Source of the DNA: a virus
Direction: 5' to 3' (one strand)
IMG/VR virus record: IMGVR_UViG_3300037521_000345
Span: 35,004 to 99,003 of that record
DNA: 64,000 nucleotides
Part shown: positions 1 to 64,000 of the stretch, piece by piece
How positions within the stretch are numbered: position 1 is the first letter of the stretch
How the letters are laid out: each line of letters begins with the position of its first letter
The notes under the pieces: model-generated
Told to the model about the DNA's origin: nothing
Seen by the model: the letters and a program-made list of their open reading frames with translations, nothing else
The model's database searches: none
Position numbers and translations under genes: made by a program

Positions 1-1245
1 ATTATTGCTGATACAAGTGGTAAATTGCTCGAACCTATTAAAGGATCATTTTCAGAAGGGTTAACAAATATAGAATATTTTAATGCAGCAGGTGGTGCTA
101 GAAAAGGAATGGCAGATCGAGCTTTGAATACTGCTACAACTGGATATTTTACAAGACAACTTGTCTATGTATTATCTCCAGTAGAAGCACATCCTACACT
201 AAAAGATTGTAAAACAAAACGAACTATTCAAATAAGATTAAATAATGATCTTATTAAAAGGATGTCAGGTCGATATATTATTAAAAGTGGTAAAATAGTT
301 TTATTTAAAAAATCAGATTATAAACCAGGGGATGTTGTTAACTTAAGAACATCTATTTATTGTGAGTCTTATAAATTATGTCATACCTGTTATGGGGATT
401 TATTGAAACGTCATAAATCTCCTTATGTTGGAGTTCTAGCAGGAGCATCAATTGGAGAACGTGGAACTCAATTAATTATGAGAACATTTCATACTGGTGG
501 TGCTGCTAGTATAGTTATTCGTGATGTTTTAGCAGATATTATTGATAATGATCCAATGATTGAAGTAGGTAAAACAAAGTTAGGCGAATATTTACAACAG
601 GAAGATGATAAATTAATAGCTAAAAAAGAATGTAATATAAAAATTGATCTGTCAACATATGAAGTAGAAAAATCTTATTTAATTGAAGAAGATAATGTTT
701 GGTTTAATCACCTTGTTTCGCAAGTAGAATTTAATGATATAATTTTTAATATGGCACTTGATTATCCAGTTCATTTATTAAAACAGAATTTTAAAAAGGT
801 AGGAAAAGAATCACTAATATTTAAGTATTCAATTGGAGATACGATATTAGAAATTCCTTTACAAACAACAGAGATTAAAGAGCAGGTGAATTATGTTAAT
901 AGATTAATTGGAGGTCGAGTAGTTTATAAGGATCCTTCTCATTTGTTAACAAAAGTTATGAAAGTGTATGGCGGAAGTATATCTGATTTAGACTTATGCT
1001 ATTTTGAAGTCCTATGTTCACAAGTTTTAAGAGATAGAAAGAATCAAGTATTACCTGCAAGACTTGGAAAGACTTGGGATCCTGTAATGATGAACATTAA
1101 AAGCACAGTTTTTAGTACAAGTTTTATTCAGAGTTTAGCATTTGAAAACATCAATAAAGCTATTGAAACTGGATTGATTTCTAAACAAGATGTGCCTGCA
1201 ACAATATTAGAGAAATTAGTGACAGGAGAGGATTTAAGGAAATAA
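1..1245 (+). CDS. RNA polymerase beta' subunit, C-terminal part (first RNAP set; 5'-truncated by window edge)
   Basis: The frame is open from the first base, so the gene begins upstream and the catalytic NADFDGD motif is out of view. The visible 414 residues carry the bridge-helix/trigger-loop region ('GARKGMADRALNTATTGY', about visible residues 37-54), a zinc-site-like segment with C-x(5)-C-x(2)-C followed by YGDL near residue 125, and the very conserved 'SIGERGTQLIMRTFHTGG'. These match the C-terminal third of bacterial RpoC. The beta gene follows 32 bases downstream, an order (beta' before beta) that is opposite to bacteria. A second, different beta' lies at 35935. I infer this set to be one of the two phage polymerases typical of phiKZ-like giant phages. 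Confidence 0.93.
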   Translation: MIADTSGKLLEPIKGSFSEGLTNIEYFNAAGGARKGMADRALNTATTGYFTRQLVYVLSPVEAHPTLKDCKTKRTIQIRLNNDLIKRMSGRYIIKSGKIVLFKKSDYKPGDVVNLRTSIYCESYKLCHTCYGDLLKRHKSPYVGVLAGASIGERGTQLIMRTFHTGGAASIVIRDVLADIIDNDPMIEVGKTKLGEYLQQEDDKLIAKKECNIKIDLSTYEVEKSYLIEEDNVWFNHLVSQVEFNDIIFNMALDYPVHLLKQNFKKVGKESLIFKYSIGDTILEIPLQTTEIKEQVNYVNRLIGGRVVYKDPSHLLTKVMKVYGGSISDLDLCYFEVLCSQVLRDRKNQVLPARLGKTWDPVMMNIKSTVFSTSFIQSLAFENINKAIETGLISKQDVPATILEKLVTGEDLRK

Positions 1246-1277
1246 CAGTCTGTGGAAGTATTTGGAGATAAACTCAT

Positions 1278-4200
1278 ATGATTAAATTTCAATCTTTAGT
1301 TCAATATTCAAGAGTAGTTGATGGAGTTCGTTTCTTTTCAGATAAGGATAGACCGTTCGTATTATTTTATTTCTCCGAGAATTCAACTCTATATGAAGAT
1401 TATCCTAAAATGAATTTAAGAAGAATAGATGCAAGATATATAGTTGTTCCAATAACCCAGATACCTGTCTCTAGATTAACGGGCGATCAAAGAAAAGTTT
1501 ATAAATCTTTTGGTTTACTTCCATTTCAATCAAATCAAGTATATCCCTTAAATGCAAATATTATATTCGATACCAGTAAATATGTTTCCTTGATAGATAA
1601 GATGTATAAACCAACAACATATAGACAAAGAGCAGGTTTTCTTCTAAATAATTTTCTTTATAAATCATTTAATTCGTTTCCTGATAACTATGAAAAAGTT
1701 CTAATTTATACTGTTGATGTTAATAAACCAATCAATTCGTTTATAAATCGAAAGATTTTTCCTATATTAAGAACTATGAAAGGAGATGAAATTTCATTTG
1801 ATCATATGCTTATGGCATTGATTGGAGAGTCGTCAACTAGATATAGACTATTAGTTAAAGACAGAAACTATAAATTTGCAAGAGTTTCTCAATATATAAG
1901 AAAAGTTAAAATGATTAGTTCAGATGATGAGAAAGAACAAGAAGTTAAAACAGCAACGAACTCATTTGATGAGAAAGATTCTAAAGTTAAAACAGCAATT
2001 CAAAACTATTTAAATAAAAATGCTAAAGATCTTGAGAAAGTTTCTAATAATGAACTTGATAAAACAGAAAGAGATAGATTAACAATAGCTTCTATCTTAT
2101 ATAAATTAACAGGAGATTTTCAAAAGTCTCAAAGACTTGCAAAAGCTATTCCTAAAAAAAGTATTAAAACTGCAACTGAAAAGATAAGTCGTTTATATAA
2201 AGATGACTTATTAACAGGTGAAAAAGCTGTTAGTCTTAGTGAATCATATATTGTTCAGGGAATAAATGTTTCCAGGGTAGTTCAAAATAAAACACCAGAG
2301 CATATATTTGACAAAAGAAGAATTGACTTTCAAACAAATTTAAAAAAGGATATGTCAAATGCTTTTAAAGTTTTAGAAAAAGGAAACGTTCCTATTAAAT
2401 TTAATTCATTTAAAATTACTCATAAAAAAGGAAGAGCTGGAGAACTTAAAAAATCAGATGTTTCAATTATAACTGTAAGTATAACAGATGCAGCAGGAAA
2501 GAATCAAACATTTGAGTTTGAAATTCCACAGATTGATCCTGACTCTGGAACATTTAGAGTTAATGGTCAGCGCAAATGTTTAATTAATCAAATAGTGTTG
2601 ACTCCAATAAGTTTTCCTAAACCTTATGATTCCAAATTTGAGAGTTCATATGCAAGATTCCATATCTATAGTAAGAAGACAAAGAGATTGTCGTATCTAG
2701 AAGCATACATGGGTTCCTTCCGCCTACCCTTGATGATACTGTTATCATATTGTTTTGGATTTGAAAAAACAGTTAAAAAATTAGGATTACAATATGAAAT
2801 TGTAAAAGATAAACCTAATAAGGATGTAGTCTTTACAGAAGTTCCTTCTTCATATATGGTATTTAAAAATTTAGATACTGATTTAAAAAAGGAAATGGTA
2901 ACATCATTCACGCACGCTAAAATTAATCAATACAACATTAAAAAAGATTTTTTATCAAAAGATTATTTTGTAGAGTTGATTATACAAATGACTGGACGTG
3001 TCGATTCAACATATCTGATAAATAATAATATTGATTATATCGTTGATCCAGTTGCAAAACAAATTTTAGTTAATCAATTATTACCATATAAATTAGAAGA
3101 TATTATGCATTATATGGCAACTAAATCTGTTGATGGTTATGTTCAAGAAAGAAATGATATTAAATATCAAAGAATTAGAAATTCAGAAATTTTAGTTCAT
3201 TTAGCACAAAAACAATTTCTTAGTTCTTATACTGAATATAAAGAACAGTTTTTATCAGGAAATAAAGATGCTAAATTTAATTTTCCTCCAGGAGTTATAT
3301 TAAGTCAATTTACTAACTTAGAGATAGTTCAAAATATGGAGTATGCAAATCCAGTTGAAGAGATGGCAACAATTACAAAGATTTCTCCAGTTGGAAAAAC
3401 AGTTGGAGGTATTCCAGATAAGGAAGGATTAAATCTTCAAGCTCGAAATGTTCATAGATCATATTTTGGAAATATTGATCCGGTGGATACAGCAGAAGGT
3501 GGTAACATTGGGGTAACCCAACAGTTGACAGTGGACGCATATTTAACATCCTCCCGTGGATTGTTTGGAATTAAAGATTTAAAAAATGATGAAGGAGCTG
3601 GAATATTATCTACAACACTTTCAATGGTTCCATTTATTGAAAACAATGAAGGTGCAAGAATGATAATGGCAGGTAATCAAGGAAAACAAATGTTACCTTT
3701 AAAAAATCCAGAACCTCCTATAGTTCAAACAGGATATGAGTCATTACTTTCAAATGTTTTGTCTAATAATTTTATCAAGAGATCACCTTGTGCTGGAAAA
3801 GTGACAAAAATTACTGGAGATTTTATTGAAATAGCTTGTAATAAAGGTTCTAAAAAGAAAGTTGTTATCACACCAGTTCAATTAAAATCAGGAGCTGGAA
3901 AAAATACATTGAGCACATTTAAACCATCTGTTGAGGTTGGACAATCAGTTAAAAATAAGCAAGTAATTGCAGAGGGAAGTTGTATTTCTGGCGGAACTAT
4001 TTCATTAGGAAGAAATCTTGCTACTTGTTATATGCCTTATCAAGGATATAATTTTGAAGATGGTCTTGTAATAAATGAACGATTAGTATCTGATGATAAA
4101 TTAACTTCTTTACATGGAATTGATGTTGAGGCAACAGTTGATCGTAAAGATAGAATTTTACATATTATTGATATTGGAGCTAAAACTAAAAAGGGTGACC

Positions 4201-5342
4201 CTCTAATAAGAAAGACAGCAGGTGAAATTGAAGAACTATTAGGATTTCAAGAAGAAGAGGAAGAAGGAGTTGATGTATATGAGGGTCAAATAATTACAAA
4301 AAGTCCAGGTGGTCATGTTGTTGATATTGACGTATTTTCTAATATTGATATAGATTCTTTTCCTTCCATTAAAAAGTTAGTTGAAAGAACTAATAAAAAA
4401 TATAAAAAACCTACTAAAGAAAAATTTACAACTAGAGGGGTTTCAATTAAAGGGATATTAATTATATTTAGAATTGAACAAGAGTTAAAAATTGGAGTGG
4501 GAGATAAACTCTGTAACCGATATGGAAATAAAGGTATTATATCTTTAGTTCAAAAAGATGAATTAATGCCAAGAACACCTTGGGGTGAAACAGTTGATAT
4601 TATTATGAATCCTCTTGGAGTTACTGGTCGAATGAATATAGGTCAAATATATGAATTGTATTGTGGTCTTATCTCTAAAGAAGTAGCAAATAGAATGGTT
4701 AAATTGAGCAAAGCTCAAGGCATTGCATTGATGAAAGCTGTAATAACAAGACTTGATAATACAAAAAATAAAAAAATTAGTACATCATTGATTGCTACAA
4801 TGACTGCAATGAGCGATGTAAAATATAAAAAGATGTTAGAGCAAATTCAAAAAGATAAGTTTATACCAATAGTTATTCCTCCATTTCAATCTCCTAAACA
4901 TAAAAGTATTTTAGAAGTATTAAAATTATTAAAATTAAAAACAGGATATAAATTAAAACTTCCAGAGTATAATACAAAAACTCAAAATGCGGTTCCATTT
5001 GGATATGAATATGTTTCTAAATTAGAACATATTTCAGATGCTAAATTACATGCTAGATCAACTGGTCCAACAACTGGAAAAGTTGGTCAACCAACTGCTG
5101 GTAAAAGAAAAGAGGGTGGGCAAAGAATAGGAGAAGGAGATACATGGGCATTAACAAGTTATAATTGTCCTACAATATTATCTGAACTCTTTGGACCTAT
5201 GTCTGATGACTTTGTATCTAAAAATGAAATGATGTCAGAAATTATACAAAATGGAAGAACAGATTTTAAAGAAACAAAAATGTCTCCAACTAGAGATTTA
5301 TTAAAAGCATATTTTATTTCTTTAATGCTAGGAGGTCAATAA
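1278..5342 (+). CDS. RNA polymerase beta subunit (first RNAP set), with long N-terminal extension
   Basis: 1354 residues, about as long as E. coli RpoB. Core motifs are in the C-terminal two thirds: 'GYNFEDGLVINERL', the lysine/arginine-rich 'GDKLCNRYGNKGIIS' near residue 1075, 'MNPLGVTGRMNIGQ' near 1110 and the C-terminal clamp motif 'GGQRIGEGDTWAL'. The first roughly 400 residues do not look like RpoB and hold a charged, low-complexity stretch (near 215-245) with two similar 'VKTA' segments, a possible linker or processing region. It ends by overlapping the next start (TAATG). The extension is lacking in the second beta (39250). By analogy with phiKZ-group virion polymerases this could be the packaged enzyme; that part is inference. 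Confidence 0.93.
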   Translation: MIKFQSLVQYSRVVDGVRFFSDKDRPFVLFYFSENSTLYEDYPKMNLRRIDARYIVVPITQIPVSRLTGDQRKVYKSFGLLPFQSNQVYPLNANIIFDTSKYVSLIDKMYKPTTYRQRAGFLLNNFLYKSFNSFPDNYEKVLIYTVDVNKPINSFINRKIFPILRTMKGDEISFDHMLMALIGESSTRYRLLVKDRNYKFARVSQYIRKVKMISSDDEKEQEVKTATNSFDEKDSKVKTAIQNYLNKNAKDLEKVSNNELDKTERDRLTIASILYKLTGDFQKSQRLAKAIPKKSIKTATEKISRLYKDDLLTGEKAVSLSESYIVQGINVSRVVQNKTPEHIFDKRRIDFQTNLKKDMSNAFKVLEKGNVPIKFNSFKITHKKGRAGELKKSDVSIITVSITDAAGKNQTFEFEIPQIDPDSGTFRVNGQRKCLINQIVLTPISFPKPYDSKFESSYARFHIYSKKTKRLSYLEAYMGSFRLPLMILLSYCFGFEKTVKKLGLQYEIVKDKPNKDVVFTEVPSSYMVFKNLDTDLKKEMVTSFTHAKINQYNIKKDFLSKDYFVELIIQMTGRVDSTYLINNNIDYIVDPVAKQILVNQLLPYKLEDIMHYMATKSVDGYVQERNDIKYQRIRNSEILVHLAQKQFLSSYTEYKEQFLSGNKDAKFNFPPGVILSQFTNLEIVQNMEYANPVEEMATITKISPVGKTVGGIPDKEGLNLQARNVHRSYFGNIDPVDTAEGGNIGVTQQLTVDAYLTSSRGLFGIKDLKNDEGAGILSTTLSMVPFIENNEGARMIMAGNQGKQMLPLKNPEPPIVQTGYESLLSNVLSNNFIKRSPCAGKVTKITGDFIEIACNKGSKKKVVITPVQLKSGAGKNTLSTFKPSVEVGQSVKNKQVIAEGSCISGGTISLGRNLATCYMPYQGYNFEDGLVINERLVSDDKLTSLHGIDVEATVDRKDRILHIIDIGAKTKKGDPLIRKTAGEIEELLGFQEEEEEGVDVYEGQIITKSPGGHVVDIDVFSNIDIDSFPSIKKLVERTNKKYKKPTKEKFTTRGVSIKGILIIFRIEQELKIGVGDKLCNRYGNKGIISLVQKDELMPRTPWGETVDIIMNPLGVTGRMNIGQIYELYCGLISKEVANRMVKLSKAQGIALMKAVITRLDNTKNKKISTSLIATMTAMSDVKYKKMLEQIQKDKFIPIVIPPFQSPKHKSILEVLKLLKLKTGYKLKLPEYNTKTQNAVPFGYEYVSKLEHISDAKLHARSTGPTTGKVGQPTAGKRKEGGQRIGEGDTWALTSYNCPTILSELFGPMSDDFVSKNEMMSEIIQNGRTDFKETKMSPTRDLLKAYFISLMLGGQ

Positions 5343-5938
5343 TGAGTGGGTTAGAAGCTTTATGCGGTGATTTAATCATTCCACCTGAAATGGATAACTA
5401 TGAAGAAGATGTTGATAAATATCATGATCTCGCCAGTTTCAGGTATGCTGCTCTTGATATAATAAATGTAGTTGGAAAAATTGACTTTAAAGAACTATAT
5501 ATTGTTCAAATGGATACTATTAAAAAACAAACAATGTATGTACAGAGAGTATTTCTTATTGAAATGCTACAAAAGATAAGTGAAATTTATGATTGGGAAT
5601 TTCCTGATGAATGGAGTTTAGTTGATACTTCATATCAACAAGAACAATTATATAAGTTTATAGAATTTATTGAATTTGATAATTATAGATTTTTATCCTA
5701 CGTTTGGAGATTTTTATTAGATGATACTACTAAACTTATAAGATTCGATATTGATAATTTTTGTAAAAAAAATGTTATGAAGATAATTAAAGAGACAGAA
5801 GAACAGTTAGAAACTCATTTTCAAAGCAAGATGATTACTATTTTTCTTAGAACATATTACAAAGAGAAGTTCATTGAATGGTTTAGTTTAATGAGTAGGA
5901 GATATAAAGTAGAAATAATTTCTGAACTTTATGAATAA
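5342..5938 (+). CDS. hypothetical protein, 198 aa
   Basis: Not recognised. Start is the ATG overlapping the beta stop (TAATG), with AGGAGG seven bases upstream. The protein is acidic and predicted mostly helical, rich in aromatic residues, without Cys clusters, signal peptide or membrane segment. Being translationally coupled to the beta gene, it may be an accessory subunit or assembly factor of the first polymerase, as giant-phage polymerases have a non-bacterial extra subunit; nothing in its sequence proves this. Confidence 0.75.
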   Translation: MSGLEALCGDLIIPPEMDNYEEDVDKYHDLASFRYAALDIINVVGKIDFKELYIVQMDTIKKQTMYVQRVFLIEMLQKISEIYDWEFPDEWSLVDTSYQQEQLYKFIEFIEFDNYRFLSYVWRFLLDDTTKLIRFDIDNFCKKNVMKIIKETEEQLETHFQSKMITIFLRTYYKEKFIEWFSLMSRRYKVEIISELYE

Positions 5939-5950
5939 AAGGAGAAAAGA

Positions 5951-6208
5951 ATGGGAGAAGCAACAATTACAATTAAAAAGGGAGTGGTTGTCTTAAAAGC
6001 TCCAAAATCTGAATTAATCGAAGTATCTGAAACTCATGACGGTATAGCTTTTAACTTCAAACGTGGACTACAATTGTATCAAGTTGAACAATATATGCCA
6101 TCACATATTAAACAACTTATTAAGAATACAACTGATTCATTTGAAGGAAATAATATCATTATAGATTTAGATGATGCAAAGAAACCAATTATGGTTGACG
6201 CTACTTAA
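5951..6208 (+). CDS. hypothetical small protein, 85 aa
   Basis: Not recognised. AAAGGAG lies seven bases before the ATG. Two beta-rich halves are suggested by alternating hydrophobic residues ('ATITIKKGVVVLKAP', 'NNIIIDLDDAKKPIMV'). No cysteine, no membrane segment. It is the last gene of the unit that starts with the first beta' gene; a promoter-like element and the small-RNA array follow immediately. Confidence 0.7.
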   Translation: MGEATITIKKGVVVLKAPKSELIEVSETHDGIAFNFKRGLQLYQVEQYMPSHIKQLIKNTTDSFEGNNIIIDLDDAKKPIMVDAT

Positions 6209-6213
6209 TTCAT

Positions 6214-6247
6214 TTTAAAAAATACATCTATATATATTAATAACTGA
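6214..6247 (+). promoter_or_regulatory. promoter-like element, copy 1 (phage RNAP promoter candidate)
   Basis: A 34-base AT-rich sequence, TTTAAAAAATA, one variable base, ATCTATATATATTAATAA, one variable base, TGA. It recurs with only two differences at 63296-63329. Both copies lie in non-coding DNA just upstream of a transcription unit: here 25 bases before the first hairpin RNA. The core resembles the AATATATTA-type early promoters known for phiKZ-group virion polymerases. Identification as a promoter is inference from position and repetition. Confidence 0.6.
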
Positions 6248-6271
6248 TAAAGAGAAAATTGTTTAGTTTTT

Positions 6272-6384
6272 AAGTTCTAAGAAGACTTTATGTGATTCCA
6301 GAGCTGTGTTGGTACAGCATCATACTATAAATGTGAAGTCAGGGTTCGAGTCCCTCATATTACATTTCTTACTTCTTAGAATTT
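6272..6384 (+). ncRNA. Y-RNA-like hairpin RNA 1, with tRNA-like domain
   Basis: The two ends pair over 13 bases (6272-6284 with 6372-6384, one G-U). Next come the conserved internal-loop strand ACTTT and an inner helix ATGTGAT/ATTACAT. Inside is a tRNA-like fold: D arm GCTG-loop-CAGC (6303-6318, loop containing TTGGTA), a five-pair anticodon-like arm (6320-6336, loop CTATAAA) and a T arm AGGG-TTCGAGT-CCCT (6341-6355). There is no normal acceptor stem or CCA. Known bacterial Y RNAs (YrlA) have just this design: a Ro-binding end stem plus a tRNA mimic. The Ro60-like gene lies 600 bases downstream. Confidence 0.72.
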
Positions 6385-6394
6385 TTATTTTTTA

Positions 6395-6500
6395 TCTGGA
6401 AAGACTTTATGTGATTTCCGAGCTGTGTTGGTACAGCATCTTACTATTAATAAGAAGCAAGGGTTCAACTCCCTGTAACTTACATCTGCTACTTTCCAGA
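6395..6500 (+). ncRNA. Y-RNA-like hairpin RNA 2, with tRNA-like domain
   Basis: Nine-base end helix TCTGGAAAG/CTTTCCAGA (6395-6403 with 6492-6500), then the conserved ACTTTATGTGAT strand and its partner ending TTACAT. The interior repeats the D-arm of RNA 1 exactly (GCTG...CAGC, 6422-6437), followed by a perfect five-pair anticodon-like arm TCTTA-CTATTAA-TAAGA (6439-6455) and a T arm AGGG-TTCAACT-CCCT (6460-6474). The end helix differs in sequence from RNA 1 yet still pairs, which is covariation in favour of a real RNA structure. Confidence 0.72.
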
Positions 6501-6511
6501 CCTATCAAAAT

Positions 6512-6577
6512 TTTCTAAGAAGACTTTGTGTAATTCCAGATCGATGCATCCAAATTACACCTATTACTTCTTAGAAA
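6512..6577 (+). ncRNA. Y-RNA-like hairpin RNA 3, minimal form
   Basis: End helix of 11 pairs (6512-6522 with 6567-6577), the conserved internal-loop strands ACTTT and CTATTA, then a perfect eight-pair inner helix GTGTAATT/AATTACAC. The loop keeps the family box CCAGA but has no tRNA-like insert, only a short palindromic GATGCATC. Relative to RNA 1 the inner helix has changed on both strands and still pairs. Confidence 0.68.
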
Positions 6578-6587
6578 CACAACTTTC

Positions 6588-6687
6588 AGATGAGAAGACT
6601 ATATGTGGTTTCAGAATACAGAAGCAAGTGTTTAATACACACTTAGTCCTTGTAATACCTTTGTCCTACATAAACTACTTCTCATCT
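6588..6687 (+). ncRNA. Y-RNA-like hairpin RNA 4
   Basis: Ten-pair end helix AGATGAGAAG/CTTCTCATCT (6588-6597 with 6678-6687). The conserved strand is ACTATATGTGG followed by TTTCAGA; the 3' partner is CCTACATA. The distal insert is different from RNAs 1 and 2: it contains a hairpin AAGTGT-TTAATAC-ACACTT (6626-6644) and is not tRNA-like. It is the most diverged member with a long insert. Confidence 0.62.
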
Positions 6688-6694
6688 CATTTTT

Positions 6695-6759
6695 CCTGAA
6701 AGACTTTTTGTAATTTCAGATTTATTGGAAAATCATCAATTACAATTACTACTTTCAGG
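6695..6759 (+). ncRNA. Y-RNA-like hairpin RNA 5, minimal form
   Basis: Eight-pair end helix CCTGAAAG/CTTTCAGG, conserved ACTTT strand and TTACTA partner, perfect inner helix TTGTAATT/AATTACAA, then TCAGA and a small hairpin GATTT-ATTGGA-AAATC. Same architecture as RNA 3 with different paired sequences. Confidence 0.67.
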
Positions 6760-6767
6760 TTTTACTT

Positions 6768-6834
6768 TGTGGGGTCACTCAGTATAGAAAAAAACCTATT
6801 CGGGGTTCTAAACCTATACTAATAGTACCCCACA
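6768..6834 (+). ncRNA. nested hairpin unrelated to the flanking family
   Basis: Eight-pair outer helix TGTGGGGT/ACCCCACA, an inner helix AGTATAG/CTATACT, and a possible AACC/GGTT apical pairing. It lacks the ACTTT...TTTCAGA box shared by its neighbours, so it is either a different RNA or a structural spacer. The GC-rich outer helix is conspicuous in this AT-rich region. It has no following T-run, so it is not an ordinary terminator. Confidence 0.45.
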
Positions 6835-6842
6835 TCTTTTCT

Positions 6843-6901
6843 AAATGGACTTAATGTGATTTCAGACCTGCATAGTGTTAAGATTACATTTACTTCCATT
6901 T
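6843..6901 (+). ncRNA. Y-RNA-like hairpin RNA 6, minimal form
   Basis: End helix AAATGGA/TCCATTT, then CTTAATGTGAT with TTTCAGA on the 5' side and ATTACATTTACT on the 3' side. It is the shortest and weakest member by end-helix length but matches the family consensus over the inner helix. It is followed by an uncoding leader of about 95 bases (6902-6998) holding a TATAAT-like hexamer at 6949 and the ribosome binding site of the Ro60-like gene. Confidence 0.6.
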
Positions 6902-6998
6902 TTTTGAAAGGAAATTGATGAAAGATTCTTTTATTCTAAAACATTGGTTATAATTGCTTTACGTCGTCAGAAACATTTAAAGGGAAAGGAGATCTAAA

Positions 6999-8510
6999 GT
7001 GCCAGGAGAGTTAGGATTAATTGATTCAGGTATATTGCAGTTTGCTCCAAAGGGAGCTTATTATGAAGGAAAAGATGAGCAATATAATGCCATCAATAGC
7101 ATGTGGGAAAGTCTATTTAAATATGATAGAACTTTATTTTCTTTGCTAATGTTGTTAAATGGAACAGGTTTTGCAAAGGGATCAATGTCTCACATCTTAT
7201 TATCGAATCCATTAGAGGAATCCAAACTTCCAGTATTAGATAACCTACCTTCCCATTTTGAGAAGGATATTATAAACTATGCTCTTTATAAGGAGAGAAC
7301 TCCAAGAGCATTGAAAAATTTATTAATGTTAACAGGAGCAGAAGGGCACAGTAAAGTTAATAATTCTAGAACAAGAAAAATGATTTTAGAATTTATATTC
7401 AATCGAGATAATAATAATCTTGATAATCTTGCTGTGAATTATAAAGGCAAACTTCAAACGCTGATTACACATGCTCTTGGAAAACAAGATCTAGCAAAAA
7501 TTCTTGGTGGTGACAAAAAATCATTTGAAAAATTCATTGGAAAATATAATAGACATTCTTTTCCTGTAGTTCTTCATATATTCAATATGGATATTCCAAC
7601 TGTGGGAGCTTACTTTCCAATGATTGAAAAATATTATAAACTTCGAAACGCAGCACAAGAGAAAAATATTACAGAATTTAAAAAATTAATGAAGGGCATG
7701 CCAGAAAGAACAGTCATGGGTATGAGGAATTTATATAAAGTTAACATTCCTATATCTGAATTAAAAGATGAAACTACCAAATCACAAAAGGATAGAATTC
7801 AAGGACAGGCAGCAGCTAAAAGAGCTGGAACAAAGATAGATATTGATTATAAAAAACAAGATATCTATGACTTATTTAAATTTCTATATTTTAAAATCAA
7901 AAACAATGATGGTGAGGATTTTAATAAAATATTATATGCCATTGATCACGTTGCAGGCAAACTTCCTAAAATAGATATTGGAGAATGTGTAGTAGTTATG
8001 GATGCTTCACATTCAATGATGGGAAGTGATGAAAGACCAATGCATCCATTTCTAACTGGACTATCTATTACTGCAACTCTCAAAAATATAAGAGAGTATA
8101 TATATGTTGGAGGAGAAACAGCTAAAATGGAAGGTAATGATTTTCCAGAAATTGTAGTTCCTTGCAATAGTACAGATTTATGGAGAGGATTGATCAAAGC
8201 TGTTAAAACAGGTGTTGAAAATATAGTTATCATTTCAGATGGTTATGAAAACACCATCAAAGGAATGTTCAAACACGTATATGATCACTTAAAAAAGAAT
8301 GGATATAAGTTCAAAGTAACTCATATCAATCCTGTATTTTCAGCTTCATCTGTTAATGGTTCAACAAGAAAATTAGCAGATGATATTAAATCTATGCCAG
8401 TAGGAAACTATAAGTATTTAGAAACAGAAGTTATTTTTTCTAGACTTGTAGAGGATAAGGAAATGGTTAAAAAAATATTAATCTCAAAATATAGAAATTT
8501 ACTTCAATAA
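6999..8510 (+). CDS. TROVE/vWA-domain protein, Ro60-like RNA-binding protein
   Basis: 503 residues, GTG start chosen because AAAGGAG lies seven bases upstream. The first roughly 300 residues look like a helical-repeat TROVE domain ('RKMILEFIFNRDNNNLDNLA' around 125-145). The C-terminal third is a von Willebrand A domain with the MIDAS motif DASHS near residue 335 and a later 'IIISDGYEN'-type strand. Ro60 proteins bind Y RNAs and misfolded RNAs and take part in RNA quality control; some mycobacteriophages are known to carry them. The adjacent upstream array of hairpin RNAs supports the call. TROVE assignment is by pattern, not a search; a different helical-repeat/vWA protein is the alternative. 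Confidence 0.72.
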   Translation: MPGELGLIDSGILQFAPKGAYYEGKDEQYNAINSMWESLFKYDRTLFSLLMLLNGTGFAKGSMSHILLSNPLEESKLPVLDNLPSHFEKDIINYALYKERTPRALKNLLMLTGAEGHSKVNNSRTRKMILEFIFNRDNNNLDNLAVNYKGKLQTLITHALGKQDLAKILGGDKKSFEKFIGKYNRHSFPVVLHIFNMDIPTVGAYFPMIEKYYKLRNAAQEKNITEFKKLMKGMPERTVMGMRNLYKVNIPISELKDETTKSQKDRIQGQAAAKRAGTKIDIDYKKQDIYDLFKFLYFKIKNNDGEDFNKILYAIDHVAGKLPKIDIGECVVVMDASHSMMGSDERPMHPFLTGLSITATLKNIREYIYVGGETAKMEGNDFPEIVVPCNSTDLWRGLIKAVKTGVENIVIISDGYENTIKGMFKHVYDHLKKNGYKFKVTHINPVFSASSVNGSTRKLADDIKSMPVGNYKYLETEVIFSRLVEDKEMVKKILISKYRNLLQ

Positions 8511-8527
8511 AGGGAGGATCCAAAAAT

Positions 8528-9499
8528 ATGTCAATATTGAAAACATTAGGATTTACAAATCTTAATGCTGGAACCGTTCAAGTTGTGGATGAAATGACAG
8601 TAGTGCCCTTAATTAGTGAAGATTTAGGACAAGTTGCTGAACCATTTTCATTGAAATTCAGACGAACAAACACTTATGGTTCCATGATTTATGAGAATTT
8701 AGATAAGGAATCTCCTGCGATCATTCCCAATAATATTATGGTGAGAGGATTGAGTGCACAGGATCACGCAATGGCAGGATCAGGAGTGGTTAAAGCTGAA
8801 AAATCAAAAACATTCAATAATGCTTGCTGTATTGAATCAAGTCAAGGTGGATATCTAGGTGAAGAAAATAATGAATATGATATCTTGCCTGTTCAGCTTC
8901 GTAAGAAACTTATTCCATTAGATATAAGAAATAAAAAAAGTTATGATAAATTATGGCCAGAAATTACAGCATGGTTGAAAGGTACTATTGATGTATCTCC
9001 TCGTTTCTCAAGTGCCCATCTAAGATATTTCTATGATGATCCTGAAATAAAGAAATCTCTTGAAACATTCTCCGCTGAATTTGAACCTGTATTAAATCAA
9101 ATCGGTGCTATTATATTATTTACAGATAACATTGTTGGTATAGAAGTTATGCCAACTCTTTCACATTGGTATTATTACTGGAAATTATTAATTCGTGGAT
9201 GTTATGGAGCTGAATTATTAAGACGTAAAAAATTAAATATAATTAAACCAGCTAAATTGAAACTTCCAAAACTTCCAAAAGATATTGATCAGATATCTTT
9301 AGTTGGCGATACTTATACAGATGGTATTCGTCAAAACATTATTAAAAAATTAGACACTATTAATTTGAAAACAACTTCAACTATTATAGAAAAAGTTGAA
9401 GATATTAATATTATATTATTAAACAGTGAATCAGGTGGTAGCGGTGGAGATTTGATTACTCAAAAAGATAAACCAATATATCTTTCTATAGTGATGTAA
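8528..9499 (+). CDS. Ro60-linked companion protein, 323 aa (possibly ARPP-1/DUF6569-like)
   Basis: Follows the Ro60-like gene by 17 bases with AGGGAGGA before the ATG, so cotranslated. Residues about 60-115 have the pattern '...QDHAMAGSGVVKAEKS...CCIESSQGGYL', similar to what I recall of ARPP-1-type domains, which occur in prokaryotic conflict and stress operons; this resemblance is weak. A Gly/Ser-rich tail (SGGSGG) precedes the C-terminus. No membrane segment. The role is unknown; context suggests it acts with the Ro60-like RNP. Confidence 0.6.
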   Translation: MSILKTLGFTNLNAGTVQVVDEMTVVPLISEDLGQVAEPFSLKFRRTNTYGSMIYENLDKESPAIIPNNIMVRGLSAQDHAMAGSGVVKAEKSKTFNNACCIESSQGGYLGEENNEYDILPVQLRKKLIPLDIRNKKSYDKLWPEITAWLKGTIDVSPRFSSAHLRYFYDDPEIKKSLETFSAEFEPVLNQIGAIILFTDNIVGIEVMPTLSHWYYYWKLLIRGCYGAELLRRKKLNIIKPAKLKLPKLPKDIDQISLVGDTYTDGIRQNIIKKLDTINLKTTSTIIEKVEDINIILLNSESGGSGGDLITQKDKPIYLSIVM

Positions 9500-9666
9500 T
9501 GGATAATCAAGAACTTGAGAGACTAATCAAAAAAATAAGGAGAAGATTAGTGGCATTTATACAAAGTCCATCTACTGCTCCTAAAATCATCGTCGCTATC
9601 GCTCAAGCGTGTGGAATAAAAATCCCACTCGAAGTTGAGAAGAAATACGATTCTAAAGAATCCTAA
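9499..9666 (+). CDS. small basic protein, 55 aa
   Basis: The ATG overlaps the previous stop (TAATG), giving a 55-residue product with an N-terminal basic helix ('RLIKKIRRRLVAFI') and a charged tail. Not recognised. The tight coupling to the preceding gene supports that it is translated. Its basic helix would suit RNA or DNA binding, but that is only composition. Confidence 0.5.
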   Translation: MDNQELERLIKKIRRRLVAFIQSPSTAPKIIVAIAQACGIKIPLEVEKKYDSKES

Positions 9667-9670
9667 AAGA

Positions 9671-9713
9671 ACCACCCTGATTGTTTCGATGATCTGTGGT
9701 ATTCGCTTTTAGT
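9671..9713 (+). repeat. diverged direct copy of the hairpin arm at 9743
   Basis: ACCACCCTGATTGTTTCGAT and the following bases up to CTTTTAG resemble the left arm of the 9743-9861 hairpin (GCACCCCTGTCATTTCGGTG... to GCTTTTAG). Differences are spread over the element, so it is an old copy. Its own ends ACCAC/GTGGT can pair. Confidence 0.5.
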
Positions 9714-9740
9714 CTTTATGGTTCATATGAACCCTAAAAG
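9706..9740. other. palindrome with flanking stem
   Basis: A perfect 14-base palindrome GGTTCATATGAACC (9720-9733) sits between CTTTTAG (9706-9712) and CTAAAAG (9734-9740). It could be an operator for a dimeric regulator or part of a transcript fold joining the two repeat copies. Confidence 0.4.
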
Positions 9741-9742
9741 AC

Positions 9743-9861
9743 GCACCCCTGTCATTTCGGTGACCTGTGGTATTTGCTTTTAGTTATTAATTTTAGTTAT
9801 TAATTTAACTATTATTAAGACTATTAGCAAATACCACAGGTCATTGGAATGGCAGGGGTGC
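9743..9861 (+). ncRNA. 36-pair RNA hairpin in the 9667-9914 intergenic region
   Basis: Bases 9743-9778 pair with 9826-9861 over 36 positions around a 47-base AT-rich loop that itself holds a tandem TTAGTTATTAATTT repeat. All four positions that are not Watson-Crick are G-U or U-G when read as plus-strand RNA (they would be A-C mismatches on the other strand). This is the pattern of selection on an RNA helix transcribed rightward. No T-run follows closely. It lies after the Ro60 operon and before the gene at 9915; no coding frame is evident in this gap. Confidence 0.62.
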
Positions 9862-9914
9862 TATTTAATCTTCTGTTTTGTTGTTCTAAATTTTTTTACA
9901 TTGGGAGCTAATTA

Positions 9915-10514
9915 ATGAGTTTATTAAATGATAGATACATGCGAAGAGTTTCAACTGAAAGATATATTGAACAATTAGGAGCAGAGGTTTATCCTGTTGC
10001 ACTTATTAAATTTTTATTAAATAAAAGAAGAATTATGAGTTATTTTTTGGAAGCAATAGATCAAAATTTCAATCCAAAGTTTAAATTCGATTTAGATACC
10101 GAGAATTGCGAAGGATGTAAAATGAGAAAAGATGAAGGACTACTTTGTCGCCAACATACATCAATTCGTAGAGTGTTGAATGCTAATTCAGTTGCATTTG
10201 ATTTGGATACATATACTTATCTTTATCAAAATGAAATCTATCGAATGATTGAAAATAAATTAGTAATTATTTACTGTCCACATCCTAAATTAATATCAGG
10301 AGACATAACAGATTCAAAAGTAAGAAGGATAAATCCTATAACAGTTGAGGATCCAAAATTACAAAATCTTCCAATATATAATAAAGTTTGTAATTTTATA
10401 TCATCAGAATTATTAGATGTACATATGAGTTGTTGGTTTAATAATGAATTTACAATAGTGACAATACCCGCAGATAGACATGGGCAAAACTGGTGCCTGT
10501 TTCCAAACAGGTAA
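9915..10514 (+). CDS. hypothetical protein with a Cys/His site, 199 aa
   Basis: Not recognised. GGGAG is placed before the ATG. Around residues 56-73 it has 'CEGCKMRKDEGLLCRQH', a likely zinc site of C-x2-C-x(9)-C-x2-H type. The rest is mixed alpha/beta with no membrane segment. It opens a run of small zinc-site proteins leading to the MoxR/vWA pair. Confidence 0.7.
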   Translation: MSLLNDRYMRRVSTERYIEQLGAEVYPVALIKFLLNKRRIMSYFLEAIDQNFNPKFKFDLDTENCEGCKMRKDEGLLCRQHTSIRRVLNANSVAFDLDTYTYLYQNEIYRMIENKLVIIYCPHPKLISGDITDSKVRRINPITVEDPKLQNLPIYNKVCNFISSELLDVHMSCWFNNEFTIVTIPADRHGQNWCLFPNR

Positions 10515-10538
10515 AACTTAATAGGAGGAAAGAGAACT

Positions 10539-11495
10539 ATGACTGGATTTGAAGAGTATGGAGAATTACAAGGAGTTGGATTTCAAGGACAAACAGAATC
10601 AATACCACCAGAAGAAGAATTTTTCAAGAGTATTTACATTGCTGGTATTACAAGAAAGAATCATATTAATATAGAAGAAATAGCAGGTAAAATACAAATT
10701 AGAGGATTGGAATATAATCTAACTGAAGTTAATATGATTATTACTCATACAAAACCAATACTTGTTAGAGAACCAGAGAAAGGAACTAGAGATATGTTCT
10801 CTTGCTTCTCATATAAGAATGGTCCTGCACCATGGTTTGGAACAACTCAACTTGAAGATGGAAGACCAAGACCTTGTCCTGCAACAGCTTCCGAAAGAGC
10901 TCTCGTTGATTTCTGTGCTCCTTGTAGAGGACAAATTCTTGTTGCAGGAGTTTATTGTAATCCTGATGGAACACCAGCTACAGATTCAGAAGGAAAACCC
11001 ACATTTATATTTCTAAGGGGTAAAGGGGTAAAGTATGGAAATATATCAGGTTATCTTGATGAAATGTATAAATTAGAATTATCTCCTATTTTTGAACCTG
11101 TTACAGATCAGAGTCAAGAATTTGAAAGAGTAGTTGTGAATAATAAACGTCACGTCACTCGAATTACAATGGGACAAACCACTACAAGATATGGTGATAA
11201 AAATGTTTTTGTATTAGAAAAAGGTCCTAAATTAGATAATCAATCTGTAATGAATGTATTAGACGTTACTAAAAAGACTATGGAAAAGTTTAATGAAAAA
11301 TTTGACTGGAGTAAAAAACGAAAACCAGCAAGACCTGATGGTGTTCTAGCAATGGATGCTCCAGAAACGGATCATACAGCTCCTGATGAATCAAATACTG
11401 CTGATCCAAAATCTACAGAACAACCTGCTGAAACATCTGCTGAAACACCTCCACCTTCAGAAAAAACATTTAGCTTTGATAAAATTGAGTTTTAA
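10539..11495 (+). CDS. hypothetical protein with acidic tail; possible single-stranded nucleic acid binding protein
   Basis: 318 residues. The central part has a cysteine cluster (C near 88, then 'RPCPATASE' and 'FCAPCRG' around 113-130, later 'VYCNPDG'). The C-terminal 60 residues are Pro/Thr/Glu-rich and disordered, ending in 'FSFDKIEF'. A disordered acidic linker ending in an acidic/aromatic tip is the layout of single-stranded DNA binding proteins such as SSB and T4 gp32, and this gene composition suggests good expression. I could not recognise an OB fold, so the role is a guess. Confidence 0.7.
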   Translation: MTGFEEYGELQGVGFQGQTESIPPEEEFFKSIYIAGITRKNHINIEEIAGKIQIRGLEYNLTEVNMIITHTKPILVREPEKGTRDMFSCFSYKNGPAPWFGTTQLEDGRPRPCPATASERALVDFCAPCRGQILVAGVYCNPDGTPATDSEGKPTFIFLRGKGVKYGNISGYLDEMYKLELSPIFEPVTDQSQEFERVVVNNKRHVTRITMGQTTTRYGDKNVFVLEKGPKLDNQSVMNVLDVTKKTMEKFNEKFDWSKKRKPARPDGVLAMDAPETDHTAPDESNTADPKSTEQPAETSAETPPPSEKTFSFDKIEF

Positions 11496-11515
11496 AATAG
11501 AGAGGAATCATTCTA

Positions 11516-11881
11516 ATGAAAACGTTTGAATTAAAATGTGAATGTGGAATGATAATAAAAGAATTAAGTGTTTCAATTATAAAAAAATATAGATCAGATT
11601 TTATTATACAAGATGGAATTGGTGATAGAAATGCAGATCGTCTTGTCTCTTTATTTGGAAAAAATTCTTTTTTAGATACTTTCCTCTATGAAGAAGGTAG
11701 AGAATATTTTAGTGGAGGAGTAAATAAAATAATGTATAACTGTAAGATCTGTGGCGAAGTTACAATAAATGAACATGATACTCCAAACATAAATGATTTT
11801 ATTAGAGATTCTGAATTTATATTTTTTGGGGATGATATTAAAGAATTTTCATATGGAAAATTAAAAATAAATAAACTTTAA
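11516..11881 (+). CDS. zinc-ribbon-like hypothetical protein, 121 aa
   Basis: An N-terminal CECG (residues 8-11) and a later 'CKICGE' (about 76-81) make a plausible four-Cys zinc ribbon enclosing a 65-residue insert. No catalytic motif. RBS GAGAGGA precedes the ATG. Not assigned to a family; it stands just upstream of the AAA+ gene. Confidence 0.65.
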   Translation: MKTFELKCECGMIIKELSVSIIKKYRSDFIIQDGIGDRNADRLVSLFGKNSFLDTFLYEEGREYFSGGVNKIMYNCKICGEVTINEHDTPNINDFIRDSEFIFFGDDIKEFSYGKLKINKL

Positions 11882-11908
11882 TTAAACTTTGTATCAAGGA
11901 GAGTTTGA

Positions 11909-13129
11909 ATGCCAAGTCAAAATACCCCAGTACAAGAACAAAAATATTATGAAAAACTAAATATTTCGGTCCTCTCTATTAGTCGAATTAAAGAATTACT
12001 TAAAGATGATATTAAATCAACTCTGATTTGTTGGCAACAAGGAAGAGATGTTGATAGACAATGCTATCGAATTATTGGACCAGCAGGTGTTGGAAAGACT
12101 CAAATATGCTATCAAATAGTTGAAGAACTATCAGAAGAAGTGGGTATTCCATTTCAACTTATTATGATAAAAGCTCCCGTTCTATCAAGGGATGATTTTA
12201 TAATTCCATTTCCTGTTATTAATAATGGAAATGAAAAATTCAAAATGTTGTATTCAGACTTCGTTCCAGAAGGTGATGATACATATGGTTTGTTTGTCAT
12301 AGATGAGTGTGGTCGTGGCGATCATGCATTACAACAATTATTATGGCAAGTTCAAAATGAATATTCAATTCATAGATATGACTTTCCAAAACATTGGTTT
12401 GTTATATCAATTGATAATCCAGATGACTCTGAATATTCAATGGATATTATTGAGGATGCTGCAGGTCTTCGTCGAAATCTTCACGTTTATACAGAAGTAA
12501 GTGCTAAAGATTTTCTTGACTATGCTATTAAAAAAGATTTTCATCCATTTGTCATTGAGTATATTCAGACACATCCAGAAAGAGTTTATGATTGGCAATC
12601 CCAAAAGGTTGGTGCAGTTTATGCTAATCCTGCAAGTTGGGAAAAGATTTCAGATCATCTCTGGAAAATGGAAATAGCACATGGAAAAATAGATTTTGAT
12701 AAGTTTGAACCTAAAGCTTCTGGTTTAATTAACACTAATCAAACTCGATTATTTTTAGAATTTGCAAGAGATAAACGAGATATTAATCCAAAAGATATTT
12801 TCTATAATTTTAATAAAGTAGAAAAACAGATAAAGAATCTTATTAAAAATAACGATAATTCTAAACTTGGTGAACTAATGACAAGTTTTGGAACCTTTAT
12901 GGTTACCACAATGCCTTCCTATCAAAGTGATAATCTAAAAAATGTTATTGAATTTCTATTATTAATGCCTGTTGATACAGCAGCATTGTTTATGTCTCAA
13001 ATAGATCAATATGAAAGATCATCAAAATCATTTCAATACATGACAAAACTCCACGTAATATTGACTCAAAAATCACATAAATACAAAAGAGAATTCTATG
13101 ATCCACTGGTTGGACTTGGACTAGAATAA
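11909..13129 (+). CDS. MoxR-type AAA+ ATPase
   Basis: 406 residues. Walker A GPAGVGKT at 57-64, Walker B 'LFVIDECGR' near 130, and the sensor/arginine region with 'ISIDNPDD' and 'AGLRRNLHVYTEVS' resemble MoxR/RavA-type ATPases. MoxR ATPases act as chaperones for vWA-domain partners, and such a partner is encoded 21 bases downstream, so the two probably form one complex. No protease or membrane domain is seen. The C-terminal half is helical and not recognisable. Confidence 0.82.
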   Translation: MPSQNTPVQEQKYYEKLNISVLSISRIKELLKDDIKSTLICWQQGRDVDRQCYRIIGPAGVGKTQICYQIVEELSEEVGIPFQLIMIKAPVLSRDDFIIPFPVINNGNEKFKMLYSDFVPEGDDTYGLFVIDECGRGDHALQQLLWQVQNEYSIHRYDFPKHWFVISIDNPDDSEYSMDIIEDAAGLRRNLHVYTEVSAKDFLDYAIKKDFHPFVIEYIQTHPERVYDWQSQKVGAVYANPASWEKISDHLWKMEIAHGKIDFDKFEPKASGLINTNQTRLFLEFARDKRDINPKDIFYNFNKVEKQIKNLIKNNDNSKLGELMTSFGTFMVTTMPSYQSDNLKNVIEFLLLMPVDTAALFMSQIDQYERSSKSFQYMTKLHVILTQKSHKYKREFYDPLVGLGLE

Positions 13130-13150
13130 AACTAATATAAAGGAGTCAGT

Positions 13151-14431
13151 ATGCCAGGTGAACAAACACACCAACGATTTAAAGAGTTATTTGCAAAATT
13201 TGTTCTCAAGTATAATTACTGGGGGTATTTGTTTTCCAGAATAAGAAGAAAACCATCTGAAAATATTCCATCCATTATGGGAGTAGCTCCTGAAATGGAT
13301 GGAACTATAACTTTATGGTATCATCCTAAGTTAGTTGATGGAACAGATGAAAAGAATCTCACAAAAATTCTTGAGCACGAAGGTATGCATTTATTAAATA
13401 AACATATAGCAAGATTAATAAGAATTATTGCAGATGAAACAGATATAACTAAATTACATATTAAAATAGATTTATGGAATCTAGCAGCTGATGCTGCCTC
13501 TAATCACCAAGCACAATTTGAAGATGATCTTATTGTAGATGGAGAACCTTGGCCACTTATATTTCCAGCAAGTATAGGACTTCCAGAAAATAAAACTGCT
13601 GAATTTTACTATTATGAGTTATTAAAAAAGAATAAAGACGACATGGAAAAATTTGCAAAGGAAATGAAAAAGATATTTAAAATATTAGATAGTCATTCAG
13701 AATGGTCAAAAGGTTTATCAAAAGCTGGTGATCCAAGCACTTTATCAAGAAAGATAGATAGTTTTATTACAGATATTATAAGAGAATCTGTTAAAAGTTT
13801 TTCAAGAGATAAAGGAAATTTGCCAGCACATATACGTGAGTTAGTTGAGCAAGCATTAGGACCTCCAAAGGTTCCATATTATGCTCTTATTAAAAAACTT
13901 ATTAAAGGAAGCAGATTATCTAAATTCAAAAGGTCACATACAAAAGTTAATCGAAAGAGAGGTTATGTATTTGTAATTGGAACAAAGGATGGTATACCAG
14001 AAATCTCACCTTTTCCAGGAAGAACTAGAGACTTTACATTCAAAATAGGTATCGTGATTGATACATCAGGAAGTATGACAATAGAATGGATTGCAGAAGG
14101 TCTCTCTGGAGTCAAAAATATATTAGAAAAAGATAGACACTGTCATGTTACAGTGATGCAAGTTGATACAGTAGTTGAAAGTGAGTATCAACCCAAGAAA
14201 ATTAGAGATATTAGATTTGAAGCAAAAGGAAGAGGTGGAACAGAATTATATCCTGGTTTGAAAAGATGTAGAGAATTAGAAGTTGATGTCTGCCTAGTAT
14301 TTACAGATGGACATTGTGAAAATATAAATACAATACCTCGAAAGTTATTACCAAAAAAAATCATTTGGGTTATAACTCCAAGTGGAAGTCCAGATAAAAT
14401 TAATAAAACTGGATATGTAATAAGAATTTAA
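13151..14431 (+). CDS. vWA-domain protein with N-terminal metallopeptidase-like domain (DUF2201-like)
   Basis: 426 residues. N-terminal domain has H76-E-G-M-H80, a HExxH zinc-peptidase motif, followed by helices, as in the putative metallopeptidase domain that is often fused to VWA-like domains. The C-terminal domain has the MIDAS motif 'DTSGSM' near residue 303 and 'VFTDGH' further on. Together with the MoxR ATPase it makes the classic MoxR-vWA pair. Whether the peptidase is active cannot be told. A second vWA protein, the Ro60-like one, is encoded 5 kb upstream, so the ATPase might serve both. Confidence 0.8.
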   Translation: MPGEQTHQRFKELFAKFVLKYNYWGYLFSRIRRKPSENIPSIMGVAPEMDGTITLWYHPKLVDGTDEKNLTKILEHEGMHLLNKHIARLIRIIADETDITKLHIKIDLWNLAADAASNHQAQFEDDLIVDGEPWPLIFPASIGLPENKTAEFYYYELLKKNKDDMEKFAKEMKKIFKILDSHSEWSKGLSKAGDPSTLSRKIDSFITDIIRESVKSFSRDKGNLPAHIRELVEQALGPPKVPYYALIKKLIKGSRLSKFKRSHTKVNRKRGYVFVIGTKDGIPEISPFPGRTRDFTFKIGIVIDTSGSMTIEWIAEGLSGVKNILEKDRHCHVTVMQVDTVVESEYQPKKIRDIRFEAKGRGGTELYPGLKRCRELEVDVCLVFTDGHCENINTIPRKLLPKKIIWVITPSGSPDKINKTGYVIRI

Positions 14432-14460
14432 TAATTATTTAACGGGAGGATTTGGATAGA

Positions 14461-16245
14461 ATGTCAAAATCTTACGATTCTAAAGACATTAGAGTTTTAG
14501 AAGAGCTTGAGCATATTAGGTTGAATCCAAGTATGTATATTGGGTCAACCACGGATCCAACTCACCTCGTTGAAGAAGCAATTGACAATGCTCTCGACGA
14601 AGCATTGGCAGGTTATGCAACAATTATAGCTGTAAATATTAATACTAAAAAACATATTTGCAGTATATTAGATAATGGAAGGGGCATCCCAATAACAGAG
14701 GATGTCCCTATTATTATTTCATCTAAACTATTCTCGGGAGCGAAGTTTCAAGATAAGAAAACTGCATATGAAATAAGTTCAGGTCTTCATGGTGTTGGTT
14801 TAGTAGCTGTTAATGCTTTGAGCAGTCAGTATAAAATTGAAATATATAGAGATGGTAAGCATGCTATATTCAATTTTAAAAAAGCAAAGTTAAAAAGTAA
14901 AGTAATTGAACCAAATGGAGACTCACCATTTTCAACAAAAATTGAATTTATGCCAGATAAAAAATTCTTTGAAACTTTAATTCCGAATATAGATAGAATA
15001 AGAAAAAGATTAATCACAGCATCTGCTGAATTGGATAAAAAGATAACATTCATACTACAAGTAGATGATGAGAAAGAAATTATTAAATTAAGTTTAGAAC
15101 AGCATTTCCTGGAAAATTGTTTATCAACAGGTGTGGCGCAAACAATATTACTTTTAAATTCTGAACACAAACCAGAAAGATTCAGAATAATGATGGCATA
15201 TGAAAATGGAGGTTCAATATCTCCCAAAGTATTATCATCAGTTAACTTGTTACCAGTAGAAGGAGGAGGGAGTCATGTAAATTGTTTCTATGATTTACTT
15301 AGAGATTTCTTTACAGCTAAAGCAAAAAAGCTAGATTATAAATTTCAACCCAACGATGTATTATATGGATTGAGAGCATATCTAATGTTGAGTTTAGTTG
15401 AACCAAAATTCTCTGGACAAACAAAAGATAAATTAACAAATAGAAGAGTTTATTTTGATAGGTTTATGAGAGATTGTAAATATCAATTAGAAGTATTTGC
15501 AAATAATAACTCATCAAAGATTAATGAATTTTTAGAGAGATTTCAATCTTATAGAAAAAAACTTGATGCTAAAAAACTATCAATGAATGGAACAGGTGGA
15601 AGAAGAGCATCAACAAAATTTACAAAGCTCAGGGATTGTACAAGTAGAAATGGTGAGTTATTTGTTGTTGAAGGTGATTCAGCAGGAGGTTCAATCATTC
15701 AAAGTCGAAATCCAAATCTACATGCTGTATTACCATTGAGAGGAAAATCAATTCCAAACGTTACAGTTAAAAAGAATATCCTCAAGAATAAAGAAGTCGG
15801 GGAATTAGTCATGGCAATTGGAGCAGGAATTGGTCCTCACTTTGACATATCTAAAATGAGATATAGTAAAATTATATGTGCTACAGATGCAGATCATGAT
15901 GGAGCACATATTGCTTGTCTATTAACAATGGTTATGGGAATATTATTACCTGATGTTATTAAAGAGGGAAGATACTATATAGCACAAACTCCACTATTTG
16001 CAATCAATGAGAAGAAAGCATTTATTCCATTATGGTCAGAAGAAGAATTAGAAAAAGCAAGAACAGCGGGAAGAACTATTCAAAGATATAAAGGATTAGG
16101 TGAGATGAATCCTGCAGAATTAAAGATAAGTTTATTAGATGAAGCTACAAGAAATCTAACTCGAGTTGAATACAGTCATGATATTGAATCTTTAATTAAA
16201 CTATTTTCGAGCGCTGAAGAAAAAAGAAAGTTGGTAACTAGATAA
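14461..16245 (+). CDS. type II DNA topoisomerase, ATPase/TOPRIM subunit (GyrB/ParE/T4 gp39-like)
   Basis: 594 residues from the ATG at 14461, favoured over a TTG nine bases earlier because GGGAGGA (14444-14450) is correctly spaced from it. GHKL ATPase motifs: 'EEAIDNALDEALAG', DNGRGIP, GLHGVG. TOPRIM motifs: EGDSAGGS and 'TDADHDGAHI', then RYKGLGEMN. The order matches GyrB and T4 gp39. It works with the A subunit at 18989 to relax or decatenate the phage chromosome during replication. The two genes are separated by six others, including a restriction-modification-like pair. Confidence 0.95.
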   Translation: MSKSYDSKDIRVLEELEHIRLNPSMYIGSTTDPTHLVEEAIDNALDEALAGYATIIAVNINTKKHICSILDNGRGIPITEDVPIIISSKLFSGAKFQDKKTAYEISSGLHGVGLVAVNALSSQYKIEIYRDGKHAIFNFKKAKLKSKVIEPNGDSPFSTKIEFMPDKKFFETLIPNIDRIRKRLITASAELDKKITFILQVDDEKEIIKLSLEQHFLENCLSTGVAQTILLLNSEHKPERFRIMMAYENGGSISPKVLSSVNLLPVEGGGSHVNCFYDLLRDFFTAKAKKLDYKFQPNDVLYGLRAYLMLSLVEPKFSGQTKDKLTNRRVYFDRFMRDCKYQLEVFANNNSSKINEFLERFQSYRKKLDAKKLSMNGTGGRRASTKFTKLRDCTSRNGELFVVEGDSAGGSIIQSRNPNLHAVLPLRGKSIPNVTVKKNILKNKEVGELVMAIGAGIGPHFDISKMRYSKIICATDADHDGAHIACLLTMVMGILLPDVIKEGRYYIAQTPLFAINEKKAFIPLWSEEELEKARTAGRTIQRYKGLGEMNPAELKISLLDEATRNLTRVEYSHDIESLIKLFSSAEEKRKLVTR

Positions 16246-16266
16246 AACAACAAAGGAGAATAAAAA

Positions 16267-16650
16267 ATGGGTCTTGATATTGAAAAAATTAAAGAGTCTT
16301 CAACATGGATTCCTGATAAAAGAGCAATACAATGGACCGAACAATGGATAGGAAATCAATTAAAAAAATCTGAATGCTTTATATGGGTATCATCTTTTTT
16401 CTCAATTAAATTTTCTACAGACTTAAATTATGCTACTATAACTGATGTAAACTTTCCTATTTATGAACCCTCTGAAAAAACTTTTGAAAATTTAGCAAGA
16501 ACAATAAAAATATTAGAAAAATTAAACTATAACGTTGATTCTAATGAAAAAATAGTTGCAAATTTAGGTATAGAAACAAGAGTTATTGATGATCGAACTA
16601 TTGATAAATATATATATATACCCAAGTCAAAATATTCTGATAAAAATTAG
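16267..16650 (+). CDS. hypothetical protein, 127 aa
   Basis: Not recognised. CAAAGGAG precedes the ATG. Sequence is mixed alpha/beta with several aromatic residues and no Cys pairs, signal or membrane segment. It lies 21 bases after the topoisomerase B gene and 13 before the methyltransferase. Confidence 0.7.
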   Translation: MGLDIEKIKESSTWIPDKRAIQWTEQWIGNQLKKSECFIWVSSFFSIKFSTDLNYATITDVNFPIYEPSEKTFENLARTIKILEKLNYNVDSNEKIVANLGIETRVIDDRTIDKYIYIPKSKYSDKN

Positions 16651-16663
16651 TAAGAGGTAAAAT

Positions 16664-17485
16664 ATGATTTATAGTGTTATATCTAGACAAGGTGGAAAAA
16701 GTAGATTAGTAAGATATATTAGACATATCTTTCCTCGTCAACATAAATTTTATGGAGAAGTTTTTGGTGGTGCTGCTTGGATTCTATTAAATAAAGAACC
16801 ATCTCTAATAGAAATATTCAATGATATTGATGGAAATGTTATAAATTTATTTAGAATCATTAGAGATTTTCCTGGAGAATTTGTAAATAGATTTAGATAT
16901 GATATTATAGCAAGAGAAACATTTGATGAATATAAAGATATAGATTTACATCTTCTTGATCCATTTGATCGTGCAGTAAAATATTATTATGTTTATTGTA
17001 ATTCGTTTGCCGCAGATATGAATACATTTATTAAGAGAGATAAGAGTACAAATCCAAATAGATTTCATGCAAGATTACCTGATATTGTTGAAAAATTTAC
17101 AAACAGGATGCAGAATGTTGTTATAGAAAATTTGGATTTTAGAGAATTTTTTAATAAATACAATGGCAAGGAATGGTTATTTTATTTAGATCCACCCTAT
17201 TATGGAGTTGAAGGATATGAAGAACCATTTAATGAACAAGAGCATAAAGATTTAGCATATATTCTCTCTAATAAATTTGAAGGAAAATTTATACTTTCTT
17301 ATAATGATACTCCAGAAATTAGAAATTTGTACTCACAATTTAAAATTAGAAATTTAGATATAATATATCAAGCAGCAAATCGACCTCAAGTTAATAAAGA
17401 TTTATCTGGACAGAAATCAGAACTTATCATTGCTAATTTTAAAGCTAATTTTGAATTTATTCGCGAAAAACATTTAGATTTTTGA
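16664..17485 (+). CDS. D12-class DNA adenine-N6 methyltransferase (Dam-like)
   Basis: 273 residues. SAM-binding motif 'FGGAAW' (34-39) after an N-terminal 'RQGGKSRL', and the catalytic DPPYY near residue 176, in the alpha-class order of Dam, DpnM and T4 Dam. The later 'FILSYNDTPEIR' also fits this family. It transfers methyl from SAM to adenine N6 in DNA. The restriction endonuclease-like gene starts 12 bases downstream, so it may protect phage DNA from that enzyme or from host restriction. The target sequence cannot be read from the protein. Confidence 0.88.
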   Translation: MIYSVISRQGGKSRLVRYIRHIFPRQHKFYGEVFGGAAWILLNKEPSLIEIFNDIDGNVINLFRIIRDFPGEFVNRFRYDIIARETFDEYKDIDLHLLDPFDRAVKYYYVYCNSFAADMNTFIKRDKSTNPNRFHARLPDIVEKFTNRMQNVVIENLDFREFFNKYNGKEWLFYLDPPYYGVEGYEEPFNEQEHKDLAYILSNKFEGKFILSYNDTPEIRNLYSQFKIRNLDIIYQAANRPQVNKDLSGQKSELIIANFKANFEFIREKHLDF

Positions 17486-17497
17486 AAGGAAAAAATA

Positions 17498-18433
17498 ATG
17501 AAGGGAAAAGTAATTCAAATTATACGAACATTTCCACATGGTAATAAATTGTATAGACGTTCAGAAGGTCATCCAGAAGAAAAACCATTATTACAACAAC
17601 TAAAATCAGCTTATATAATTTGGAAAAATAGTTGTCTCAAAGTTACTATCACTAATGAAAATGACTTAAAACAAATTATTCAATATACAAATAATTATAT
17701 AGATTTCTGGCATCAAGAAATATTTGATAAGATAAGAAACAATGGACAAAGTCAATTATATCCTTCAGTTCTTGAGGAAACAATGTACTATCTTTTTAAT
17801 ACTATTGTTAAACCACCTTTAGTCTGTGGAACTCGTACAATTTGTATTAGTTCATATATAAAACCATATAATGAACTTAATTTTAATGCCTTTTATGAAG
17901 ACAATTTGTGTTTTGAAACAATGGATGCAGATTTTGTTATTGGTATGTTAATAGATTCTATGATTACTAAAAAGAAAGAAATTATTCCATTTGTAATTAT
18001 AGAAAATAAAAAATATGCTGATAAAACTATGCGAGGGAGAGGGGAAGATATAAAATTAAAACTAAAAAGATTTTCTACAGACTGTTTATATGCATTTGTA
18101 GTAGATATATTAAGAGGTGGTTCAATTTCAAAAGACTTCAATCCAAACCTATGCACAATAGATCAAATTTATGGTGTAAGAGAATGGAACGATGATAGCA
18201 AAAATGAACTAAAAGAAAATGTAGTTTTTACATTATTTTCAGATGTAGTATATCACTTACATAAAATTAAAAAAGAGAGTATATCTATGGAAGAAAGATT
18301 TAATAGGGGATTTATGATGGATCGATATACACCACCCCTACCTGAAGTGTTTCAGATTGTAGAAGAGTTTCAAAAAATTAAACCTATCACCGAACAACCA
18401 ATAATAATGTTTAATAAGGAAAATATCACATGA
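17498..18433 (+). CDS. Bpu10I/DdeI-like type II restriction endonuclease
   Basis: 311 residues. The core has D145 (in 'MDADFVIG') and E169-x-K171 in 'PFVIIENKKYADKTM', a PD-(D/E)xK nuclease arrangement. The stretch from there to 'TIDQIYGVRE' resembles what I recall of Bpu10I/BbvCI endonucleases ('ENK.Y.DKTM...IDQIY'). Placed directly after an adenine methyltransferase. It may cut host or competing phage DNA; an intact R-M pair inside a lytic giant phage would be unusual. A different PD-(D/E)xK nuclease of unknown specificity is the main alternative. Confidence 0.7.
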   Translation: MKGKVIQIIRTFPHGNKLYRRSEGHPEEKPLLQQLKSAYIIWKNSCLKVTITNENDLKQIIQYTNNYIDFWHQEIFDKIRNNGQSQLYPSVLEETMYYLFNTIVKPPLVCGTRTICISSYIKPYNELNFNAFYEDNLCFETMDADFVIGMLIDSMITKKKEIIPFVIIENKKYADKTMRGRGEDIKLKLKRFSTDCLYAFVVDILRGGSISKDFNPNLCTIDQIYGVREWNDDSKNELKENVVFTLFSDVVYHLHKIKKESISMEERFNRGFMMDRYTPPLPEVFQIVEEFQKIKPITEQPIIMFNKENIT

Positions 18434-18594
18434 GGCAAAAAACCTTAACAAAACAGTGTGACAACTGTAGCTTCTGTATAATGAATGATAAAAACCAATT
18501 ATGTTGTGGTTGGGGTAATAGTAAAAGTATTAAAATATTGAATACTCCAAAAAGAAAAAAAGGTTATCCAGAATGTAATCTTATCAAGAGTTAA
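18430..18594 (+). CDS. cysteine-rich small protein, 54 aa
   Basis: ATG overlaps the stop of the endonuclease gene (ATGA). The product has six cysteines: C-x2-C-x2-C near the N-terminus, a CC pair in 'LCCGWGN' and one near the C-terminus, spacing that suits zinc or an Fe-S cluster. Not recognised. It is too short for ordinary gene calling, but the coupling and the Cys pattern support it. Confidence 0.55.
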   Translation: MRQKTLTKQCDNCSFCIMNDKNQLCCGWGNSKSIKILNTPKRKKGYPECNLIKS

Positions 18595-18615
18595 CATTTA
18601 AATAGGAGTTTAATA

Positions 18616-19065
18616 ATGGGAACAAGAGCAGATTTCTATATTGATAATAAGGGAGATATGACGTGGATGGGTAGTATATATAATGATGGTGAACCCTGGC
18701 ATATGCCAATCACGTTGTTAGCACAAATTAACCCTGTAATGTTTGCAGAACAATTGAGTGAATTTCTTGAAAAGATTAGACATACAGATCAAATGTGGCC
18801 ATGGACATGGGAAGATAGTCGTTCAACAGATTACTCATATATTCTTGATTGTGAAAGGGGCAGAGTAGTTGGATTTTCTTCATCAGATAAAATGATCTTT
18901 GATCCATTGAGAGTAACAGTTGGAGAGGATTTAAACTCATCAAAGATTGCAAATGCTATACCAAATTTTCCAAAACTAGGAGATGGAAATGGATCGAAAT
19001 CTTCCAAACCTTTACAGAGAATACGGGACATATTCAAATTACAGAAATTTCCCTTTAGATCTTGA
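18616..19065 (+). CDS. hypothetical protein, 149 aa
   Basis: AATAGGAG precedes the ATG. The N-terminus 'MGTRADFYI' followed by 'WMGSIYNDGEPW' resembles a small uncharacterised family that I have seen in phages and bacteria, without known function. The last 26 codons overlap the next gene in another frame by 77 bases, a long overlap for this genome; the C-terminal 'SSKPLQRIRDIFKLQKF' part may therefore be little constrained. Confidence 0.65.
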   Translation: MGTRADFYIDNKGDMTWMGSIYNDGEPWHMPITLLAQINPVMFAEQLSEFLEKIRHTDQMWPWTWEDSRSTDYSYILDCERGRVVGFSSSDKMIFDPLRVTVGEDLNSSKIANAIPNFPKLGDGNGSKSSKPLQRIRDIFKLQKFPFRS

Positions 19066-20305
19066 TGGATTAAAACCCGTTGAGAGAAGAGTTTTATTAT
19101 CAGCATTTAAAATTGCAAGAACTAAATTTGCTAAATGCAGACAAGTTGACACTTATACTTGTGGTCATTATCATCCACACGGAGAATGCTATGGAACAAT
19201 AGTTCAATTAGTTAAACAAGGATTCTTAACAGGTCAAGGAAATTTTGGTACAAACGTTGGAATTGAAACTGTTGGACCAGCAGCTCCAAGATATACAGAA
19301 TGTAAAATAAATGACTATACATTAAACCTGGCATTTAAGCTGGTCAAATATGTTCCATGGATTCAAACGGAACTTGATGATAAAGAACCAGCTTATCTTC
19401 CAACAATGTTTCCAGTATGTTTGATGGGAAAAGAATACACTCAAGGTATTGGATTTGGATATAAAACATTTATTCCTTGTTATGAAGTTAAAGATTTATA
19501 TAAAAGATTATTATGGTTACTAAATAAACGAAAAACAAAACCCACAATTAAACCAATTACCGACTGTGTAATATTATCAGGTAATGATACATTAGAACAA
19601 TTGTTGACAACTGGAAAAGCAAAAATTGATGTGAGGGGAATAATTCAAGAAGAACCCACAAGAAATAAAGCTATATTAAAATCGTGGCCACCTGGAAAGA
19701 GATTTGAAACAATTTTAAATAGACTTTCAAAACATTTTGAAAACGCTGATATTGGATTTACAGATTTATCAGTAACAGATACACAAATTGTATTTCAAGT
19801 TTTGAAAAATAGAAATAGAGATATAATGTATCGAAGATTTGTAAAAGATTTAAAAGAATCAGTTAATGGTTCAATTTCATTTGAAACTATAACAGTTAAT
19901 ACAAATGAAAATCAAAGAGTAGTACATAAATCAATAGATCAATTATTATTAGATACATATTCTGCTTATTGTAAAACAACAGAAATAATGATCAGGCAAG
20001 AAATTGAAAGACATGCTCAACTTATTAAAGAATATGAAGCATTGAGAAAAATTAGACCAGTTATCGCAAGTGGAGTTTCGAATAAATTATCACAAGAAAA
20101 TATATTAGATGAAATTAAAAGATTAACAGATGTATCTAAAAAAATTGCTAAAGAATTAATGAATAAATATAAAATAAGTAAGTTATTAACATTAGATATA
20201 GATACAAATGAAATAAACAATCAAATGAATCAACTAAATCGACTAATCAAACAAATAGTTCCATACGTATTAAAGGGATATGATGATTTCCTTAAGTTAA
20301 AATAA
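18989..20305 (+). CDS. type II DNA topoisomerase, cleavage subunit (GyrA/ParC/T4 gp52-like)
   Basis: 438 residues, the length of T4 gp52 (no GyrA beta-pinwheel). Active-site tyrosine Y102 in 'APRYTE', with 'DGLKPVERRVL' upstream and 'HYHPHGECY' for the winged helix. The start at 18989 is preferred to the ATG at 18983 because AGGAG ends at 18982, giving a spacing of six. It pairs with the ATPase subunit at 14461. Missing the C-terminal wrapping domain, it should act as a relaxing/decatenating enzyme rather than a gyrase (family knowledge). Confidence 0.93.
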   Translation: MDRNLPNLYREYGTYSNYRNFPLDLDGLKPVERRVLLSAFKIARTKFAKCRQVDTYTCGHYHPHGECYGTIVQLVKQGFLTGQGNFGTNVGIETVGPAAPRYTECKINDYTLNLAFKLVKYVPWIQTELDDKEPAYLPTMFPVCLMGKEYTQGIGFGYKTFIPCYEVKDLYKRLLWLLNKRKTKPTIKPITDCVILSGNDTLEQLLTTGKAKIDVRGIIQEEPTRNKAILKSWPPGKRFETILNRLSKHFENADIGFTDLSVTDTQIVFQVLKNRNRDIMYRRFVKDLKESVNGSISFETITVNTNENQRVVHKSIDQLLLDTYSAYCKTTEIMIRQEIERHAQLIKEYEALRKIRPVIASGVSNKLSQENILDEIKRLTDVSKKIAKELMNKYKISKLLTLDIDTNEINNQMNQLNRLIKQIVPYVLKGYDDFLKLK

Positions 20306-20319
20306 TGGAGGATATTAAT

Positions 20320-20754
20320 ATGTTTCGTATTGAAAAAAGATTTACAATACCCATTGGACATAGATTGAGCAAACATAAAGGAAGATGTTCATCAATTCAT
20401 GGTCATAATTTTACAATCCTTGTTGGAATAGCAAATTTTGAGTTAGATGAGAATGATATGCTCATTGATTTTTCAGAATTAAAATCATTGGTAAATAATA
20501 TAATTGATTCCTATGATCATGCATTATTAGTCAATAAAACTGATTTAGAATGGTTAGGACCATTAACAGAAAAATTAAATCTTCGAGCACATAAGTTTGA
20601 TAATAAAAATTATGATCCAACAGCTGAAAGACTATCAGAACAATTATTTTTAAAATTAAAAGCTATTTTTACACCATATAGTTTTAGACTTGATTATGTA
20701 ACAGTTTATGAAAATGAAAATTCTAAAGCAACTTACTCTGAGGAATGGTCATGA
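20320..20754 (+). CDS. queD: QueD-type 6-carboxy-5,6,7,8-tetrahydropterin synthase
   Basis: 144 residues from the ATG at 20320, which has GGAGG eight bases upstream; an ATG at 20305 overlapping the previous stop is less well placed. Signature: H14, catalytic C23 and zinc ligands H27/H29 in 'GRCSSIHGHNF', then 'MLIDFSELK', 'YDHALL' and 'PTAERLSEQL', all typical of the 6-pyruvoyl tetrahydropterin synthase/QueD fold. It converts dihydroneopterin triphosphate to carboxytetrahydropterin in 7-deazaguanine synthesis. FolE2, which makes its substrate, is at 42788. QueE and QueC are not recognised in this window. Confidence 0.9.
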   Translation: MFRIEKRFTIPIGHRLSKHKGRCSSIHGHNFTILVGIANFELDENDMLIDFSELKSLVNNIIDSYDHALLVNKTDLEWLGPLTEKLNLRAHKFDNKNYDPTAERLSEQLFLKLKAIFTPYSFRLDYVTVYENENSKATYSEEWS

Positions 20755-21233
20755 ATACTTCTCAATATGGATTGTTTAGAATATTAAAAAAAATGGATGA
20801 CATTAGAGAAAGAAAAAAAATTATTTCCTATGATAAACTAGTAAAATTTTGTGAGCAGTATCTTCTAACTATAGAAAATTCAATTATATTTACTGGTATG
20901 TATGATGGTTGTTGGAATTTCAAAACTAATACTAGTTATAAAAATTATAGATATAATTTTTATTCATTATCAAGATACATTGATGATGAAATTATGAAAA
21001 AGAAAGATGTAGAATCAATATTTAATCTCTATGATAAAAAAATGGAGTATATTTTAAATCTTACTATTATAGAAAATAAAATTTTATATGATAAATTTAA
21101 TGAATTAAGAGAAAAATATCTTAAAGAAGATGATATTTTTAATTTCGATTCATTACAAAAACCAGATTCAGGAATAAAAGTAAAACAAATAGTTAAATAT
21201 AAATTTGATCCAACAAATTTATTGACAGCATGA
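20751..21233 (+). CDS. hypothetical protein, 160 aa
   Basis: Start at 20751 overlaps the queD stop (ATGA), with GAGGA seven bases upstream. Predicted helical, Lys/Tyr-rich, no Cys motif or membrane segment. Not recognised. It sits between queD and the helicase in one cotranscribed run. Confidence 0.65.
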   Translation: MNTSQYGLFRILKKMDDIRERKKIISYDKLVKFCEQYLLTIENSIIFTGMYDGCWNFKTNTSYKNYRYNFYSLSRYIDDEIMKKKDVESIFNLYDKKMEYILNLTIIENKILYDKFNELREKYLKEDDIFNFDSLQKPDSGIKVKQIVKYKFDPTNLLTA

Positions 21234-21243
21234 GGAGAAAGGT

Positions 21244-22647
21244 ATGAATATTATTAAAAGATCTGGTTTACTCATTCCAAAAAAATATAAACAACATCAA
21301 TTTTATCGAATGATTGTAAACCATCTTATAAGAAGAATAAAGAATTTTCAAAATTCTACCTATGATACAAATATTTTTTATTTAGAATCAGATGACTATT
21401 TAATGATACCAAGATGTTTTCCTATCAAAGATTATATATCTAATATTCAAATAGAGGATATAAGACATGAGGGAGCAGATATTAAAATTGAACATAACAT
21501 TGTTCCAAGAAGTGAAGCACAAAAAAGAGCAATGGCACAAATGCTAAATTCTGAAAATTGTATTCTTCAATTATCTCCTGGTGTTGGTAAAACTGTTGTT
21601 TCAATCCATACTATTGCAGTCAGAAAAAAGAAAAGTTTTATTTTAGTTCATAGAGATGCATTAGCAGAACAATGGCAAAAAAGAATAAAATCATTTACTA
21701 ATCTTGAAGATGAAGAAGTTGCAAGACTAACATCAGCAACCTTTGAAAAAGATTTAGATAAATCAATAATTGTTGCTACAACACAAACATTTATATCTCT
21801 TTTAAAAAGAAATAGAACTAAATTTTTAACAGCACTGAATGAAGCAAATATTGGAATCTTTATTGCTGATGAGGTTCATACATCAGTTGGAGCTCCAACA
21901 TTTTCAGAATGTTCTATCCATATGCCATCAAAATATGCATATGGATTAAGTGCTACTCCATATAGATATGATGGTAATGGAGATATAATTGAATATCACT
22001 TGGGAGAAATCTTTTCTGATGATGATATAGAAGGGACTATGGGCGCAAAAGTAACTGCTATACTACTTGATTATCAAATTGATACTCCCAAAAGATATAC
22101 TTATATTAGATGGGGTGGTGATTTTCAAAGAGCAAGATATTTTAATTTAATGAAAAAATCTGAAACATTTATGAGAGTTATAAAAGGATTATTAATAAAA
22201 TTAAAAGAAAATAGAGATTTAATATGTATCTCGGAACGAATTAAATTGATTGAAGAACTTTATAACTGGTTACCATCAGAAAGTAAATCAAAATTTTGTG
22301 GATCAGCTAAATTAGATCAGTTAGAATATAAAATGACATTTGCAACACCAGGTAAGTGTAGAGATGGCATTGATGTTCCACAAAAAGATTGTGTTATTAT
22401 GACTTCACCAATTACAAATATTGAGCAATTGACTGGCAGAGTTACCAGAAATCATCCAAATAAAAAGACTCCAATAATAATTGATATGATAGATTATGGT
22501 TGTAGAGAAATGTCAAGGACAATGCACAATCGAATTAAATTTTATGATAAAAAGGGGTGGCCAGTTCAATTTCTTCTAGCAACAAAGGATAAAATAATTC
22601 AACTAGATCAAGAACGTGCATATGAAATTATCAATGGAAAAGTATAA
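21244..22647 (+). CDS. SF2 DEVH-box helicase (UvsW/XPB-like)
   Basis: 467 residues. Motif I SPGVGKT (111-117), motif II ADEVH near 222, motif III LSATP, motif VI 'EQLTGRVTR'. Order and size match T4 UvsW and XPB/SSL2-type helicases. T4 UvsW unwinds branched DNA and R-loops and drives the switch from origin- to recombination-dependent replication; the nearby gp46/gp47-like genes fit that role. The N-terminal 80 residues correspond to a small DNA-binding domain in UvsW, not clearly recognisable here. Confidence 0.88.
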   Translation: MNIIKRSGLLIPKKYKQHQFYRMIVNHLIRRIKNFQNSTYDTNIFYLESDDYLMIPRCFPIKDYISNIQIEDIRHEGADIKIEHNIVPRSEAQKRAMAQMLNSENCILQLSPGVGKTVVSIHTIAVRKKKSFILVHRDALAEQWQKRIKSFTNLEDEEVARLTSATFEKDLDKSIIVATTQTFISLLKRNRTKFLTALNEANIGIFIADEVHTSVGAPTFSECSIHMPSKYAYGLSATPYRYDGNGDIIEYHLGEIFSDDDIEGTMGAKVTAILLDYQIDTPKRYTYIRWGGDFQRARYFNLMKKSETFMRVIKGLLIKLKENRDLICISERIKLIEELYNWLPSESKSKFCGSAKLDQLEYKMTFATPGKCRDGIDVPQKDCVIMTSPITNIEQLTGRVTRNHPNKKTPIIIDMIDYGCREMSRTMHNRIKFYDKKGWPVQFLLATKDKIIQLDQERAYEIINGKV

Positions 22648-22946
22648 TGAGAATCAAAATAGATTTTACAACCAATAGTTCATCAGCTTCTTTTATGATA
22701 CCAAAGTCATGTTTAACTGAACAACAGATGATGATGATAAGAGATCATATTGAAACAGCTCTTTATCTGATGAAAAAGGATGACTCATATAAGTTTAGTT
22801 ATGTTAATGAACGTACAGGATGGACAATATTTGAATCAAAGCATTCAATTCAGGGTTCAACGTCAATGGATAATTTTGATATGTTTGAATTTTTAATTGC
22901 TATAGGAGTGGAGGGTCCAGAGATTCATTATGAAAAATGCGGTTGA
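22647..22946 (+). CDS. hypothetical protein with 'DFTTNSSS' N-terminus, 99 aa
   Basis: Coupled to the helicase by TAATG. The N-terminus 'MRIKIDFTTNSSSASFMI' is a motif that heads many otherwise unrelated phage and archaeal hypothetical proteins; its function is unknown. The remainder is short mixed alpha/beta. The 3' end overlaps the next small gene by 17 bases. Confidence 0.7.
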   Translation: MRIKIDFTTNSSSASFMIPKSCLTEQQMMMIRDHIETALYLMKKDDSYKFSYVNERTGWTIFESKHSIQGSTSMDNFDMFEFLIAIGVEGPEIHYEKCG

Positions 22947-23121
22947 TATAGAGAAAGGACCAATACAATACATTTATTATATGACTCAATTAGAAGATAG
23001 TCCTTGTCAAATATGTTTAGTTCAAGCATTATGTTCTAAATCATTTCTTGACAATAGCGCATGTGATTTATTTACTGAATTTATTGAAAAGAAAGAAAAA
23101 GACGTAATGGAGAAAGAATGA
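22930..23121 (+). CDS. small four-Cys protein, paralogue 1, 63 aa
   Basis: Contains 'YYMTQLEDSPCQICLVQALC' and a fourth Cys in 'NSACDLF', so C-x2-C-x(6)-C-x(10)-C, a probable metal site. The next gene repeats this pattern, which marks a tandem duplication. Both begin with a 'GPIQ' segment. Not recognised further. Confidence 0.65.
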   Translation: MKNAVDIEKGPIQYIYYMTQLEDSPCQICLVQALCSKSFLDNSACDLFTEFIEKKEKDVMEKE

Positions 23122-23342
23122 AATTAACCGATGAAGGACCAATACAATTTATCCGTGAAAAACAATCAATGTATTTTTACTATTATATGACAAAGCTAAC
23201 CGATAGTCCTTGTCAGATATGTATTGTTCAACTAATGTGTTCTAAATCAGTTTTTAAAGATACCGCATGTAATTTATTTGTAGAATTTATCAACAAGAAA
23301 GAAAAGGAAGTAGAAAAAGAGGGTATATGGATTTATACATGA
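23118..23342 (+). CDS. small four-Cys protein, paralogue 2, 74 aa
   Basis: Overlaps paralogue 1 by ATGA. 'YYMTKLTDSPCQICIVQLMC' followed by 'DTACNLF' reproduces the cysteine spacing of the previous protein, with an extra eight-residue insert after the GPIQF start and a longer tail. Conservation of all four Cys between the copies argues that the site is functional. Confidence 0.65.
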   Translation: MKLTDEGPIQFIREKQSMYFYYYMTKLTDSPCQICIVQLMCSKSVFKDTACNLFVEFINKKEKEVEKEGIWIYT

Positions 23343-23363
23343 GAAAGAAAAAATGGAGGAAAA

Positions 23364-23705
23364 ATGAGTAGTCATGCAATAACATATACAGTTTGTATTC
23401 CTCATAATTTTCATCCTAGTCGTGGAGAAGCAATACAAATAAATAATGATACATCGTTTCATGATATAGGAATTTCAAATAAAGAACTCTTTCCAAAGAT
23501 GCTTGAATATATAAAAATTCTGAAGGAGGGAGGTCATATTTGGTATTATGGAGAACATGGTATCAATCCACAATTATTTCATATTATAGTTAAGATATGT
23601 TATCGCTATAAATATATTTTATCAGAGATAGACAATGGAGGAACTGATATTATACAAGGAGTATTACCCAAAGTTTTAAAGAGAATATTAGAAGAGGAGA
23701 TATAA
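23364..23705 (+). CDS. hypothetical protein, 113 aa
   Basis: GGAGG is seven bases before the ATG. Not recognised; mixed alpha/beta with 'HIWYYGEHGINPQLFHIIVK' as its most distinctive region. Its stop is directly adjacent to the SbcD-like start, so it belongs to the recombination operon. Confidence 0.65.
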   Translation: MSSHAITYTVCIPHNFHPSRGEAIQINNDTSFHDIGISNKELFPKMLEYIKILKEGGHIWYYGEHGINPQLFHIIVKICYRYKYILSEIDNGGTDIIQGVLPKVLKRILEEEI

Positions 23706-24725
23706 ATGAAATTTGCAATTACAGCAGATATACATCTATCAAGATATGGGCAAGATCCAATTAATCACGAATCAGGTCTACCAGAAAGACTACACGGAAT
23801 AGTTCATGCTTTAGATTCAATGGTTACGCATTGTTTAGAAAATGATATTTCTACTTTAGTAATTGGTGGTGATATACTTCACGGTAAGTCAATCATTTAT
23901 GCATTAGCTCAAAATATAATGCTTGAGTTTTTTAATGAATATAAAAATATGAATTTTTGGGTTATTGATGGAAACCATGATTTATCTGGAAAGGGCGATG
24001 ACGCTGTTTCTGCATTAAGATCATTGAAAAGTGTTCCAAATGTTGAATGGGTAACTAAAGAACCAAAGAGACAAGACAATATATTATTTATTCCTTATTC
24101 TACAAAGGTTGCTGATCAAGTTAAACATCGTTCAGCAGATATTTTAATATCTCATTTTGGACTTAGTGAAGGCATATTAAATTCAGGAATAAGTATTGTT
24201 TCAAAGATTAATATGACTGATTTAAGATCGAGATACAAACTTGCTCTATTGGGTCATTATCATAAACCACAAGAAATAATTGAAAAAGATGTTTCAATGT
24301 ATTATGTAGGATCACCAACTCAATTAGATTGGGGAGAGAAAGGAGATAAAAAAAGATTTTTAATCGTTGATACAGATACATTAAAAGTAGAATCAGTTTT
24401 AACAAAAGGTTATAAAAAATTTATTGAAGTCGAATTGACATCTAAAAATAAAGAAGAAGCTATGAAGATGGCAAAGGATGCATATGATAGAGGAGATTAT
24501 ATTAAAGTTTTACAAACAGAAAAGGTTGATATTTCAGGATTTGAAGATTATAATGTTATTGATAAAACTGAAACTGATGTGACTGATAGGGGCATTACAA
24601 GTACAATGTCTCAAAAAGAAAAATTAGAAAGATATCTTGAAATAAAAGAAATTCCAGAAAATCAAATACAAGAATATTTAGAAATAGGACTTCAAATAAT
24701 TGATGCTTGTGAGGTGAATCAATGA
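23706..24725 (+). CDS. SbcD/Mre11-type nuclease subunit (T4 gp47-like)
   Basis: 339 residues. Calcineurin-like phosphoesterase motifs in order: 'TADIHLS' (DxH), GGDILHGK (GDxxH), GNHD, and 'LLGHYHKP' (GHxH). Forms a complex with the ATPase encoded next (overlap 24722-24725), processing DNA ends for recombination-dependent replication and possibly degrading host DNA. Length equals T4 gp47. Confidence 0.93.
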   Translation: MKFAITADIHLSRYGQDPINHESGLPERLHGIVHALDSMVTHCLENDISTLVIGGDILHGKSIIYALAQNIMLEFFNEYKNMNFWVIDGNHDLSGKGDDAVSALRSLKSVPNVEWVTKEPKRQDNILFIPYSTKVADQVKHRSADILISHFGLSEGILNSGISIVSKINMTDLRSRYKLALLGHYHKPQEIIEKDVSMYYVGSPTQLDWGEKGDKKRFLIVDTDTLKVESVLTKGYKKFIEVELTSKNKEEAMKMAKDAYDRGDYIKVLQTEKVDISGFEDYNVIDKTETDVTDRGITSTMSQKEKLERYLEIKEIPENQIQEYLEIGLQIIDACEVNQ

Positions 24726-26917
24726 GAGAAATAGACCTTTATGAAGTTGGAATGGAGAATTATGGACCATATATTGATCCAATGATTCTACCATTTAAAA
24801 ATGATAACATTACATTATTAACAGGACCCAATGGTGTTGGTAAAACAATGGCACTAGATGCAATACCTTTTACATTATTTGGAATAACTAGCAAGGGATT
24901 AAAAGGAGATGACGTTATTAATAACGTTGTTGAAAAAAATTGTTATACTTGGGTTAAGTTTATTCTTAATAGTGATAAATACTTTGTTAAAAGATACCAA
25001 GGATATTCAAAATTTGGAGGTAATAATGTTGTATTGAATAAAAATGGTATTGATATTAAATCAGGTTCTAAAGAAGTTATTCCAGAAATTGAAAGACTGT
25101 GGTGCTCTCAAAGAAGTTTTATGAATACTTTGATGTTTGGACAGAAAGTAAAAGACTTCTTTACAGATTTAACTGACTCAAAACAAAAAGAGATATTTAG
25201 AAAGCTACTGGGTCTTGATAATTATGTTGACTATTATAAACAAGCAGACTCTGTGATGAAGATAATATTTAAAGCTCTTCAAGACTGGATCCAAGAGATT
25301 GCAATTAATCAAGGATTAATTGGAGAAACAAATGATAGAATAGAAGAATTGAAAAAAGTAAAAATTCAATATGAAGTTGATAAATTAAATAGAATGAAAG
25401 AGCTTGATAGATCGCTTGCACAGTGTAATCGTATTATTAGAGTCTGGAAAGATAATATATCCAAACTAAAATTAAAGGAATTTGATTCATCTACAATTCA
25501 AATAAAAATAGCTAGTTTACAAAAATCTTTTGATAACACTCAAAAAGAAAAAGAACGTGAAGAAGGTGAATTAAAAACTAAAAAAGAACTTAAAAAATAT
25601 GAGTTATCGAGTCAAGCATCTAAAAAAAATAAAGAATTTATTGATGAATATAATAAATTGAAAGACGAAAAAGCAGTTAAGTGGAGAAAAGATGAAACAA
25701 AAATAGATAAATATATTAAATTATTAATAGAAGATAAACATAGACTTCAATTAAATACCCAAGTAGTTGAAGGAAGTAAAAATCAAGTTTTAACATTTAT
25801 TGATAAAATTAATAAAAGTGTATTTGAAGCAGAAATATCATCTTGTCCAGTTTGTCTTCAAGAAATCACAGAGGATGTTAAAACGCATCTTGAAGGTGAA
25901 ATTAAAAAATGTAAAACTGATATAGCAGACCGTAATGAAAGTATAAAGATATTAAATAATGATGTTTTATTATTAGATTTAAAAATAACTGATGAACGAA
26001 AAAAGAAAAATACTATTAATATTACTTATGATGTTGAATTTAAAGCATTGAAGAAAACGTATGAAGAATACATTGAAAATATAAAGAACAGACTTGAAGA
26101 TGTTCTTAAAAAAGTTGAAAATGCTGCAACTGAACAATTAAAAATTCTTCAAACTAAAACAGCTGAACATATTGAACAGTTGACTAAAACTATAAAGGAA
26201 TGTCAAGAGAAAAAATTAGAGATTGATGAAGTTAAAGAAGAAATTGATTCAGCTGAAGAATCATTAAAAGGAGCAGAAAATGGAGAGGTATTTGTTTTAA
26301 GAGAAATAAAACAATTAGAAGAGGATGAATATGATGAAACGCAATTAAATGGTTATAAGGGTAGAGTAATTGAATTTCAAAAAGAAATTGATTCAATTAT
26401 TAAGATATCTTCAGAAGCAAAAAGAAGATATGATATTAATGAATTTTGGAAAGCAGCTTATTCACCAACTGGTATTCCATCAACATTGATTGATGAAGCT
26501 ATACCATTTATGAATAAAAGAGTGGGTGAGTATTTAGATCAAATGTCAAATGGTCGATACATTGTTTCATTTGATACACAGGATACAATTAAGTCAGGAG
26601 AAATGAGAGATAAAATTTCAGTCAGAGTTTTAGATACTCACACAAGAGCAAATAAAAGAAAACAATTATCAGGTGGTCAAACAAGATTGGTTGATATTGC
26701 AACAGTATTAACTCTTGGTGATTTACAATCAAAGAATTTAGGAATGAAAGTAAATCTATTAATATTTGATGAAATCTTTGATAGTTTGGATATTCAGAAT
26801 ATTGATTATGTTTCTAAAGTATTGACAAGATTGAAAAAAGGAAAATCAATATATTTAATTTCTCATACCCATCAAGATCAATTAGAAGCAGATGAAGTGC
26901 TTGAGTTTAAAGCATAA
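24722..26917 (+). CDS. SbcC/Rad50-type ATPase subunit (T4 gp46-like)
   Basis: 731 residues. Walker A GPNGVGKT near the N-terminus; long central coiled coil interrupted by the zinc hook CPVC near residue 378; C-terminal ABC signature LSGGQTR, Walker B 'LLIFDEIFDSLD' and a switch His in 'ISHTHQ'. Architecture and length fit T4 gp46 rather than the longer bacterial SbcC. Translationally coupled to the nuclease subunit. Confidence 0.94.
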   Translation: MREIDLYEVGMENYGPYIDPMILPFKNDNITLLTGPNGVGKTMALDAIPFTLFGITSKGLKGDDVINNVVEKNCYTWVKFILNSDKYFVKRYQGYSKFGGNNVVLNKNGIDIKSGSKEVIPEIERLWCSQRSFMNTLMFGQKVKDFFTDLTDSKQKEIFRKLLGLDNYVDYYKQADSVMKIIFKALQDWIQEIAINQGLIGETNDRIEELKKVKIQYEVDKLNRMKELDRSLAQCNRIIRVWKDNISKLKLKEFDSSTIQIKIASLQKSFDNTQKEKEREEGELKTKKELKKYELSSQASKKNKEFIDEYNKLKDEKAVKWRKDETKIDKYIKLLIEDKHRLQLNTQVVEGSKNQVLTFIDKINKSVFEAEISSCPVCLQEITEDVKTHLEGEIKKCKTDIADRNESIKILNNDVLLLDLKITDERKKKNTINITYDVEFKALKKTYEEYIENIKNRLEDVLKKVENAATEQLKILQTKTAEHIEQLTKTIKECQEKKLEIDEVKEEIDSAEESLKGAENGEVFVLREIKQLEEDEYDETQLNGYKGRVIEFQKEIDSIIKISSEAKRRYDINEFWKAAYSPTGIPSTLIDEAIPFMNKRVGEYLDQMSNGRYIVSFDTQDTIKSGEMRDKISVRVLDTHTRANKRKQLSGGQTRLVDIATVLTLGDLQSKNLGMKVNLLIFDEIFDSLDIQNIDYVSKVLTRLKKGKSIYLISHTHQDQLEADEVLEFKA

Positions 26918-26926
26918 GGAGGTTAA

Positions 26927-27949
26927 ATGATAAGACTAGTAAATTGGCTGCTCACTCGTAGATGTAATCTCAAATGTGAGTATTGCTCAATTACAAAAAA
27001 TTATTCTGACATACCAAAAGAATATCCCAATATGGATCATTATATAAAAAATGAAATGACCACAGAGTATGTTTTAAAAGGATTGGAAAGACTTAATAAA
27101 CATAATCCAGATTGTTTTCATATCTTTTATGGAGGTGAACCACTTTTAAGAAAAGATTTATCACAAATTATTAATTACTGTAATGAAAATGATATTCACT
27201 ACACAATAATATCAAACAATACAGATCAGATTCGTCCACTAATTGATAAATTATTTGAAGAAGTTGATTATATTCAAGGATTTACTGCATCTGTTGATCC
27301 ATCCTTTAATGAGAAAAATACAGATGATAGAATAGTTAAAAGTGCAGCAGGATTTGTAAATCTATTAAGATTAAAAGATCGTGTTAAAGATCTTGTTGCT
27401 GAAATAACTGTTATGAAACATAATGTAAAATATTTATATGAACTTGTTGGGGCATTAACAGTAAGTGGTATAAGTAGTGATATAACATTTATTGATATAG
27501 CAAAAAGTCCATATTATGATTTCTCGAATATGAGTGATAAAAATTTATTAGTTGAACAGAGTGATGAAGTATCTAAAATATTTCAACGATTGATTAATAG
27601 TGATTTTGATATTCATATGAAAAATGTTCTACTTCCAATGATTTATAAAATACTTCCATCGAATTTAGATTGTGAATTAGAAAAAGGAGTTCATAATATT
27701 ACCGTTGATGCAGATGGAACTATTAGATTATGTTTGAGAATAAGAGGTACTCATGCTCCAAAGTTAGTTAAGATACCAAATTTGATTAATGATAATGATA
27801 AGGTATCATTTATTGCTGAAAAGGCAATTGCAAAAGATAAAGAGATTTATTGTTTGGGATGTAATCATACATGCTTATTAATGAGTATGTATATTGATAA
27901 AACAGATCGAGGAAGTGAGGATTTAATTCACGTCAATAGGAGGGAATAA
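26927..27949 (+). CDS. radical SAM protein with SPASM-like C-terminal cysteines
   Basis: 340 residues. The 4Fe-4S motif C13-x3-C17-x2-C20 ('RRCNLKCEYC') opens the protein, followed by 'FYGGEPLLRKD' (GGEP SAM-binding motif). The C-terminal part has 'IRLCLRIRG' and 'YCLGCNHTC', a cysteine set like SPASM/twitch auxiliary cluster domains. Such enzymes usually modify peptides or proteins, or act as anaerobic maturases. It is not QueE-like: QueE has a different N-terminal layout and is shorter. Substrate unknown; neighbouring small proteins are candidates only by position. Confidence 0.85.
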   Translation: MIRLVNWLLTRRCNLKCEYCSITKNYSDIPKEYPNMDHYIKNEMTTEYVLKGLERLNKHNPDCFHIFYGGEPLLRKDLSQIINYCNENDIHYTIISNNTDQIRPLIDKLFEEVDYIQGFTASVDPSFNEKNTDDRIVKSAAGFVNLLRLKDRVKDLVAEITVMKHNVKYLYELVGALTVSGISSDITFIDIAKSPYYDFSNMSDKNLLVEQSDEVSKIFQRLINSDFDIHMKNVLLPMIYKILPSNLDCELEKGVHNITVDADGTIRLCLRIRGTHAPKLVKIPNLINDNDKVSFIAEKAIAKDKEIYCLGCNHTCLLMSMYIDKTDRGSEDLIHVNRRE

Positions 27950-27951
27950 AA

Positions 27952-28275
27952 ATGGCAGTAGAAGAACTTATTAGAAATGCTGTAAAATTTTGGGAGACTT
28001 TATATGATGCTGGAGAAGCTACAGTTAGATTTACTAAAAAAAGTGGTGAAGCAAGAAATATGAAATGCACTTTAGATTTTAATAAAATTCCACAGAGACA
28101 TCATCCTAAGACTGTTAATCTGCCAAAAATATTAAAACTGATGCAGAAGAGCGGAATAATCCATGTTTATGATTTAGATAAAGAAGATTGGAGATCAGTT
28201 CCTTTTGAAAGAGTTGATTGGATAGAGACACCAGATCAAAGATTTAAAGTCGTACCATTCAAAAATAGGAGTTAG
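27952..28275 (+). CDS. Sm-like SH3-barrel small protein (WYL_2/DUF2693-like), 107 aa
   Basis: The pattern 'TVRFTKKSGEARNMKCTLDF' then 'IHVYDLDKEDWRSVPFERV' fits the small beta-barrel family described as WYL_2/DUF2693, common in T4-like phages, where a phage protein carries only this barrel. Function unknown; WYL-type barrels bind nucleic acids or ligands. RBS AGGAGGG just before the ATG. Confidence 0.65.
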   Translation: MAVEELIRNAVKFWETLYDAGEATVRFTKKSGEARNMKCTLDFNKIPQRHHPKTVNLPKILKLMQKSGIIHVYDLDKEDWRSVPFERVDWIETPDQRFKVVPFKNRS

Positions 28276-28277
28276 AT

Positions 28278-28658
28278 ATGGGAGAAATTATAGAAGAACT
28301 TTTAAAAAAAATTCCATCAAATGAAATTCTTGTACAGATTAGAGAAATCTGTAAAGAAATTTGGGAAGAAGAAAAAGAAGCAATTGAATATCATCAGGCA
28401 TTACCAAAAGGAGCTAATATATTTCTTGCGATAAGAGTACCTTCTAAACATATAGGAGATATATCATTTCTAACAATTGAAAGAGATCCAATGGAAGAAT
28501 ATGTCTCAAGTTATTACTCAATCAAAATAAAGTATATTGAAAATATAGATCATCCTCAAATGCCAAGAAAATATCAATCTCATAAACTTGAAGGAAGATC
28601 CGCAATAAAAATCTTAAGTGAATTTGCGAAACTTGTAAAATTTTATAGAGGGGAATAA
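28278..28658 (+). CDS. hypothetical protein, 126 aa
   Basis: Not recognised. Amphipathic helical N-terminus followed by beta-rich centre. It is two bases after the previous stop and two before the 884-residue gene, so it is part of the operon leading into the ubiquitin-like cassette, but no motif ties it to that system. Confidence 0.65.
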   Translation: MGEIIEELLKKIPSNEILVQIREICKEIWEEEKEAIEYHQALPKGANIFLAIRVPSKHIGDISFLTIERDPMEEYVSSYYSIKIKYIENIDHPQMPRKYQSHKLEGRSAIKILSEFAKLVKFYRGE

Positions 28659-28660
28659 TT

Positions 28661-31315
28661 ATGCAGCGTGTTAAAGATGATTTTGAAGATTATGATATTC
28701 GTATAAATAGTAGTTTTGCTTCTTTATTACTTTCAAATTTACAAGAAATAGACTCAACAAAAGATCATAAAAAAGCAACACCAGTAAGACGACTAAAAGT
28801 ATTACCAACAGAAGAATATCTTAAAAAATATTCAAAGCTAACATCATATGCTTCAACGATTCTCCCTCCTGGATGTAGATATGTTGAACCTCTTCCAAAT
28901 GGTGGTAAAATATTTATTATTGAAGAACAACCACAATTTAGAACAATTGCAATGAATATAAAATTTGATATTATGTATGAAGAGATCAAAGCACAGAATT
29001 TATTATCAAAATATGAAATTGAAGGATGGTTGGAGAGTACTTCTGAAGGACGTTTGGGAGAGCGTTATCATAAATTAAACCTTGCATTTCCATATGTTAT
29101 ATTTATTGTTTATATTAGTCCTTCAACAAAAGTTGAAAAAGGATATTGTTTCCTTAGAACCAAGCAAATGTTAGGATTATCTGATTATCTTTTTAAAATT
29201 CCTTTATCAAATATTGCAGAAAATCAGGTAATATGTTTTGGTGGTCGTCTGAATAAAAATCTCTATAATACAGATGCAGAAGCTGTTAGAGATACTATTG
29301 ATATATTTTGGACAAGTGTGTTTAATCAAGATTATACATATAATCTTAAAGCATACAATGATGTTTCAGGAATTTCAAATTTCTTGGAATGGCAATATCT
29401 GTCAAGGGAAGATCCAATGTTTATATATCGAGCTGATTGGATTAAATACAAAGGAACTATTTATGATCTTATTAATAGTTTAAAAGAAAGACTTACTTCA
29501 GCAGCTGGTCGATTAGATAATCCTGGATTATCTACATATAGAAGATTTATTGATATATTTACAAAACCTGCAAAAATTGGAGAAATTCGAACTGGAAAAA
29601 TTCGAACTAGAATTGAACCAGTTTATTATGATGTCACTAATAGTTATTTCTTAAACAATGAACTTAGAATAGAAATTGGAGATTCATTTAAAAATCGAAC
29701 AGGTTCTAAAAAATATCATATAATTTCATTTATTGGTCTTAAAGGAAAAGAACCAAAAACTATTAGACTTTCAAAGAATAAAAAACTCTTCAACTTTAAA
29801 CTAAATGAATCTTCAAAAAATTATATATTAAAACAACTTAAAGAAGAACGATATATTAAGAGTATTGAAATTGATGGAATGGAAATTAAAGCTGATGATA
29901 TTATAAACTACAAAGATAATGTGGGAAATATAGTACATAAAAGAGTTCTTTATATTAGAAAAACTGTAGATGGTCGTTCAGAAATAAAACTTGGTACCAA
30001 ATATTTCTTAGCTCAAAATCTTCCATCACCATTAAAAAAGACTAATATAGGTAAACCAGAAATTTATGGTATTAACTTGGAGAAAGGAATAGAGTATTCA
30101 TATTTTCATGCTTCTGCATCTAAAACTATTATTAATAAAGTAGAAAGATGTACATTCGATGCTATTGATGTTGGATTAAATAATGAATTAATATATAGAT
30201 TTAAATCTTTAGAATCTGGAAGAGATTCAAGTTCTATAATTGTTCGTATGAGTCACGAGGATACAAGTTATAGACAAAGGATATATCTAAAATTGAGTGA
30301 TACATTATTGTGTCAAAATTCTCTTATCATTTCAGTTGGTCGATTATTAAGAAAATTTATAGATTATGATAATGAAGGAAATGAAATACCAGCTAAAGTT
30401 TATAAATCTCCTACTCATTATAATATGGATATCAATGCAACTCACGAAATTGCAGATCCAAGACAAGTACATAATCTTATTAAAAATGAAGGTAAAACAT
30501 TTGAGATTGATACACATTTTGGTATTCTTAAATTTGAAATTGGTGATTTAGTCGTAATTGCAAATTGGAAAAATCCTTTAAGTATTTTGGATATAAGAAG
30601 GATTGAGGGATTCAATTTAGAAGATAAGACTGGATCAACTGAACTCTCATTTATATTAGCAGATAAAACGGGTAATTTAACTAAAGAGTTATATGTATTT
30701 AAAGATAATATTAGAATTGGATATATTAGAAAAATTATAACTAGATTTGAAGGTCTATCTTCTGGTATGAAGATAATAGCAAATGTGGGTAGGATATCAA
30801 ATTTTCCAAAGAAAGATACTAATATTATTGTTGGTATTATTACTGATGGTCCTCATCCAATGGTATTATGTTCAAACGGATGCAGTCTATGGTATCAAGA
30901 TGTTATAGATAATTTTAAACAAATCCCAATAGGTTCATCTGAATGGGCAGCAAGTGAGCATGCTACATTAGATCCAAAAAAAATTAAACTTCAAACAGGT
31001 GATATTGTTATACCATATTATAAAAATTCATTAAACGATTGTGGATATTTAATGGTTCAAATAAGACATGCAAATACTCTTAGATATCATCCACTAAGTT
31101 CATATCGTACATCATATGATAACTATAGTTCTGAAGGTGACAATAAAGCTTTTCAACAAGAATCCATACTTGATTGTATTCCAAATCCAAGAGTTTCAAA
31201 ACCAAAACAAGCTGCGGAAGGATATGTCGCTGGAGTACCTAACTTTCATGGGGGAATTGTTTTGAGTGATAAATCTAAATTTCTCTACATAAATGATCCA
31301 AGGAGCTTTATCTAA
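28661..31315 (+). CDS. 884-aa protein with possible E2-like N-terminal domain (PRTRC-B/Prok-E2_D-like)
   Basis: Residues about 85-255 have the order 'FPYVIFIVYISP', 'KGYCFLRTK', 'ENQVICFGG' with C192, then 'DIFWTSVFNQDYTYN'. This resembles the E2-like fold of PRTRC-B proteins, in which a strand ending G-x-(V/I)-C-x-G is followed by an FW...F helix. Residues 260-884 are beta-rich, with several repeats of an OB/SH3-like look and no recognised motif. It starts the gene run JAMM protease, E1, Ubl, second E1-like, E2-like, each coupled or closely spaced, which supports a role in Ubl conjugation or as its scaffold. The E2-fold call is tentative. Confidence 0.6.
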   Translation: MQRVKDDFEDYDIRINSSFASLLLSNLQEIDSTKDHKKATPVRRLKVLPTEEYLKKYSKLTSYASTILPPGCRYVEPLPNGGKIFIIEEQPQFRTIAMNIKFDIMYEEIKAQNLLSKYEIEGWLESTSEGRLGERYHKLNLAFPYVIFIVYISPSTKVEKGYCFLRTKQMLGLSDYLFKIPLSNIAENQVICFGGRLNKNLYNTDAEAVRDTIDIFWTSVFNQDYTYNLKAYNDVSGISNFLEWQYLSREDPMFIYRADWIKYKGTIYDLINSLKERLTSAAGRLDNPGLSTYRRFIDIFTKPAKIGEIRTGKIRTRIEPVYYDVTNSYFLNNELRIEIGDSFKNRTGSKKYHIISFIGLKGKEPKTIRLSKNKKLFNFKLNESSKNYILKQLKEERYIKSIEIDGMEIKADDIINYKDNVGNIVHKRVLYIRKTVDGRSEIKLGTKYFLAQNLPSPLKKTNIGKPEIYGINLEKGIEYSYFHASASKTIINKVERCTFDAIDVGLNNELIYRFKSLESGRDSSSIIVRMSHEDTSYRQRIYLKLSDTLLCQNSLIISVGRLLRKFIDYDNEGNEIPAKVYKSPTHYNMDINATHEIADPRQVHNLIKNEGKTFEIDTHFGILKFEIGDLVVIANWKNPLSILDIRRIEGFNLEDKTGSTELSFILADKTGNLTKELYVFKDNIRIGYIRKIITRFEGLSSGMKIIANVGRISNFPKKDTNIIVGIITDGPHPMVLCSNGCSLWYQDVIDNFKQIPIGSSEWAASEHATLDPKKIKLQTGDIVIPYYKNSLNDCGYLMVQIRHANTLRYHPLSSYRTSYDNYSSEGDNKAFQQESILDCIPNPRVSKPKQAAEGYVAGVPNFHGGIVLSDKSKFLYINDPRSFI

Positions 31316-33093
31316 TGTTTAAAGTAATAGTAGCAGATGGGAAACAAGAATTACCAGATGATGATATTTATTATATAGTTGCAAAAGAAGGTATTTTTAT
31401 TAAAAAGAAATTGGGTATTATGGATAGTGTATCACCAGTAAAAAATATATCAATATTAGAAAGCGTTAAAGCAACAGCTAAAATGAATATTGAAAAAATA
31501 CCTTCATTAGCAGTAGCTAAAATTGCAAATTTCTTTCGTCATGTTTATAAAGAACATAAATCAGAAGCAATTGTATTATTATTTTATAATGAAGAATCTA
31601 AAAAATATAAACTAGTTCCTCCATCACAAAAGGTCAGTCCAGCTTCAATTGAATATAATAGATCAGTTATTATTGATGGATTTACTATGATTGGAGACAT
31701 TCATAGTCATAGTTCAATGTCTGCATTTCATTCAGGTACAGATCAAGGCGATGAAGAATCCTTTGATGGATTACACATTACATTTGGAAATCTAGGTGAT
31801 GAAATGATAAGTATTTCAGCATCAATCGTTTCAAATGGCAATAGAGTAATGGTTGAACCAGAACAATATATGAAAGGGGTATCATTAGAAAGTAAAATTG
31901 ATGAGGTTGAAAAAATTCCTACTACTCGAATTTATAGATGGGTAAATGGAGCTATGGTTGAACAAACTCCAAAGTATTCAACTAAATCTTATAAAACCAT
32001 TCATAAGTTTGATAAGCGATATAAAATAATCAGTCAAACTGCTATCAAAGCTATAGTTCCTCCCAAATGGATAAAGGCAGTTGAACATGGTTTCTCTCCA
32101 TATGGACAATATGGTCAGGCATGGAGAAATGTTTGGGAAGGAAATTATCAAAATGGTCGATGGAATCGTGGTAAATGGATTCCCCCTCAATATAGTAGAG
32201 GATGGAATGAAAACTTTGATCCAGATGTTTGGGCATTGAATAAAAAAGATGAAAAAATACCACCTCAAAATGTTGGAGTTAAAGTTGACCCTATTAAATT
32301 TCCACCACATAATCAAGGTCCAGTCATTACTGATATAACTCCAGAGAAACGCAATGCTTGTGAAACTTGTCCCTTTAAAGATAGAGCATTTGAATATGTT
32401 GCTTCACGTTTAGTAAAAGAAAATAAAGGTACAATAGTAGAAGAAGAAGAAAAAGGTATTTGGGATGAAAAAGAAGTATATGAATGTATGAAGTGTAATG
32501 TAGTTGTATCATTTGATTTTGATGATAATGGCGATGTTATAGGAGATATAATATGTCCTGAATGTAAATCAAATGATCATTTGATTGAACTTGATATGGA
32601 AGAAGATTCATTTGATGATGAAATGAAATTTGATCTTGATCCATATGCACCAGATTCAAAACCTGGTAGTAGTCTTCATTGTGAATCTTGCAATAGTGAT
32701 TTTGATGCATCAATGCTTCGAAGTGATGTTGAAAAAGGAGCAAAATGTCCATTTTGTGAAACATCATTATTTAATGCAGAAGATCTAAATTATGTGAAGG
32801 AAAATGATGAATATGTTTGCAAAGGTTGTTCAACTATGTTTACTTATGATCTAATAAAGAATGATTGTTGTCCTTTTTGTAAAGAACCTCTTATATTAAA
32901 AGGACATGTACCAGGAGAATTATTAAATCCAGATTCAGAAAAAATAGAGCAGGTATCTAAAGAAGAAATACATAACTATCAAGCAGCAAAAGAAAATCCG
33001 CATCCAGCTGATATTATACCTGATCCTTCTGAAAAGAGACAAAGAATAAATCCAATAGAATGGTTAAATGAAAAGTTAGGGAGAAATAAATGA
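31315..33093 (+). CDS. JAMM/JAB-domain metalloprotease with C-terminal zinc ribbons
   Basis: 592 residues. A textbook JAMM motif H129-x-H131-x7-S139-x2-D142 ('DIHSHSSMSAFHSGTD') with an upstream Glu near residue 83. The middle region (about 205-320) is rich in Trp/Tyr/Gly. The C-terminal part has a CETC pair and three four-Cys zinc ribbons (CMKC...CPEC, CESC...CPFC, CKGC...CPFC) between about 340 and 530. JAB enzymes remove or process ubiquitin-like proteins. It is coupled to the genes on both sides (31315; 33090-33093). The zinc ribbons could bind the Ubl or its substrates. Confidence 0.86.
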   Translation: MFKVIVADGKQELPDDDIYYIVAKEGIFIKKKLGIMDSVSPVKNISILESVKATAKMNIEKIPSLAVAKIANFFRHVYKEHKSEAIVLLFYNEESKKYKLVPPSQKVSPASIEYNRSVIIDGFTMIGDIHSHSSMSAFHSGTDQGDEESFDGLHITFGNLGDEMISISASIVSNGNRVMVEPEQYMKGVSLESKIDEVEKIPTTRIYRWVNGAMVEQTPKYSTKSYKTIHKFDKRYKIISQTAIKAIVPPKWIKAVEHGFSPYGQYGQAWRNVWEGNYQNGRWNRGKWIPPQYSRGWNENFDPDVWALNKKDEKIPPQNVGVKVDPIKFPPHNQGPVITDITPEKRNACETCPFKDRAFEYVASRLVKENKGTIVEEEEKGIWDEKEVYECMKCNVVVSFDFDDNGDVIGDIICPECKSNDHLIELDMEEDSFDDEMKFDLDPYAPDSKPGSSLHCESCNSDFDASMLRSDVEKGAKCPFCETSLFNAEDLNYVKENDEYVCKGCSTMFTYDLIKNDCCPFCKEPLILKGHVPGELLNPDSEKIEQVSKEEIHNYQAAKENPHPADIIPDPSEKRQRINPIEWLNEKLGRNK

Positions 33094-33773
33094 ATTATTT
33101 ATCTATCAAAATACTTGGATTGGGCGGTGTAGGTTCAGTATTATGTGAAAAAATATCAAGATTCTTAAACTACTCCAGAGATATTAGAGCAAATATTACG
33201 CTCATAGATGGAGATTCGTATGAAGCAAAAAATTATCAACGTCAAGAGTTTACAATATTAGGAAATAAATCTGAAATTAAAGGGGGTGATTTAGAAGAGA
33301 AATTTCCAGAATTAGAATTAGACTTTTATCCTGAGTATATAAATCAGCACAATATTAATCAAGTTATTAAAACAGATGATATTGTATTTCTATGTGTAGA
33401 TAATCATAAAACCAGAATGATTACTTCTAATTACTGTAATAATTTAAATAACATTACTTTAATTTCTGGGGGAAATGAATTTACAGATGGTAATGTACAA
33501 ATTTATGTCAGAAAAGGAGGTAAAGATTTAACCCCTGACTTATGTGCTTATCATCCAGAAATTGCAAATCCTGTAGATAAATTACCAGAGGAAATGAGTT
33601 GTGAAGAACTCGCCAATTCGGATCCTCAGCTATACTTCACTAATGTGTGGGTAGCTACGATAATGTGTTCCGCATTTTATAATGTGGTTATTAAGAATCA
33701 GATAGGGACATCAGAAATTTATTTCGATATGAAACAGATGTCCATGATTGCGCAGTCAAGAGCTCTGAAATAA
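33090..33773 (+). CDS. E1/ThiF-type adenylyltransferase
   Basis: 227 residues. GLGGVGS (10-16) nucleotide-binding loop, 'IDGDSYEAKNYQRQEF' (39-54) with the E1 Asp, Asn and Arg, 'CVDNHKTR' (102-109), and a candidate catalytic cysteine C171 in 'EEMSCEELANSDPQ' followed by a conserved-looking Asn. The 'SC...A...Q...N' pattern is that of PRTRC ThiF proteins. Such enzymes adenylate a Ubl C-terminus and may form a thioester. Overlaps the JAMM gene by four bases and precedes the Ubl gene. Confidence 0.85.
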   Translation: MNYLSIKILGLGGVGSVLCEKISRFLNYSRDIRANITLIDGDSYEAKNYQRQEFTILGNKSEIKGGDLEEKFPELELDFYPEYINQHNINQVIKTDDIVFLCVDNHKTRMITSNYCNNLNNITLISGGNEFTDGNVQIYVRKGGKDLTPDLCAYHPEIANPVDKLPEEMSCEELANSDPQLYFTNVWVATIMCSAFYNVVIKNQIGTSEIYFDMKQMSMIAQSRALK

Positions 33774-33810
33774 TAACCTTAGATAAAAAAAGAATAGGAG
33801 AATTAACATC

Positions 33811-34317
33811 ATGTCGAATGAATATTCACGATCGAATTTAGAAGAGATGACAGTAAAAGAACTTCGTCGTCTTTGTGTAGACAACCTGGCAATTCCAGGT
33901 ATGACAAAAAAGCGTAAAGATATTGTTATCGACGCTATCTTGAAAAATGCAAATGCAGGTCCTATCAAATCAGCTAAAACAGCTCCTGCCGAAACTTCCA
34001 TTAAACCAACGCCTGGACCAATTAAAGAGATGGACTTTACTGGCCACTCAATAATGAATAAACCCTATGAGTCATTTGGTAAGAAAACCACAACTACAAT
34101 CCAGGTAACTTGTGGTGCCAGCACAGGAGCTTTTCCTGTTGAAGGAAAAAGTGTTGCAGAAGTTGGTGAGTTCCTGCGTGAAGTTCTTAACGTAGATAAA
34201 TTATCCACTGGATTGGTCAATGGTAAAGAGGTTCGTGGTGATCACGTATTAAAGAATGGAGATAGTTTGGAATTTATGAAACCTTCCGGACGTAAGGGTG
34301 ATCGTAAGGGTTGCTAA
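33811..34317 (+). CDS. ubiquitin-like beta-grasp protein with N-terminal SAP/Rho-N-like domain
   Basis: 168 residues. Residues 8-46 ('LEEMTVKELRRLCVDNLAIP'...) look like a SAP/Rho-N helix-extended-loop-helix, a nucleic-acid-binding module. A Pro/Thr linker follows. Residues 93-158 have a beta-grasp profile: strands around 'TTTTIQVTCG' and 'GAFPVEG', a helix, 'VNGKEVRGDHVLKNGDSLEF', similar to ThiS/MoaD and PRTRC-C type Ubls. The tail GRKGDRKGC would need trimming to expose a C-terminal Gly, a job for the JAMM protease (inference). The gene looks richer in G/C and in CGT/GGT codons than its neighbours and is followed by a hairpin, suggesting high expression. Confidence 0.75.
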   Translation: MSNEYSRSNLEEMTVKELRRLCVDNLAIPGMTKKRKDIVIDAILKNANAGPIKSAKTAPAETSIKPTPGPIKEMDFTGHSIMNKPYESFGKKTTTTIQVTCGASTGAFPVEGKSVAEVGEFLREVLNVDKLSTGLVNGKEVRGDHVLKNGDSLEFMKPSGRKGDRKGC

Positions 34318-34332
34318 AATATTATCCCTGCA

Positions 34333-34361
34333 AGATGGGGATTCTATTTAGGTCCCCATCT
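34333..34361 (+). terminator. hairpin after the Ubl gene
   Basis: AGATGGGGA (34333-34341) pairs perfectly with TCCCCATCT (34353-34361) around an 11-base loop; the following tract is TATCTCTTCT, a poor T-run. Probably a terminator or attenuator that sets a separate mRNA end for the Ubl gene. Confidence 0.6.
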
Positions 34362-34388
34362 ATCTCTTCTGAAAGGAAACCTTAAACT

Positions 34389-35291
34389 TTGAACTTCTTT
34401 AATACTATAACAATAATTGGAACAGGAACATTAGGAGGACATCTTTGTAAACATCTTGCTGAAAGTTCAAAAGTATGTAAACTAATTTTAATTGATAAAG
34501 ATATTGTTGACACTAAAGATACAGAAGTTGGTATCTTTCAACCAGTGGATATTCATGAACCAAAAGTTCATGCACTATACCATAAATTTAAAAATTATAA
34601 TACAGAAATTGAACCAATGGTAGAATTTTATATAGATGGTATTACAAATTTACCAATATCAGATCTTACAATTGATTGTAGAAATATATTTGGAAAAAGA
34701 GATTTAAATATTGATATGAAAATGTTTATATCAGAAAGATTTCTAATATTAGATTTTGGAAAAAAGTATGAAAATGAAAATCAACGTAAAGGCGAATATT
34801 CTATTCAACTATCAGAACATGAAATAAGTAGAGCTGCATACTATGCTACAACTTTAATATGTAGTGATATATTGAAAGAACTATTAAAAAGTCAATCAAT
34901 AAAATATATTGATATTGATATTATACAAACAATAATGTTAAAAAGTATTAAAGAATCAAAACAAAAATCCAACATTATTTATGATTTAGATAAGGATACT
35001 AAAAGGTTGAGAAGAATTGATGAAGTTATACAACCTATATTAAAAAAGAATAAAACAACTTCTCTTAAAATAGCAGTCAAAGAAAGAAATTCAATTGTTA
35101 GAGAAGTTTTTAATATGCCAAAGTTTGCAGAAACGACATATAAAATAATTCCACAAGATAGTTTAAAACAACCAGAAGATGTAATTGATATTTTAAAAAA
35201 AGCAATTGAAGGTAAAAGTGAAACTTTAAAATTTCTACCAGTTCTTATAGATGATAAAATTCATATTTTAGAAGATACAGGAGGAGCATAA
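34389..35291 (+). CDS. second E1/ThiF-like Rossmann protein, 300 aa
   Basis: TTG start, with GAAAGGA upstream; no ATG lies near. 'ITIIGTGTLGGHLCKHL' (7-23) and 'LILIDKDIVDTKDTEVG' (32-48) are the glycine loop and Asp motif of the ThiF/E1 Rossmann fold, but the R-Q pair and an obvious catalytic cysteine are absent. It is therefore probably a partner or pseudo-E1, as in heterodimeric E1 enzymes. Overlaps the next gene (TAATG). Confidence 0.7.
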   Translation: MNFFNTITIIGTGTLGGHLCKHLAESSKVCKLILIDKDIVDTKDTEVGIFQPVDIHEPKVHALYHKFKNYNTEIEPMVEFYIDGITNLPISDLTIDCRNIFGKRDLNIDMKMFISERFLILDFGKKYENENQRKGEYSIQLSEHEISRAAYYATTLICSDILKELLKSQSIKYIDIDIIQTIMLKSIKESKQKSNIIYDLDKDTKRLRRIDEVIQPILKKNKTTSLKIAVKERNSIVREVFNMPKFAETTYKIIPQDSLKQPEDVIDILKKAIEGKSETLKFLPVLIDDKIHILEDTGGA

Positions 35292-35761
35292 TGGAACATC
35301 ATTTACAAATATTTGGTTCTAAAATTAGTCCAAGTGTTGATTATAATTTTTACTTTGAAAAAATAATTCCAAAATTTATTATTAAAGATGGAGTTCCAGA
35401 AGTTATAACTGATCTTCATGAAAAATATCATCTAGAAGGATTTATGATTAAGACTATTGGTAAAAAATTATTATCTGTTATGATATATGGAAGGCATCCA
35501 AATGTAGATATTAATACAGATGAACTTTGTTTAAAGGTTGAAGAAAAACGTACAGTTGTTACAGATATACAAGCTTTAAAAGATATATTAATCAATAGAC
35601 TCCAAGTTTGGTATTTCAATGACTGTCATTTTAGACCAGATGAATTTTTCTATAAAACAAAACCGGTTGATGGATTTATGAAAATAGATGTTAATTTTAA
35701 AAAGGGAGAAATATACGATGGAGAAGCACCCTTTAGACGAATATATCCAACTGAAGATTGA
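35291..35761 (+). CDS. E2-like (UBC-fold) conjugating enzyme candidate, 156 aa
   Basis: Residues 69-81 read HPNVDINTDELCL. In canonical E2 enzymes HPN, a short turn, then (I/L)-C-L is the catalytic signature, with eight residues from Asn to Cys; here it is nine (N71 to C80). A strand pair before it ('MIKTIGKKLLSVMIYG') and the helix after it ('DIQALKDILINRLQVW') also fit the UBC fold, and 156 residues is the usual E2 size. Together with the JAMM, E1 and Ubl genes this makes a conjugation pathway likely. No search was run; the fold call is by motif and context. Confidence 0.68.
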   Translation: MEHHLQIFGSKISPSVDYNFYFEKIIPKFIIKDGVPEVITDLHEKYHLEGFMIKTIGKKLLSVMIYGRHPNVDINTDELCLKVEEKRTVVTDIQALKDILINRLQVWYFNDCHFRPDEFFYKTKPVDGFMKIDVNFKKGEIYDGEAPFRRIYPTED

Positions 35762-35942
35762 AGAATTTATAAATCAACATGAATCACAAATTACAAAAAA
35801 AGATGCACAAATTATCATTAAATCTTTAATGCCATTTATTGATGAAATGGTATCAGAAAAAGTAAAATATCATTTTAAATTATTAGCAAATCATTTACTA
35901 GATACATTAAAATCTACAGAGGAGAAATTAAAAGATGCCTAG
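35718..35942 (+). CDS. hypothetical helical protein, 74 aa
   Basis: Start taken at the ATG at 35718 with AAGGGAG upstream, inside the end of the E2-like gene (44-base overlap). Product is Lys/Glu-rich and fully helical in appearance. Its end overlaps the beta' start by eight bases, so it bridges the Ubl cassette and the second RNA polymerase operon. Confidence 0.6.
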   Translation: MEKHPLDEYIQLKIEEFINQHESQITKKDAQIIIKSLMPFIDEMVSEKVKYHFKLLANHLLDTLKSTEEKLKDA

Positions 35943-38619
35943 AATTCTTAACTATAATGAATTTTGTGAACAATTACAGGATGTTCCGTCATTAAAAGTA
36001 ATAGCAAAAAAAAAGTTTCATCCTGAAGGTCTATTTTCTGAACAAATTTTTGGACCAGTAAAAAATTATACTTGTCAGTGTGGTATCTATTACGGACCAT
36101 CCAATGTAAAAACAGGAAGTAAATGTGATCTATGTAAAGTAGATATTGTTAATAGTGATGTAAGACGAACAAGATTTGCGAAAATAGTTTTACCATTTCC
36201 AATAGTCAATCCTTTATTTTATGATTTATTAGTTGAAATAGGTGGAAAGAATTTAAAATCAGCATTAGATGAGTTGATGAAAAATGAAAAAAGTTTTATG
36301 TATAGTGATGGTGTTGAGCATGTGGTTACATCGGATGAATCAAAAAGACCAAGAGAAGGAACTATCTATGAAAGAACAGATGCAATTTATAAATTAGTTA
36401 AAGATATTGCCACAGGATTAGCAAATGAAGGAATTGAAGAGTGGAAAATTGTTCTTGACAATATTGATAATCTATTAACTGACAAAGTAATTGTATTACC
36501 TCCAGATCTAAGACCAGCATCAAGAGGTGGAGGAGGTAAGCATTTAATGGATAAAATCAATAGATATTATGTTCAAATTTTAACTAATAAAAGTCTGATG
36601 CAAGGAACAATTTTAAATATCCAAAGAGATAAGAATCTATATTATACATACTTTAAATTGATACAAAAAAATGTAAACGAATTATATAACAGAATTCTCG
36701 AAAAGATGGCAAAAAAGGAAGGTTTAATTCGTGGAAATATTTTAGGAAAGAGAATAGATTTTTCAGGTCGAGCAGTAATTACACCTGATCCTTCTCTAAC
36801 ATTAACCGAATGTAAACTCCCTTACTTTATGGCATTGGAGATATATAAACTTCCAATTGCCAAACGAATAATAGAGTTAGAAAAATTTAAAGTATTAAAT
36901 GATGCTCTTGACTTTATTGATAATTGCATTGAATTTAAAAAATTTGATCTCTTTGAAATATGTAAAGATACAGTTGAAGGACAAATATGTATATTAAATA
37001 GACAACCATCGCTACATAGACTTGGAATGCTAGGTTTTGAAGTTCTAATTACATCAGATCAAGTTATTAAAATTCATCCATTAGTATGTCCTCCGTTTAA
37101 TGCAGATTTTGATGGAGATCAAATGGCAGTCTATGTTCCTATTACAGAAGGAGCTAAAAATGAAATATCTGAAAAAATGCTTGCAATTAATAATTTAAGC
37201 AGTCCATCAAATGAAAATTTAACAACCACTCCTAGTCAAGATATTATTTTAGGAATTTATTTCTTGACTAAAGGTATCTTTGATGGACAATTAGATGATG
37301 AGACAGGTCTATCTATTTTTAATAGCACGCTTCCAGAGAATTATCCAATCATTGATGAAACTGTTAATGAGAAGAAATTATTAGATATTTTAAATGATAT
37401 AAAAGATAATTATTCAAATGATGAAATTATTAGAGTTTTAGATACTATTAAAACAGTTGGATTTACATATGCAACATTGTTTGGTTGTACTATGTCATTA
37501 GAAAATTTTCAATCTAAAAAATTAACAGATTTAAGAGATAAAATATTTACAAAAAATACAATTAGAGATCAATTAATCGCATTATCAAATAAAGGAATTA
37601 CAAAAGCATTAAGAGATAATTTTGAATATTCATATATGATTGAATCTGGTGCCAGAGGTAGTTGGGATCAAGTTAAACAAATTATTATGACCCGAGGATT
37701 TGTATCGAATTTCGATGGAGAGATTCTTCCAACTCCTATTAAACATAACCTAGTTGAAGGTTTAACTGAAAAAGAATTTTTCTTTTCAACATATGGATGT
37801 CGAAAGGGACTCCTTGATATTGCATTAAATACAGGGACATCAGGATATCTTTCAAGAAAATTAATTTTCACTTGTGCTAATTTACAAATTGATACAAATT
37901 TAGATGACTGTGGAACAACTGATCTTCTTGAAGTTTATGTTAAAACCGAAAGAAAAGCAAGAATGTTAATCAATAAATATCAATCAACTGAAACAGGTTT
38001 GGAAGTAATTACTAAACAAAATTATAAAAATATAATTGGAAAAACAATTTGGATACGAAGTCCAATATTATGTAAGTCGCCTAAACTATGTTGCAAATGC
38101 TATGGAGATTTATATAAAAAACTCAATAGTCGATTTGTTGGAATCATAGCTGCACAGACTCTTGGTGAACGAGGGACTCAATTGGTTCTTAGAACTTTTC
38201 ATACATCAGGATCAGCTGTTATAAAAGGTGAATCTCAAGAAGATGGTTCATTAAAGCAAAAAGATATTATTGGGGATTTAGCAACTGTATCACAAATTCT
38301 ACATAAATTCAAAAATAAAATATATACTGATATAGTTCAAGAATTATTTGAAGTATATAATAAAGACATTTATCATGTCCATTATGAATGTGTTGTTGCT
38401 CAATTAATGTGGAAAGATTATAAGAAATGGAGACTTATAAAAGATAGACATTTATATGCTTCAGATTATTATTCAATACAGTCAGTTCCAAATCAAGAAA
38501 GTTGGATATTAGCAATGGCATTCTCAAATCCTAAAAAGAGTATCTTACATGGAATTTTAAATGAGGGAAAATACTCAGGTATAATGGATAAAATTCTAAA
38601 AGGGGAAAAAATAGTATGA
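35935..38619 (+). CDS. RNA polymerase beta' subunit, complete (second RNAP set)
   Basis: 894 residues in one chain. N-terminal 'GLFSEQIFGPVKNYTCQCG' with a four-Cys zinc site (CQCG ... CDLC), 'NILGKRIDFSGRAVITPDP', 'LNRQPSLHRLGM', catalytic NADFDGDQMAV near residue 390, trigger/bridge region 'GCRKGLLDIALNTGTSGYLS', a second Cys cluster 'CCKCYGDL' and 'TLGERGTQLVLRTFHTSG'. Bacterial RpoC is about 1400 residues, so this is a compact version. Unlike the split subunits of phiKZ-like phages it is unbroken. Forms the second polymerase with the beta at 39250. Confidence 0.95.
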   Translation: MPRILNYNEFCEQLQDVPSLKVIAKKKFHPEGLFSEQIFGPVKNYTCQCGIYYGPSNVKTGSKCDLCKVDIVNSDVRRTRFAKIVLPFPIVNPLFYDLLVEIGGKNLKSALDELMKNEKSFMYSDGVEHVVTSDESKRPREGTIYERTDAIYKLVKDIATGLANEGIEEWKIVLDNIDNLLTDKVIVLPPDLRPASRGGGGKHLMDKINRYYVQILTNKSLMQGTILNIQRDKNLYYTYFKLIQKNVNELYNRILEKMAKKEGLIRGNILGKRIDFSGRAVITPDPSLTLTECKLPYFMALEIYKLPIAKRIIELEKFKVLNDALDFIDNCIEFKKFDLFEICKDTVEGQICILNRQPSLHRLGMLGFEVLITSDQVIKIHPLVCPPFNADFDGDQMAVYVPITEGAKNEISEKMLAINNLSSPSNENLTTTPSQDIILGIYFLTKGIFDGQLDDETGLSIFNSTLPENYPIIDETVNEKKLLDILNDIKDNYSNDEIIRVLDTIKTVGFTYATLFGCTMSLENFQSKKLTDLRDKIFTKNTIRDQLIALSNKGITKALRDNFEYSYMIESGARGSWDQVKQIIMTRGFVSNFDGEILPTPIKHNLVEGLTEKEFFFSTYGCRKGLLDIALNTGTSGYLSRKLIFTCANLQIDTNLDDCGTTDLLEVYVKTERKARMLINKYQSTETGLEVITKQNYKNIIGKTIWIRSPILCKSPKLCCKCYGDLYKKLNSRFVGIIAAQTLGERGTQLVLRTFHTSGSAVIKGESQEDGSLKQKDIIGDLATVSQILHKFKNKIYTDIVQELFEVYNKDIYHVHYECVVAQLMWKDYKKWRLIKDRHLYASDYYSIQSVPNQESWILAMAFSNPKKSILHGILNEGKYSGIMDKILKGEKIV

Positions 38620-38837
38620 AAGAACTAGAGCAAGAATTGCTTGACCGTTATGCAGACTACAGAGATCCAGATTCTAACTGGATAAAAACAAATCTACCAG
38701 ATGAGTTAAATGATACTGGAGCAAAAGATTTTATAATAAAACCTCATGATGCAAAATCAGTTAGTCAGGTTAATTCATTTACAATATATTATGAGGTTAA
38801 AGGAAAAAGAATTGTTAAATTTGTAAGGAGAATATAA
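38616..38837 (+). CDS. hypothetical protein, tandem paralogue 1, 73 aa
   Basis: Overlaps the beta' stop (ATGA). Acidic, with 'IKPHDAKSVSQVNSFTIYYE' near the C-terminus, a segment that is repeated in recognisable form in the next protein. Not recognised otherwise. Lying inside an RNAP operon, a small accessory role is possible. Confidence 0.6.
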   Translation: MKELEQELLDRYADYRDPDSNWIKTNLPDELNDTGAKDFIIKPHDAKSVSQVNSFTIYYEVKGKRIVKFVRRI

Positions 38838-39064
38838 TGAAAGAATTAAATAATCAAGAATTAAGAGATGAAATAATTGAACTTTTCCTTAGTGATTCAA
38901 TAGATAATTGGACCAAAAGTCCATCAGTTTATGATCTATCTAATTGTGGTCAATTAGATATTGAAATAGAACCAGACGATGCAAAAAGTATTGATGAAAT
39001 AAAACAGTTTAAAATAATAGAAACTGTAATGGGATCAGAAACACTAGAATTTACAAGGAAATAA
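38837..39064 (+). CDS. hypothetical protein, tandem paralogue 2, 75 aa
   Basis: Starts at the last base of the previous stop. Shares the start MKEL and the segment 'IEPDDAKSIDEIKQFKIIE' with paralogue 1, so the two arose by duplication and then diverged strongly. No motif. Confidence 0.6.
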   Translation: MKELNNQELRDEIIELFLSDSIDNWTKSPSVYDLSNCGQLDIEIEPDDAKSIDEIKQFKIIETVMGSETLEFTRK

Positions 39065-39066
39065 TA

Positions 39067-39246
39067 ATGAGAGATCCGAATAGAATACATGAGATGTTAA
39101 GAGTAATATCGAAGGTCTGGTATAAACATCCAGACCTTCGATTAGGTCAATTAATATTAAATGCAGTTACAATTAATCCAAATCTGTATTATATGGAAGA
39201 TGAACAGCTATTAGAATATTTAAAAAAGACTTATAAGGAGGAGTAG
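39067..39246 (+). CDS. small protein, 59 aa
   Basis: ATG two bases after the previous stop. The product contains 'VWYKHPDLRLGQLILNAV' and 'YYMEDEQLLEYL', a pattern shared by short uncharacterised bacterial and phage proteins (PDLRLGQLI...ED). The coding sequence encloses a perfect 13-base inverted repeat (39108-39120 / 39130-39142). It is followed directly by the beta gene. Confidence 0.62.
   Translation: MRDPNRIHEMLRVISKVWYKHPDLRLGQLILNAVTINPNLYYMEDEQLLEYLKKTYKEE
39108..39142 (+). repeat. perfect 13-bp inverted repeat inside a coding region
   Basis: ATCGAAGGTCTGG (39108-39120) and CCAGACCTTCGAT (39130-39142) around the loop TATAAACAT. It is the strongest short hairpin in the RNAP operon and lies between beta' and beta. 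It has no T-run, so an RNA-processing site or attenuator is more likely than a terminator. Confidence 0.6.
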
Positions 39247-39249
39247 AAT

Positions 39250-42200
39250 TTGAAACTAAAAAATCCAGTTTTTAAAATTCAAAGTGAAGATAATAATATC
39301 TTCACAATTCGTAAAAAGGACCAAGAGCTTATACTACCAGTGACAAAAGTTATACTCCAACCTGCAATTGATTTAGGATTTACACTAAATGAACTTACAT
39401 TAAAAGAGTCTAGATTTTCATCAGGAGAGTTATCAAAAACAGTCAAACAAAATCTCACAATCAAGTTACAAAAAGGAACTTCTAATATTGATTTAAGTTT
39501 ACACATTCCTAAATTGATAGATGATAATTATATTATAATTAATGGTCGTAGAAAAATTCCTCTATTTCAGTTATTTGATATTCCAATTGTTACGAGAGGA
39601 GAAAATATAAAACTACGAACCAATGTGGCAACATTAACAATTTTAAAAGATAGAGAACAACCATTTGTTAAAGTTAGTTTTTTAGGAAAAAAAGTTCCTC
39701 TATCAATATTAATGTTTGCGTATTATGGAATTGAAGGAATGATAAACAATAAGGAATTAGATCTTCCAAATGTTAAAATTCAAGATTTAGATGATAATAT
39801 TTTAATGGATCTATTAATAAAGGAGTGTAAACTTATCTATGATGAATTACAAAGCAACACCACACAAGATGATTTTATTTTAGAAATAGGAAGAGCATAT
39901 TCAAAATATAATTCTAAATCTAAAGGTCATGATATTATTTATGCTCTCGATCTAATTCCACAGGTTGATATATTTACAAAAACTTTTTTGACAACAGGAT
40001 CATTATTAGGCGAATTAATTTATACAATTAAGACAGGCGATGTGAGCGATATATTATTTACAAATAAAAGAGTTAGATGTTTTGAGTATATGATTTTTTC
40101 AAGGATATCAAAAATTATATTTGATTTATGCTTTTCAAATAGAACAGCTAAACAACCAAAATTCAACACAAATACAACTCAAATATTAAGTGAATGTAAC
40201 GTTTCAGATATTGTTCAATTTGATTTTTCAATAAATCCTATTGAGGAATTAACAAAATTATCAAGGATAAGTCTTCTCGGTCCAGGAGGATTTAAAAGAG
40301 AAAATATTCCAAAACATTTAAGAGATATATGCCCCACAATGTTTGGTCGTATTTGTCCCGTAGACACCCCAGACCGCGATAATTGCGGAGTTCTACAGAA
40401 CTTAATACCTAATGTCAAGTTAGACCAACATCTCCGATTTACGAATGAAATATGCGAGAAACAACCCATATCAATACCTGTATCTCTCACTCCATTTTGT
40501 GAGCATGACGATCAAACAAGATTGCAAATGGCATCATCACAAATGAGACAATCTATTATGTTAAAAGAATTTGATCAACCAATGATTAAATCAGGTTGTG
40601 AAGGATTATATACAGATTATACACAGTTCATTAAACGTGCTAAAAAGAATGGGGAAGTCACTCATCTAGATGAGAAGTATTTGATGGTTGTATATGATGA
40701 TAAAACAATTGATATCTTTGATGTTGAATATAGAAATATCTATGTTGAACATATGGATATTATGAAACTCTATGTTAACGTAGGTGATAAATTTAAAGCT
40801 GGGGATATATTAGCAGAAAGTAATTTTGTTCAAGATGGCGAAATTAATTTTGGTAGAAATCTATTAACAGGAGTGATGATTTATTATGGATGGAACTATG
40901 AAGATGGAATTATCATATCTGATAAATTAATACAAAATGATGCTTTTACATCAGTCCATTTTAAAGATTTATCATTTGTAATCCCTCCAATTAAAGTTTT
41001 GATATCTCTATCAGAAAATGAATACAGACCATTACCAAAAGCTCTTGAAAAAATTGGTCAAGGAGATACTTATGCAATTTTAAAAACTCTTTCACTTGAT
41101 GATTTTTATTCTGTTTTTACAGAAAGCTCTAAATTAGTAGCAGAAAAATCATATATAATACCCAAGATAAAAATATTTGCAAATGAATGGAATACAGATA
41201 TTCCTGAATATAAAGAGTGGGTAGAAAAGACTATTGAAACACAACAGAAAAAAGAGTCAATCTTTAGAACAATAATTAAAGAAAAGTTACCAAGAGAACA
41301 AGCAATAAAATTTATAAGAGAAAGAGATTTAGAACTTTTCTCATTCGTTGGTAAATATAAAATTAAGAAAGAAAAAATAAATGGAATATATGTAGAGATA
41401 TCTGGAATTCATTTTAGATCAATCAAGGTTGGAGATAAGATCGCAAATAGACATGGGAATAAAGGAGTTATATCTAAAATATTACCTCAAGAGATGATGC
41501 CACAATTAGAGGATGGTAGACATTTAGATGTTTGTATTAATCCATTAGGTATTATATCTAGAATGAATATTGGTCAACTATTTGAACTACATCTAACAAT
41601 GTCATTATATGATCTACAACAAAATGCATTACAAATGTTAAAGAAAGAAAAACCACAAGATCAGATCAAAAATTATTTAACTGGATATATTCAAATTGTT
41701 GATAAAACAAAAGATAGTTGGTATACAAAACAATTTGTAGAACAGCTTCCAGATATTATAGATATTCCCTTTATTAAGGCATTTTCATTAATACAACCTC
41801 CATTTGAATCTTGTCATTCAGAGGATTTAGAAAAAGCATTAAAATATACAAATACAGGATTTACATATAAACTATATGATCCAATTGTAAGAAAGAATTT
41901 TTTAAATCAAATTTCAGTTGGATATATATATTTTTTAAGAATGGTTCATATAGCAGAAGAAAAGTTGGCAGCAAGAGGAATTGGTTCGTATGCAAAACGA
42001 ACATTACAACCACTGGGTGGGAGAAAAAATAAAGGTGGTCAGAGATGTGGTGAAATGGAAACTGCTTGTATTATCGGACATGATGCTCCAAAGAATTTAT
42101 TTGAATTCTTAACAACAAAATCAGACTGTATAGATTTAAAAAATGATTACATTAGAAATTATATTAATACTGGACGAGTAGTAAAAACTGAAGATTTAGA

Positions 42201-42279
42201 TCCAATGCCAGAATCAGTTAAATTATTAAATTCATATTTAACAGTATTAGGGGTAGATTATCATGGCAGTTCAAAATGA
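39250..42279 (+). CDS. RNA polymerase beta subunit, complete (second RNAP set)
   Basis: 1009 residues. TTG start, supported by AAGGAGGAG eight bases upstream and no nearby ATG. Motifs: 'GPGGFKRENIPKHLRDI', 'FGRICPVDTPDRDNCG', 'YGWNYEDGIIISD', 'GDKIANRHGNKGVIS', 'INPLGIISRMNIGQ' and 'GGRKNKGGQRCGEMETACI'. It lacks the 350-residue N-terminal extension of the first beta, so the two polymerases are clearly distinct. Unsplit, in contrast to many giant-phage beta subunits. No alpha, omega or sigma gene was recognised in the window. Confidence 0.95.
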   Translation: MKLKNPVFKIQSEDNNIFTIRKKDQELILPVTKVILQPAIDLGFTLNELTLKESRFSSGELSKTVKQNLTIKLQKGTSNIDLSLHIPKLIDDNYIIINGRRKIPLFQLFDIPIVTRGENIKLRTNVATLTILKDREQPFVKVSFLGKKVPLSILMFAYYGIEGMINNKELDLPNVKIQDLDDNILMDLLIKECKLIYDELQSNTTQDDFILEIGRAYSKYNSKSKGHDIIYALDLIPQVDIFTKTFLTTGSLLGELIYTIKTGDVSDILFTNKRVRCFEYMIFSRISKIIFDLCFSNRTAKQPKFNTNTTQILSECNVSDIVQFDFSINPIEELTKLSRISLLGPGGFKRENIPKHLRDICPTMFGRICPVDTPDRDNCGVLQNLIPNVKLDQHLRFTNEICEKQPISIPVSLTPFCEHDDQTRLQMASSQMRQSIMLKEFDQPMIKSGCEGLYTDYTQFIKRAKKNGEVTHLDEKYLMVVYDDKTIDIFDVEYRNIYVEHMDIMKLYVNVGDKFKAGDILAESNFVQDGEINFGRNLLTGVMIYYGWNYEDGIIISDKLIQNDAFTSVHFKDLSFVIPPIKVLISLSENEYRPLPKALEKIGQGDTYAILKTLSLDDFYSVFTESSKLVAEKSYIIPKIKIFANEWNTDIPEYKEWVEKTIETQQKKESIFRTIIKEKLPREQAIKFIRERDLELFSFVGKYKIKKEKINGIYVEISGIHFRSIKVGDKIANRHGNKGVISKILPQEMMPQLEDGRHLDVCINPLGIISRMNIGQLFELHLTMSLYDLQQNALQMLKKEKPQDQIKNYLTGYIQIVDKTKDSWYTKQFVEQLPDIIDIPFIKAFSLIQPPFESCHSEDLEKALKYTNTGFTYKLYDPIVRKNFLNQISVGYIYFLRMVHIAEEKLAARGIGSYAKRTLQPLGGRKNKGGQRCGEMETACIIGHDAPKNLFEFLTTKSDCIDLKNDYIRNYINTGRVVKTEDLDPMPESVKLLNSYLTVLGVDYHGSSK

Positions 42280-42640
42280 TCATACTTATCTTGAAGGAAC
42301 TCGTTGGGAAGAGGTTTCTATAAGTTTTGCGGATACATCTTCAGCAACATCGACAGCAACATTTCCAAGTTTTGGTTATGGAAATGATTATACAAATTTT
42401 TATAATAAGGTAGAAATAAATAGCAAATCAATTTGTGAACAGATAGATCAAGATATATTAGATAGTATATATAGACAAGCTGGAGTTGAGGAATGTCTTA
42501 AAGTTGGTACATTTAATCCTGAAAAATTATGGAGTGATTCAAAATGCTTGAAACAAAATATTGTCCAATCTGTAAGGGAGAAATTATACTTAGATATCAT
42601 ATTCCTGATAAAAACTTTAAAATCTCAAAAGGAAAAATGA
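42263..42640 (+). CDS. hypothetical protein, 125 aa
   Basis: Starts inside the end of the beta gene (17-base overlap). N-terminal half is Ser/Thr-rich ('SFADTSSATSTATF'), C-terminal half helical. Its last 97 bases overlap the next gene in another frame, an unusual extent. The part up to about residue 95 is the more credible coding part. Confidence 0.5.
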   Translation: MAVQNDHTYLEGTRWEEVSISFADTSSATSTATFPSFGYGNDYTNFYNKVEINSKSICEQIDQDILDSIYRQAGVEECLKVGTFNPEKLWSDSKCLKQNIVQSVREKLYLDIIFLIKTLKSQKEK

Positions 42641-42798
42641 TTAGAGATGATGCTTGGAAAGGATCAGGTTTTGATGATTCAGAATTATTATTTGAATGTT
42701 CAAATGATAGAGAACATGAATTACATCGTTCTAAAAATGATGAATGGGAAAATACTATTAGAGAAGAGTTTTATAGAGGAGCATATTATGCCGACTAA
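42544..42798 (+). CDS. zinc-finger-like small protein, 84 aa
   Basis: 'YCPICKGEIILRYH' at the N-terminus with 'LFECSNDREHELH' later gives a C-x2-C ... C-x(5)-H-x2-H type metal site. An in-frame stop just before the ATG (42535) rules out fusion to the preceding gene. Ends overlapping FolE2 by 11 bases. Function unknown. Confidence 0.6.
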   Translation: MLETKYCPICKGEIILRYHIPDKNFKISKGKMIRDDAWKGSGFDDSELLFECSNDREHELHRSKNDEWENTIREEFYRGAYYAD

Positions 42799-43672
42799 AG
42801 AATGTTTACCAGATATGCAATGTGAAGCACCCAACATATCAACTCCTATTAAACAAGTTGGTGTTGAAAATGTTGAAGTCCCTTTTCTGTTAGAATCTAA
42901 ATATGGTGGTTATCATAAGTTACCAGCAAATGTTACTATGATGACTAATCTGGATGAGTCAACAAAAGGTATTTCAATGTCTAGATTATTATTAACATTA
43001 AAACCATATTTAGAACTCCCATTAAAAAGTTTATTAATTAAAGAAATTATTAAAAAAATGTTAGAGAATATTGGTGGTTCATCTGCATTTATGAGATTTG
43101 AATTTAAGTTGCCAAGAAAAAGAAAATCAATTAAAACTGATAATGAATTTCCAATTTATTATAAATGTAAATTTGAAGGACAAATTTTTAAAAAGGATTT
43201 TAATTTAACAGCAGATACAAAAGCTCCTGCTGAAATATTTAGATTCTTTCAAGGAGTCAGGATTCAATATGCTTCTTATTGTCCTTGTTCAGCAGAATTG
43301 TGTAGTGTTTTAGATGTAGCTGGATTTCCTCATAATCAAAGATCATATGCACATATTTTAACAGAGATAGATATTAAGTCTCATTATGTTTGGTTAGAAG
43401 ATATAATTGATGCAGTTGAATCAAATATTTACACTTTACCATATCCCATAATTAAAAGGGTTGATGAACAAGAAATAGCAAAAATTGCAGCTCAAAATCC
43501 AATGTTTGTAGAAGATGCTATTAGAATTATATCAAAGACAGTTGATAAATTACCAGGTATAAAGGATTGGATTATCAAATGTATTCATGAAGAATCCATT
43601 CACACTTCCGAAGCAATAGCAGTTAATTGGAAAGGTATTGCTCAAGGATTCGATGGAAGGCGGTATATATGA
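42788..43672 (+). CDS. folE2: GTP cyclohydrolase IB (FolE2)
   Basis: 294 residues from the ATG at 42788. N-terminal 'ESKYGGYHKLPANVTMMTNL' and 'TKGISMSRLL', then 'YCPCSAELC' and 'GFPHNQRSYAH' near residues 165-185 are the FolE2 (MptA-type) signatures; the last motif is absent from QueF. It opens GTP to dihydroneopterin triphosphate, the substrate of QueD (20320). This is the first step of 7-deazaguanine or folate synthesis. FolE2 is the zinc-independent replacement for FolE. Overlaps the next gene by ATGA. Confidence 0.85.
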   Translation: MPTKECLPDMQCEAPNISTPIKQVGVENVEVPFLLESKYGGYHKLPANVTMMTNLDESTKGISMSRLLLTLKPYLELPLKSLLIKEIIKKMLENIGGSSAFMRFEFKLPRKRKSIKTDNEFPIYYKCKFEGQIFKKDFNLTADTKAPAEIFRFFQGVRIQYASYCPCSAELCSVLDVAGFPHNQRSYAHILTEIDIKSHYVWLEDIIDAVESNIYTLPYPIIKRVDEQEIAKIAAQNPMFVEDAIRIISKTVDKLPGIKDWIIKCIHEESIHTSEAIAVNWKGIAQGFDGRRYI

Positions 43673-44376
43673 TTCAGGTTTCAATTTCATATGGTTTTGG
43701 AAACGAAAATAGATATAATCTTTCAAGGGTTCCAAAGAATATTCAATTAGCATTATATAAATATGAGTTATATTCAGAGTCTAAATTAAAGGAACTACAG
43801 AAGAATAATATAAATATAAATGTTATCCATCTCCCTCTGGATACGCTCAAACGAGATGCACGTGATATGGTACAATTTATGAATTACTTATATGATATTA
43901 CAGGTATAAAAAAATTCGTAATTCATCCAAATAAATTGATTAAGTCTTTCGTTCAGTACTGGATGGATAAAGAAGGAGAATATCCAAGGTTTCAATTATG
44001 TATTGAGAATTTTCAGTGGAAAACAAGGAAAGAGTTAAGAACCCCATTAAGAATATTAGAGTATTGTGTTAAATATCCCAACCATATTAAGATGTGTTTC
44101 GATACATCTCATGCAGAAGAACTTTGGTTCGATCATAGAATATTACATACTTTACTTCCTCATATTTCGGTAATTCATTTATCAAATAGAGCTAGAAGTA
44201 AAAGTCATATGCCATTTAACTCAGGAAAGGGCGAGCTAAATCTAATGGCATTTGTTAATCGTTTAAAGTTTATAAAATGGAATGGGGATATTGTATTAGA
44301 ATATATGCCAGATTACAGAGACAAGTTAATTAAAAACTATTATTTACTAAAGGAGATAATGGATGGAAAGAAGTGA
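43669..44376 (+). CDS. xylose-isomerase-like TIM-barrel protein (AP endonuclease 2 superfamily)
   Basis: 235 residues from the ATG overlapping the folE2 stop. Motifs 'KKFVIHPNKL', 'LCIENFQW', 'MCFDTSHAEE', 'VIHLSNRAR' and 'DIVLEYMP' give the His/Glu/Asp metal ligands of the Nfo/sugar-phosphate isomerase fold. An endonuclease IV-like DNA repair role or a sugar isomerase role is equally possible. At 235 residues it is shorter than Nfo (about 280). Confidence 0.75.
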   Translation: MIQVSISYGFGNENRYNLSRVPKNIQLALYKYELYSESKLKELQKNNININVIHLPLDTLKRDARDMVQFMNYLYDITGIKKFVIHPNKLIKSFVQYWMDKEGEYPRFQLCIENFQWKTRKELRTPLRILEYCVKYPNHIKMCFDTSHAEELWFDHRILHTLLPHISVIHLSNRARSKSHMPFNSGKGELNLMAFVNRLKFIKWNGDIVLEYMPDYRDKLIKNYYLLKEIMDGKK

Positions 44377-44731
44377 AAAGATCAAACAAATTAGTCAACT
44401 CTATGCTAAAGAAAGAAACTATCAACTCTGTGCATTTGGAGAATATGAGAACATCCAATCTTTAAATTTAGCGAGTTTCTTATTATTAATAGAAAAATAT
44501 TTAGAGAAAGCGAAAAAAAGTTATGTAGGACCATGGACAAAAGAATTACCAAACTGGTTAAATGACTGTCAAGAATCTTTTACTGAGGGTTCAGCACCAG
44601 TAGAAACTTATGAAGAACTTATTAAAGTATTTGCATTGGCAGGCGCAGCATTGGAAACATATGCTGATTTTAATCTAAGTGAATGGCGTCAAAACATAAC
44701 CGAAGATTTAAAAAAATGGGAAAAGGAGTAA
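44363..44731 (+). CDS. hypothetical helical protein, 122 aa (possibly MazG-like)
   Basis: Overlaps the TIM-barrel gene by 14 bases. All-helical: 'ERNYQLCAFGEYEN', then 'LIEKYLEKAKKSYV' and 'ALAGAALETYADF'. The ER...Q...FGEY start is vaguely like all-alpha NTP pyrophosphohydrolases, but the ExxE metal motifs are not clear. Treat as unknown. Confidence 0.6.
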   Translation: MERSEKIKQISQLYAKERNYQLCAFGEYENIQSLNLASFLLLIEKYLEKAKKSYVGPWTKELPNWLNDCQESFTEGSAPVETYEELIKVFALAGAALETYADFNLSEWRQNITEDLKKWEKE

Positions 44732-44739
44732 AGTAAACA

Positions 44740-45585
44740 ATGAACGAAAATTTAAGCACATTGATCCAAGAAACACCATCTGAAGAAGCTATGAGATTTG
44801 ATCCAAATAATCTTGAACTTTCAGGAGAAGAACCTGCTACAGATGAAACTATTACAGCGGAATCTCTTCCAGTAGATCCACCTGAAGAAAATACTGTAGA
44901 AGAAGTAGCTGACACAACTGAAGTAGCACCTGGGAATGCTGAAGAAGCAACAGTAGAAACACCAACTAATGAAATTCCTATTATACCTTTTGGTGAATGG
45001 TTTGCAACATATAGCACCAACTTTGCCAGCATCCATCAAAGTAGAATTTCAATTCCAGGTGTTGATCCAAATGAATATCTGATGGTTTCCATTGATGATC
45101 CTGATGGAATAGAAAGTCAACCTGGTGTTAGAAAAAGATCATTGAGATTATTTGATGATGCTTTAACTCAACCAGTTCTCAATCTGGCACCATCAGATCT
45201 ACAAATCTATAAAAGTGGTTTCAAAACCGTATATCCTCTGAACGATGAAACATATATTAAAATGTATGGGGTTAAAACAGGACTGATCGCAATGTTCTGT
45301 CACTCATTAGATAATAGTCTTATCCCATTTTCAAAAATTGTTGCGAAGAGAAAAGATCTATTTATCAATATTCAAACAAATAATATTGAAAGTTATAGAG
45401 AACAATTATTACAACCTATTGATATGGAAGCTCTTCATCTTCTGTATAGACAAAGTATAAAAGCTGGTGTCTTTGCTACAAAAGGAGCAGCAATCCATTG
45501 GTTGTTAACTCGACAGGATGCTATTACGGATATCAATCATCATCTTCTGATTGATAAAGTGGTAATGTCTTTATTGTCTAGTTAA
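44740..45585 (+). CDS. hypothetical protein with acidic N-terminus, 281 aa
   Basis: The first 85 residues are strongly acidic and Thr/Pro-rich, likely disordered ('EEPATDETITAESLP'). The remaining 195 are a globular alpha/beta domain with no motif I know. The base composition is more GC-rich than the neighbours, and a strong hairpin follows, suggesting it ends a transcript and is well expressed. A virion or DNA-associated role would fit but is not shown. Confidence 0.65.
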   Translation: MNENLSTLIQETPSEEAMRFDPNNLELSGEEPATDETITAESLPVDPPEENTVEEVADTTEVAPGNAEEATVETPTNEIPIIPFGEWFATYSTNFASIHQSRISIPGVDPNEYLMVSIDDPDGIESQPGVRKRSLRLFDDALTQPVLNLAPSDLQIYKSGFKTVYPLNDETYIKMYGVKTGLIAMFCHSLDNSLIPFSKIVAKRKDLFINIQTNNIESYREQLLQPIDMEALHLLYRQSIKAGVFATKGAAIHWLLTRQDAITDINHHLLIDKVVMSLLSS

Positions 45586-45592
45586 CTCCTTG

Positions 45593-45643
45593 ACTCGGGT
45601 AGAAGTTTAATTCTCCCCCCTTGATGCGGACTTCTATCCGAGT
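45593..45643 (+). terminator. 14-pair hairpin in the 45586-45657 gap
   Basis: ACTCGGGTAGAAGT (45593-45606) pairs with ACTTCTATCCGAGT (45630-45643), one position being G-U on the plus strand, around a 23-base loop containing six C. No T-run follows, so it may be an mRNA 3'-end stabiliser or processing site rather than an intrinsic terminator. Confidence 0.5.
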
Positions 45644-45657
45644 TCAAAGGAAGGAAT

Positions 45658-46386
45658 ATGAAAATAAATCCAAATTTAGAATTTATTATAAAAGAAGTTT
45701 ATATCTATGATATTGAGTCGTGTCATTATACTCTTATGAAAATGAATGGATATAGATTAGATAATATAGATCCACATGATAAATTATCTAGAAATATTGC
45801 AATCGGAAAAATGATGCAAAAGAATCCAAGACTCACAGAATTTTTAAGAAGTACAACAATATCATTAATAGATGAATACATAACAGCAAATGAAATTGAG
45901 AAAGATGATATTGTTATTAGACAATATGATGGATTATTACTTACTAAATTTCTACATAAAAATAATATACAAGAAATCCCTTTAAATTTAAGAAGAACAT
46001 TTGATGTATTTATTTCATCAATAAAAAAAGATATGTATATCGCTATTGATACTATGCAACAACCTTCAATTAAAGGGATTCCATTTAGATATTCACATAT
46101 GGATCAAATTTATAAAAAAATATGTCAATTAAATTTTTTTAATAAACCTGAATTGTTTAAAGGTTTAGAAAGAATAAAAAATTTAGTTCTTAATTCTAAT
46201 GATGTAAATTTATTTGCTATTCCTACAAAAGATGGAAAATTAAGTATTTTTTTAAAGGGTTATGGTGAAATGGAAATAACATCAAGCACACTAAAATTGG
46301 TTGATACTAATGAGATTGATAAACGAAGATATTTTGATATTTATCTTTCGCCATTTACAAAAAGTATCGTTTCACAATATGCTTAG
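45658..46386 (+). CDS. hypothetical protein, 242 aa
   Basis: GGAAGGA precedes the ATG. Distinctive segments are 'VYIYDIESCHYTLMKMNGY' near the start and 'DIVIRQYDGLLLTKFL' about residues 84-99. An Asp-x-x-Ser strand and a later QYDG strand are faintly reminiscent of polymerase palm motifs A and C, but spacing and size do not fit a polymerase. I have no family name for it. Confidence 0.65.
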   Translation: MKINPNLEFIIKEVYIYDIESCHYTLMKMNGYRLDNIDPHDKLSRNIAIGKMMQKNPRLTEFLRSTTISLIDEYITANEIEKDDIVIRQYDGLLLTKFLHKNNIQEIPLNLRRTFDVFISSIKKDMYIAIDTMQQPSIKGIPFRYSHMDQIYKKICQLNFFNKPELFKGLERIKNLVLNSNDVNLFAIPTKDGKLSIFLKGYGEMEITSSTLKLVDTNEIDKRRYFDIYLSPFTKSIVSQYA

Positions 46387-46394
46387 GAGGTCAT

Positions 46395-47006
46395 ATGAAA
46401 GTATTGAATGTTGCAGCTGGAAAAATGTCATATTTAAAAGGTGTCGATCAACAAGAGGGATCTAGCACCTTTGTTATAAATATAGATTCGATGTATTATA
46501 ATTATACGCCAACTGATATTATTGAATCTAGATATTATGAATGGACTAAACCTGGAAAACGTGAAAGAAAAGATGAAACTCATTATTGTAAGGAAGATGT
46601 ATTTCAATTTTTAGAAAGAACAACAATGGAATTTGATATGGTTACAATTTATAGATTTCTTGAACACGTTTCCTTTACACAAGTTCTATATTTTATATAT
46701 CTCATTTCTACAGTTGTTCGCAAAGGGGGAATGGTCGATGTAATTGTTCCAAACTATGAAAAACTTGCTAATATGATTTTAGAAGAAGATATTAATGATA
46801 TAAATTTTGAACGTAAAAATATTCTCTTGACAACTGAATTATTAAATGAACCATCTTGTCCTCACGCTTCAATATGGACTCCACAAAGAGCTAAATATTT
46901 TTGGGAATTTGAGGATAGATTTACAATTTATGAAGAACTAATTTGGGAAACATTTAAATACGATCGTCGTGATATATATCTTCGATTCCATTTAAAGAGA
47001 AAATAA
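46395..47006 (+). CDS. class I SAM-dependent methyltransferase-like protein
   Basis: 203 residues. Motif I is reduced to 'VLNVAAGKMSYLKG', followed by 'VINIDSM' (acidic strand-2 end), 'CKEDVFQFLE' and 'FDMVTIYRFLEHV' (the FD...EH strand-4 region), 'LISTVVRKGGMVDVIVPNYE'. This matches Methyltransf_11-type enzymes acting on small molecules or glycans. Substrate unknown. AGGAGG is upstream. Confidence 0.75.
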   Translation: MKVLNVAAGKMSYLKGVDQQEGSSTFVINIDSMYYNYTPTDIIESRYYEWTKPGKRERKDETHYCKEDVFQFLERTTMEFDMVTIYRFLEHVSFTQVLYFIYLISTVVRKGGMVDVIVPNYEKLANMILEEDINDINFERKNILLTTELLNEPSCPHASIWTPQRAKYFWEFEDRFTIYEELIWETFKYDRRDIYLRFHLKRK

Positions 47007-47314
47007 TGACAACTTCAAGATATACAGTAAATAAAAAAACATCTCCTATTCGGATGATGCATAGTGCCGATATGGTCATTGCTATAACAAGAGAAATAGA
47101 TGAACCAAAAAAAAGAATTGTTAAAATATTAAAAAATAGATATGGTCCGCATGGAAATGTAACTCTGCAAACAACAATTAATGTTTGCTGTCGTATGATT
47201 GCTATGTCTATTTTTGGAGGTAAATCATTAAAACTATTTCGAGTAGAACTAGAAGAATTAATAAAAGAAACAATAATGAAAAAGATAGGTGATATTCATG
47301 ACCCCTTTCAATGA
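47006..47314 (+). CDS. hypothetical protein, 102 aa
   Basis: Coupled to the methyltransferase (TAATG). Basic, helical, no motif. Overlaps the next gene by 17 bases. Not recognised. Confidence 0.62.
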   Translation: MTTSRYTVNKKTSPIRMMHSADMVIAITREIDEPKKRIVKILKNRYGPHGNVTLQTTINVCCRMIAMSIFGGKSLKLFRVELEELIKETIMKKIGDIHDPFQ

Positions 47315-48230
47315 GAGAGCACAAGAGATGGGACTTAATATTTCAGGAGCCCATAAAGGTTTATACGCATATGAAGATAGATATTCTAAAGTTGCATATC
47401 GACAATTAGGATCTGGAGCTGAACCAGAAGGCGATCCAATTACTCCACCACATCCAACAGATGGACAAGGAACTTCTATATTAGGAATATGGACCGCACC
47501 TCCCAATACTGATGACTATACATACATTGGTTATGTTTCACAGATGTATAAATTTGTTGGCAATGAAGAAATAACTGGTAGAGTCATTGAATCATTAGAG
47601 GAAATTGGCAATCCGATATTAAATACAACCTCTCTTATTCTCGATGATTTTAGTGGTATTAGAGAAGAAGTTGTATTACAAAGTAGTTTAAATTCACCAC
47701 AAGCTGGAGATATTCATCCTGCTATGATTATTGGTAATAGTTATAATGGTCAAAGAGCAGCAACTGTTGGTTTTGGAATTACCATTGATGATGTTCAGAT
47801 AGATCGACCTACAGTATTTGGTTTCTCTTTGGGTGAGATGAAGATGGTTCATATTGAAAGTTCCAATACTAGACTATCTTCAGGGATCAATCAATACCTT
47901 GAAGTATTCAACAATGACATACTTGGTATGATTGAAACTAGTTTTTCATCTCCATTGACTCAAGATCAAATGTTCACAACTCTAGATGTCATTGAAAAGT
48001 ATGGTAAAAAAAGAAGAGATAAAATTACTGATATATTAAAGACTTTACAACCACTACCAATAGATGGTCAACCTCCTGAATTACCAAGTGCCTGGCAAGT
48101 ATTTTTATCTATTACAAGATACTGCGCACTTGAACCAAATTTAAATATGAAAAGATTATTAGAAAATATTGCAGAAAGTGTATTAGTTGTTCCAACTCGA
48201 ATGTATGAAGTGTTGGATCAATTACAATAA
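47298..48230 (+). CDS. hypothetical protein, 310 aa
   Basis: ATG at 47298 with AGGTGA upstream is taken over an ATG nine bases earlier. N-terminal part is Gly/Pro-rich ('GSGAEPEGDPITPPHPTDGQ'), then a globular domain with 'PAMIIGNSYNGQRAATVGFG'. It is the last gene before a strong intrinsic terminator and just before the tail/terminase genes. Might be a virion protein; not recognised. Confidence 0.68.
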   Translation: MTPFNERAQEMGLNISGAHKGLYAYEDRYSKVAYRQLGSGAEPEGDPITPPHPTDGQGTSILGIWTAPPNTDDYTYIGYVSQMYKFVGNEEITGRVIESLEEIGNPILNTTSLILDDFSGIREEVVLQSSLNSPQAGDIHPAMIIGNSYNGQRAATVGFGITIDDVQIDRPTVFGFSLGEMKMVHIESSNTRLSSGINQYLEVFNNDILGMIETSFSSPLTQDQMFTTLDVIEKYGKKRRDKITDILKTLQPLPIDGQPPELPSAWQVFLSITRYCALEPNLNMKRLLENIAESVLVVPTRMYEVLDQLQ

Positions 48231-48234
48231 GATC

Positions 48235-48271
48235 AAAAAAGAGGTACTATATATTGAGTGCCTCTTTTTTT
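48235..48271 (+). terminator. rho-independent terminator
   Basis: AAAAAAGAGGTAC (48235-48247), loop TATATATTGA, GTGCCTC followed by seven T (48258-48271). One G-U pair in the stem. Separates the upstream metabolic/unknown block from the tail and terminase block. Confidence 0.85.
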
Positions 48272-48319
48272 GTCTAAATTTTTTTGGAACAAAATATAAA
48301 AGAATGGGAGTTTTTGTCT

Positions 48320-49555
48320 ATGACAACAAGATATTGGTCACCATCAAGAACATATGAATTTGAAGTAAAAGTAGCAGATAGAGACCTTACTCCCGATTTA
48401 TATAAATTAACTATTTTAACTTCAATAGACCTTCCTTATCAAACATTTGTATTAGAATTTTTTCTTGATCCTAATGACTTAATACTAGAAAAGATATATG
48501 GTCAACAAGAAATTAAATTAACAGCAAAATTAATGGCAACAGCTCCTAGCATTGTCAATGATCAAATTGATTTTAGTTTAATGTATTTATCAGGAGATAT
48601 TCCTTTAAGGGTTCAAAATACAATACAAAATCAAACAGATATTCAAAGATCACCAATCACGATAACTGCAGTTTCTCGTAAATCATTCATCACTATGTCA
48701 ACTTATGTTAATGATATTTTTACAAATACCACTATCGGTGATATAGTTTCAAATTTAGTAAGCAAAGCAAAGGGAGAATTAAAACAAGATATTGTAGGAA
48801 GAAATACTGAAAAATTAGATCAAGTTCTTATTCCTCCTACAACTCTCTATCAATCCTTAAAACATTTAAATAGAACTTTTGGTATATTTGATGGATGGTT
48901 AGCATTATGGTGTTCTCATGATAATAAAGTTTATTTAAAAAATTTAACATCTAAAATGAAATCATCTTATTTATTTTCAGTATATCAATTTGCATCTAAT
49001 ATTGATAACGAAAAAATTATAGAAACATTTGATGAAGAAGTTTATTATACTCGATATGATATTAAAACTTCATATACTGGAAATACTAAATTTGCTATTT
49101 TTGCTCCAACGATGAAGCATATTGTTAAACCAAAAGATAAGTTGAGTAATACAATTGAAATTAAACTGGAAGAATTTTCTAAAACATATGGTTTAATATC
49201 TAAAAGGAATAAAATATTTTTTGATAATACAGCTATGACCACATCAAATAGACAAAGAATTTATAAAGACCATACAGGATATGAAGCAAATGAATCATTT
49301 ATTAATTCAAATATGGCAGAAGAAATTGGAGATTTATCAGTAATTAAAGTTTCATTGGAACGTTATTTAAAAATGAAAAATCTTATGAATGTTGGTGAAG
49401 CAGTAACGTTCATTTCAAAAGTTGATGACTATAAAGACTTAACAGGAGTATATATTCTTAGAAACTCTGAATTGAACTTTATCAAAGCAAAAGATTGGGA
49501 ATCATCTGCAGAAATAACACTAATTAGAACAAATAGAATTATATCTAAAAGTTAA
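48320..49555 (+). CDS. baseplate hub/tail protein of the gp27/gpD type
   Basis: 411 residues from the ATG at 48320 (GGGAG upstream); a TTG 36 bases earlier is rejected. Beta-rich. The C-terminal 'DDYKDLTGVYILRNSELNFI...W...AEITLIRTNR' is the usual end of the gpD/gp27 hub superfamily, and the N-terminal 'TYEFEVKV...LT..I..DL.Y' also fits. Lies next to terminase and tape measure genes. Expected to form the central hub at the tail tip. Confidence 0.65.
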   Translation: MTTRYWSPSRTYEFEVKVADRDLTPDLYKLTILTSIDLPYQTFVLEFFLDPNDLILEKIYGQQEIKLTAKLMATAPSIVNDQIDFSLMYLSGDIPLRVQNTIQNQTDIQRSPITITAVSRKSFITMSTYVNDIFTNTTIGDIVSNLVSKAKGELKQDIVGRNTEKLDQVLIPPTTLYQSLKHLNRTFGIFDGWLALWCSHDNKVYLKNLTSKMKSSYLFSVYQFASNIDNEKIIETFDEEVYYTRYDIKTSYTGNTKFAIFAPTMKHIVKPKDKLSNTIEIKLEEFSKTYGLISKRNKIFFDNTAMTTSNRQRIYKDHTGYEANESFINSNMAEEIGDLSVIKVSLERYLKMKNLMNVGEAVTFISKVDDYKDLTGVYILRNSELNFIKAKDWESSAEITLIRTNRIISKS

Positions 49556-49583
49556 AATTTGGAACAAATATAAAAGGAGTTTT

Positions 49584-51239
49584 ATGGGTAATTCATCAAA
49601 GTTAAAAAGATTAGCTCAAAAATATGTAGAGGAATTCATTAAATGTAAAGCATCATTTGATTACTTCTGCAGAAACTATATTTTAATTGAGCTACCAGGA
49701 AGAGATGAAAAATTAATTCCTTATAAAAAACAAACTGAACTAATTGATTTAATTGAAAGTCGACATTATGTCCTTGTTCTTAAAAGTAGACAGATTGGAA
49801 TTTCAACAGTCATTCAAGCATACTCTGTCTGGTTAACTATATTTTTCGATAACGTTGTAATAGGTATTATTTCAAAAGATGGAAAAGAAGCAACTGATTT
49901 TGCTAGAGCTATTAGAGGGATGATAGAGAAACTTCCTGATTGGATGAAACCATTAAAGGGTATATTAGGTAGAGGATTTGCAAAAAGAACTGAACAATCA
50001 TTTATTCTAACAAATGGTAGTAAAGTTTTTGCTTCACCAGTAAATCCAAATGCTCCAGAAAAGACTCTTCGAGGTAAAGCAATTACATTCCTAGTTATTG
50101 ATGAAGCTGCATTTGTTCACCATGTTGATACCGCTTGGACATCTATGGTTCCAGCACTTTCAACAAATCAAATGCAAGCTCGAAAAGCTAATATTCCATT
50201 TGGAACAATCGTTCTATCAACTCCGAATAAAACAATTGGTGTTGGTCAATGGTATTTTGAAAGATATTTAAAAGCAATATCTGGTGATGATATTTTTAAT
50301 CCTTTTGTTATTCACTGGAAAATGATTCCAGAACTTGCTGAAGATCCTTTATGGTTTGATACCCAATGTAGATTATTTGACAATGATAAAAAGAAAATTG
50401 CCCAAGAGTTAGAACTAAAATTTCTACCAGCAGAAGGATCATTCTTTGAAGCTGATACAGTTGAAAGAATGCAAGAGAATACTATAAAACCATTAGAGAA
50501 AATTAAATTATATAATGGAGAAATATGGTCATTTAGTCCAGCAATAGCAGGGACAACTTATATTATTGGAGTTGATACAGCACCAGAACATGGAACAGAT
50601 AAATCAGCTATAACAGTTTGGGATTATACAACTTTAGAACAGGTATGGGAATATCAAGGTAAATGTAAAGTTCTTGATTTTGTAAATGTTGTTAAAGTTG
50701 CAGCTACAACATATAAGAATTCTGTTATAGTTGTAGAATCAAACTCATATGGAAATCAGGTTGTAGAACACTTAAATGCAAGTGAGTATTCACCACAATT
50801 ATATAAAGAAAGACGTGGAAAAGATACATTAGTTCCAGGTCTATCCACTAACTCTAAAACTAGACCTTTAATGATTGATGCTTTATATTCATATATGACT
50901 GAATATCCTGAATCTGTAAAATCAGAAAGATTAGCATTAGAACTAACAGGACTTGTATCTAAAGCTAGTGGAAAGGTTGAAGCTGATACTGGATGTACTG
51001 ACGATATAGCATTATCTTCAGCTCTATGTTTTTATGTTAGAAAATACGATCCACCTCTAGCATTGCAGATGAACATGATAGATGGTTCAATGATAACAAA
51101 TGATCTAAAAGATATTCTTAATTATAATATTGGTCACTCTGATGTTGAATTTACTGATCAAAGTATTATGAAATATATTAAAAATAAACCAGAAGAAAAT
51201 GTAGGATATATAGATACAATAAGTTTCTTCAAGGGGTAA
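49584..51239 (+). CDS. terminase large subunit (T4 gp17-like)
   Basis: 551 residues. ATPase: deviant Walker A 'KSRQIGIST' near residue 71, Walker B 'ITFLVIDEAAF', coupling motif 'STPNKT'. RNase H-like nuclease: 'IIGVDTAPEHGTDKSA', 'VIVVESNSYG' and 'TGCTDDIALSSAL' supply the acidic residues. Drives ATP-dependent DNA packaging and headful cutting. Close to T4 gp17 in size and motif order, which places the virion in the myovirus lineage. Small subunit, portal and capsid genes are not visible in the window. Confidence 0.95.
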   Translation: MGNSSKLKRLAQKYVEEFIKCKASFDYFCRNYILIELPGRDEKLIPYKKQTELIDLIESRHYVLVLKSRQIGISTVIQAYSVWLTIFFDNVVIGIISKDGKEATDFARAIRGMIEKLPDWMKPLKGILGRGFAKRTEQSFILTNGSKVFASPVNPNAPEKTLRGKAITFLVIDEAAFVHHVDTAWTSMVPALSTNQMQARKANIPFGTIVLSTPNKTIGVGQWYFERYLKAISGDDIFNPFVIHWKMIPELAEDPLWFDTQCRLFDNDKKKIAQELELKFLPAEGSFFEADTVERMQENTIKPLEKIKLYNGEIWSFSPAIAGTTYIIGVDTAPEHGTDKSAITVWDYTTLEQVWEYQGKCKVLDFVNVVKVAATTYKNSVIVVESNSYGNQVVEHLNASEYSPQLYKERRGKDTLVPGLSTNSKTRPLMIDALYSYMTEYPESVKSERLALELTGLVSKASGKVEADTGCTDDIALSSALCFYVRKYDPPLALQMNMIDGSMITNDLKDILNYNIGHSDVEFTDQSIMKYIKNKPEENVGYIDTISFFKG

Positions 51240-51242
51240 ACA

Positions 51243-52127
51243 ATGTCTCAAAAAATACAAGAATTTTTTGCACCTCCTGTTGGACTCAAATTAGTTGACA
51301 CTGTTGATGGAATGAAATTATATTCTTCATCAAAATTAATGAAGAATTTTTTATTAGCATTTAAAAAGTCTAGTAGAGGAAGTGATAAAGTTAAAATAAT
51401 TGAAAAATTAATGAAGAAAGGATTCATAGTTCCTTGTTTTAGATCTAAAGGTGTTTTTAATTTTCTAAAATATAAGATGTTTGGAGATAACGAATCAAAA
51501 TCAATTTTAGGAATGTATCATATTGAGAATAAAAGAGTTTATATTTTAATTGATAATAATTCTACTATTTTTGGAACTTCATCTAATGATGAAATGGTAT
51601 CAACTACCTTGCATGAAACAATGCATTTAGCAGCAGGTAAAAATATGAAAGGTTTCTTAAAAGTTATGATGCCAACATTAAGAAAATACTATGGAGAAGC
51701 TTTTACTTTAATTTTTTCTTTAAAATCTATTCCTAATATTGATAAAGTGATATATCATTTAGCATCATATGAAGATTCAAAAAATAGACCAGTAAATAAA
51801 CAACTATCTGAATATTATCATTTACTCTATGATACTTTTAAAAGTTCAACAAAATTAGAGGAAAAAGATTTTAGATTAAAACTACAAAATTATATTGTAG
51901 CTATGAAAATATTCTTTGTAAGTTTTTCAACATTTGTAAGATCATATAGAAAATGGCAGAGTATATTTATTGAATTAAATCATGCTTATGAAAAAACATT
52001 TGGAAAACGAAATATATATACATCTCCATTTCAAGAATTAGTTTCTGTTTCAGAAGTTGCTTGTGTAATGGCAGAAATGAGATCAAAAGATCCAAGAGTA
52101 AACTCAATATTGAAAATATTGAGATAA
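51243..52127 (+). CDS. putative zinc metallopeptidase, 294 aa
   Basis: HETMH at 124-128 (HExxH, in 'VSTTLHETMHLAAGKN') with a helix on both sides is the gluzincin active-site pattern; a third ligand Glu may be in 'PFQELVSVSEVACVM' near 275. The rest is Lys-rich and helical. Sitting between terminase and tape measure, it could process a virion protein or be a structural protein with a peptidase fold. The family is not recognised. Confidence 0.62.
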   Translation: MSQKIQEFFAPPVGLKLVDTVDGMKLYSSSKLMKNFLLAFKKSSRGSDKVKIIEKLMKKGFIVPCFRSKGVFNFLKYKMFGDNESKSILGMYHIENKRVYILIDNNSTIFGTSSNDEMVSTTLHETMHLAAGKNMKGFLKVMMPTLRKYYGEAFTLIFSLKSIPNIDKVIYHLASYEDSKNRPVNKQLSEYYHLLYDTFKSSTKLEEKDFRLKLQNYIVAMKIFFVSFSTFVRSYRKWQSIFIELNHAYEKTFGKRNIYTSPFQELVSVSEVACVMAEMRSKDPRVNSILKILR

Positions 52128-52139
52128 GGAGATTAAAAG

Positions 52140-54941
52140 ATGGCAATAAATGATCGCCAAGAACCAGGCAGTATAACTAAAACTGCTGATGCTCAAAATG
52201 AAAGGATATCTGGAATAAGTAACGTTTCTCGAACAGTTACACAAATGCAAAAAACAACTCAACGTAAAATTGAAGAAACTCAAGAATCTATTAACTATGG
52301 AGAATCCCAGGAAGCAACATCACAACAAATGAATAGTGTTCTTTCTCGGTTTGGAAAAACAATAACAGCATTCACCAAAGGTGTAGAGAGTATATCAATA
52401 AGTACAGCTAGAGCAACAAAAGATGCGATTGGTCAATATGGAAAAGCAATAAGTCAGGATCTTAATTATAATAAACAAAATATTGTTGCTATGGCGTTAG
52501 CAAGATCAACTCCATTATTTGGTTATTTTGCTGCTAAATTTATGGAGACAGATGTCTTTCAAAAAGCTAAAGAAAGAATGAAAGAATCCATTGCTGGTGT
52601 ATTTAAAGGTATTGGATCAGGTATAGCAAATATCTTTAAGGGCGGAAAAAATGCCAAGGAAGCAGCTAAAGATAAAGTTCCAAAAATGCAGAGGGGTGGT
52701 TATGTTGAAAAAGGAGGTATGATTGAAGTTCACCCTGCTGAAGTTGTTATGCCAATTGAAAAAATTCTTGCACGTATTGATGATTCAATTTCTGTTGGAA
52801 GAGAAATAGCTGAAATTTCACAAAAGACCCAAATGCGTTCATTAGCAAAAATGTCAACATTCGTTTCAGCTGAAAGAGATAAAGAACCTGTTGGTCTAGT
52901 TAAAGGTTTCTTGAGAGCTATGAGAGAAGTTCAAACTCAATATGAAGAACCAGCTTCTATGCGTATGTTGAGAGCTGTTCTGTCAATTCAAGATACACTG
53001 GGTGCAACGATTGGAACTTGGGAACAAGTATGGACTAAAATGCTTATTGAGCATCCAACTTTTAGACAGTTAGCATTTGGAATGAAAACTGTGAGTGCCA
53101 TATTAGGTTCTCCATTTCAATTAATATCTAAAATATTCAAGAGAAGAGGGGGATATTTATCCCAATTATCAAAAAAGAAAAATCCATTTGAAAATATTGG
53201 TGAAAATCTAGGATCATTATATGTCAATACAATGCATCGTCTTGATAATATTTCTTTCTATACTAAAGCAACAGCTGTAATGATAAGAGATATAGCTGGT
53301 GTGGTTTCACAAGGAAGACTTAAATATGGTAGTTTAGAAGCTATTTCAGAAGGGACTAGAAGTCTTTTTGGTTGGGCAAGATTTGGTTTTCAAAATTTGA
53401 TCAAATATGGTCCTCGTGTTGTTGCTGCTGGTATAGAGATGCTATTAGGAACAGGAAAAGGAGCATTGTATGCAAGAGGTAAAAAGATAGGAGACTATTT
53501 AACCCAGACAGTAGAATGGGGAGAGAAAGCTAAGTTTGCATTAAAATCGAAGAGACAAAAGAAATTAGATTTTGCATTGGGCGGAGCTGGAGATTTTGCT
53601 CAAACAATTCAAGAACAACATAAGAAAAGACTTCCTCCTTTGATAACAATAAGCGCAGGAAAAGCTCAAGAAAAAGCAGCAGCAGAAGTGGAGCAAACAA
53701 GAGAAGGAATTGAGGAGATTGCTAAAGTTCAAAAGAAAAAATGGTTATGGGAAAAAATGCAAGCTGCTAAAGGCGGTATCAAAAGTGTATTCAGTTGGAT
53801 TTTTAGAATGTTAATGATGGGAGGAGGATTGATAAAAAGTCTTTTTGGTTTTGGAGCTGGTGGAGTCATGTCTGCACTTTTTTCAAAAACTGGACCAATA
53901 GGAATGGGAGTTGCAAAACTAATGGCAGGACCGGTGATGACTGGCATTAAAGTTATTGGAGCTTATCTTGCTACTACTGCATTTTTAGGTCCAATACTAG
54001 CTCTTATTACTACTGCATTAACTGCTGTTGGAGTTGGATCGTTAATTAACAAATATCTTGTCAAACCTCTTGTGGATGCTAACTTTAAAAAACAAGATGA
54101 AGTAAATAAGAAAGGAATGAAAGATAATGCTGCTATTATGAAAAAACAGATGTCTGATGCAAGAGGAACAACTGCAACAGGAAAGGATACTTACGATGCA
54201 AAAATATCGACTGCTGCATCAGCAACTGTAAAGGGACAAGGAACTTGGTTTGGCACATCTTTATCACACGGAGCAATACGTGCAGCGCAAAATAAATTCA
54301 TTGTAGAAAATCGTGCAAAGTATAGTGAATATGATGAAGAAGAAATTATAAAGGCAAGAAATAGATGGAGACGTTCAGGAAAATATTGGTTAGAATGGAA
54401 ATGGACAACAGCAAGTGGAGCAAATGCATCTCAATTTGGAGAAGAAAAAGAAGCAGCGTTTTTAAAATATTTACAAAATGTGGGAACTAAAAATAAAGAT
54501 TTGGCAGGATCAATAAAAGCACATGAAAAACAAATAATGCAATCGAGATCTATTGGTGGTAAAGCTGAATATTTTGGAAGAAAACATGCACCTAAAGCTA
54601 CAAGCTGGATTATTGATAAAGGAAAATATGCAATAGATAAAGCAGGTCAATTGATAGAAAAAGTAACTGGTAGAGTTATTCAAGGAAAAGAATTAGCAGA
54701 GATGCAAGCACAAGAATTATTAACATCTGGAAAATTAGTAGGTCAAGAAATAAAGAAAAGAGGATTAGAACAAGTAGAAGGATTGAAAGGTCTTGGAGAT
54801 CAACTTCAACAAAATATAAATCAAGTAAGAAATGACATTAACCAACAAGTAAGTAATGTAACAAGAATCTTTAATTCAGGCAATCAAGGATCTATGATGG
54901 ATGAAATGGCCCAAAGAGTTGCTACAGGTAATTTTCATTAA
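52140..54941 (+). CDS. tail tape measure-like protein
   Basis: 933 residues. N-terminus is helical and Gln/Thr-rich. 'RGGYVEKGGMIEVHPAEVVM' near residue 190 is the short Gly-rich motif (HPAEVVMP) seen in many tape measure proteins. Two to three hydrophobic segments lie between about 565 and 640, the likely membrane-interacting part. The C-terminus is a Gln/Asn-rich coiled coil. Length, composition and the position before baseplate genes support a tape measure that sets tail length and aids DNA entry. Confidence 0.72.
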   Translation: MAINDRQEPGSITKTADAQNERISGISNVSRTVTQMQKTTQRKIEETQESINYGESQEATSQQMNSVLSRFGKTITAFTKGVESISISTARATKDAIGQYGKAISQDLNYNKQNIVAMALARSTPLFGYFAAKFMETDVFQKAKERMKESIAGVFKGIGSGIANIFKGGKNAKEAAKDKVPKMQRGGYVEKGGMIEVHPAEVVMPIEKILARIDDSISVGREIAEISQKTQMRSLAKMSTFVSAERDKEPVGLVKGFLRAMREVQTQYEEPASMRMLRAVLSIQDTLGATIGTWEQVWTKMLIEHPTFRQLAFGMKTVSAILGSPFQLISKIFKRRGGYLSQLSKKKNPFENIGENLGSLYVNTMHRLDNISFYTKATAVMIRDIAGVVSQGRLKYGSLEAISEGTRSLFGWARFGFQNLIKYGPRVVAAGIEMLLGTGKGALYARGKKIGDYLTQTVEWGEKAKFALKSKRQKKLDFALGGAGDFAQTIQEQHKKRLPPLITISAGKAQEKAAAEVEQTREGIEEIAKVQKKKWLWEKMQAAKGGIKSVFSWIFRMLMMGGGLIKSLFGFGAGGVMSALFSKTGPIGMGVAKLMAGPVMTGIKVIGAYLATTAFLGPILALITTALTAVGVGSLINKYLVKPLVDANFKKQDEVNKKGMKDNAAIMKKQMSDARGTTATGKDTYDAKISTAASATVKGQGTWFGTSLSHGAIRAAQNKFIVENRAKYSEYDEEEIIKARNRWRRSGKYWLEWKWTTASGANASQFGEEKEAAFLKYLQNVGTKNKDLAGSIKAHEKQIMQSRSIGGKAEYFGRKHAPKATSWIIDKGKYAIDKAGQLIEKVTGRVIQGKELAEMQAQELLTSGKLVGQEIKKRGLEQVEGLKGLGDQLQQNINQVRNDINQQVSNVTRIFNSGNQGSMMDEMAQRVATGNFH

Positions 54942-54954
54942 GGAGGAGAAATAG

Positions 54955-56241
54955 ATGGCGCACTATGGTGATTTGACGAAAATAGATTTTATTATTGGTA
55001 TGCCCCCAATTACAACATCCACGGGGGATCCAATACACACTCAAAGATCTGCTGAATTATTAAGAAATGCAATGCCCACAGCAACTATTTATCCAGGTAT
55101 TCCATCGTTTGAATCTGGTATAGATCTATTTACAAGAATACCTGTTTTTGATACTAAAGGTTTTCATCCTGATGCTAAAAAAGTTAATACTACCTATTAT
55201 CTACCACTGTTACAAGAACATGGTTATACATTAGATACTGAAATACATAATAATGGAGTTAAACTTGCATACTTAGCAGATAACTTTCCAACAGATACAT
55301 TTACTAATGAATATGGAGAAAATTTCTTACAAAAATTTACAGATGTAGCTTCAGAAGGTGCAGCATCATTAGCACAAATGTTTGGAGCTAGAAATGTAAC
55401 AGATTTAGCTTCTAGAGCGACAACAGTTGCACAAAAGCAAGGGGGTGCCATTGGTACAGTTGGAGATATGGCACGTAGAGCAGGAGATTATATTAATAAA
55501 CTTGGTGGAATGTTTTCTGAATATAGTTCAGCAGGAGCTAGAATGGGAAAAATGATTGGTTCACTTGCTGCTGGTTCAAGAATTGATTTCCCAATGGTTT
55601 GGAAATCAAGCTCATTTCAACCATCATATACAATGACAGTTAGATTATATAATCCAGATCCTACCAGCAAATCAATGACAAAGAAATATATTATAGGACC
55701 TATTGCAGCAATAATGTTATTGGGAATTCCAATATCAGAAGATGGAAGTACATACAGTTGGCCATATCTTCATAGAGTTGATTCTCCTGGTATATATGAA
55801 TTAGATCCTGCTTATATTCAAAATATCACAATTATAAAAGGTGGGGATCAACAACAGATTGCTTATAATCAAAGATTGGGAATAGTTGATGTTAGAATTG
55901 ATTTTGGAAGTTTATTTAGTAGTATGCTCGCATCTAATAAAAGGACAACAAAAACAAGACCAACTTTAAGAAAATATTTAAGATCCATGGAAAATCATAC
56001 AAATGCATGGACTACTACAGGTGGAAGTCTTAAAAATAAAGCAGCTGTATCACAACAAAAACCAGTAGAACCAGTGATTAAAGGACCTGGAAGAAATCAA
56101 GCAGCATTTACTCAATCAGTTTCTATACTTGATGCTGCATCACCAGAGGAACCACCTGATAGAGTTACTCAGGCAGTCAAGGATATTGGAAACGCAATTA
56201 TAGATCAAATTCCGAAAGGAATTAAAATCAGTACCTCTTAA
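54955..56241 (+). CDS. probable tail/baseplate structural protein, 428 aa
   Basis: AAGGAGG precedes the ATG. An Ala/Gly-rich helical middle (about 140-205) is followed by a beta-rich domain with 'SYTMTVRLYNPDP', 'SWPYLHRVDSPGIYELDPAY' and 'GIVDVRIDFGSL'. The second half resembles baseplate-tube junction proteins in general look only. It converges on and overlaps the next minus-strand gene by four bases. Called structural by context. Confidence 0.6.
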   Translation: MAHYGDLTKIDFIIGMPPITTSTGDPIHTQRSAELLRNAMPTATIYPGIPSFESGIDLFTRIPVFDTKGFHPDAKKVNTTYYLPLLQEHGYTLDTEIHNNGVKLAYLADNFPTDTFTNEYGENFLQKFTDVASEGAASLAQMFGARNVTDLASRATTVAQKQGGAIGTVGDMARRAGDYINKLGGMFSEYSSAGARMGKMIGSLAAGSRIDFPMVWKSSSFQPSYTMTVRLYNPDPTSKSMTKKYIIGPIAAIMLLGIPISEDGSTYSWPYLHRVDSPGIYELDPAYIQNITIIKGGDQQQIAYNQRLGIVDVRIDFGSLFSSMLASNKRTTKTRPTLRKYLRSMENHTNAWTTTGGSLKNKAAVSQQKPVEPVIKGPGRNQAAFTQSVSILDAASPEEPPDRVTQAVKDIGNAIIDQIPKGIKISTS

Positions 56242-57350
56242 CACATAGTACTTCTAAATAATAACGTTAAATATGAGGCAAGAAATAAATTAACAATGAA
56301 TTGAGTTTGCGAGGTATACTTATTATACTGATCTGTTATTTTTAAATTATCTAAAACAACAAGTAATAAAACATTAACTTGCTGTTTGAAATAGACCGGA
56401 GCATTACTTCTTTTAACTGCCATTAAACTTCTCAAATATTTTTCATATCCACTTCCACATATTTGATTTGTGCTTCTTAATTCCTTCATGTATAAACCTA
56501 AAATCATTCTTACCTTATCAGAATACTCCACTTGTATCATTTCAGCAGCAATTAGTTCAGCAATAGAAGCTTTTACTTTACTTATTTTTTTAGCTTCAAG
56601 CAATGCCTTCTTATCAACTATTTTATATATAGTTAACTTTCTGATTGTCTCATCAACTTTCGCTTTTCCTCTTTCAAGAGTTCTATATTGATACGCATTA
56701 GCTTCATCATCGGGTGTATCAGTCTGTGTTTTAATTGCTTCACCCTTTTCTTTTGCTTTATAATAATTCTCAACAAAACTCTTCACACTCTGTGAGATTC
56801 TATGTCTTGATGCTCCAATAAATTCAATGATTCTATCTAAATCCCAATCCCTAATATATCTCTCATATTTTTTCTTTAACTCAGTTGATAGATAGTATAA
56901 ACTATTTGCTATAGTTTTTTCACGAACAAAAAGATGCGTTTTAGTTAACATATCAATTGTATATCTAAATATATCATCATTGCAGTATCTTAACTGTTTA
57001 TGCATTAAACGACCATATTGAAAAAACATATAATAAGCAAGAGTTGTTTTGAAGGCAGCAACATCTCTATGTAAAAGAAATAAATGCATAACAACAACTA
57101 AAAGATTCGTTGCAGGATCCTTCCATAATAACCAGGTTTCAGCTTTAGTTCCTTTATATTGTCTCTTGACAAATGCTTTAACTTCTTTATCCGTAAGTTT
57201 CATTGCTCTTAATATTTCATGATACGCTAACTTTGTTTTTGGATAATAACATGGTTCAGATAAAGCATCGAACTCTCTTGCTGCAAATCTGGTAATTGTT
57301 TTTTTGAGAAGTCTAATATCATATTGAGATTTTTCTATTAATTCTTTCAT
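56238..57350 (-). CDS. hypothetical helical protein in the baseplate operon, 370 aa
   Basis: Last gene of the minus-strand operon, overlapping the gp6-like gene by one base at its start. Strongly helical and basic, with a PEST-like 'TQTDTPDDEANAYQYRTLER' section near 215-235. Not recognised. Its place suggests an assembly factor or baseplate component. Confidence 0.65.
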   Translation of the reverse strand: MKELIEKSQYDIRLLKKTITRFAAREFDALSEPCYYPKTKLAYHEILRAMKLTDKEVKAFVKRQYKGTKAETWLLWKDPATNLLVVVMHLFLLHRDVAAFKTTLAYYMFFQYGRLMHKQLRYCNDDIFRYTIDMLTKTHLFVREKTIANSLYYLSTELKKKYERYIRDWDLDRIIEFIGASRHRISQSVKSFVENYYKAKEKGEAIKTQTDTPDDEANAYQYRTLERGKAKVDETIRKLTIYKIVDKKALLEAKKISKVKASIAELIAAEMIQVEYSDKVRMILGLYMKELRSTNQICGSGYEKYLRSLMAVKRSNAPVYFKQQVNVLLLVVLDNLKITDQYNKYTSQTQFIVNLFLASYLTLLFRSTMC

Positions 57351-59830
57351 TATGAGAATATCCTAATTGCTATGTCATCTTCTTCAAAGAAGATATATTC
57401 TGGACCATATGATAATAATTCTTCCTGAGTCAATGCATCTAAATCAAAATTAAAAAAGATACTAGATTCAGGTTTAATTAATCGACAATGTTCAACACCT
57501 TCTACTCCTTGAACTACATCAATAATTTCGGATCTATATAAGTATGAGTTAATACCAAATCTGTTCGTAAATGCTGCAACAACTGCTGTTCTAACTTCAC
57601 TTATTAAATTAGAATTTGATCCCGTATAAGTTGAAGTTTTGAAAACATCTAATTCAAGTTGTAATGGAATTTCATATTGCGGTATTACCCATCCAGCTTG
57701 ACAGTAAATATATTTCTTTGCTTCATCAGTTACATAAACAATCTGTTCTGTTTTTGGTATATAATACGCCCAAACCATTGATGTTGAATCACTAAGTTGT
57801 GCAATTTGATCATCTTTTCCTATCCATTCTCCTGTACCATTTAAAATAATATATCTATCTCCTTCAATTCCGGATACTGGAGGAATAGATAAAATATCAT
57901 TAACTGCAGGTAGATCAACTTTATTCAATTGCATGTTCTGCATTAAACCATAAGTATTTGCAAGTTTGAAATTAACAAAATCAGTTGTCATTTTATAATC
58001 TTTAAAATCTAATGTGGTTACTAATTTTTGCATTACATTAGATTCAAAATCTGCTTGATCTATTCCATCATAATAACTTGCTTTAATCGCAGGAATATCA
58101 TAAACAGTATTTGATGCCCCATCAACAATTACATTTGATAACTCAAAATCATCAAGAGATTTTCTAAATGTAAATAATGCAGTATATTGAGCAATTAAAT
58201 CAACACCGTGTTTTAGAGTAAAATAATAAGTTGCTTCTCCAGTTGGTAAAACAGTATAATCTGCAAGTGTTAATAAAAAAGCAGAAGTTGAATCATTGGT
58301 CATAGTATAAGTTGAACCAGTTTCTAATACCTCAACTTCACAAGTAACAGTATCTGCATCAGTTTCTGTTGTTTTATAATCTAATTGAAAATCTGCTCCA
58401 ACTCCATTTTTAGAAACAGTTAATAAATCACAATATAGATCATATTCAGAATCATAACTTGTAACTAAAGTTGGTACTTGTTTTATTTCATACATCACAT
58501 ATGTATAAGTAGCTACAGAATTTAACAGTTCAATTTCCATATCAAATATTGTATAGTAATCTGTTCCTTCATATGTTAAAGTTGTACCTCTTGGAATGGT
58601 TGTATATGCAAAAACATATTTAATATTTCTTGCTGGAACAATTACAGTTGAATATAACAGAGTAGAAAATAAACTTATTTCATTAACTTTAATATCAGAT
58701 CGTTTTAAAACAGGTAATGAGTTTTGTGAAATGGGAGAATCATCAATAATAACATTTGAATTGACATAATCATTTTCAGTAACAAGTCTTTCTAAAGCTG
58801 TTATATTTGTAATAGCATTTCTTCGAACTTCTTCAATTGATTCTTCATCCACACCGCCTGTTCCAGGAGCTGGATTAGTAACTGTATAATTAACAGCTTT
58901 ACCTTCATCATCGCTAATTCTAGTTTTAATATCAGTTGTTTTTCCTGTTATAGATCCAGCAATAATATTTCCATCTGCACCCTTTGTTAATTCTGTTGTA
59001 ACTTGTACTGTTGCTCCAGGTTCAGGTTGATAACCAATTAGTCCATTACCAAATTGAAGACTGAATCCTGTATCATTTCTCTTCTTAACATATCCCTTTG
59101 TATTCTTATCCATTAAAAATAAACTACTATACTCTGTATATGTTTCATATCCAGAAGAACCAGGAGGACGAACCTCAACTATTACATCAGATATTTTTTT
59201 AGTTATATCAGTAAAAGTTACATCGAAATCAAAAAATTGATATGTTTGTAAATCTCCAGGAACTTGAAATTCTTGAATATCAGTTTCAAATTGTTTGAAA
59301 GGTAAAACTACAGAAAAATATCTCTTTCCATCATCTGTAGTTGATACAGTATAGGGCATATTATAAACTTTATTATCTTCTCTAATAGTTATTGTTACAT
59401 TTGAATTATCTACAACATTAACTGTAGTTGAATAATAAGTATTAAATGCTATTGCACCAGCTGATAGTTCAAATCCCTCCTCTATCTCAAATGTTACATC
59501 ATTATCTTCAAACTCTAATTCAAACGAAAATAAAACATTTACATATGCAGTTGATGCTTCAGAAGGAGTATACCCTAAAAATGATGCTAAATTATAAATT
59601 GATGATGATAATTGAGCTTTGGTTAAAAAGAATTCTCTATAAGAAGATATTTGATAAAATAAGGTATTGGTTGTCAGCATAGATAACGCTTCAACAACGA
59701 AAGCAAGAAATGAAGACTTAGTCAAATCAACCTCATTTAGTTCGAGATATTGTGCCAAAAGCTCTATGATTTTAAGAGTTGTTTGATCTTTAGATTTATA
59801 AACTTGATACGATGTTGTATTATCTACCAT
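57350..59830 (-). CDS. baseplate wedge protein, T4 gp6-like (gpJ family)
   Basis: 826 residues. The N-terminal 'LLAQYLELNEVDLTKSSFLA' and 'FYQISSYREFFLTKAQLSSS' with 'LASFLGYTPSEAS' are typical of gp6/gpJ wedge proteins. In the middle, 'GTGGVDEESIEEVRRNAITN' and 'ALERLVTENDY' are strong family signatures. C-terminal 'VVQGVEGVEHCRLI' fits. gp6 forms the ring that ties wedges together in contractile tails. The gene order gp6-like, unknown, gp25-like (reading with transcription reversed) is conserved in many myoviruses. Confidence 0.88.
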   Translation of the reverse strand: MVDNTTSYQVYKSKDQTTLKIIELLAQYLELNEVDLTKSSFLAFVVEALSMLTTNTLFYQISSYREFFLTKAQLSSSIYNLASFLGYTPSEASTAYVNVLFSFELEFEDNDVTFEIEEGFELSAGAIAFNTYYSTTVNVVDNSNVTITIREDNKVYNMPYTVSTTDDGKRYFSVVLPFKQFETDIQEFQVPGDLQTYQFFDFDVTFTDITKKISDVIVEVRPPGSSGYETYTEYSSLFLMDKNTKGYVKKRNDTGFSLQFGNGLIGYQPEPGATVQVTTELTKGADGNIIAGSITGKTTDIKTRISDDEGKAVNYTVTNPAPGTGGVDEESIEEVRRNAITNITALERLVTENDYVNSNVIIDDSPISQNSLPVLKRSDIKVNEISLFSTLLYSTVIVPARNIKYVFAYTTIPRGTTLTYEGTDYYTIFDMEIELLNSVATYTYVMYEIKQVPTLVTSYDSEYDLYCDLLTVSKNGVGADFQLDYKTTETDADTVTCEVEVLETGSTYTMTNDSTSAFLLTLADYTVLPTGEATYYFTLKHGVDLIAQYTALFTFRKSLDDFELSNVIVDGASNTVYDIPAIKASYYDGIDQADFESNVMQKLVTTLDFKDYKMTTDFVNFKLANTYGLMQNMQLNKVDLPAVNDILSIPPVSGIEGDRYIILNGTGEWIGKDDQIAQLSDSTSMVWAYYIPKTEQIVYVTDEAKKYIYCQAGWVIPQYEIPLQLELDVFKTSTYTGSNSNLISEVRTAVVAAFTNRFGINSYLYRSEIIDVVQGVEGVEHCRLIKPESSIFFNFDLDALTQEELLSYGPEYIFFEEDDIAIRIFS

Positions 59831-59841
59831 AAGTCATTTCC

Positions 59842-60486
59842 TTATATAAAATAAAAACCACTATTATTATCAAATAATGTTTTTGTAGTTTCTCTTAAAC
59901 TTTCATTTTTTGATAAAAGTCTTGTCATAAAAGAAGCGTCATCAACAGTATGAATTTTTTTATCATAATCATAAAATGTGTATGTTTCTTGTACCTGTTG
60001 ATTTAGTTGAGTTTCTGTTACGCTTTGTTCCAAACTTACAATAATTTTCCAAAATACTCTATCAGCATTTACAGATTTTTCTACTCCACCAATATTGAAT
60101 AAAGGATATACATTATTGGTAGGTCTTAAATAATCCTGCTCTAATTTAAGTTTATCATTGGGTAAAGGAGTTATTCCATATGTACTGGGAATAACAAATG
60201 TACTATTATTCTCTTTAATATAACCAATATCTTGACCATCTAGAGGTGTGTTGATCTCATCAATATAATAGACTGGAAGTAGTAAAACTTTATTCCATCT
60301 TACTCCAGAGTATTCACCAACTCTATCATAAGAACCAGCAAAAACATTTTCATCTTCCCAAATAGTTTCATTTGTATCAATATGATAATATGTAGTTAAA
60401 AACGCAACAACATGCTTACTATAATAATCATATATTAAATTTTGATACTCATGAATGTAGTCATATATTCTTTCATATTTTTGCAT
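59842..60486 (-). CDS. probable baseplate protein, 214 aa (gp53-like position)
   Basis: Lies between the gp25-like and gp6-like genes, one base overlap with the former. Aromatic-rich, mixed fold, with 'YDRVGEYSGVRWNKVLLLPV' and a C-terminal 'DNNSGFYFI'. Not recognised by motif; in T4-like phages gp53 has a comparable size and role at the baseplate, which is why I mention it. Confidence 0.6.
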   Translation of the reverse strand: MQKYERIYDYIHEYQNLIYDYYSKHVVAFLTTYYHIDTNETIWEDENVFAGSYDRVGEYSGVRWNKVLLLPVYYIDEINTPLDGQDIGYIKENNSTFVIPSTYGITPLPNDKLKLEQDYLRPTNNVYPLFNIGGVEKSVNADRVFWKIIVSLEQSVTETQLNQQVQETYTFYDYDKKIHTVDDASFMTRLLSKNESLRETTKTLFDNNSGFYFI

Positions 60487-60926
60487 TATGTTTGTCCCTG
60501 TGCTGCTGAACCAGCTAATGTAGAACCATCAAATCGTACAGATAAAGTTCCCCGATCTCCATCATAGTCAATAATAATATCAATTTCAAAACCTTTTTTG
60601 TTAGAGATTAATCGAACTTCTACATCTTCAATACTTGCTCTATTGTCATATTTTTGTATTCTATATTCAATTTCAGTTTTTATTTCTTCTATAGTTTGAT
60701 CATTAACAGGTTGAAATATCATTAAATGTAAATCGCTTCCATATTCAGGATCATGCATATGAGTTCTTCTAGGAGTAATTAAAATATTATTCCACGACGA
60801 AATAATCACATCTAAATTACTTATTTTTTGAAAATCTCCTGCTGATGTTATCTTAGGGAGAAAGTCATGTAGTTTACCTTCGGAACCAGTAACTTCCTGT
60901 TTAAATCTATCTAATAAATTTGACAT
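60486..60926 (-). CDS. baseplate wedge protein, T4 gp25-like
   Basis: 146 residues. 'ILITPRRTHMHDPEYGSDLH' is the gp25 core (R...DPxYGs.L...), followed by 'EEIKTEIEYRIQKYDNRASI' and 'DVEVRLI' as in gp25/'lysozyme-like' baseplate proteins. Despite that name the family is structural. Start directly abuts the stop of the gene upstream on this strand. Confidence 0.9.
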   Translation of the reverse strand: MSNLLDRFKQEVTGSEGKLHDFLPKITSAGDFQKISNLDVIISSWNNILITPRRTHMHDPEYGSDLHLMIFQPVNDQTIEEIKTEIEYRIQKYDNRASIEDVEVRLISNKKGFEIDIIIDYDGDRGTLSVRFDGSTLAGSAAQGQT

Positions 60927-61073
60927 TTAACCGCCTTTGAGTCCGCTAATGATTTCTTCTGCAACCATTTTTTTCTTCTCATCTTCTAAATCACTTTTCC
61001 ATTTTAAATAAGCGTAAAATCTCTGAATAGGCATTCTAATGATGTCATTGTATGATTGCTTGCTCATTTCCAT
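60927..61073 (-). CDS. small baseplate-operon protein, 48 aa; possibly frameshift extension of the upstream gene
   Basis: Stop at 60927-60929 touches the gp25-like start. From the first ATG (61073) the product is 48 residues ('SYNDIIRMPIQRFYAYLKWK'...'EEIISGLKGG'). The frame stays open upstream to 61157 with protein-like sequence ('SEEINEYRSQLEKNIFS') that has no ATG. That stretch overlaps the end of the previous gene in the +1 frame at a run of seven T. Either a short separate gene or the C-terminal part of a frameshift product. Confidence 0.55.
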   Translation of the reverse strand: MEMSKQSYNDIIRMPIQRFYAYLKWKSDLEDEKKKMVAEEIISGLKGG

Positions 61074-61122
61074 ACATGAGAAAATATTTTTTTCAAGTTG
61101 GGATCTGTACTCGTTAATTTCT

Positions 61123-61905
61123 TCAGAACGAGTACACCATACGAAAAAAATTGCCCACTAAATCAATATCTATTACTTCCTCAAAACCACAGTGTTGACA
61201 GGTACTCAACATCTTTAATTCAATACCATACTTTCCAAAAGTGTCTTTATATTTTCCATAGAGAAATCTTTTATCTTTAGAAGGAAGACTTCTATAAGCA
61301 TCAATTATATCTTCTCTTTCAGAATAGACAATACTATCCCCACCCTTTTCTGGATTTTGATAAAACTTTTGAATGATTAAAGTCTCTGTAAATATATCTA
61401 AATTAGCACTTCCTCTTTGACTTTTTAAAGAAATAACCTCATCCCATAGAGTAGGTTGTTTCAACGTAACAAATACAGTTTTAGAAACAGGTAATTCAAT
61501 ATCAAATTCCTTACTAATAATATCTCCATTTGGATAAGATTCCATGCTGAATGTTTCTGAAGCTTTAACTGTTACAGGATATCCTTTATCACAAGAACTG
61601 CATGTAACATCATAGTTTCTAATATCCTCATAAGTAATATGATATAAACCATATAGTAAAGCATCTCTATCTTTTAAAGTAGTCTGTTTCAACCAGGTAT
61701 CATAACTTTTAATAGCATCTGGTTTTTTGACAAACGCATCATAAATACACTTATTCAAATGATCATTTGCTTTAGTTGGAGTTAAGAAACTAGCTTTGAG
61801 ACGTTCTTCTTCTTGAACATTTAATGATCTAACGTGATACGATAAATTTGTTTGTGGGGTTATTACTTCATATTCTGGATACTTAATATCAAATCCTTTA
61901 AACAT
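61123..61905 (-). CDS. baseplate hub-type protein (T4 gp26-like, PF12322-type)
   Basis: 260 residues from the ATG at 61905 (GAAAGGAG eight bases upstream; a TTG at 61923 is rejected). Contains two CxxC pairs, 'VTCSSCDKGY' and 'STCQHCGFEE', and 'ALLYGLYHITYEDIRNYDV', which is the look of the T4_baseplate family that includes gp26. Such proteins help assemble the hub or act as tape-measure chaperones. The end overlaps a second open frame (see 61144). Confidence 0.7.
   Translation of the reverse strand: MFKGFDIKYPEYEVITPQTNLSYHVRSLNVQEEERLKASFLTPTKANDHLNKCIYDAFVKKPDAIKSYDTWLKQTTLKDRDALLYGLYHITYEDIRNYDVTCSSCDKGYPVTVKASETFSMESYPNGDIISKEFDIELPVSKTVFVTLKQPTLWDEVISLKSQRGSANLDIFTETLIIQKFYQNPEKGGDSIVYSEREDIIDAYRSLPSKDKRFLYGKYKDTFGKYGIELKMLSTCQHCGFEEVIDIDLVGNFFRMVYSF
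61144..61150 (-). promoter_or_regulatory. candidate programmed frameshift site (seven T on the coding strand)
   Basis: On the coding strand the codons GGC AAT TTT TTT CGT contain TTTTTTT. A +1 (or -2) shift inside the 35-base overlap 61123-61157 would extend the gp26-like protein by about 70 residues. Position near the end of a hub/tail-chaperone type gene is where phages use such shifts. Confidence 0.4.
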
Positions 61906-61943
61906 AACTCTATCTCCTTTCAATTCTCATTTATTAAAATTTT

Positions 61944-61982
61944 TACTACTTCCTGAAAATATCTCTATAACAGGAAGTAGTA
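61944..61982 (-). terminator. 12-pair hairpin between tail tube and hub genes
   Basis: TACTACTTCCTG (61944-61955) and CAGGAAGTAGTA (61971-61982) pair perfectly around 15 bases. In the minus-strand transcript it follows the tail tube gene. The run behind it is AAATTTTAAT, so it may only partly terminate and thus lower expression of the genes downstream of the abundant tube protein. Confidence 0.55.
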
Positions 61983-61996
61983 TTTTCATAACCTTA

Positions 61997-62719
61997 TTAT
62001 GTAGCTGAGTTCATAATATTTCCGTAATCTTCAATAACGTCTGCTTTAATTGCATATACATCATCTGCTAACATTTGACATTTTTCTTTAACCCATTGTT
62101 CATGCCATACATAGTCACAGTTAAACTCAATTTCTACATCCAGTCTACCTACTGTTTCTACATCACTTGTAAAAAGATCTTGTGGATCTTTTGTTGGAAA
62201 AACACCGTCATATGCTGCATAATATTCAACTGTTTTTGCATCAGGTGCTGTTGTCCAGTAATACATTACACACGCATAAGTTGATTTAGTGTAACCACTA
62301 AGGTTGTCGCCATCAATTAGATTAGCTGTTCCAGTACGATAATCTCTTATCATCTTGATCCAACCATGAAAAATATTTAAAAGTGGTATTCCATTGAATT
62401 CTAAAAACTTTACAGAAACAGAATTTCCATAATCAATGTTTCCTGGAACTGCCCACTTTACTCCACCCAATCCTGTGAACTCAACCTTATTTAGAGTTCC
62501 TCCAGGAGGGGTAACGGATAAACATGAAGCTGCTAAAATATTTCCAATTTGTTTTGTAGTCATATCATCAGCATATTTCGGAAGACCATTTGGAATACTA
62601 GCAAAATATACAAAGTGATAACCGCTTAGATATGGATCAGCTACACCAGCAACTGTTCCGCCAAAATTTCTAGTCAATCTATTATTTGGCACTTTAGCAA
62701 AAGAATTTTTAATGCCCAT
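61997..62719 (-). CDS. tail tube protein, T4 gp19-like
   Basis: 240 residues. 'NRLTRNFGGTVAGVADPYLS' start, then 'LAASCLSVTPPGGTLNKVEF', 'YGNSVSVKFLEFNGIPLLNI' and 'WIKMIRDYRTG' are the gp19-type tube pattern (P..L..VEF.G..G..W..PG; V..EF.....P....W.R.I.D). GGAGG is ahead of the ATG. Forms the inner tube of the contractile tail, hundreds of copies per particle. Confidence 0.85.
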   Translation of the reverse strand: MGIKNSFAKVPNNRLTRNFGGTVAGVADPYLSGYHFVYFASIPNGLPKYADDMTTKQIGNILAASCLSVTPPGGTLNKVEFTGLGGVKWAVPGNIDYGNSVSVKFLEFNGIPLLNIFHGWIKMIRDYRTGTANLIDGDNLSGYTKSTYACVMYYWTTAPDAKTVEYYAAYDGVFPTKDPQDLFTSDVETVGRLDVEIEFNCDYVWHEQWVKEKCQMLADDVYAIKADVIEDYGNIMNSAT

Positions 62720-62736
62720 CTTATAATACCTCCAAA

Positions 62737-63228
62737 TTAAACTTTCATTCTCGATCTAATAATTTTCTTAACAGAATCCCAATCTCCATTCGTTATTGTA
62801 ATTGCTTTATCGTCAATATAAAATTTAGCTCCTAATTTTTCTGAAGTAATTCTATTAAAATAAATTTCGTGATCAGTTAAATAATTTTCAATATTTTTTA
62901 TCTCTTTTAAATGATCTCCACCTATTTCTTCCGCATTTTCTTTTGAAGCACGAGTTGTGAATATAACAATTTCAAAACCCATTCCTTTTAACCAGTCTAT
63001 TGCTTCTTTAGCTCCATCAAATGGTTCCTCATAAAGTGATCCATCTTGATAACCCTTTGAATATTTAAATATTGTATTATCAAAGTCTATCATTACTCTT
63101 TGACTGGCATTAGAATTTATTACCTTTTCTTCATAGTATTTAATAACTTTCTTTTTTTTAGTAGCGAATCCCATAGGAAAAACGGACTCACTATTTTGTA
63201 TTTTTTTCAGATAATCTCTAATTTTCAT
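62737..63228 (-). CDS. HAD-superfamily phosphatase/hydrolase
   Basis: 163 residues. Motif I 'VMIDFDNTIFKY' (DxDxT/N near residue 48), motif II 'IVIFTTRAS', and motif IV 'AKFYIDDKAI' with the C-terminal DD. A 45-residue N-terminal lead is not part of the HAD core. Resembles phage nucleotidase or polynucleotide 3'-phosphatase-like HAD proteins, substrate unknown. First gene of the minus-strand operon. Confidence 0.8.
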   Translation of the reverse strand: MKIRDYLKKIQNSESVFPMGFATKKKKVIKYYEEKVINSNASQRVMIDFDNTIFKYSKGYQDGSLYEEPFDGAKEAIDWLKGMGFEIVIFTTRASKENAEEIGGDHLKEIKNIENYLTDHEIYFNRITSEKLGAKFYIDDKAITITNGDWDSVKKIIRSRMKV

Positions 63229-63248
63229 ATATTCAAATGCTCCGTTAA

Positions 63249-63265
63249 GTAAACATCAAGTTTAC
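63249..63265. promoter_or_regulatory. short inverted repeat in the divergent intergenic region
   Basis: GTAAAC-ATCAA-GTTTAC lies 20 bases upstream of the minus-strand HAD gene and 30 before the plus-strand promoter-like element. A possible operator controlling the divergent pair. The rest of 63229-63385 holds only the promoter-like copy and a ribosome binding site. Confidence 0.35.
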
Positions 63266-63295
63266 ATTTTGTTCTAAGAAAATATCCACATCTCG

Positions 63296-63329
63296 TTTAA
63301 AAAATAGATCTATATATATTAATAATTGA
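63296..63329 (+). promoter_or_regulatory. promoter-like element, copy 2 (phage RNAP promoter candidate)
   Basis: 32 of 34 bases match the copy at 6214-6247, including the whole ATCTATATATATTAATAA core. It ends 56 bases before the ATG of the small membrane protein, in the divergent gap where a rightward promoter is needed. Confidence 0.62.
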
Positions 63330-63385
63330 ATAGGAAAATATTTTTATCTTTTTTTAACCAACCATTTCAGGGAGGAGTACAAACG

Positions 63386-63637
63386 ATGGATGATATTAAA
63401 ATTTCAGAAGAAAAAATCAAGTATGTAATTAAAACATTAAATGAACAGTGGGATAAAAATGATCCACTTATTAGAACTGTTGCAACAATAATTGGCGTTA
63501 TAACACTATTATTTATACCTATTTTATTTTCGTTGATTATAATTTTATTATTTGGAGGGCAAAGAGTTCTTTATCATATGATGGAATTAAAGAAGAAGGA
63601 ATCTTATGATGAAGTCGATGAAACAAATAACACATAA
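63386..63637 (+). CDS. small single-pass membrane protein, 83 aa
   Basis: ATG at 63386 with GGGAGGAG seven bases upstream; an in-frame TTG at 63326 falls inside the promoter-like element and is rejected. Charged N-terminus, one long hydrophobic segment (about residues 33-56, 'IIGVITLLFIPILFSLIIIL'), then a charged tail, so a membrane anchor. No family recognised. Its promoter-like element is shared only with the Y-RNA-like array, which hints at early expression. Confidence 0.72.
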   Translation: MDDIKISEEKIKYVIKTLNEQWDKNDPLIRTVATIIGVITLLFIPILFSLIIILLFGGQRVLYHMMELKKKESYDEVDETNNT

Positions 63638-64000
63638 AATTAATGATTACTCAAATATTACATACTATTATAATAAACATTTTAAGACAGATCGATATGA
63701 AGTATTTTATAATTCTGAAATTGGACTTCAAATATTAAGAGGAATAAACGGTCTGGAAGATCCTATTGTTTTAGATTATCCCATACTATTAGACATTGGA
63801 ATTATGGGTCACTGTAAAAATAAATGTGCTATTTGCTATCAAAGTAATGAAATAGAAAAACACATGTCTCTTAAAAATTTTAAATTGATAATGGATCAAA
63901 CAAAGTATCGAGTTAATGAAGCTGCACTGGGTGGTAGAGGAGATCCAAATCATCATCCCCAATTTAAAGACATTGTTGAATATGCCATCAAACGTGATGT
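63606..64000 (+). CDS. radical SAM protein, N-terminal part (3'-truncated by window edge)
   Basis: Starts inside the end of the membrane protein gene (32-base overlap); ATG ATG at 63606/63609, GGAA upstream. The 4Fe-4S motif C-x3-C-x2-C is in 'GHCKNKCAICY' about residue 79-87, followed by 'ALGGRGDPNHHPQF', similar to radical SAM maturases. The gene runs off the window. It is a different protein from the radical SAM gene at 26927. Confidence 0.78.
   Translation, partial: MMKSMKQITHKINDYSNITYYYNKHFKTDRYEVFYNSEIGLQILRGINGLEDPIVLDYPILLDIGIMGHCKNKCAICYQSNEIEKHMSLKNFKLIMDQTKYRVNEAALGGRGDPNHHPQFKDIVEYAIKRD

What the first reader, a model, noticed from the sequence alone, without database searches (positions are those of the whole stretch)
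6214..6247. 34-base promoter-like sequence shared by two distant loci
Seen: 32 of 34 bases identical between 6214-6247 and 63296-63329, both non-coding, both just upstream of plus-strand units (the RNA array; the small membrane protein). I found no third copy in the window. Known: phiKZ-group virion polymerases use short AT-rich early promoters with AATATATTA-like cores. Inferred: an early promoter, linking the Ro60/Y-RNA module and the membrane protein to early infection.
Basis: partly seen in the sequence, partly recalled or inferred. Interest (0 to 1): 0.7.

Follow-up and report, generated by a model that had tools for sequence, protein, structure and literature searches.

The report
Early promoter of unnamed jumbo phages
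The repeated 34-base sequence is almost certainly the early promoter that a virus-packaged RNA polymerase uses to switch on the first genes of a little-known lineage of large bacterial viruses, and it can be read across the whole lineage together with a second, probably late, promoter.

Summary
Confirmed and extended. The two copies match at 32 of 34 bases and are the only two in the window. The window is part of a 99-kb virus record that holds five perfect copies of the core, all on the + strand and all intergenic. The core CTATATATATTAATnnNTGA was found in 19 of 19 large related virus records. Most sites lie 30-60 nt before a ribosome-binding site and start codon. It has the architecture of the mapped AR9 early promoters (AAATATATATTAT-N5-TG+1). 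Most records long enough to judge encode two multisubunit RNA polymerases.

About 70% of sites stand back-to-back with a second element, AGAACAAAWTWWAAA. It precedes terminase, tail and virion-polymerase genes and contains the AACA of AR9 late promoters. In most relatives the early promoter precedes a distant relative of AR9 gp226, the specificity subunit of the non-virion polymerase. At 6228 it precedes a conserved array of hairpin and tRNA-like RNAs and a Ro60-like gene, an order kept in four phages. No transcription data exist here. The protein matches no TROVE profile, so 'Ro60' remains a structural guess.

The parts
6214..6247 (+). Copy 1 of the finding; conserved promoter unit is 6228-6247 (CTATATATATTAATAACTGA), predicted start of transcription at about G6246
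63296..63329 (+). Copy 2; conserved unit 63310-63329 (CTATATATATTAATAATTGA), predicted start at about G63328
6270..6913 (+). Array of 7 hairpin RNAs behind copy 1; at least two carry tRNA-like arms (Rfam tRNA hit 6413-6482)
   Evidence: tRNA 29.9 bits, gathering 29; z -2.3 to -5.1; an array stands at the same place in three other phages
6999..8510 (+). Ro60-like gene (503 aa: helical part plus a vWA-like part with DxSxS), first protein gene after the array
   Evidence: no TROVE/Pfam/PDB sequence match
8528..9499 (+). ARPP-1 domain protein in the same operon
   Evidence: PF20208, 2.3e-16
63386..63637 (+). Small protein (83 aa, hydrophobic segment) behind copy 2; GGGAGGAG ribosome-binding site just upstream, leader of about 58 nt
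   Evidence: no Pfam family
63261..63277 (-). Second-class (late-like) element TTAGAACAAAATGTAAA, back-to-back with copy 2, 50 nt before the - strand gene 62737-63228
56238..63228 (-). Late-type gene run pointing away from copy 2: virion structural/tail-tube-like, baseplate hub, baseplate wedge genes
49559..49575 (+). Late-like element TTGGAACAAATATAAAA 25 nt before the terminase large subunit gene (49584-51239)
   Evidence: (score 10.1, within the range of shuffle maxima; position is the argument)
5847..5863 (+). Late-like element TTAGAACATATTACAAA before the 85-aa gene 5951-6208; same place in G002, G006, G012, G016, G041 and G042
1278..5342 (+). RNAP1 beta subunit (1354 aa, unsplit); its beta' (1005 aa) runs from the record's upstream part to window 1245; virion-type by homology, late-like element upstream of the operon at record 32732
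35935..42279 (+). RNAP2 beta' (35935-38619, 894 aa) and beta (39250-42279, 1009 aa), non-virion type by homology

Best explanation
The 34-base repeat is an early promoter of a two-polymerase jumbo-phage lineage. A virion-packaged multisubunit RNA polymerase (most likely RNAP1) enters with the DNA, recognises CTATATATATTAATnnNTGA without host sigma factor, and starts RNA at the G (or A) of the terminal TGA, typically about 45 nt before the first gene. In this genome it switches on five operons: a Dda-helicase/clamp-loader operon, a leader plus PfkB-kinase gene, a gp226-like specificity subunit gene, the hairpin-RNA array with the Ro60-like gene, and a small probable membrane protein. The gp226-like factor, made early, would then let the non-virion polymerase (RNAP2) use AGAACAAAWTWWAAA promoters before virion genes. 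Shown: sequence conservation, position, orientation, gene contents, homology of the polymerases. Inferred: which polymerase, start site, timing.
For: Five intergenic + strand copies only. 19/19 large related records carry it, mostly on one strand (19:0 in a 312-kb record, 12:0 in a 248-kb record), 119 sites against 7 for the reversed pattern. At least 117 hits against 2 for the reversed 20-mer in IMG/VR. 67% of 133 sites have a ribosome-binding site plus start codon within 200 nt against 10% of random positions, mostly 32-63 nt from the G. No -35 box. AR9's 34 annotated early promoters read AAATATATATTAT-N5-TG+1 (PMC5312081). Of 50 motif records 18 encode beta homologues; of the eight over 100 kb, six carry both a ~1370-aa and a ~1010-aa one. 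First genes behind it: helicase, tRNA nucleotidyltransferase, Q-like and small unknown proteins; first genes behind the opposite element: terminase, virion structural, tail. A gp226-like gene lies within 500 nt behind it in G000, G001, G002, G006, G012, G016 and G017; in AR9 the gp226 gene also lies behind an early promoter.
Against: No RNA data of any kind. The virion/non-virion assignment of RNAP1 and RNAP2 rests on distant homology with long branches (support 91/83); for the beta C-terminal half RNAP1 scores better to the AR9 non-virion subunit. The long + strand gene run from 42 to 91 kb of the record, which includes RNAP2, has no early motif closer than the one at 41231. Some large motif records (139 kb, 79 kb) show no polymerase gene, though they may be fragments.
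Confidence: 0.9

Rival explanations
1. The motif is the middle or late promoter of the non-virion polymerase, not an early promoter.
For: Both polymerases are phage-encoded and the motif alone does not name its enzyme; RNAP1 genes lie downstream of one copy.
Against: A separate element with the AACA of AR9 late promoters stands before terminase, tail and RNAP1 genes and back-to-back with this motif; the motif itself matches AR9 early promoters including TG+1 and precedes replication and gp226-like genes.
Confidence: 0.06
2. It is a host sigma-A type promoter used by the host polymerase for early genes.
For: It is AT-rich and contains a TATATT block; phage early genes are often read by the host enzyme.
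Against: Outside the 20-mer there is no conserved -35 hexamer and the simple sigma-70 scan does not pick the site above shuffles; about 15 fixed bases are kept across diverged phages, which is not how host promoters look; the phages carry their own polymerases.
Confidence: 0.03
3. It is a protein-binding or replication element (operator, origin iteron) and not a promoter.
For: Well conserved, repeated, AT-rich.
Against: Single directional copies, oriented with the following gene, with a fixed distance to ribosome-binding sites and at operon starts.
Confidence: 0.02

Closest known systems
AR9/PBS1 (Takahashivirus) virion-RNAP early promoters, AAATATATATTAT-N6-G(+1) (PMC5312081)
   Same: Extended AT-rich core with TATATATTA, TG at the start site, upstream of early operons and of the gp226 gene, at times divergent from non-early promoters of virion genes
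   Different: First bases CTA instead of AAA, TTAAT instead of TTAT, spacing core-to-TG one base shorter; not yet tested by experiment
AR9 late promoters, AACA-N6-T[A/G](+1), read by nvRNAP-gp226 (PMC5312081, PMC9209446)
   Same: The second element found here contains AACA and precedes virion genes
   Different: Here the element is longer and more regular (AGAACAAAWTWWAAA), so that it can be found from sequence alone; no T[A/G] at the AR9 spacing
phiKZ-group early promoters and polymerases (PMC7598289)
   Same: Early AT-rich motif near -10, two multisubunit polymerases
   Different: Here beta and beta' of both polymerases are single unsplit chains; no close named relative in 50,697 phage records (best hits about 20-38% identity)
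Ro60/TROVE proteins with Y RNA, reported for some jumbo phages (PMC7824862)
   Same: Helical part plus vWA-like part next to structured RNAs with tRNA-like arms
   Different: No TROVE profile match even at E 10 in the carrier genomes; the RNAs match no Y RNA family of Rfam

Membership tests
virion-RNAP early promoter of two-RNAP jumbo phages | conserved AT-rich core of about 10 nt or more near -10 | tested here: met
virion-RNAP early promoter of two-RNAP jumbo phages | conserved start-site signal (TG+1 in AR9) a fixed distance downstream | tested here: met
   TGA at fixed distance, T 0.91, G 0.73, A 0.92 with the core fixed; one base closer than in AR9
virion-RNAP early promoter of two-RNAP jumbo phages | located upstream of operons in intergenic DNA, oriented with the gene | tested here: met
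virion-RNAP early promoter of two-RNAP jumbo phages | phage encodes a virion and a non-virion multisubunit RNAP | tested here: met
   two beta and two beta' genes; same in relatives; which is which is only moderately supported
virion-RNAP early promoter of two-RNAP jumbo phages | transcription at once after infection, resistant to rifampicin and chloramphenicol | not testable with these tools
   uncultured virus
phiKZ-group jumbo phage (polymerase architecture) | beta and beta' each split into two or more polypeptides | tested here: not met
   beta 1354 and 1009 aa, beta' 1005 and 894 aa single frames
AR9 gp226 / phiKZ gp68 specificity subunit (record 31155-32594) | profile similarity to the gp226 family | tested here: met
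   hhalign 77-81% probability, E about 1e-5 over 103-128 columns in matching position; reversed control 0.2%. Moderate, needs a structure
Ro60 (TROVE) protein | match to PF05731 | tested here: not met
Ro60 (TROVE) protein | HEAT-like ring plus vWA domain by structure | tested here: inconclusive
   model pLDDT 65.6, helices then an alpha/beta domain with DxSxS; fold search unavailable

The most novel reading that the evidence does not exclude
A large uncultured lineage of jumbo phages with two unsplit multisubunit polymerases uses a sequence-readable two-class promoter code, in which the virion polymerase makes, among its first products, both the specificity factor for the second polymerase and an array of tRNA-like and hairpin RNAs with a Ro60-like partner, so that a phage RNA-protein particle is an immediate-early takeover or counter-defence device.
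Probability: 0.5. Interest if true: 0.7.

Novelty: new member of a known kind. Interest (0 to 1): 0.52.

Why it matters
It gives a promoter map, early and probably late, for a whole lineage of phages known only from metagenomes, where expression timing cannot be measured. [quoted passage not shown] here a second class is visible because it stands back-to-back with the early one. It also ties an unusual RNA-array/Ro60-like module to the first minutes of infection, and the unsplit subunits make this lineage useful for asking how phage multisubunit polymerases arose.

Tried and rejected
Sigma-70 promoter reading: no -35 signal, no excess over shuffles. Chance repeat: rejected by shuffles, reversed control and relatives. 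Copies in genes: 11 of 133, mostly overlapping frames on the other strand. Assigning the 479-aa protein by a PDB profile search with two sequences gave nothing, and one gp226 sequence gave only 1.7%; it needed eight relatives against eight gp226 homologues. 'Ro60' by Pfam, PDB and genome-limited TROVE search: no match, and its bacterial relatives do not match TROVE either. Fold search failed once and was then switched off. No published mention of the motif was found in the held library.

Full report
OBSERVATION. The two stretches are as described: 32 of 34 bases identical, both on +, both outside genes, and no third close copy in the window. The window is record bases 35004-99003 of a 99,003-base virus record. 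The exact 15-mer CTATATATATTAATA occurs five times in the record, at 1142, 29830, 31093, 41231 (= window 6228) and 98313 (= window 63310), always on +. A weight matrix made only from other phages' sites gives exactly these five as outliers (29.9, 28.4, 28.4, 25.6, 15.5; next 7.2; six shuffled genomes never above 8.7), all intergenic.

FAMILY-WIDE CONSERVATION. With up to two mismatches, all 19 large motif-bearing records tested hold sites, 119 in all against 7 for the backward pattern; in a 312-kb record 19 of 19 and in a 248-kb record 12 of 12 lie on one strand. The consensus is CTATATATATTAAT-n-n-N-TGA. Of 133 distinct sites followed by NTRA, 11 lie in an open frame of 100 aa or more (random positions: 82%), and 89 have a ribosome-binding site plus start codon within 200 nt (random: 10%), typically 32-63 nt after the G. 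With the core fixed by the search, the following T, G and A still stand at 0.91, 0.73 and 0.92. No -35 element is conserved.

WHAT POLYMERASE. The record encodes two sets of large RNA polymerase subunits: RNAP1 (beta' 1005 aa, beta 1354 aa) and RNAP2 (beta' 894 aa, beta 1009 aa), each chain unsplit, both beta' with the catalytic NADFDGD. Of 50 motif records, 18 contain beta homologues; of the eight over 100 kb, six have both a ~1370-aa and a ~1010-aa one. No named phage is close: the best hits in 50,697 phage records are about 20-38% identical. In comparison with AR9, whose subunits are labelled virion or non-virion in its record, RNAP2 fits the non-virion subunits best and the RNAP1 N-terminal parts fit the virion subunits best; a beta' tree places RNAP2 with AR9 non-virion (91/83) and RNAP1 on the other side with AR9 and KTN4 virion subunits, with long branches. 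RNAP1 beta' also ends in a stretch matching a virion structural family.

COMPARISON WITH KNOWN PROMOTERS. AR9 early promoters mapped by dRNA-seq are AAATATATATTAT-(6N)-G+1 and are used without protein synthesis (PMC5312081). The 34 sites annotated in the AR9 record show TG at -1/+1, then mostly A. The motif here has the same TATATATTA core and the same TG, one base closer. The predicted start is therefore G6246 (or A6247) and G63328. That is inference.

SECOND PROMOTER CLASS. In 94 of 130 distinct sites AGAACA stands on the opposite strand within 100 nt upstream, mostly 22-50 nt away (7 expected). Aligned, these give AGAACAAAWTWWAAA. A matrix from those relatives finds in this record intergenic sites at 18594, 7989, 98264(-), 1102(-), 16844, 13565 and 32732, and a weaker one at the terminase gene (shuffles reach 15.5, so only the strongest are significant alone). 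Genes behind the early motif in 50 relatives are helicase, tRNA nucleotidyltransferase, Q-like and many small unknown proteins; genes behind the opposite element include terminase large subunits, virion structural and tail-tube proteins. Copy 2 of the finding shows this directly: early motif (+) before the small membrane protein, late-like element (-) at window 63261-63277 before a run of tail genes with baseplate hub and wedge. The late-like element also stands before the RNAP1 operon in G000, G002, G006, G012, G016, G041 and G042, as expected for a virion polymerase.

CASCADE. The gene at record 31155-32594 (479 aa) directly behind the early motif at 31093 has relatives in eight carrier records; an early motif with at most one mismatch lies within 500 nt upstream in G000/G001, G002, G006, G012, G016 and G017. 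Against the gp226 family (AR9, BpSp, Listeria, Staphylococcus and Yersinia phages) the profile match is 77-81% at E about 1e-5, in matching position, against 0.2% for reversed profiles. AR9 gp226 is the promoter-specificity subunit of the non-virion polymerase (PMC7598289, PMC9209446) and its gene, too, has an early promoter. The simplest reading is that early virion-polymerase transcription makes the factor for late transcription.

WHAT COPY 1 DRIVES. After copy 1 come seven hairpin RNAs (z -2.3 to -5.1; two with tRNA-like arms, one an Rfam tRNA match), then the 503-aa protein and an ARPP-1 protein. The order RNAP1 beta - small genes - early motif - RNA array - 503-aa gene is kept in G002 (68% identity), G016 (56%) and G006 (55%). 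In G002 the promoter is duplicated, with one RNA unit between the copies. In G012 and G041 the early motif stays at the same junction with other genes behind it. The 503-aa protein has a helical part and a vWA-like part with DxSxS, and distant relatives in varied bacteria, but no TROVE match. 'Ro60-like' is a working name.

LIMITS. Nothing here measures RNA. Counts come from related viruses and redundant collections. G001 is nearly the same virus as the window and is not independent.

Noticed in passing
window 63261-63277 (-); record 1102(-), 7989, 13565, 18594, 32732, 84562: A second, probably late, promoter class AGAACAAAWTWWAAA, back-to-back with the early motif in about 70% of relatives.
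   Followed up: yes
L013:13655-15094 (record 31155-32594): 479-aa protein, a distant relative of AR9 gp226 (non-virion polymerase specificity subunit), directly behind an early motif.
   Followed up: yes
L132:16404-16591: In relative G002 the early promoter is duplicated with one hairpin RNA unit between the copies.
   Followed up: partly
window 6999-9499; L188:4854-7483; L194-L216: A Ro60-like gene followed by a second gene as here also occurs in a 462-kb uncultured phage genome, and relatives of the Ro60-like protein occur in varied bacteria (Deltaproteobacteria, Planctomycetota, Cyanobacteria and others); none tested match TROVE.
   Followed up: partly
window 1278-5342, 35935-42279 and relatives: Both phage RNA polymerases have unsplit beta and beta' subunits, unlike AR9 and phiKZ.
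   Followed up: partly
window 6270-6913: Array of hairpin RNAs with shared GAAGACTTTATGTGATTTCAG / TTACAT..TACTTC strands, some with a tRNA-like insert; same type of array in G002, G006, G016.
   Followed up: partly
record 29848-30164 (L013): About 315-nt leader between an early motif and the PfkB-kinase gene; could hold another RNA. Not examined.
   Followed up: no
window 63606-64000: Protein cut by the window end with CKNKCAICYQ, a radical-SAM-like CxxxCxxC motif, in the operon behind copy 2.
   Followed up: no

What the first reader, a model, noticed from the sequence alone, without database searches (positions are those of the whole stretch)
6303..6474. tRNA mimicry in two of the hairpin RNAs
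Seen: RNAs 1 and 2 each hold a D-arm GCTG-loop-CAGC (with TTGGTA in the loop), a five-pair arm with a seven-base loop starting C-T like an anticodon loop, and a T arm with TTCGAGT or TTCAACT. The D-arm region is the same 21 bases in both, whereas anticodon-like and T arms differ. Neither has a seven-pair acceptor stem or CCA; they sit in the loop of the larger hairpin. Known: the distal module of YrlA RNAs mimics tRNA. Inferred: they could recruit tRNA-modifying or cleaving enzymes, or act as decoys for host anticodon nucleases.
Basis: partly seen in the sequence, partly recalled or inferred. Interest (0 to 1): 0.8.

Follow-up and report, generated by a model that had tools for sequence, protein, structure and literature searches.

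The report
Phage Y RNAs carrying tRNA-like domains
A giant-phage genome carries a row of small hairpin RNAs next to a gene for a very divergent Ro60 protein, and two of them hold a shortened copy of a transfer RNA inside; in related phages the inner tRNA is often circularly permuted, which seems not to have been reported for bacteria or phages.

Summary
Two paralogous hairpins (6275-6382, 6394-6502) each carry a D arm, an anticodon-like arm and a T arm, with no acceptor stem or CCA. They are the only two tRNA matches in the 99-kb record. Ten related RNAs show strong covariation in all three arms.

They are two of six hairpins that share one covarying two-part stem, just upstream of a 503-aa protein. 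That protein has no Pfam hit, but its model best matches TROVE/Ro60, including a Thermus phage Ro60. So they are very probably YrlA-like Y RNAs of a phage Ro60 particle. A decoy against anticodon nucleases is possible but untested, and already proposed in print for YrlA.

The new part lies in relatives. The Ro60-like gene is followed by ARPP-1 in every locus examined, usually with the same stem upstream. In six records the tRNA inside the stem is circularly permuted: T arm, acceptor 3' half, usually CCA, linker, acceptor 5' half. ARAGORN calls these tRNAs only after the halves are rejoined (12 RNAs; 0 of 195 shuffles). A seventh record appears to put the hairpin inside otherwise ordinary tRNAs. 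I found no report of this. Expression and Ro60 binding are unproven.

The parts
6275..6382 (+). Y RNA 1: outer stem 6276-6284/6372-6380, inner helix 6290-6296/6359-6365, D arm 6303-6318, anticodon-like arm 6320-6336, T arm 6341-6355
6394..6502 (+). Y RNA 2: outer stem 6395-6403/6492-6500, inner helix 6409-6414/6480-6485, D arm 6422-6437, anticodon-like arm 6439-6455, T arm 6460-6474
6513..6577 (+). Y RNA 3: same two-part stem, short loop, no tRNA-like domain
   Evidence: (z -5.3)
6588..6692 (+). Y RNA 4: same stem; holds a decayed T-arm-like hairpin AAGTG-TTTAATA-CACAC
6695..6761 (+). Y RNA 5: same stem, short loop
   Evidence: (z -4.5)
6842..6908 (+). Y RNA 6: same stem, short loop
   Evidence: (z -3.8)
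6766..6836 (+). extra hairpin without the Y-stem motif, related to L004:5764-5842; role unknown
   Evidence: z -4.9
6999..8510 (+). Ro60/TROVE-like protein, 503 aa, DxSxS (MIDAS-type) vWA motif; presumed partner of the Y RNAs
8528..9499 (+). ARPP-1 (PF20208) protein, directly downstream of the Ro60-like gene in all relatives examined

Best explanation
RNAs 1 and 2 are Y RNAs of a phage-encoded Ro60 particle. Shown here: six RNAs share a conserved, covarying two-part stem (outer stem, RACUU internal loop, inner helix, UUCAG), and the gene next to them encodes a protein whose predicted fold is Ro60/TROVE. In two of the RNAs the loop end is a tRNA body of D, anticodon-like and T arms, without an acceptor. 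Inferred: the Ro60 ring binds the shared stem. The tRNA-like end lets the particle engage host or phage enzymes that recognise the tRNA elbow, so that Ro60 is tethered to a partner such as a nuclease or tRNA-repair enzyme, as YrlA tethers Rsr to PNPase. The short RNAs 3, 5 and 6 could bind Ro60 without a tRNA end. ARPP-1 is a likely further component. The likely benefit is control of RNA decay or tRNA repair during infection; the exact partner is unknown.
For: Y stem: 94.9% of cells pair, 11 of 17 pairs change on both sides, 0/500 shuffles reach the covariation score, and the same motif occurs in 16 more RNAs from five other phage records. tRNA arms: covariation in D, anticodon and T arms, 0/500; the T loop fits TTCRANY in 33 of 33 RNAs. 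Protein: the AlphaFold2 model's best Foldseek match is TROVE (9kop, E 1.4e-5, Z 14.2), followed in VIA-align by Thermus phage phiLo Ro60 (Z 13.2), Xenopus-type Ro60 and Deinococcus Rsr. Order: Y RNAs, Ro60-like gene, ARPP-1 is conserved in relatives at 23-68% protein identity. Intermediates: L028:5756-5815 has the same acceptor-less layout at 52.3 bits, and L027, L029 and L031 have copies that keep an acceptor stem.
Against: No sequence profile recognises the protein as TROVE. The model is moderate (pLDDT 76, pTM 0.61). Nothing shows transcription, Ro60 binding or modification. RNA 1's anticodon-like arm is not favoured in isolation. I could not compare the stem with the published Ro60-binding consensus because that paper is not held.
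Confidence: 0.78

Rival explanations
1. Decoys: the tRNA-like RNAs mimic anticodon arms to bind and occupy host anticodon nucleases deployed against the phage.
For: The anticodon-like arm is kept by compensatory change (all four counted pairs), with U33 in the loops found. Competitive inhibition was proposed for YrlA (PMC7790460).
Against: The triplets differ widely (AUA, AUU, UGA, UAU, UUU, UGG and others). L004:5240-5341 has lost the arm. A decoy alone does not explain the Ro60 stem or the adjacent Ro60 gene. Salmonella YrlA is reported not to be cleaved (PMC7790460).
Confidence: 0.15
2. Degenerate tRNA genes: leftovers of phage tRNAs captured between repeats, with no function.
For: Low tRNA scores, no acceptor, a paralogous pair.
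Against: Compensatory changes in all three arms and in the stem across relatives and conserved T-loop letters.
Confidence: 0.04
3. Repeats that act in DNA or mRNA only (processing sites or attenuators of the downstream gene), with the Ro60 resemblance coincidental.
For: Six hairpins in one untranslated stretch before a gene; extra non-Y hairpins are interspersed.
Against: The adjacent protein is Ro60-like by fold, the RNAs hold tRNA-like domains, and the same combination recurs in relatives.
Confidence: 0.05

Closest known systems
YrlA (bacterial Y RNA; S. Typhimurium, PDB 6CU1 per PMC8394870)
   Same: Large terminal stem, tRNA-like distal domain with D and T arms, encoded beside a Ro60 homolog
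   Different: No acceptor-like segment in the window RNAs; anticodon-like arm kept; six RNAs in one array; stem motif RACUU/UUCAG; relatives hold permuted tRNA domains
Phage Ro60 / putative phage Y RNAs (Thermus phage phiLo structure 9l5y; Listeria phage CKA15, PMC12282133; jumbo-phage TROVE, PMC7824862)
   Same: Phage-encoded Ro60 fold; highly transcribed small RNAs near an Rsr-like gene in CKA15
   Different: The protein here has no Pfam match; the RNAs are defined by covariation; ARPP-1 neighbour
Circularly permuted tRNA genes of algae and Thermofilum (PMC3978253)
   Same: 3' half before 5' half, joined across the acceptor ends, as in the relatives L006, L008, L009, L028, L032, L033
   Different: Here the outer ends lie in a Ro60-type stem, not a bulge-helix-bulge splice site; phage, not algae or archaea; processing to tRNA unknown; not present in the window itself

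Membership tests
YrlA-type bacterial Y RNA | Encoded next to a Ro60 homolog | tested here: met
   Ro60-fold ORF 6999-8510 directly downstream
YrlA-type bacterial Y RNA | 5' and 3' ends form a long conserved stem | tested here: met
   Two helices, 11 of 17 pairs covary
YrlA-type bacterial Y RNA | Distal tRNA-like domain with D and T arms | tested here: met
   RNAs 1 and 2, Rfam tRNA 29.0 and 29.9 bits; covariation
YrlA-type bacterial Y RNA | Acceptor-like segment in the tRNA-like domain | tested here: inconclusive
   No seven-pair acceptor in the window; the inner Y helix occupies its place. Copies in L027, L029 and L031 keep one
YrlA-type bacterial Y RNA | Published Ro60-binding stem sequence | not tested
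   Defining paper not held
YrlA-type bacterial Y RNA | Bound by Ro60; modified by DusA and TruB | not testable with these tools
   Candidate sites (D-loop GG/U20, T loop) present
Ro60/TROVE protein | Pfam TROVE profile match | tested here: not met
   No match in protein or genome search; so it is called Ro60-like by fold, not a TROVE member by sequence
Ro60/TROVE protein | Helical-repeat ring plus vWA fold | tested here: met
   Best PDB matches are TROVE/Ro60 chains over 376-391 residues
Ro60/TROVE protein | MIDAS-type DxSxS in the vWA domain | tested here: met
   D335, S337, S339 invariant in seven relatives
Ordinary tRNA gene | Seven-pair acceptor, callable cloverleaf | tested here: not met
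   ARAGORN none, linear or rotated
Circularly permuted tRNA gene (relatives only) | 3' half precedes 5' half; rejoined halves give a tRNA | tested here: met
   12 RNAs in six records, 0 of 195 shuffles
Circularly permuted tRNA gene (relatives only) | Processing to mature tRNA | not testable with these tools
   No RNA data; RtcB in 3 of 20 records searched

The most novel reading that the evidence does not exclude
In this phage Ro60 family the Ro60-binding stem is grafted onto tRNA bodies at different points, and the circularly permuted copies are real precursors: cut at the acceptor loop and rejoined where the Ro60 stem sits, they would give working phage tRNAs, the first permuted tRNA genes outside algae and archaea. 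The window's RNAs would be derivatives that lost the acceptor and kept only the Ro60 role.
Probability: 0.12. Interest if true: 0.9.

Novelty: new variant of a known kind. Interest (0 to 1): 0.66.

Why it matters
Bacterial Y RNAs are known from few studied systems and their role in phages is open. This locus shows a Ro60-like protein missed by sequence profiles, kept with Y RNAs and ARPP-1 across large phages. The repeated presence of the same tRNA body in different circular permutations suggests that its three-dimensional shape, not its ends, is what selection keeps. That makes the purpose of tRNA mimicry in Y RNAs testable.

Tried and rejected
DNA similarity in the phage collection: none. 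Sequence-only identification of the Ro60-like protein: failed in Pfam, PHROGs, NCBIfam and PDB sequences. Relatives in cellular genomes: none found with the pair alignment; the ARPP-1 alignment was too divergent for a second scan. ARPP-1 model (pLDDT 72): no PDB match with E <= 0.001, so no function inferred. RtcB as a constant partner: rejected, present in only 3 of 20 records, some of them fragments. Rotating whole hairpins with the stem included gave no tRNA, probably because the long stem sits in the variable region; excising it did. ARAGORN does not call the L029:5894-6024 and L031:5197-5331 layouts, though their folds show a closed acceptor-like hairpin. Promoter scan: uninformative.

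Full report
What is there. The window is part of a 99-kb virus record (G000) with genes typical of large phages. Between ORF 5951-6208 and ORF 6999-8510 lies a stretch of about 790 bases with no ORF of 80 aa or more. It holds six plus-strand hairpins with one shared design, plus one different hairpin.

Is it real. Rfam's tRNA model finds the two at 29.0 and 29.9 bits, and they are the only two tRNA hits in the whole record. ARAGORN finds no tRNA. The shared two-part stem was tested on eleven RNAs, six from the window and five from L004, whose Ro60-like protein is 68% identical: 94.9% of cells pair, 11 of 17 pairs change on both sides, and sliding the partners destroys the signal. The D, anticodon and T arms were tested on ten RNAs from the window and relatives: 97.5% paired, covariation score 0.711 against 0.178 in shuffles. 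RNA 2 folds this way on its own. RNA 1 keeps the outer stem, D arm and T arm but not the inner helix or anticodon-like arm in isolation.

The partner gene. ORF 6999-8510 matches no TROVE profile. With six relatives (23-68% identity) AlphaFold2 gives a moderate model (pLDDT 76). Its top PDB matches are TROVE/Ro60 chains: 9kop, Thermus phage phiLo Ro60, Deinococcus Rsr and vertebrate Ro60. ARPP-1 (PF20208) follows directly. The ARPP-1 gene is present in all eight records searched with the family model, and all 15 further ARPP-1 loci checked by motif have a Ro60-like ORF just upstream. Those 15 proteins were recognised by length, DxSxS and [ST]DGY motifs only and were not folded.

The relatives. 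The same stem motif recurs in 16 RNAs of L002, L006, L008, L009 and L010, and further copies are seen in L027-L033. Four layouts occur. (a) A tRNA closed by the stem at its acceptor end, as in YrlA (for example L002, L006, L008, L027, L031, L032). (b) D, anticodon and T arms without an acceptor, as in the window, L004, L027 and L028. (c) Circularly permuted: the T arm and acceptor 3' half come first, usually followed by N-CCA and a short linker, then the acceptor 5' half and D arm, with the anticodon arm at either side or missing. ARAGORN calls a tRNA only after the halves are rejoined, in 12 RNAs from six records, against 0 of 195 shuffles in the final run and 0 of 96 shuffles plus 0 of 40 background stretches in the first. 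Free-energy folds of L009 and L028 copies show the permuted arms inside the stem. (d) In L010, what reads as a Y hairpin sits inside a tRNA with ordinary outer ends, in the variable loop (4661-4796) and in the D loop (4922-5063); the fold supports the second clearly and the first only partly. L029 and L031 also hold a D-anticodon-T arrangement followed by a closed acceptor-like hairpin with CCA, a possible further permutation. The window RNAs may derive from that form; this is inference.

How it probably works. Shown: stem, tRNA-like arms, Ro60 fold (predicted), conserved gene order. Inferred: Ro60 binds the stem, and the tRNA-like end recruits enzymes that read the tRNA elbow. This is modelled on YrlA, whose stem binds Rsr and whose tRNA-like domain is described as binding PNPase and as a substrate of DusA and TruB (PMC8394870). 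The T loop fits TTCRANY in 33 of 33 RNAs while the anticodon triplets vary. That fits recognition of the elbow better than bait for a single anticodon nuclease. Competition with an anticodon nuclease was already proposed for YrlA, which was itself not cleaved (PMC7790460).

What is known and what is new. Phage Ro60 and putative phage Y RNAs are known (PMC7824862; PMC12282133; PDB 9l5y). From memory, the 2014 survey of bacterial Y RNAs also counted phage examples; it is not held, though PMC12282133 cites it for mycobacteriophages. Permuted tRNA genes were known from six algae and one archaeon as of 2014 (PMC3978253), and the literature searches made here returned no case in bacteria or phages. 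The absence is only as good as that open-licence library. So the window finding is a new variant of a known kind, and the permuted forms in relatives are the surprising part.

Limits. No RNA data. All relatives are metagenomic. The Y-stem scan is a home-made heuristic with some hits on the reverse strand. The permuted set was chosen by eye before testing, and the same ARAGORN variants were tried on every copy.

Noticed in passing
L009:3805-4819, L006:4239-4357, L008:4079-4232 and 4414-4550, L028:5986-6114, L032:11189-11482, L033:9368-9519: Y RNAs whose inner tRNA-like domain is circularly permuted, most with N-CCA inside the closed acceptor hairpin.
   Followed up: yes
L010:4661-4796 and 4921-5063: tRNA-like genes with ordinary outer ends and an apparent Ro60-type hairpin inserted in the variable loop and in the D loop; the second ends in an encoded CCA.
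   Followed up: partly
L008:4563-4684: tRNA-like acceptor and T arm around a large different insert in place of the anticodon region.
   Followed up: no
window 6766-6836; L004:5525-5599 and 5764-5842; L031:5336-5400: GC-rich hairpins without the Y motif interspersed among the Y RNAs; window 6766-6836 and L004:5764-5842 share ATTCGGGG[TA]TC in the loop.
   Followed up: partly
window 8528-9499: ARPP-1 gene always beside the Ro60-like gene; no solved structure resembles its model.
   Followed up: partly
records of L009 (G005), L029 (G009) and L016 (G013): RtcB RNA ligase gene in 3 of 20 records searched; L016 also has a tmRNA gene.
   Followed up: no
window 11909-14431: ATPase followed by a metallopeptidase-vWA protein (DUF2201), like the MoxR-vWA pair described in jumbo phages (PMC7824862).
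   Followed up: no

What the first reader, a model, noticed from the sequence alone, without database searches (positions are those of the whole stretch)
28661..35761. Probable complete ubiquitin-like conjugation cassette in a giant phage
Seen: in one tightly coupled run, a protein with a possible E2-like domain (28661), a JAMM protease with an exact HxHx7Sx2D motif (31315), an E1/ThiF with GLGGVG, the D/N/R triad and a candidate Cys (33090), a beta-grasp Ubl with a Gly-rich tail (33811), a second ThiF-like protein (34389) and a small protein with HPN...C (35291). Known: PRTRC and Bil/CBASS-type bacterial operons combine E1, E2, JAB and sometimes Ubl. Inferred: the phage may tag its own or host proteins. 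The extra ThiF, two E2 candidates and a DNA-binding-type Ubl make this layout unlike those I know.
Basis: partly seen in the sequence, partly recalled or inferred. Interest (0 to 1): 0.93.

Follow-up and report, generated by a model that had tools for sequence, protein, structure and literature searches.

The report
Phage-borne ubiquitin-like protein tagging cassette
A large bacterial virus and dozens of its relatives carry, next to their own RNA polymerase genes, a complete and strongly conserved set of genes that looks able to activate, attach and remove a ubiquitin-like protein tag, related to a plasmid gene set (PRTRC) for which I know of no demonstrated function.

Summary
All six ORFs lie where stated, and the run E2-like / JAMM / E1 / Ubl / second ThiF / small HPN protein is kept in order, just upstream of the phage RNA polymerase beta' gene, in about 40 IMG/VR contigs. 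Catalytic residues are conserved: E1 Cys171; JAMM HxHx7SxxD (46 of 48 distinct sequences); E2-like Asn184-x7-Cys192; Ubl ending in ...GxKG, sometimes with 1-5 extra residues; HPN-x8-C in 34 of 40 small proteins. The first four genes match the plasmid PRTRC system: PRTRC_A 4e-15, PRTRC_ThiF end to end, Prok-E2_D in 11 of 13, the same G-x-KG tail and the same B-A-ThiF order. Membership fails in part: the downstream His of the E2, the Arg/Trp of the JAB N-domain and the partners ParB, E and F are missing. A deep set of phages has only the four-gene core; the larger clade adds a SAP/Rho_N-fused Ubl, a pseudo-E1-like ThiF with an invariant ...GAA/GGA tail, and a small HPN-type E2 candidate whose UBC fold is supported by motif, not by significant fold matches. 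Most likely a working Ubl conjugation and removal system; its targets are unknown.

The parts
28661..31315 (+). E2-like protein (884 aa): N-terminal Prok-E2_D/PRTRC_B-type domain with Asn184-x7-Cys192 (about aa 69-260), then about 600 aa of unassigned C-terminal arm
   Evidence: Prok-E2_D in 11 of 13 members, best 5.4e-5; N184 and C192 invariant; same Cys motif in deep relatives
31315..33093 (+). JAMM/JAB isopeptidase (PRTRC_A-like) with HSHSSMSAFHSGTD at aa 130-143 and a C-terminal run of CxxC zinc knuckles (7 in the window copy, 0-9 in relatives)
   Evidence: PRTRC_A 4.3e-15, Prok-JAB 5.4e-5, hhalign to PRTRC_A 98%, motif tally
33090..33773 (+). E1-like adenylating enzyme (PRTRC_ThiF-like), catalytic Cys171 in PEEMSCEEL
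   Evidence: ThiF 2.7e-20, PRTRC_ThiF 4.7e-8, hhalign 97.6% over 213 columns through the Cys
33811..34317 (+). Ubl precursor (168 aa): N-terminal Rho_N/SAP-like helical domain (aa 5-46), linker, beta-grasp (about aa 93-163), predicted mature end Gly163, 5-residue extension DRKGC
   Evidence: Rho_N 13/15, ThiS and TGS 11/15; tail tally; PRTRC_C ends GAKG/GTKG
34389..35291 (+). ThiF2: E1-like Rossmann domain lacking the conserved Arg and the catalytic Cys (pseudo-E1-like), plus a C-terminal beta-beta-alpha-beta-beta domain ending in ...ETGGA
   Evidence: ThiF 3.4e-8; model pLDDT 75.6, matches UBA5, MccB, ThiF and Cap2 with E 1e-7 to 1e-5; terminal Ala in 39 of 41 distinct sequences
35291..35761 (+). 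Small E2 candidate with H69-P70-N71-x8-C80
   Evidence: HPN and Cys invariant in 30 members; profile search of the PDB returns only three ubiquitin-conjugating enzymes up to E 10, best 0.063; fold not significant
35688..35942 (+). Short ORF overlapping the end of the small gene, syntenic, function unknown
   Evidence: conserved in most loci
35935..38619 (+). RNA polymerase beta'-type subunit, fixed neighbour (context, not part of the pathway)
   Evidence: PHROG RNAP matches, synteny
26927..28658 (+). Upstream fixed neighbours: radical SAM protein, WYL_2/Sm-like protein, small unknown ORF (context; a role in the pathway is not excluded)

Best explanation
A phage-encoded, PRTRC-derived ubiquitin-like conjugation and removal system. 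The JAMM protein trims the Ubl precursor to ...GRKG (inferred; most homologues already end in KG). The E1 at 33090 adenylates that Gly and takes it onto Cys171, then passes it to Cys192 of the E2-like protein at 28661, whose Asn184 stands where the catalytic Asn of E2 enzymes stands; this attaches the Ubl to lysines of target proteins. The JAMM protein also removes the tag. The SAP/Rho_N domain would bring the Ubl or its conjugates to nucleic acid, so phage transcription and replication proteins, or host nucleoid and RNA polymerase proteins, are the likeliest targets (inferred). ThiF2 and the small HPN protein form an added sub-module, probably a regulatory or pseudo-E1 partner and a second E2. 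Shown: homology, catalytic residues, order, co-inheritance. Inferred: activity, targets, purpose.
For: Family and profile matches to PRTRC_A, PRTRC_ThiF, Prok-E2_D and ThiS/TGS. Same B-A-ThiF gene order as in PRTRC plasmids. Same Ubl tail G-x-KG, with or without a short extension, in PRTRC_C and in the phages. Catalytic residues kept across about 45 diverged loci. Gene order kept in about 40 contigs beside rpoC. Distances of E1, Ubl and E2-like protein correlate with RpoC (r 0.77-0.84), of ThiF2 with the small protein (r 0.79). dN/dS 0.09-0.51 for the five larger proteins against near relatives. No rhodanese, ThiG or MoaE type partner among the cassette proteins as scanned.
Against: No biochemical data exist. 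The window's E2-like domain scores below Pfam's cut-off, and its direct profile comparison with PRTRC_B is weak (E 0.012 for a single comparison), as is Ubl against PRTRC_C (0.024). The downstream His thought to complete the PRTRC_B active site is absent. The small protein is the fastest-evolving of the six and its fold search is not significant. No E3 or target is identified.
Confidence: 0.77

Rival explanations
1. The cassette is a sulfur-carrier or modification pathway, not a protein-tagging one: E1 adenylates the Ubl tail, sulfur is loaded as a thiocarboxylate, and the neighbouring radical SAM enzyme or another enzyme uses it to modify a nucleotide, tRNA or peptide.
For: ThiF, MoeB and ThiS matches; radical SAM gene in fixed synteny next door; E1/Ubl/JAMM sets also serve sulfur transfer in other pathways (Iyer et al. 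2006, PMC1779556).
Against: Two proteins with E2-type Asn-x7/8-Cys motifs; E1 aligns end to end with PRTRC_ThiF; no rhodanese or sulfurtransferase among the cassette proteins scanned; deep cassettes lack the radical SAM gene nearby (L050, L053, L056).
Confidence: 0.1
2. The chemistry is as in the best explanation, but the purpose is to work against host defence: the Ubl is attached to host immune or RNA polymerase proteins, or competes with host CBASS or Bil conjugation machinery.
For: Bacterial E1/E2/JAB systems act in anti-phage defence (PMC10097602), so phages could turn the chemistry round; PADLOC E1-E2 models give weak matches to both ThiF proteins.
Against: Genes for counter-defence are usually variable in place and patchy; here the cassette sits invariantly in the RNA polymerase/SbcC core block and its E1, Ubl and E2-like proteins follow the RpoC distances.
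Confidence: 0.15
3. The E2-like protein is mainly a structural or nucleic-acid-binding protein and the system activates the Ubl for a non-covalent or single dedicated acceptor, with the conserved Cys and Asn serving a fold role.
For: Long unassigned C-terminal arm with its own invariant residues; no conserved His; weak Pfam scores.
Against: Asn184-x7-Cys192 is invariant in A3 and matches PRTRC_B, while most other positions change; in deep lineages the arm is absent and the Cys motif stays.
Confidence: 0.1

Closest known systems
PRTRC system (operon type 6d of Iyer et al. 2006, PMC1779556; NCBIfam TIGR03734-TIGR03742), on plasmids of Cupriavidus, Paraburkholderia, Novosphingobium and Sphingomonas
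   Same: E2-D family protein, JAB, stand-alone E1 without rhodanese, small Ubl ending G-x-KG; order B-A-ThiF; catalytic Cys of E1 and E2 at the same places
   Different: No ParB of PRTRC type, no proteins E or F found in the phage records searched; Ubl after ThiF rather than before B and fused to a Rho_N/SAP-like domain; E2 lacks the downstream His and has a long arm; JAB N-domain lacks the conserved Arg and Trp; adds ThiF2 and the HPN protein
Bacillus phage vB_BauM_KLEB27-3 gp196-gp195-gp194
   Same: Cultured 217-kb phage with the same B-A-ThiF trio; annotators already note a PRTRC_A domain; gp196 matches Prok-E2_D 2.7e-4 and PRTRC_B 0.0011
   Different: No Ubl recognised next to it here, no ThiF2 or HPN protein, no long E2 arm; keeps a His at the PRTRC position (FNHD)
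CBASS Cap2/Cap3 and BubCD-type E1-E2/JAB systems
   Same: E1, E2 and JAB chemistry; in CBASS a non-Ubl protein is conjugated through a conserved C-terminal Gly or Ala (PMC10097602), like the conserved terminal Ala of ThiF2
   Different: E1 and E2 fused in Cap2; no Ubl gene in CBASS; defence islands of bacteria rather than phage core genes; E1 profile matches only at the general ThiF level
Phage tail assembly proteins TAPI/TAPK (Ubl plus JAB)
   Same: Phage-encoded Ubl and JAB
   Different: No E1 or E2; tail gene block (PMC1779556)

Membership tests
PRTRC (type 6d) | JAB protein of PRTRC_A family with intact JAMM motif | tested here: met
   TIGR03735 4.3e-15, below the curated cut-off; hhalign 98%; motif 46/48
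PRTRC (type 6d) | JAB N-terminal domain with strictly conserved Arg and Trp | tested here: not met
   the N-terminal domain aligns, but the RPW of PRTRC_A falls on K30/K31/L33 with no Trp
PRTRC (type 6d) | Stand-alone E1 of PRTRC_ThiF type with SC catalytic motif | tested here: met
PRTRC (type 6d) | Prok-E2_D/PRTRC_B protein with conserved Cys | tested here: met
   Prok-E2_D in 11/13 members, window copy below the cut-off; Asn-x7-Cys shared
PRTRC (type 6d) | Absolutely conserved His downstream of the E2 Cys | tested here: not met
   FTHPN of PRTRC_B is FNxD in the phages, x variable
PRTRC (type 6d) | Small Ubl with conserved C-terminal Gly | tested here: met
   43 of 43 distinct Ubls carry KG with 0-5 residues after it; sequence link to PRTRC_C itself weak
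PRTRC (type 6d) | PRTRC ParB, protein E and protein F in the operon | tested here: not met
   none over cut-off in G000 and four larger phage records, while the plasmid control scores; the phage records may be incomplete
E2 (UBC fold), small protein 35291 | HPN motif and Cys at E2 spacing | tested here: met
   spacing N-x8-C as in the PDB E2 enzymes aligned
E2 (UBC fold), small protein 35291 | UBC fold | tested here: inconclusive
   confident model (pLDDT 86.5) with strands, HPN loop, Cys and helix in E2 order, but the best folds (TSG101 UEV, a viral E2) have E near 1 or more
Active E1 (for ThiF2) | Conserved Arg after Asn and catalytic Cys | tested here: not met
   Arg position is E/K/H/F etc. 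in ThiF2 and no conserved Cys in the crossover region
Ubl conjugation system | Covalent Ubl adducts on proteins | not testable with these tools
   needs biochemistry or proteomics

The most novel reading that the evidence does not exclude
The larger phage clade runs two Ubl-type tags from one cassette: the SAP-fused Ubl, handled by E1 and the E2-D protein, and a second modifier built as the C-terminal beta-rich domain of ThiF2 ending in ...ETGAA/GGA, activated through its terminal Ala and passed to the HPN-type E2. ThiF2 would then be a fused pseudo-E1 and modifier, with the phage tagging its own transcription and replication apparatus.
Probability: 0.12. Interest if true: 0.9.

Novelty: new variant of a known kind. 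Interest (0 to 1): 0.74.

Why it matters
Bacterial Ubl conjugation is known mainly as plasmid/ICE cargo or anti-phage defence. Here the same chemistry appears to be part of the conserved core of a lineage of large phages, beside their own RNA polymerase. It would make the PRTRC family testable in a defined infection setting, and it offers a heterodimeric-looking E1 pair and a compact HPN E2 candidate outside eukaryotes, which bears on how ubiquitin pathways arose. I found no paper in the searched library describing such a phage cassette, but subscription papers and preprints were not searched.

Tried and rejected
Phage GenBank records (INPHARED): tblastn of the E2-like protein gives nothing, E1 only distant ThiF matches. 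NCBIfam gives no PRTRC_B or PRTRC_C match to the window proteins. hhalign of the small protein against PRTRC_B and against the E2-like protein: nothing, so no sign that it is a copy of that domain. ThiF2 C-terminal domain against the Ubl and against the PDB: nothing, so its beta-grasp nature rests on strand order in a middling model only. E2-like arm against PRTRC_F: nothing. PDB search with the E2-like profile: only unrelated matches, best 0.009. The guess that the phage copy is a decayed remnant was rejected from conserved catalytic residues and dN/dS. The ParB-like hits in G002-G004 are below cut-off, and generic ParB proteins of ordinary genomes ring too. One Pfam match of a small-protein member to UQ_con (0.0035) did not recur in the 30-member scan, where that member may be absent or differently started, so it is not relied on.
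Full report
What was claimed. A run of six genes (28661-35761) in a giant phage was read as a complete ubiquitin-like (Ubl) conjugation cassette. The window is bases 35004-99003 of a 99,003-base virus record, so the genome is probably incomplete. The neighbours are phage replication and transcription genes: SbcC/SbcD-like nuclease, topoisomerase II, helicase, two RNA polymerase beta-type and one beta'-type subunit. Several related contigs of 186-277 kb, and with weaker or partial matches a 340-kb and a 134-kb contig, carry a T4-type Gp23 capsid protein, which fits large T4-like phages.

The observation. Single-protein family scans are decisive for E1 (ThiF 2.7e-20), ThiF2 (ThiF 3.4e-8) and JAMM (PRTRC_A 4.3e-15), and weak for the E2-like protein (Prok-E2_D 0.0022) and Ubl (Rho_N 2.6e-4, ThiS 0.027). 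The weak ones become firm over the family: Prok-E2_D is found in 11 of 13 homologues (best 5e-5), ThiS and TGS in 11 of 15 and Rho_N in 13 of 15 Ubls.

Relatives. An E1 scan of IMG/VR gave 17 loci, and a profile scan 54. About 40 keep the order Rad50 - radical SAM - WYL - ORF - E2-like - JAMM - E1 - Ubl - ThiF2 - small - ORF - RpoC - RpoB as far as their contigs reach. A deeper set (L047, L049, L050, L053/L054, L056) has E2-like, JAMM, E1 and Ubl, or what the contig holds of them, but no ThiF2 or small protein was found. In L049 RpoC follows shortly after the Ubl, so the absence there is not a contig-end effect. L058/L059 show only JAMM and E1. The cassette therefore seems built in two layers: a four-gene core and a later two-gene addition. 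The distances agree: E1, Ubl and E2-like protein correlate with each other and with RpoC (0.77-0.86), while ThiF2 correlates best with the small protein (0.79). These correlations share one phage phylogeny, so they show co-inheritance, not interaction.

Catalytic anatomy. E1 keeps GxGGxG, the Asp pair, KN..RQ, the Lys and an invariant Cys171 in PEEMSCEEL; the distant copies keep a Cys there too. JAMM keeps HSHxxxSAFHSGTD. The Ubl ends in KP[AS]G[KR]KG; of 43 distinct copies 28 stop at KG, 11 add a Cys, and the others add R, YK, LA or, in the window, DRKGC. The extensions are what a JAMM protease could trim. The E2-like protein has invariant Asn184 and Cys192. The spacing Asn-x7-Cys is that of the HPN...C motif of classical E2 enzymes (established knowledge), and PRTRC_B has the same spacing (FNTWDNGKIC). 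The small protein has HPN-x8-C in 34 of 40 distinct copies; the others keep the Cys with HAN, HPL, HPH or a longer loop. Searched against 177,635 PDB sequences, its 30-member profile returned three matches up to E 10, all ubiquitin-conjugating enzymes aligned over this motif (best 0.063). These three are related to each other, so this counts as one weak match, but to the right family. A confident model (pLDDT 86.5) has strands 35-42, 50-56 and 59-66, then HPN at 69-71, Cys80 and a helix at 93-104, the order seen in E2 enzymes. TSG101 UEV domains recur among the best fold matches, but none is significant. I call it an E2 candidate.

ThiF2. The N-terminal half matches E1 enzymes by profile and fold (UBA5, MccB, ThiF, Cap2) and keeps GxGxLG, D36/D38, K59 and DCR. 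The Arg of the NxxRQ motif is not conserved and there is no conserved Cys where E1 has one. This is what the inactive half of eukaryotic heterodimeric E1s looks like, hence pseudo-E1-like. Its last 75 residues are modelled as two strands, a helix and two strands. The extreme C-terminus is conserved to the last residue: GAA 26, GGA 10, and Ala last in 39 of 41. In CBASS, cGAS proteins with Cap2/Cap3 have a conserved last Gly or Ala through which they are conjugated, and Gly-to-Ala keeps part of the activity (PMC10097602). A second modifier is thus thinkable, but sequence comparison did not link this domain to Ubl folds.

Comparison with PRTRC. In Cupriavidus, Paraburkholderia, Novosphingobium and Sphingomonas plasmids the order is ParB - E - C(Ubl) - F or an unnamed gene - B(E2) - A(JAB) - ThiF. 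B-A-ThiF equals the phage order E2-like - JAMM - E1. Profile comparison gives 98% for JAMM/A and 97.6% over the full length for E1/ThiF. E2-like/B and Ubl/C align exactly over the Cys region and the tail, but weakly. PRTRC_C ends in GAKG plus a few residues or in GTKG, the same alternation as in the phages. Defining points not met: the Arg/Trp of the JAB N-domain, the His downstream of the E2 Cys, and ParB/E/F. So the cassette is a relative and variant of PRTRC, not filed as a PRTRC system. The cultured Bacillus phage vB_BauM_KLEB27-3 has B-A-ThiF, and Firmicutes plasmids have related JAMM-E1 pairs.

How it most likely works. See best explanation. The chain trimming, activation, transfer, ligation and removal is inferred from the families; none of it is shown. 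A role in the phage's own transcription or replication is favoured over counter-defence because the position is fixed and inheritance follows the RNA polymerase, and because the Ubl carries a nucleic-acid-binding type domain; this is a moderate preference. The counter-defence rival shares the chemistry with the best explanation and differs in purpose.

Literature. Searches of the open library found the 2006 description of the bacterial operon types and CBASS work, and no description of a phage cassette of this kind. A 2021 survey of 224 jumbo phages has no hit for JAB or ThiF in its main text. Absence from this library is not proof of absence.

Noticed in passing
window 26927-27949: Radical SAM gene in fixed synteny with the cassette; PADLOC prokaryotic viperin models match at 4e-14, which may only reflect general radical SAM similarity.
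   Followed up: no
window 1278-5342, 35935-38619, 39250-42279: Two beta-type and one beta'-type RNA polymerase genes, suggesting two phage polymerases or a duplicated beta subunit.
   Followed up: no
window 32359-32890 (JAMM C-terminus) and homologues: The number of CxxC knuckles in the JAMM protein varies from 0 to 9 between relatives, as if zinc ribbons are gained and lost.
   Followed up: partly
window 29600-31312 (E2-like C-terminal arm): About 600 aa with invariant motifs (GD, FPKKD, LCSN...LWY) and recurring GD-x-V/I segments that look like tandem small barrels; absent in deep lineages.
   Followed up: no
L070-L074: MAG contigs labelled Thermoplasmatales, Falkowbacteria, Woesearchaeota, Neisseriaceae and Pelotomaculum carry an E1 of this family; L070 and L072 carry most of the syntenic block, so these are probably phage contigs binned with other organisms.
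   Followed up: partly
L065 7483-9441: Metabacillus plasmid: a 135-aa protein ending GGAKG just before a JAMM and a ThiF gene, and a protein upstream with the Asn-x7-Cys motif, so probably an unannotated PRTRC-like set.
   Followed up: partly
window 35291-35761: The small HPN protein is by far the fastest evolving of the six (dN/dS up to 1.35 against L004) outside its motif, which might reflect changing partners or targets.
   Followed up: no

What the first reader, a model, noticed from the sequence alone, without database searches (positions are those of the whole stretch)
35291..35761. E2-like HPN...LCL motif in a 156-residue protein
Seen: HPNVDINTDELCL (69-81), with a strand pair before and a helix after. 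Known: HPN-x(7)-(I/L)-C-L is the catalytic hallmark of E2 enzymes; the full HPN is usually missing in bacterial E2-like proteins. Retention of HPN in a phage protein would point to a true conjugating enzyme rather than a reduced relative.
Basis: partly seen in the sequence, partly recalled or inferred. Interest (0 to 1): 0.8.

Follow-up and report, generated by a model that had tools for sequence, protein, structure and literature searches.

The report
Phage E2-like ubiquitin-type conjugating enzyme
A group of uncultured giant-type phages carries, beside its own RNA polymerase genes, a full ubiquitin-like tagging kit that includes a small, previously undescribed protein keeping the active-site signature (His-Pro-Asn ... 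Cys) of the enzymes that attach ubiquitin in our own cells.

Summary
The motif is real and not chance. P0001 (35291-35761, 156 aa) has HPNVDINTDELCL at 69-81. In 36 distinct homologues, all in one gene slot, HPN is complete in 34; H69, N71 and C80 are the only invariant columns of the 35-row alignment. The family profile's only PDB match is a ubiquitin E2 (Pex4; weak, E 0.04), in register. The AlphaFold model is confident; closer alignment of Foldseek's candidates puts only E2 enzymes in the top 50, but at low Z (4.0-5.3), and Foldseek alone finds nothing. No Pfam, PHROG, NCBIfam or PADLOC family covers it.

It sits in a cassette beside the phage RNA polymerase: an 884-aa PRTRC-type E2, an intact JAMM peptidase, an intact E1-like ThiF1, a Ubl ending KPSGRKG, a degenerate E1-like ThiF2, then P0001. 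Cellular PRTRC-like loci lack ThiF2 and P0001; in the phages they go together.

Best reading: a reduced E2-like enzyme that takes a modifier on C80 with help from N71. Thioester transfer, modifier and target are inferred. P0001 is the cassette's second E2, and ThiF2's conserved C-terminal Ala hints at a second modifier.

The parts
35291..35761 (+). P0001, E2-like protein (156 aa), the finding
35495..35533 (+). HPNVDINTDELCL motif (residues 69-81); candidate catalytic Cys80 at 35528-35530
35279..35284 (+). AGGAGG Shine-Dalgarno of P0001, inside the end of ThiF2; start codon overlaps the ThiF2 stop
34389..35291 (+). ThiF2: degenerate E1-like protein (300 aa), adenylation fold in residues 1-183, C-terminal tail TGGA-COOH; always next to P0001
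33811..34317 (+). Ubl: SAP/Rho_N-like N-terminus plus beta-grasp-like C-terminal part (weak TGS/ThiS hits) ending KPSGRKG-DRKGC
33090..33773 (+). ThiF1: E1-like adenylating enzyme with invariant GxGGxG, D40, D42, N48, R51, Q52, K60, K64, D104 and candidate catalytic C171
31315..33093 (+). JAB/JAMM peptidase (PRTRC_A-like), HSHx10D at residue 130, followed by seven CxxC pairs
28661..31315 (+). 884-aa protein with PRTRC-type E2 (Prok-E2_D-like) region, conserved N...C
35935..38619 (+). phage RNA polymerase beta'-like subunit, downstream in all P0001 loci
39250..42279 (+). phage RNA polymerase beta-like subunit

Best explanation
P0001 is a small, divergent E2-like (UBC-like) conjugating enzyme of a phage-encoded ubiquitin-like system. 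ThiF1 adenylates the C-terminus of the modifier; the modifier passes to Cys80 of P0001 as a thioester; Asn71 stabilises the oxyanion when a target amine attacks, with His69 holding Asn71 in place; the JAMM peptidase trims the modifier and reverses the conjugation. ThiF2, always encoded just before P0001 and translationally coupled to it in the window, is its dedicated partner (a pseudo-E1 scaffold, or itself a modifier). Shown: the motif, its conservation, the cassette, the gene overlap, intact catalytic residues of ThiF1 and of the JAMM peptidase. Weakly shown: the E2 fold. Inferred: every chemical step, the identity of the modifier carried, the target.
For: H69, N71 and C80 are the only invariant columns in 35 homologues. 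The profile of the family has one hit in 177,635 PDB sequences, the E2 Pex4, in exact HPN...C register; with the smaller alignment two of four weak hits are E2s, behind one unrelated hit. UQ_con is reached by 2 of 35 members (best E 0.0059). AlphaFold core pLDDT 91-98; the VIA top 50 are all E2 enzymes, best Z 5.3 over 102 residues. Against Asgard E2s, hhalign puts HPN on HPN, C on C and helix on helix with score 19.6, above 60 column-shuffled controls (max 16.3) and seven other cassette families (max 14.9). The family profile ranks three Asgard E2s first among 382 reading frames (E 0.001, next 0.074). E1-like, Ubl and JAMM partners lie in the same cassette in the P0001 loci. Roles of the HPN residues from PMC11354881.
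Against: Foldseek finds no PDB or viral match; VIA Z stays below 8, a range that can mean only a common arrangement. hhalign probability in absolute terms is low (2.2%), and an Asgard E2 profile does not find P0001. The model lacks the N-terminal helix and the last helices of a UBC domain. The cassette already has another E2. The L064 protein in this slot lacks a clear Cys and the L099 one lacks HPN. Model coordinates could not be inspected, so the C80-N71 geometry is unmeasured.
Confidence: 0.66

Rival explanations
1. P0001 is the E2 of a second branch: ThiF2 itself, through its conserved C-terminal Ala (TGAA/TGGA-COOH), is the protein activated and loaded on Cys80, while the glycine-ended Ubl goes through the 884-aa PRTRC-type E2. 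This would be like Cap2, which conjugates the C-terminus of a CD-NTase. (A special case of the best explanation, differing in what is carried.)
For: ThiF2 and P0001 co-occur without exception among 90 ThiF1 loci (38 of 38 P0001 loci have ThiF2; the other 2 of 40 ThiF2 loci carry a divergent protein in the same slot). Last residue of ThiF2 is Ala in 36 of 38 with freely varying synonymous codons (GCA 19, GCT 9, GCC 4, GCG 4), so the protein end, not a ribosome-binding site, is conserved. CD-NTase C-termini conjugated by Cap2 are conserved as Gly or Ala (PMC10097602). Two E2-like proteins suggest a division of labour.
Against: The sequence test that the ThiF2 C-terminal region is a beta-grasp Ubl was not significant (score 14.9 against shuffles up to 14.6 and controls up to 15.2). 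A conserved C-terminus could equally be a docking tail.
Confidence: 0.2
2. P0001 has the E2 fold but works as a non-covalent adaptor (UEV- or RWD-like) that helps the 884-aa E2, the Cys being structural or regulatory.
For: The cassette already has an E2 with a conserved Cys; P0001 is reduced; the L064 protein in this slot has no clear Cys.
Against: Cys80, His69 and Asn71 are invariant in 35 of 35 while everything else drifts; RWD-type relatives lose the Cys (PMC1779556).
Confidence: 0.12
3. The H-x-N...C constellation is another chemistry, such as a Cys-His-Asn hydrolase (a second deconjugating enzyme) or a metal site, in an unrelated small alpha/beta fold.
For: Foldseek finds no E2 match above threshold; absolute profile scores are weak.
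Against: The blind PDB profile search and the structural alignment both returned E2 enzymes; the second conserved Cys (112) is not invariant (28 of 35), so a two-Cys metal site is unlikely.
Confidence: 0.1

Closest known systems
PRTRC system / operon type 6d of Iyer et al. 2006 (PMC1779556)
   Same: Ubl with C-terminal glycine, JAB, E1-like and Prok-E2_D-like genes side by side; JAB hits PRTRC_A (E 4.3e-15) and ThiF1 hits PRTRC_ThiF (E 4.7e-8).
   Different: All hits are well below the curated cut-offs. The phage version adds ThiF2 and P0001, a SAP-like N-terminus on the Ubl, CxxC repeats on the JAB, and sits beside phage RNA polymerase. The 6d E2 lacks the upstream His; P0001 has full HPN. 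That 6d equals PRTRC is from own knowledge plus the shared gene set.
Eukaryotic E2 enzymes, closest in motif Pex4 (5nkz)
   Same: HPN-x7-I/L-C-L spacing and register; E2s fill the structural alignment list.
   Different: P0001 lacks the first helix and the last helices, and its family matches UQ_con (PF00179) only weakly in 2 of 35 members.
Cap2 of type II CBASS
   Same: E1 fold of ThiF2 is closest to Cap2 (Z 18.2); the conserved C-terminal Ala recalls CD-NTases conjugated by Cap2 (PMC10097602).
   Different: Cap2 carries E1 and E2 domains in one chain; here they are separate genes, and no CD-NTase was recognised in the cassette.
BilB of the Bil defence system
   Same: Stand-alone bacterial E2 in an operon with Ubl, E1 and JAB.
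   Different: BilB uses a CEHH motif with the His downstream of the Cys (PMC11354881); P0001 has HPN upstream and no conserved downstream His.

Membership tests
E2 / UBC superfamily | catalytic Cys conserved | tested here: met
   C80 invariant in 35 of 35 aligned; also present in the 36th
E2 / UBC superfamily | HPN upstream of the Cys | tested here: met
   34 of 36 HPN, others HVN and HAN, variants also seen in the Asgard E2s; lost in the most divergent slot-mates L099 and L064
E2 / UBC superfamily | UBC fold | tested here: inconclusive
   VIA top 50 all E2, Z 4.0-5.3; Foldseek none
Canonical UBC domain | four helices, including the N-terminal E1-binding helix | tested here: not met
   model has no helix before the first strand, and only a short (83-86) and one long helix (93-104) are listed after the Cys; four-helix layout from PMC11354881
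Pfam UQ_con PF00179 | score over the curated cut-off | tested here: not met
   no hit for P0001 itself; 2 of 35 members, best E 0.0059
E2 / UBC superfamily | Ubl thioester on the Cys | not testable with these tools
   needs biochemistry
PRTRC system (cassette) | PRTRC_A, PRTRC_ThiF and Prok-E2_D models at curated cut-off | tested here: not met
   55.8 of 101.8 bits, 32.6 of 144.75 bits, 18.2 of 25 bits
PRTRC system (cassette) | gene set Ubl + JAB + E1-like + E2-like | tested here: met
PRTRC system (cassette) | ParB and the other PRTRC proteins | not tested
   not searched for beyond the cassette
BilB | CEHH motif (Cys with Glu, His, His downstream) | tested here: not met
   no conserved downstream Glu or His among columns conserved at 70% or more

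The most novel reading that the evidence does not exclude
A phage clade has evolved a two-branch ubiquitin-like cascade: an active E1 (ThiF1) feeds two modifiers, a Ubl with a nucleic-acid-binding-like domain through a PRTRC-type E2, and an E1-derived modifier (ThiF2, free TGAA end) through an HPN-type E2 (P0001), used to modify proteins of phage transcription or of the host. This would be a new kind of modifier (a pseudo-E1 used as the tag) and a separate retention or re-acquisition of the eukaryote-type HPN site.
Probability: 0.17. Interest if true: 0.92.

Novelty: new variant of a known kind. Interest (0 to 1): 0.76.

Why it matters
The bacterial Ubl conjugation systems studied so far (Cap2 in CBASS, Bil) serve defence against phages. 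Here phages carry such a system themselves, with a minimal E2-like protein that keeps the full HPN site, in a fixed position beside their own RNA polymerase. It makes two questions testable: how small an HPN-type E2 can be, and what a phage gains from protein tagging. The strict ThiF2-P0001 pairing and the conserved ThiF2 C-terminus give a concrete biochemical test.

Tried and rejected
Single-sequence searches of P0001 in phage records, Pfam, PHROGs, NCBIfam, PADLOC and PDB gave nothing useful. Foldseek against PDB and viral models gave no match. P0001 as a duplicate of the 884-aa PRTRC-type E2: profile comparison lined up N...C but was not significant (P 0.33). The ThiF2 C-terminal region as a beta-grasp Ubl: not significant. 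Conservation of the ThiF2 end as a by-product of the P0001 Shine-Dalgarno: rejected, since synonymous codons vary and the end persists where P0001 starts further away. The Asgard E2 profile did not retrieve P0001. A first hhalign against wrongly extracted Asgard frames was discarded and redone. No paper in the held library describes a phage E2 of this kind; the main Bub papers are not held.

Full report
1. Observation. Window 35291-35761 (+) translates to a 156-aa protein with HPNVDINTDELCL at residues 69-81. The frame looks genuine: an AGGAGG Shine-Dalgarno at 35279 and a TAATG overlap with the upstream gene, and conservation in relatives. The window is part of a 99,003-base virus record with terminase, topoisomerase II and RNA polymerase subunits, that is, a tailed phage of the kind with its own multi-subunit RNA polymerase.

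2. Family. Single-sequence searches found only near-identical or no relatives. Going through the better conserved E1-like neighbour ThiF1 gave 43 loci from viral contigs and 47 from genome contigs. Profiles of the cassette genes then found 36 distinct P0001 homologues, all between ThiF2 and the RNA polymerase beta' gene. Median pairwise identity is 27%; of 114 well-filled columns only H69, N71 and C80 are invariant. HPN is complete in 34 of 36; L041 has HVN and L053 HAN, changes also seen in the Asgard E2s collected here. L099, the most divergent, has YPT...C and L064 no clear motif.

3. Is it an E2? The family profile has one hit among 177,635 PDB sequences, the E2 Pex4 (E 0.04), aligned HPN on HPN and Cys on Cys; with fewer sequences the same hit is weaker and not first. 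UQ_con is reached by 2 of 35 members (best E 0.0059). AlphaFold gives a confident core. Foldseek finds nothing, but the closer aligner, run on Foldseek's first 1000 candidates, lists only E2 enzymes in its top 50, best 1yrv with Z 5.3; these Z values are low. Profile comparison with Asgard E2s scores above all shuffled and family controls in the right register, though with low absolute probability; a search in one direction ranks E2s first, in the other it fails. Together: probably an E2-like fold and site; not provable here.

4. Cassette. Order in the window: 884-aa Prok-E2_D-like protein, JAB/JAMM (HSHx10D intact), ThiF1 (catalytic residues invariant), Ubl (ends KPSGRKG plus DRKGC), ThiF2, P0001, then RNA polymerase. 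Cellular relatives have the E2_D, JAB, ThiF1 and Ubl core in various combinations but no ThiF2 or P0001. Of 90 ThiF1 loci, 40 have ThiF2, all of these beside RNA polymerase, and 38 have P0001; P0001 never occurs without ThiF2. Several loci are the same contig and all are related, so these are not independent events.

5. ThiF2. Its first 183 residues have the E1 adenylation fold (Cap2 Z 18.2; SAE1, APPBP1 about 16). It keeps D36, K59 and D96 but not the Arg-Gln pair that is invariant in ThiF1, like the degenerate halves of eukaryotic E1 pairs. Its C-terminus ends in Ala in 36 of 38, with varying synonymous codons: a protein-level constraint on a free end, as in proteins conjugated by their C-terminus (CD-NTase with Cap2, PMC10097602). 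A Ubl-like C-terminal domain is suggested by predicted secondary structure but not by sequence.

6. Mechanism. Most likely P0001 accepts a modifier on Cys80 and passes it to a target amine, Asn71 stabilising the oxyanion and His69 positioning Asn71 (roles of HPN from PMC11354881). ThiF1 is the activating enzyme, JAMM the trimming and deconjugating enzyme. Which modifier it carries, Ubl or ThiF2, is open. The target is unknown; the fixed position beside RNA polymerase and the SAP-like part of the Ubl suggest transcription or nucleic acids, which is inference only.

7. Known or new. The core is PRTRC-like (operon 6d of PMC1779556), below every curated cut-off. The 6d E2 lacks the upstream His and BilB uses CEHH; P0001 retains HPN and is smaller than a UBC domain. 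No family library covers P0001 and no paper in the held library describes it. It works like an E2 on the evidence; it is not filed as a canonical UBC member because the four-helix layout and the curated score were tested and not met.

Noticed in passing
34389-35291: ThiF2 C-terminal residue is Ala in 36 of 38 homologues with synonymous codon variation: a conserved free C-terminus on an E1-like protein.
   Followed up: yes
33811-34317: Phage Ubls carry an N-terminal SAP/Rho_N-like domain (PF07498, E 2.6e-4) that the shorter cellular Ubls appear to lack.
   Followed up: partly
31315-33093: The JAB protein has seven CxxC pairs after the JAMM domain, likely several zinc ribbons.
   Followed up: no
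1278-5342 and 39250-42279: Two different RNA polymerase beta-like subunits (1354 and 1009 aa) in one window, perhaps virion and non-virion polymerases.
   Followed up: no
L061, L062, L066, L098, L106: Two or more ORFs related to the 884-aa PRTRC-type E2 protein in one locus.
   Followed up: no
L060:11419-12339: P0001 homologue of 306 aa with a long N-terminal extension before the motif (HPN at residue 238) and no Pfam match.
   Followed up: partly
27952-28275 and 28278-28658: A WYL_2 (Sm-like) gene and a 126-aa gene of unknown function open the conserved cassette in most phage loci.
   Followed up: no
L067, L068, L099: Members of the cassette lie on contigs binned with archaeal MAGs (Thermoplasmatales, Heimdallarchaeota, Woesearchaeota); probably viral contigs, host unknown.
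   Followed up: no
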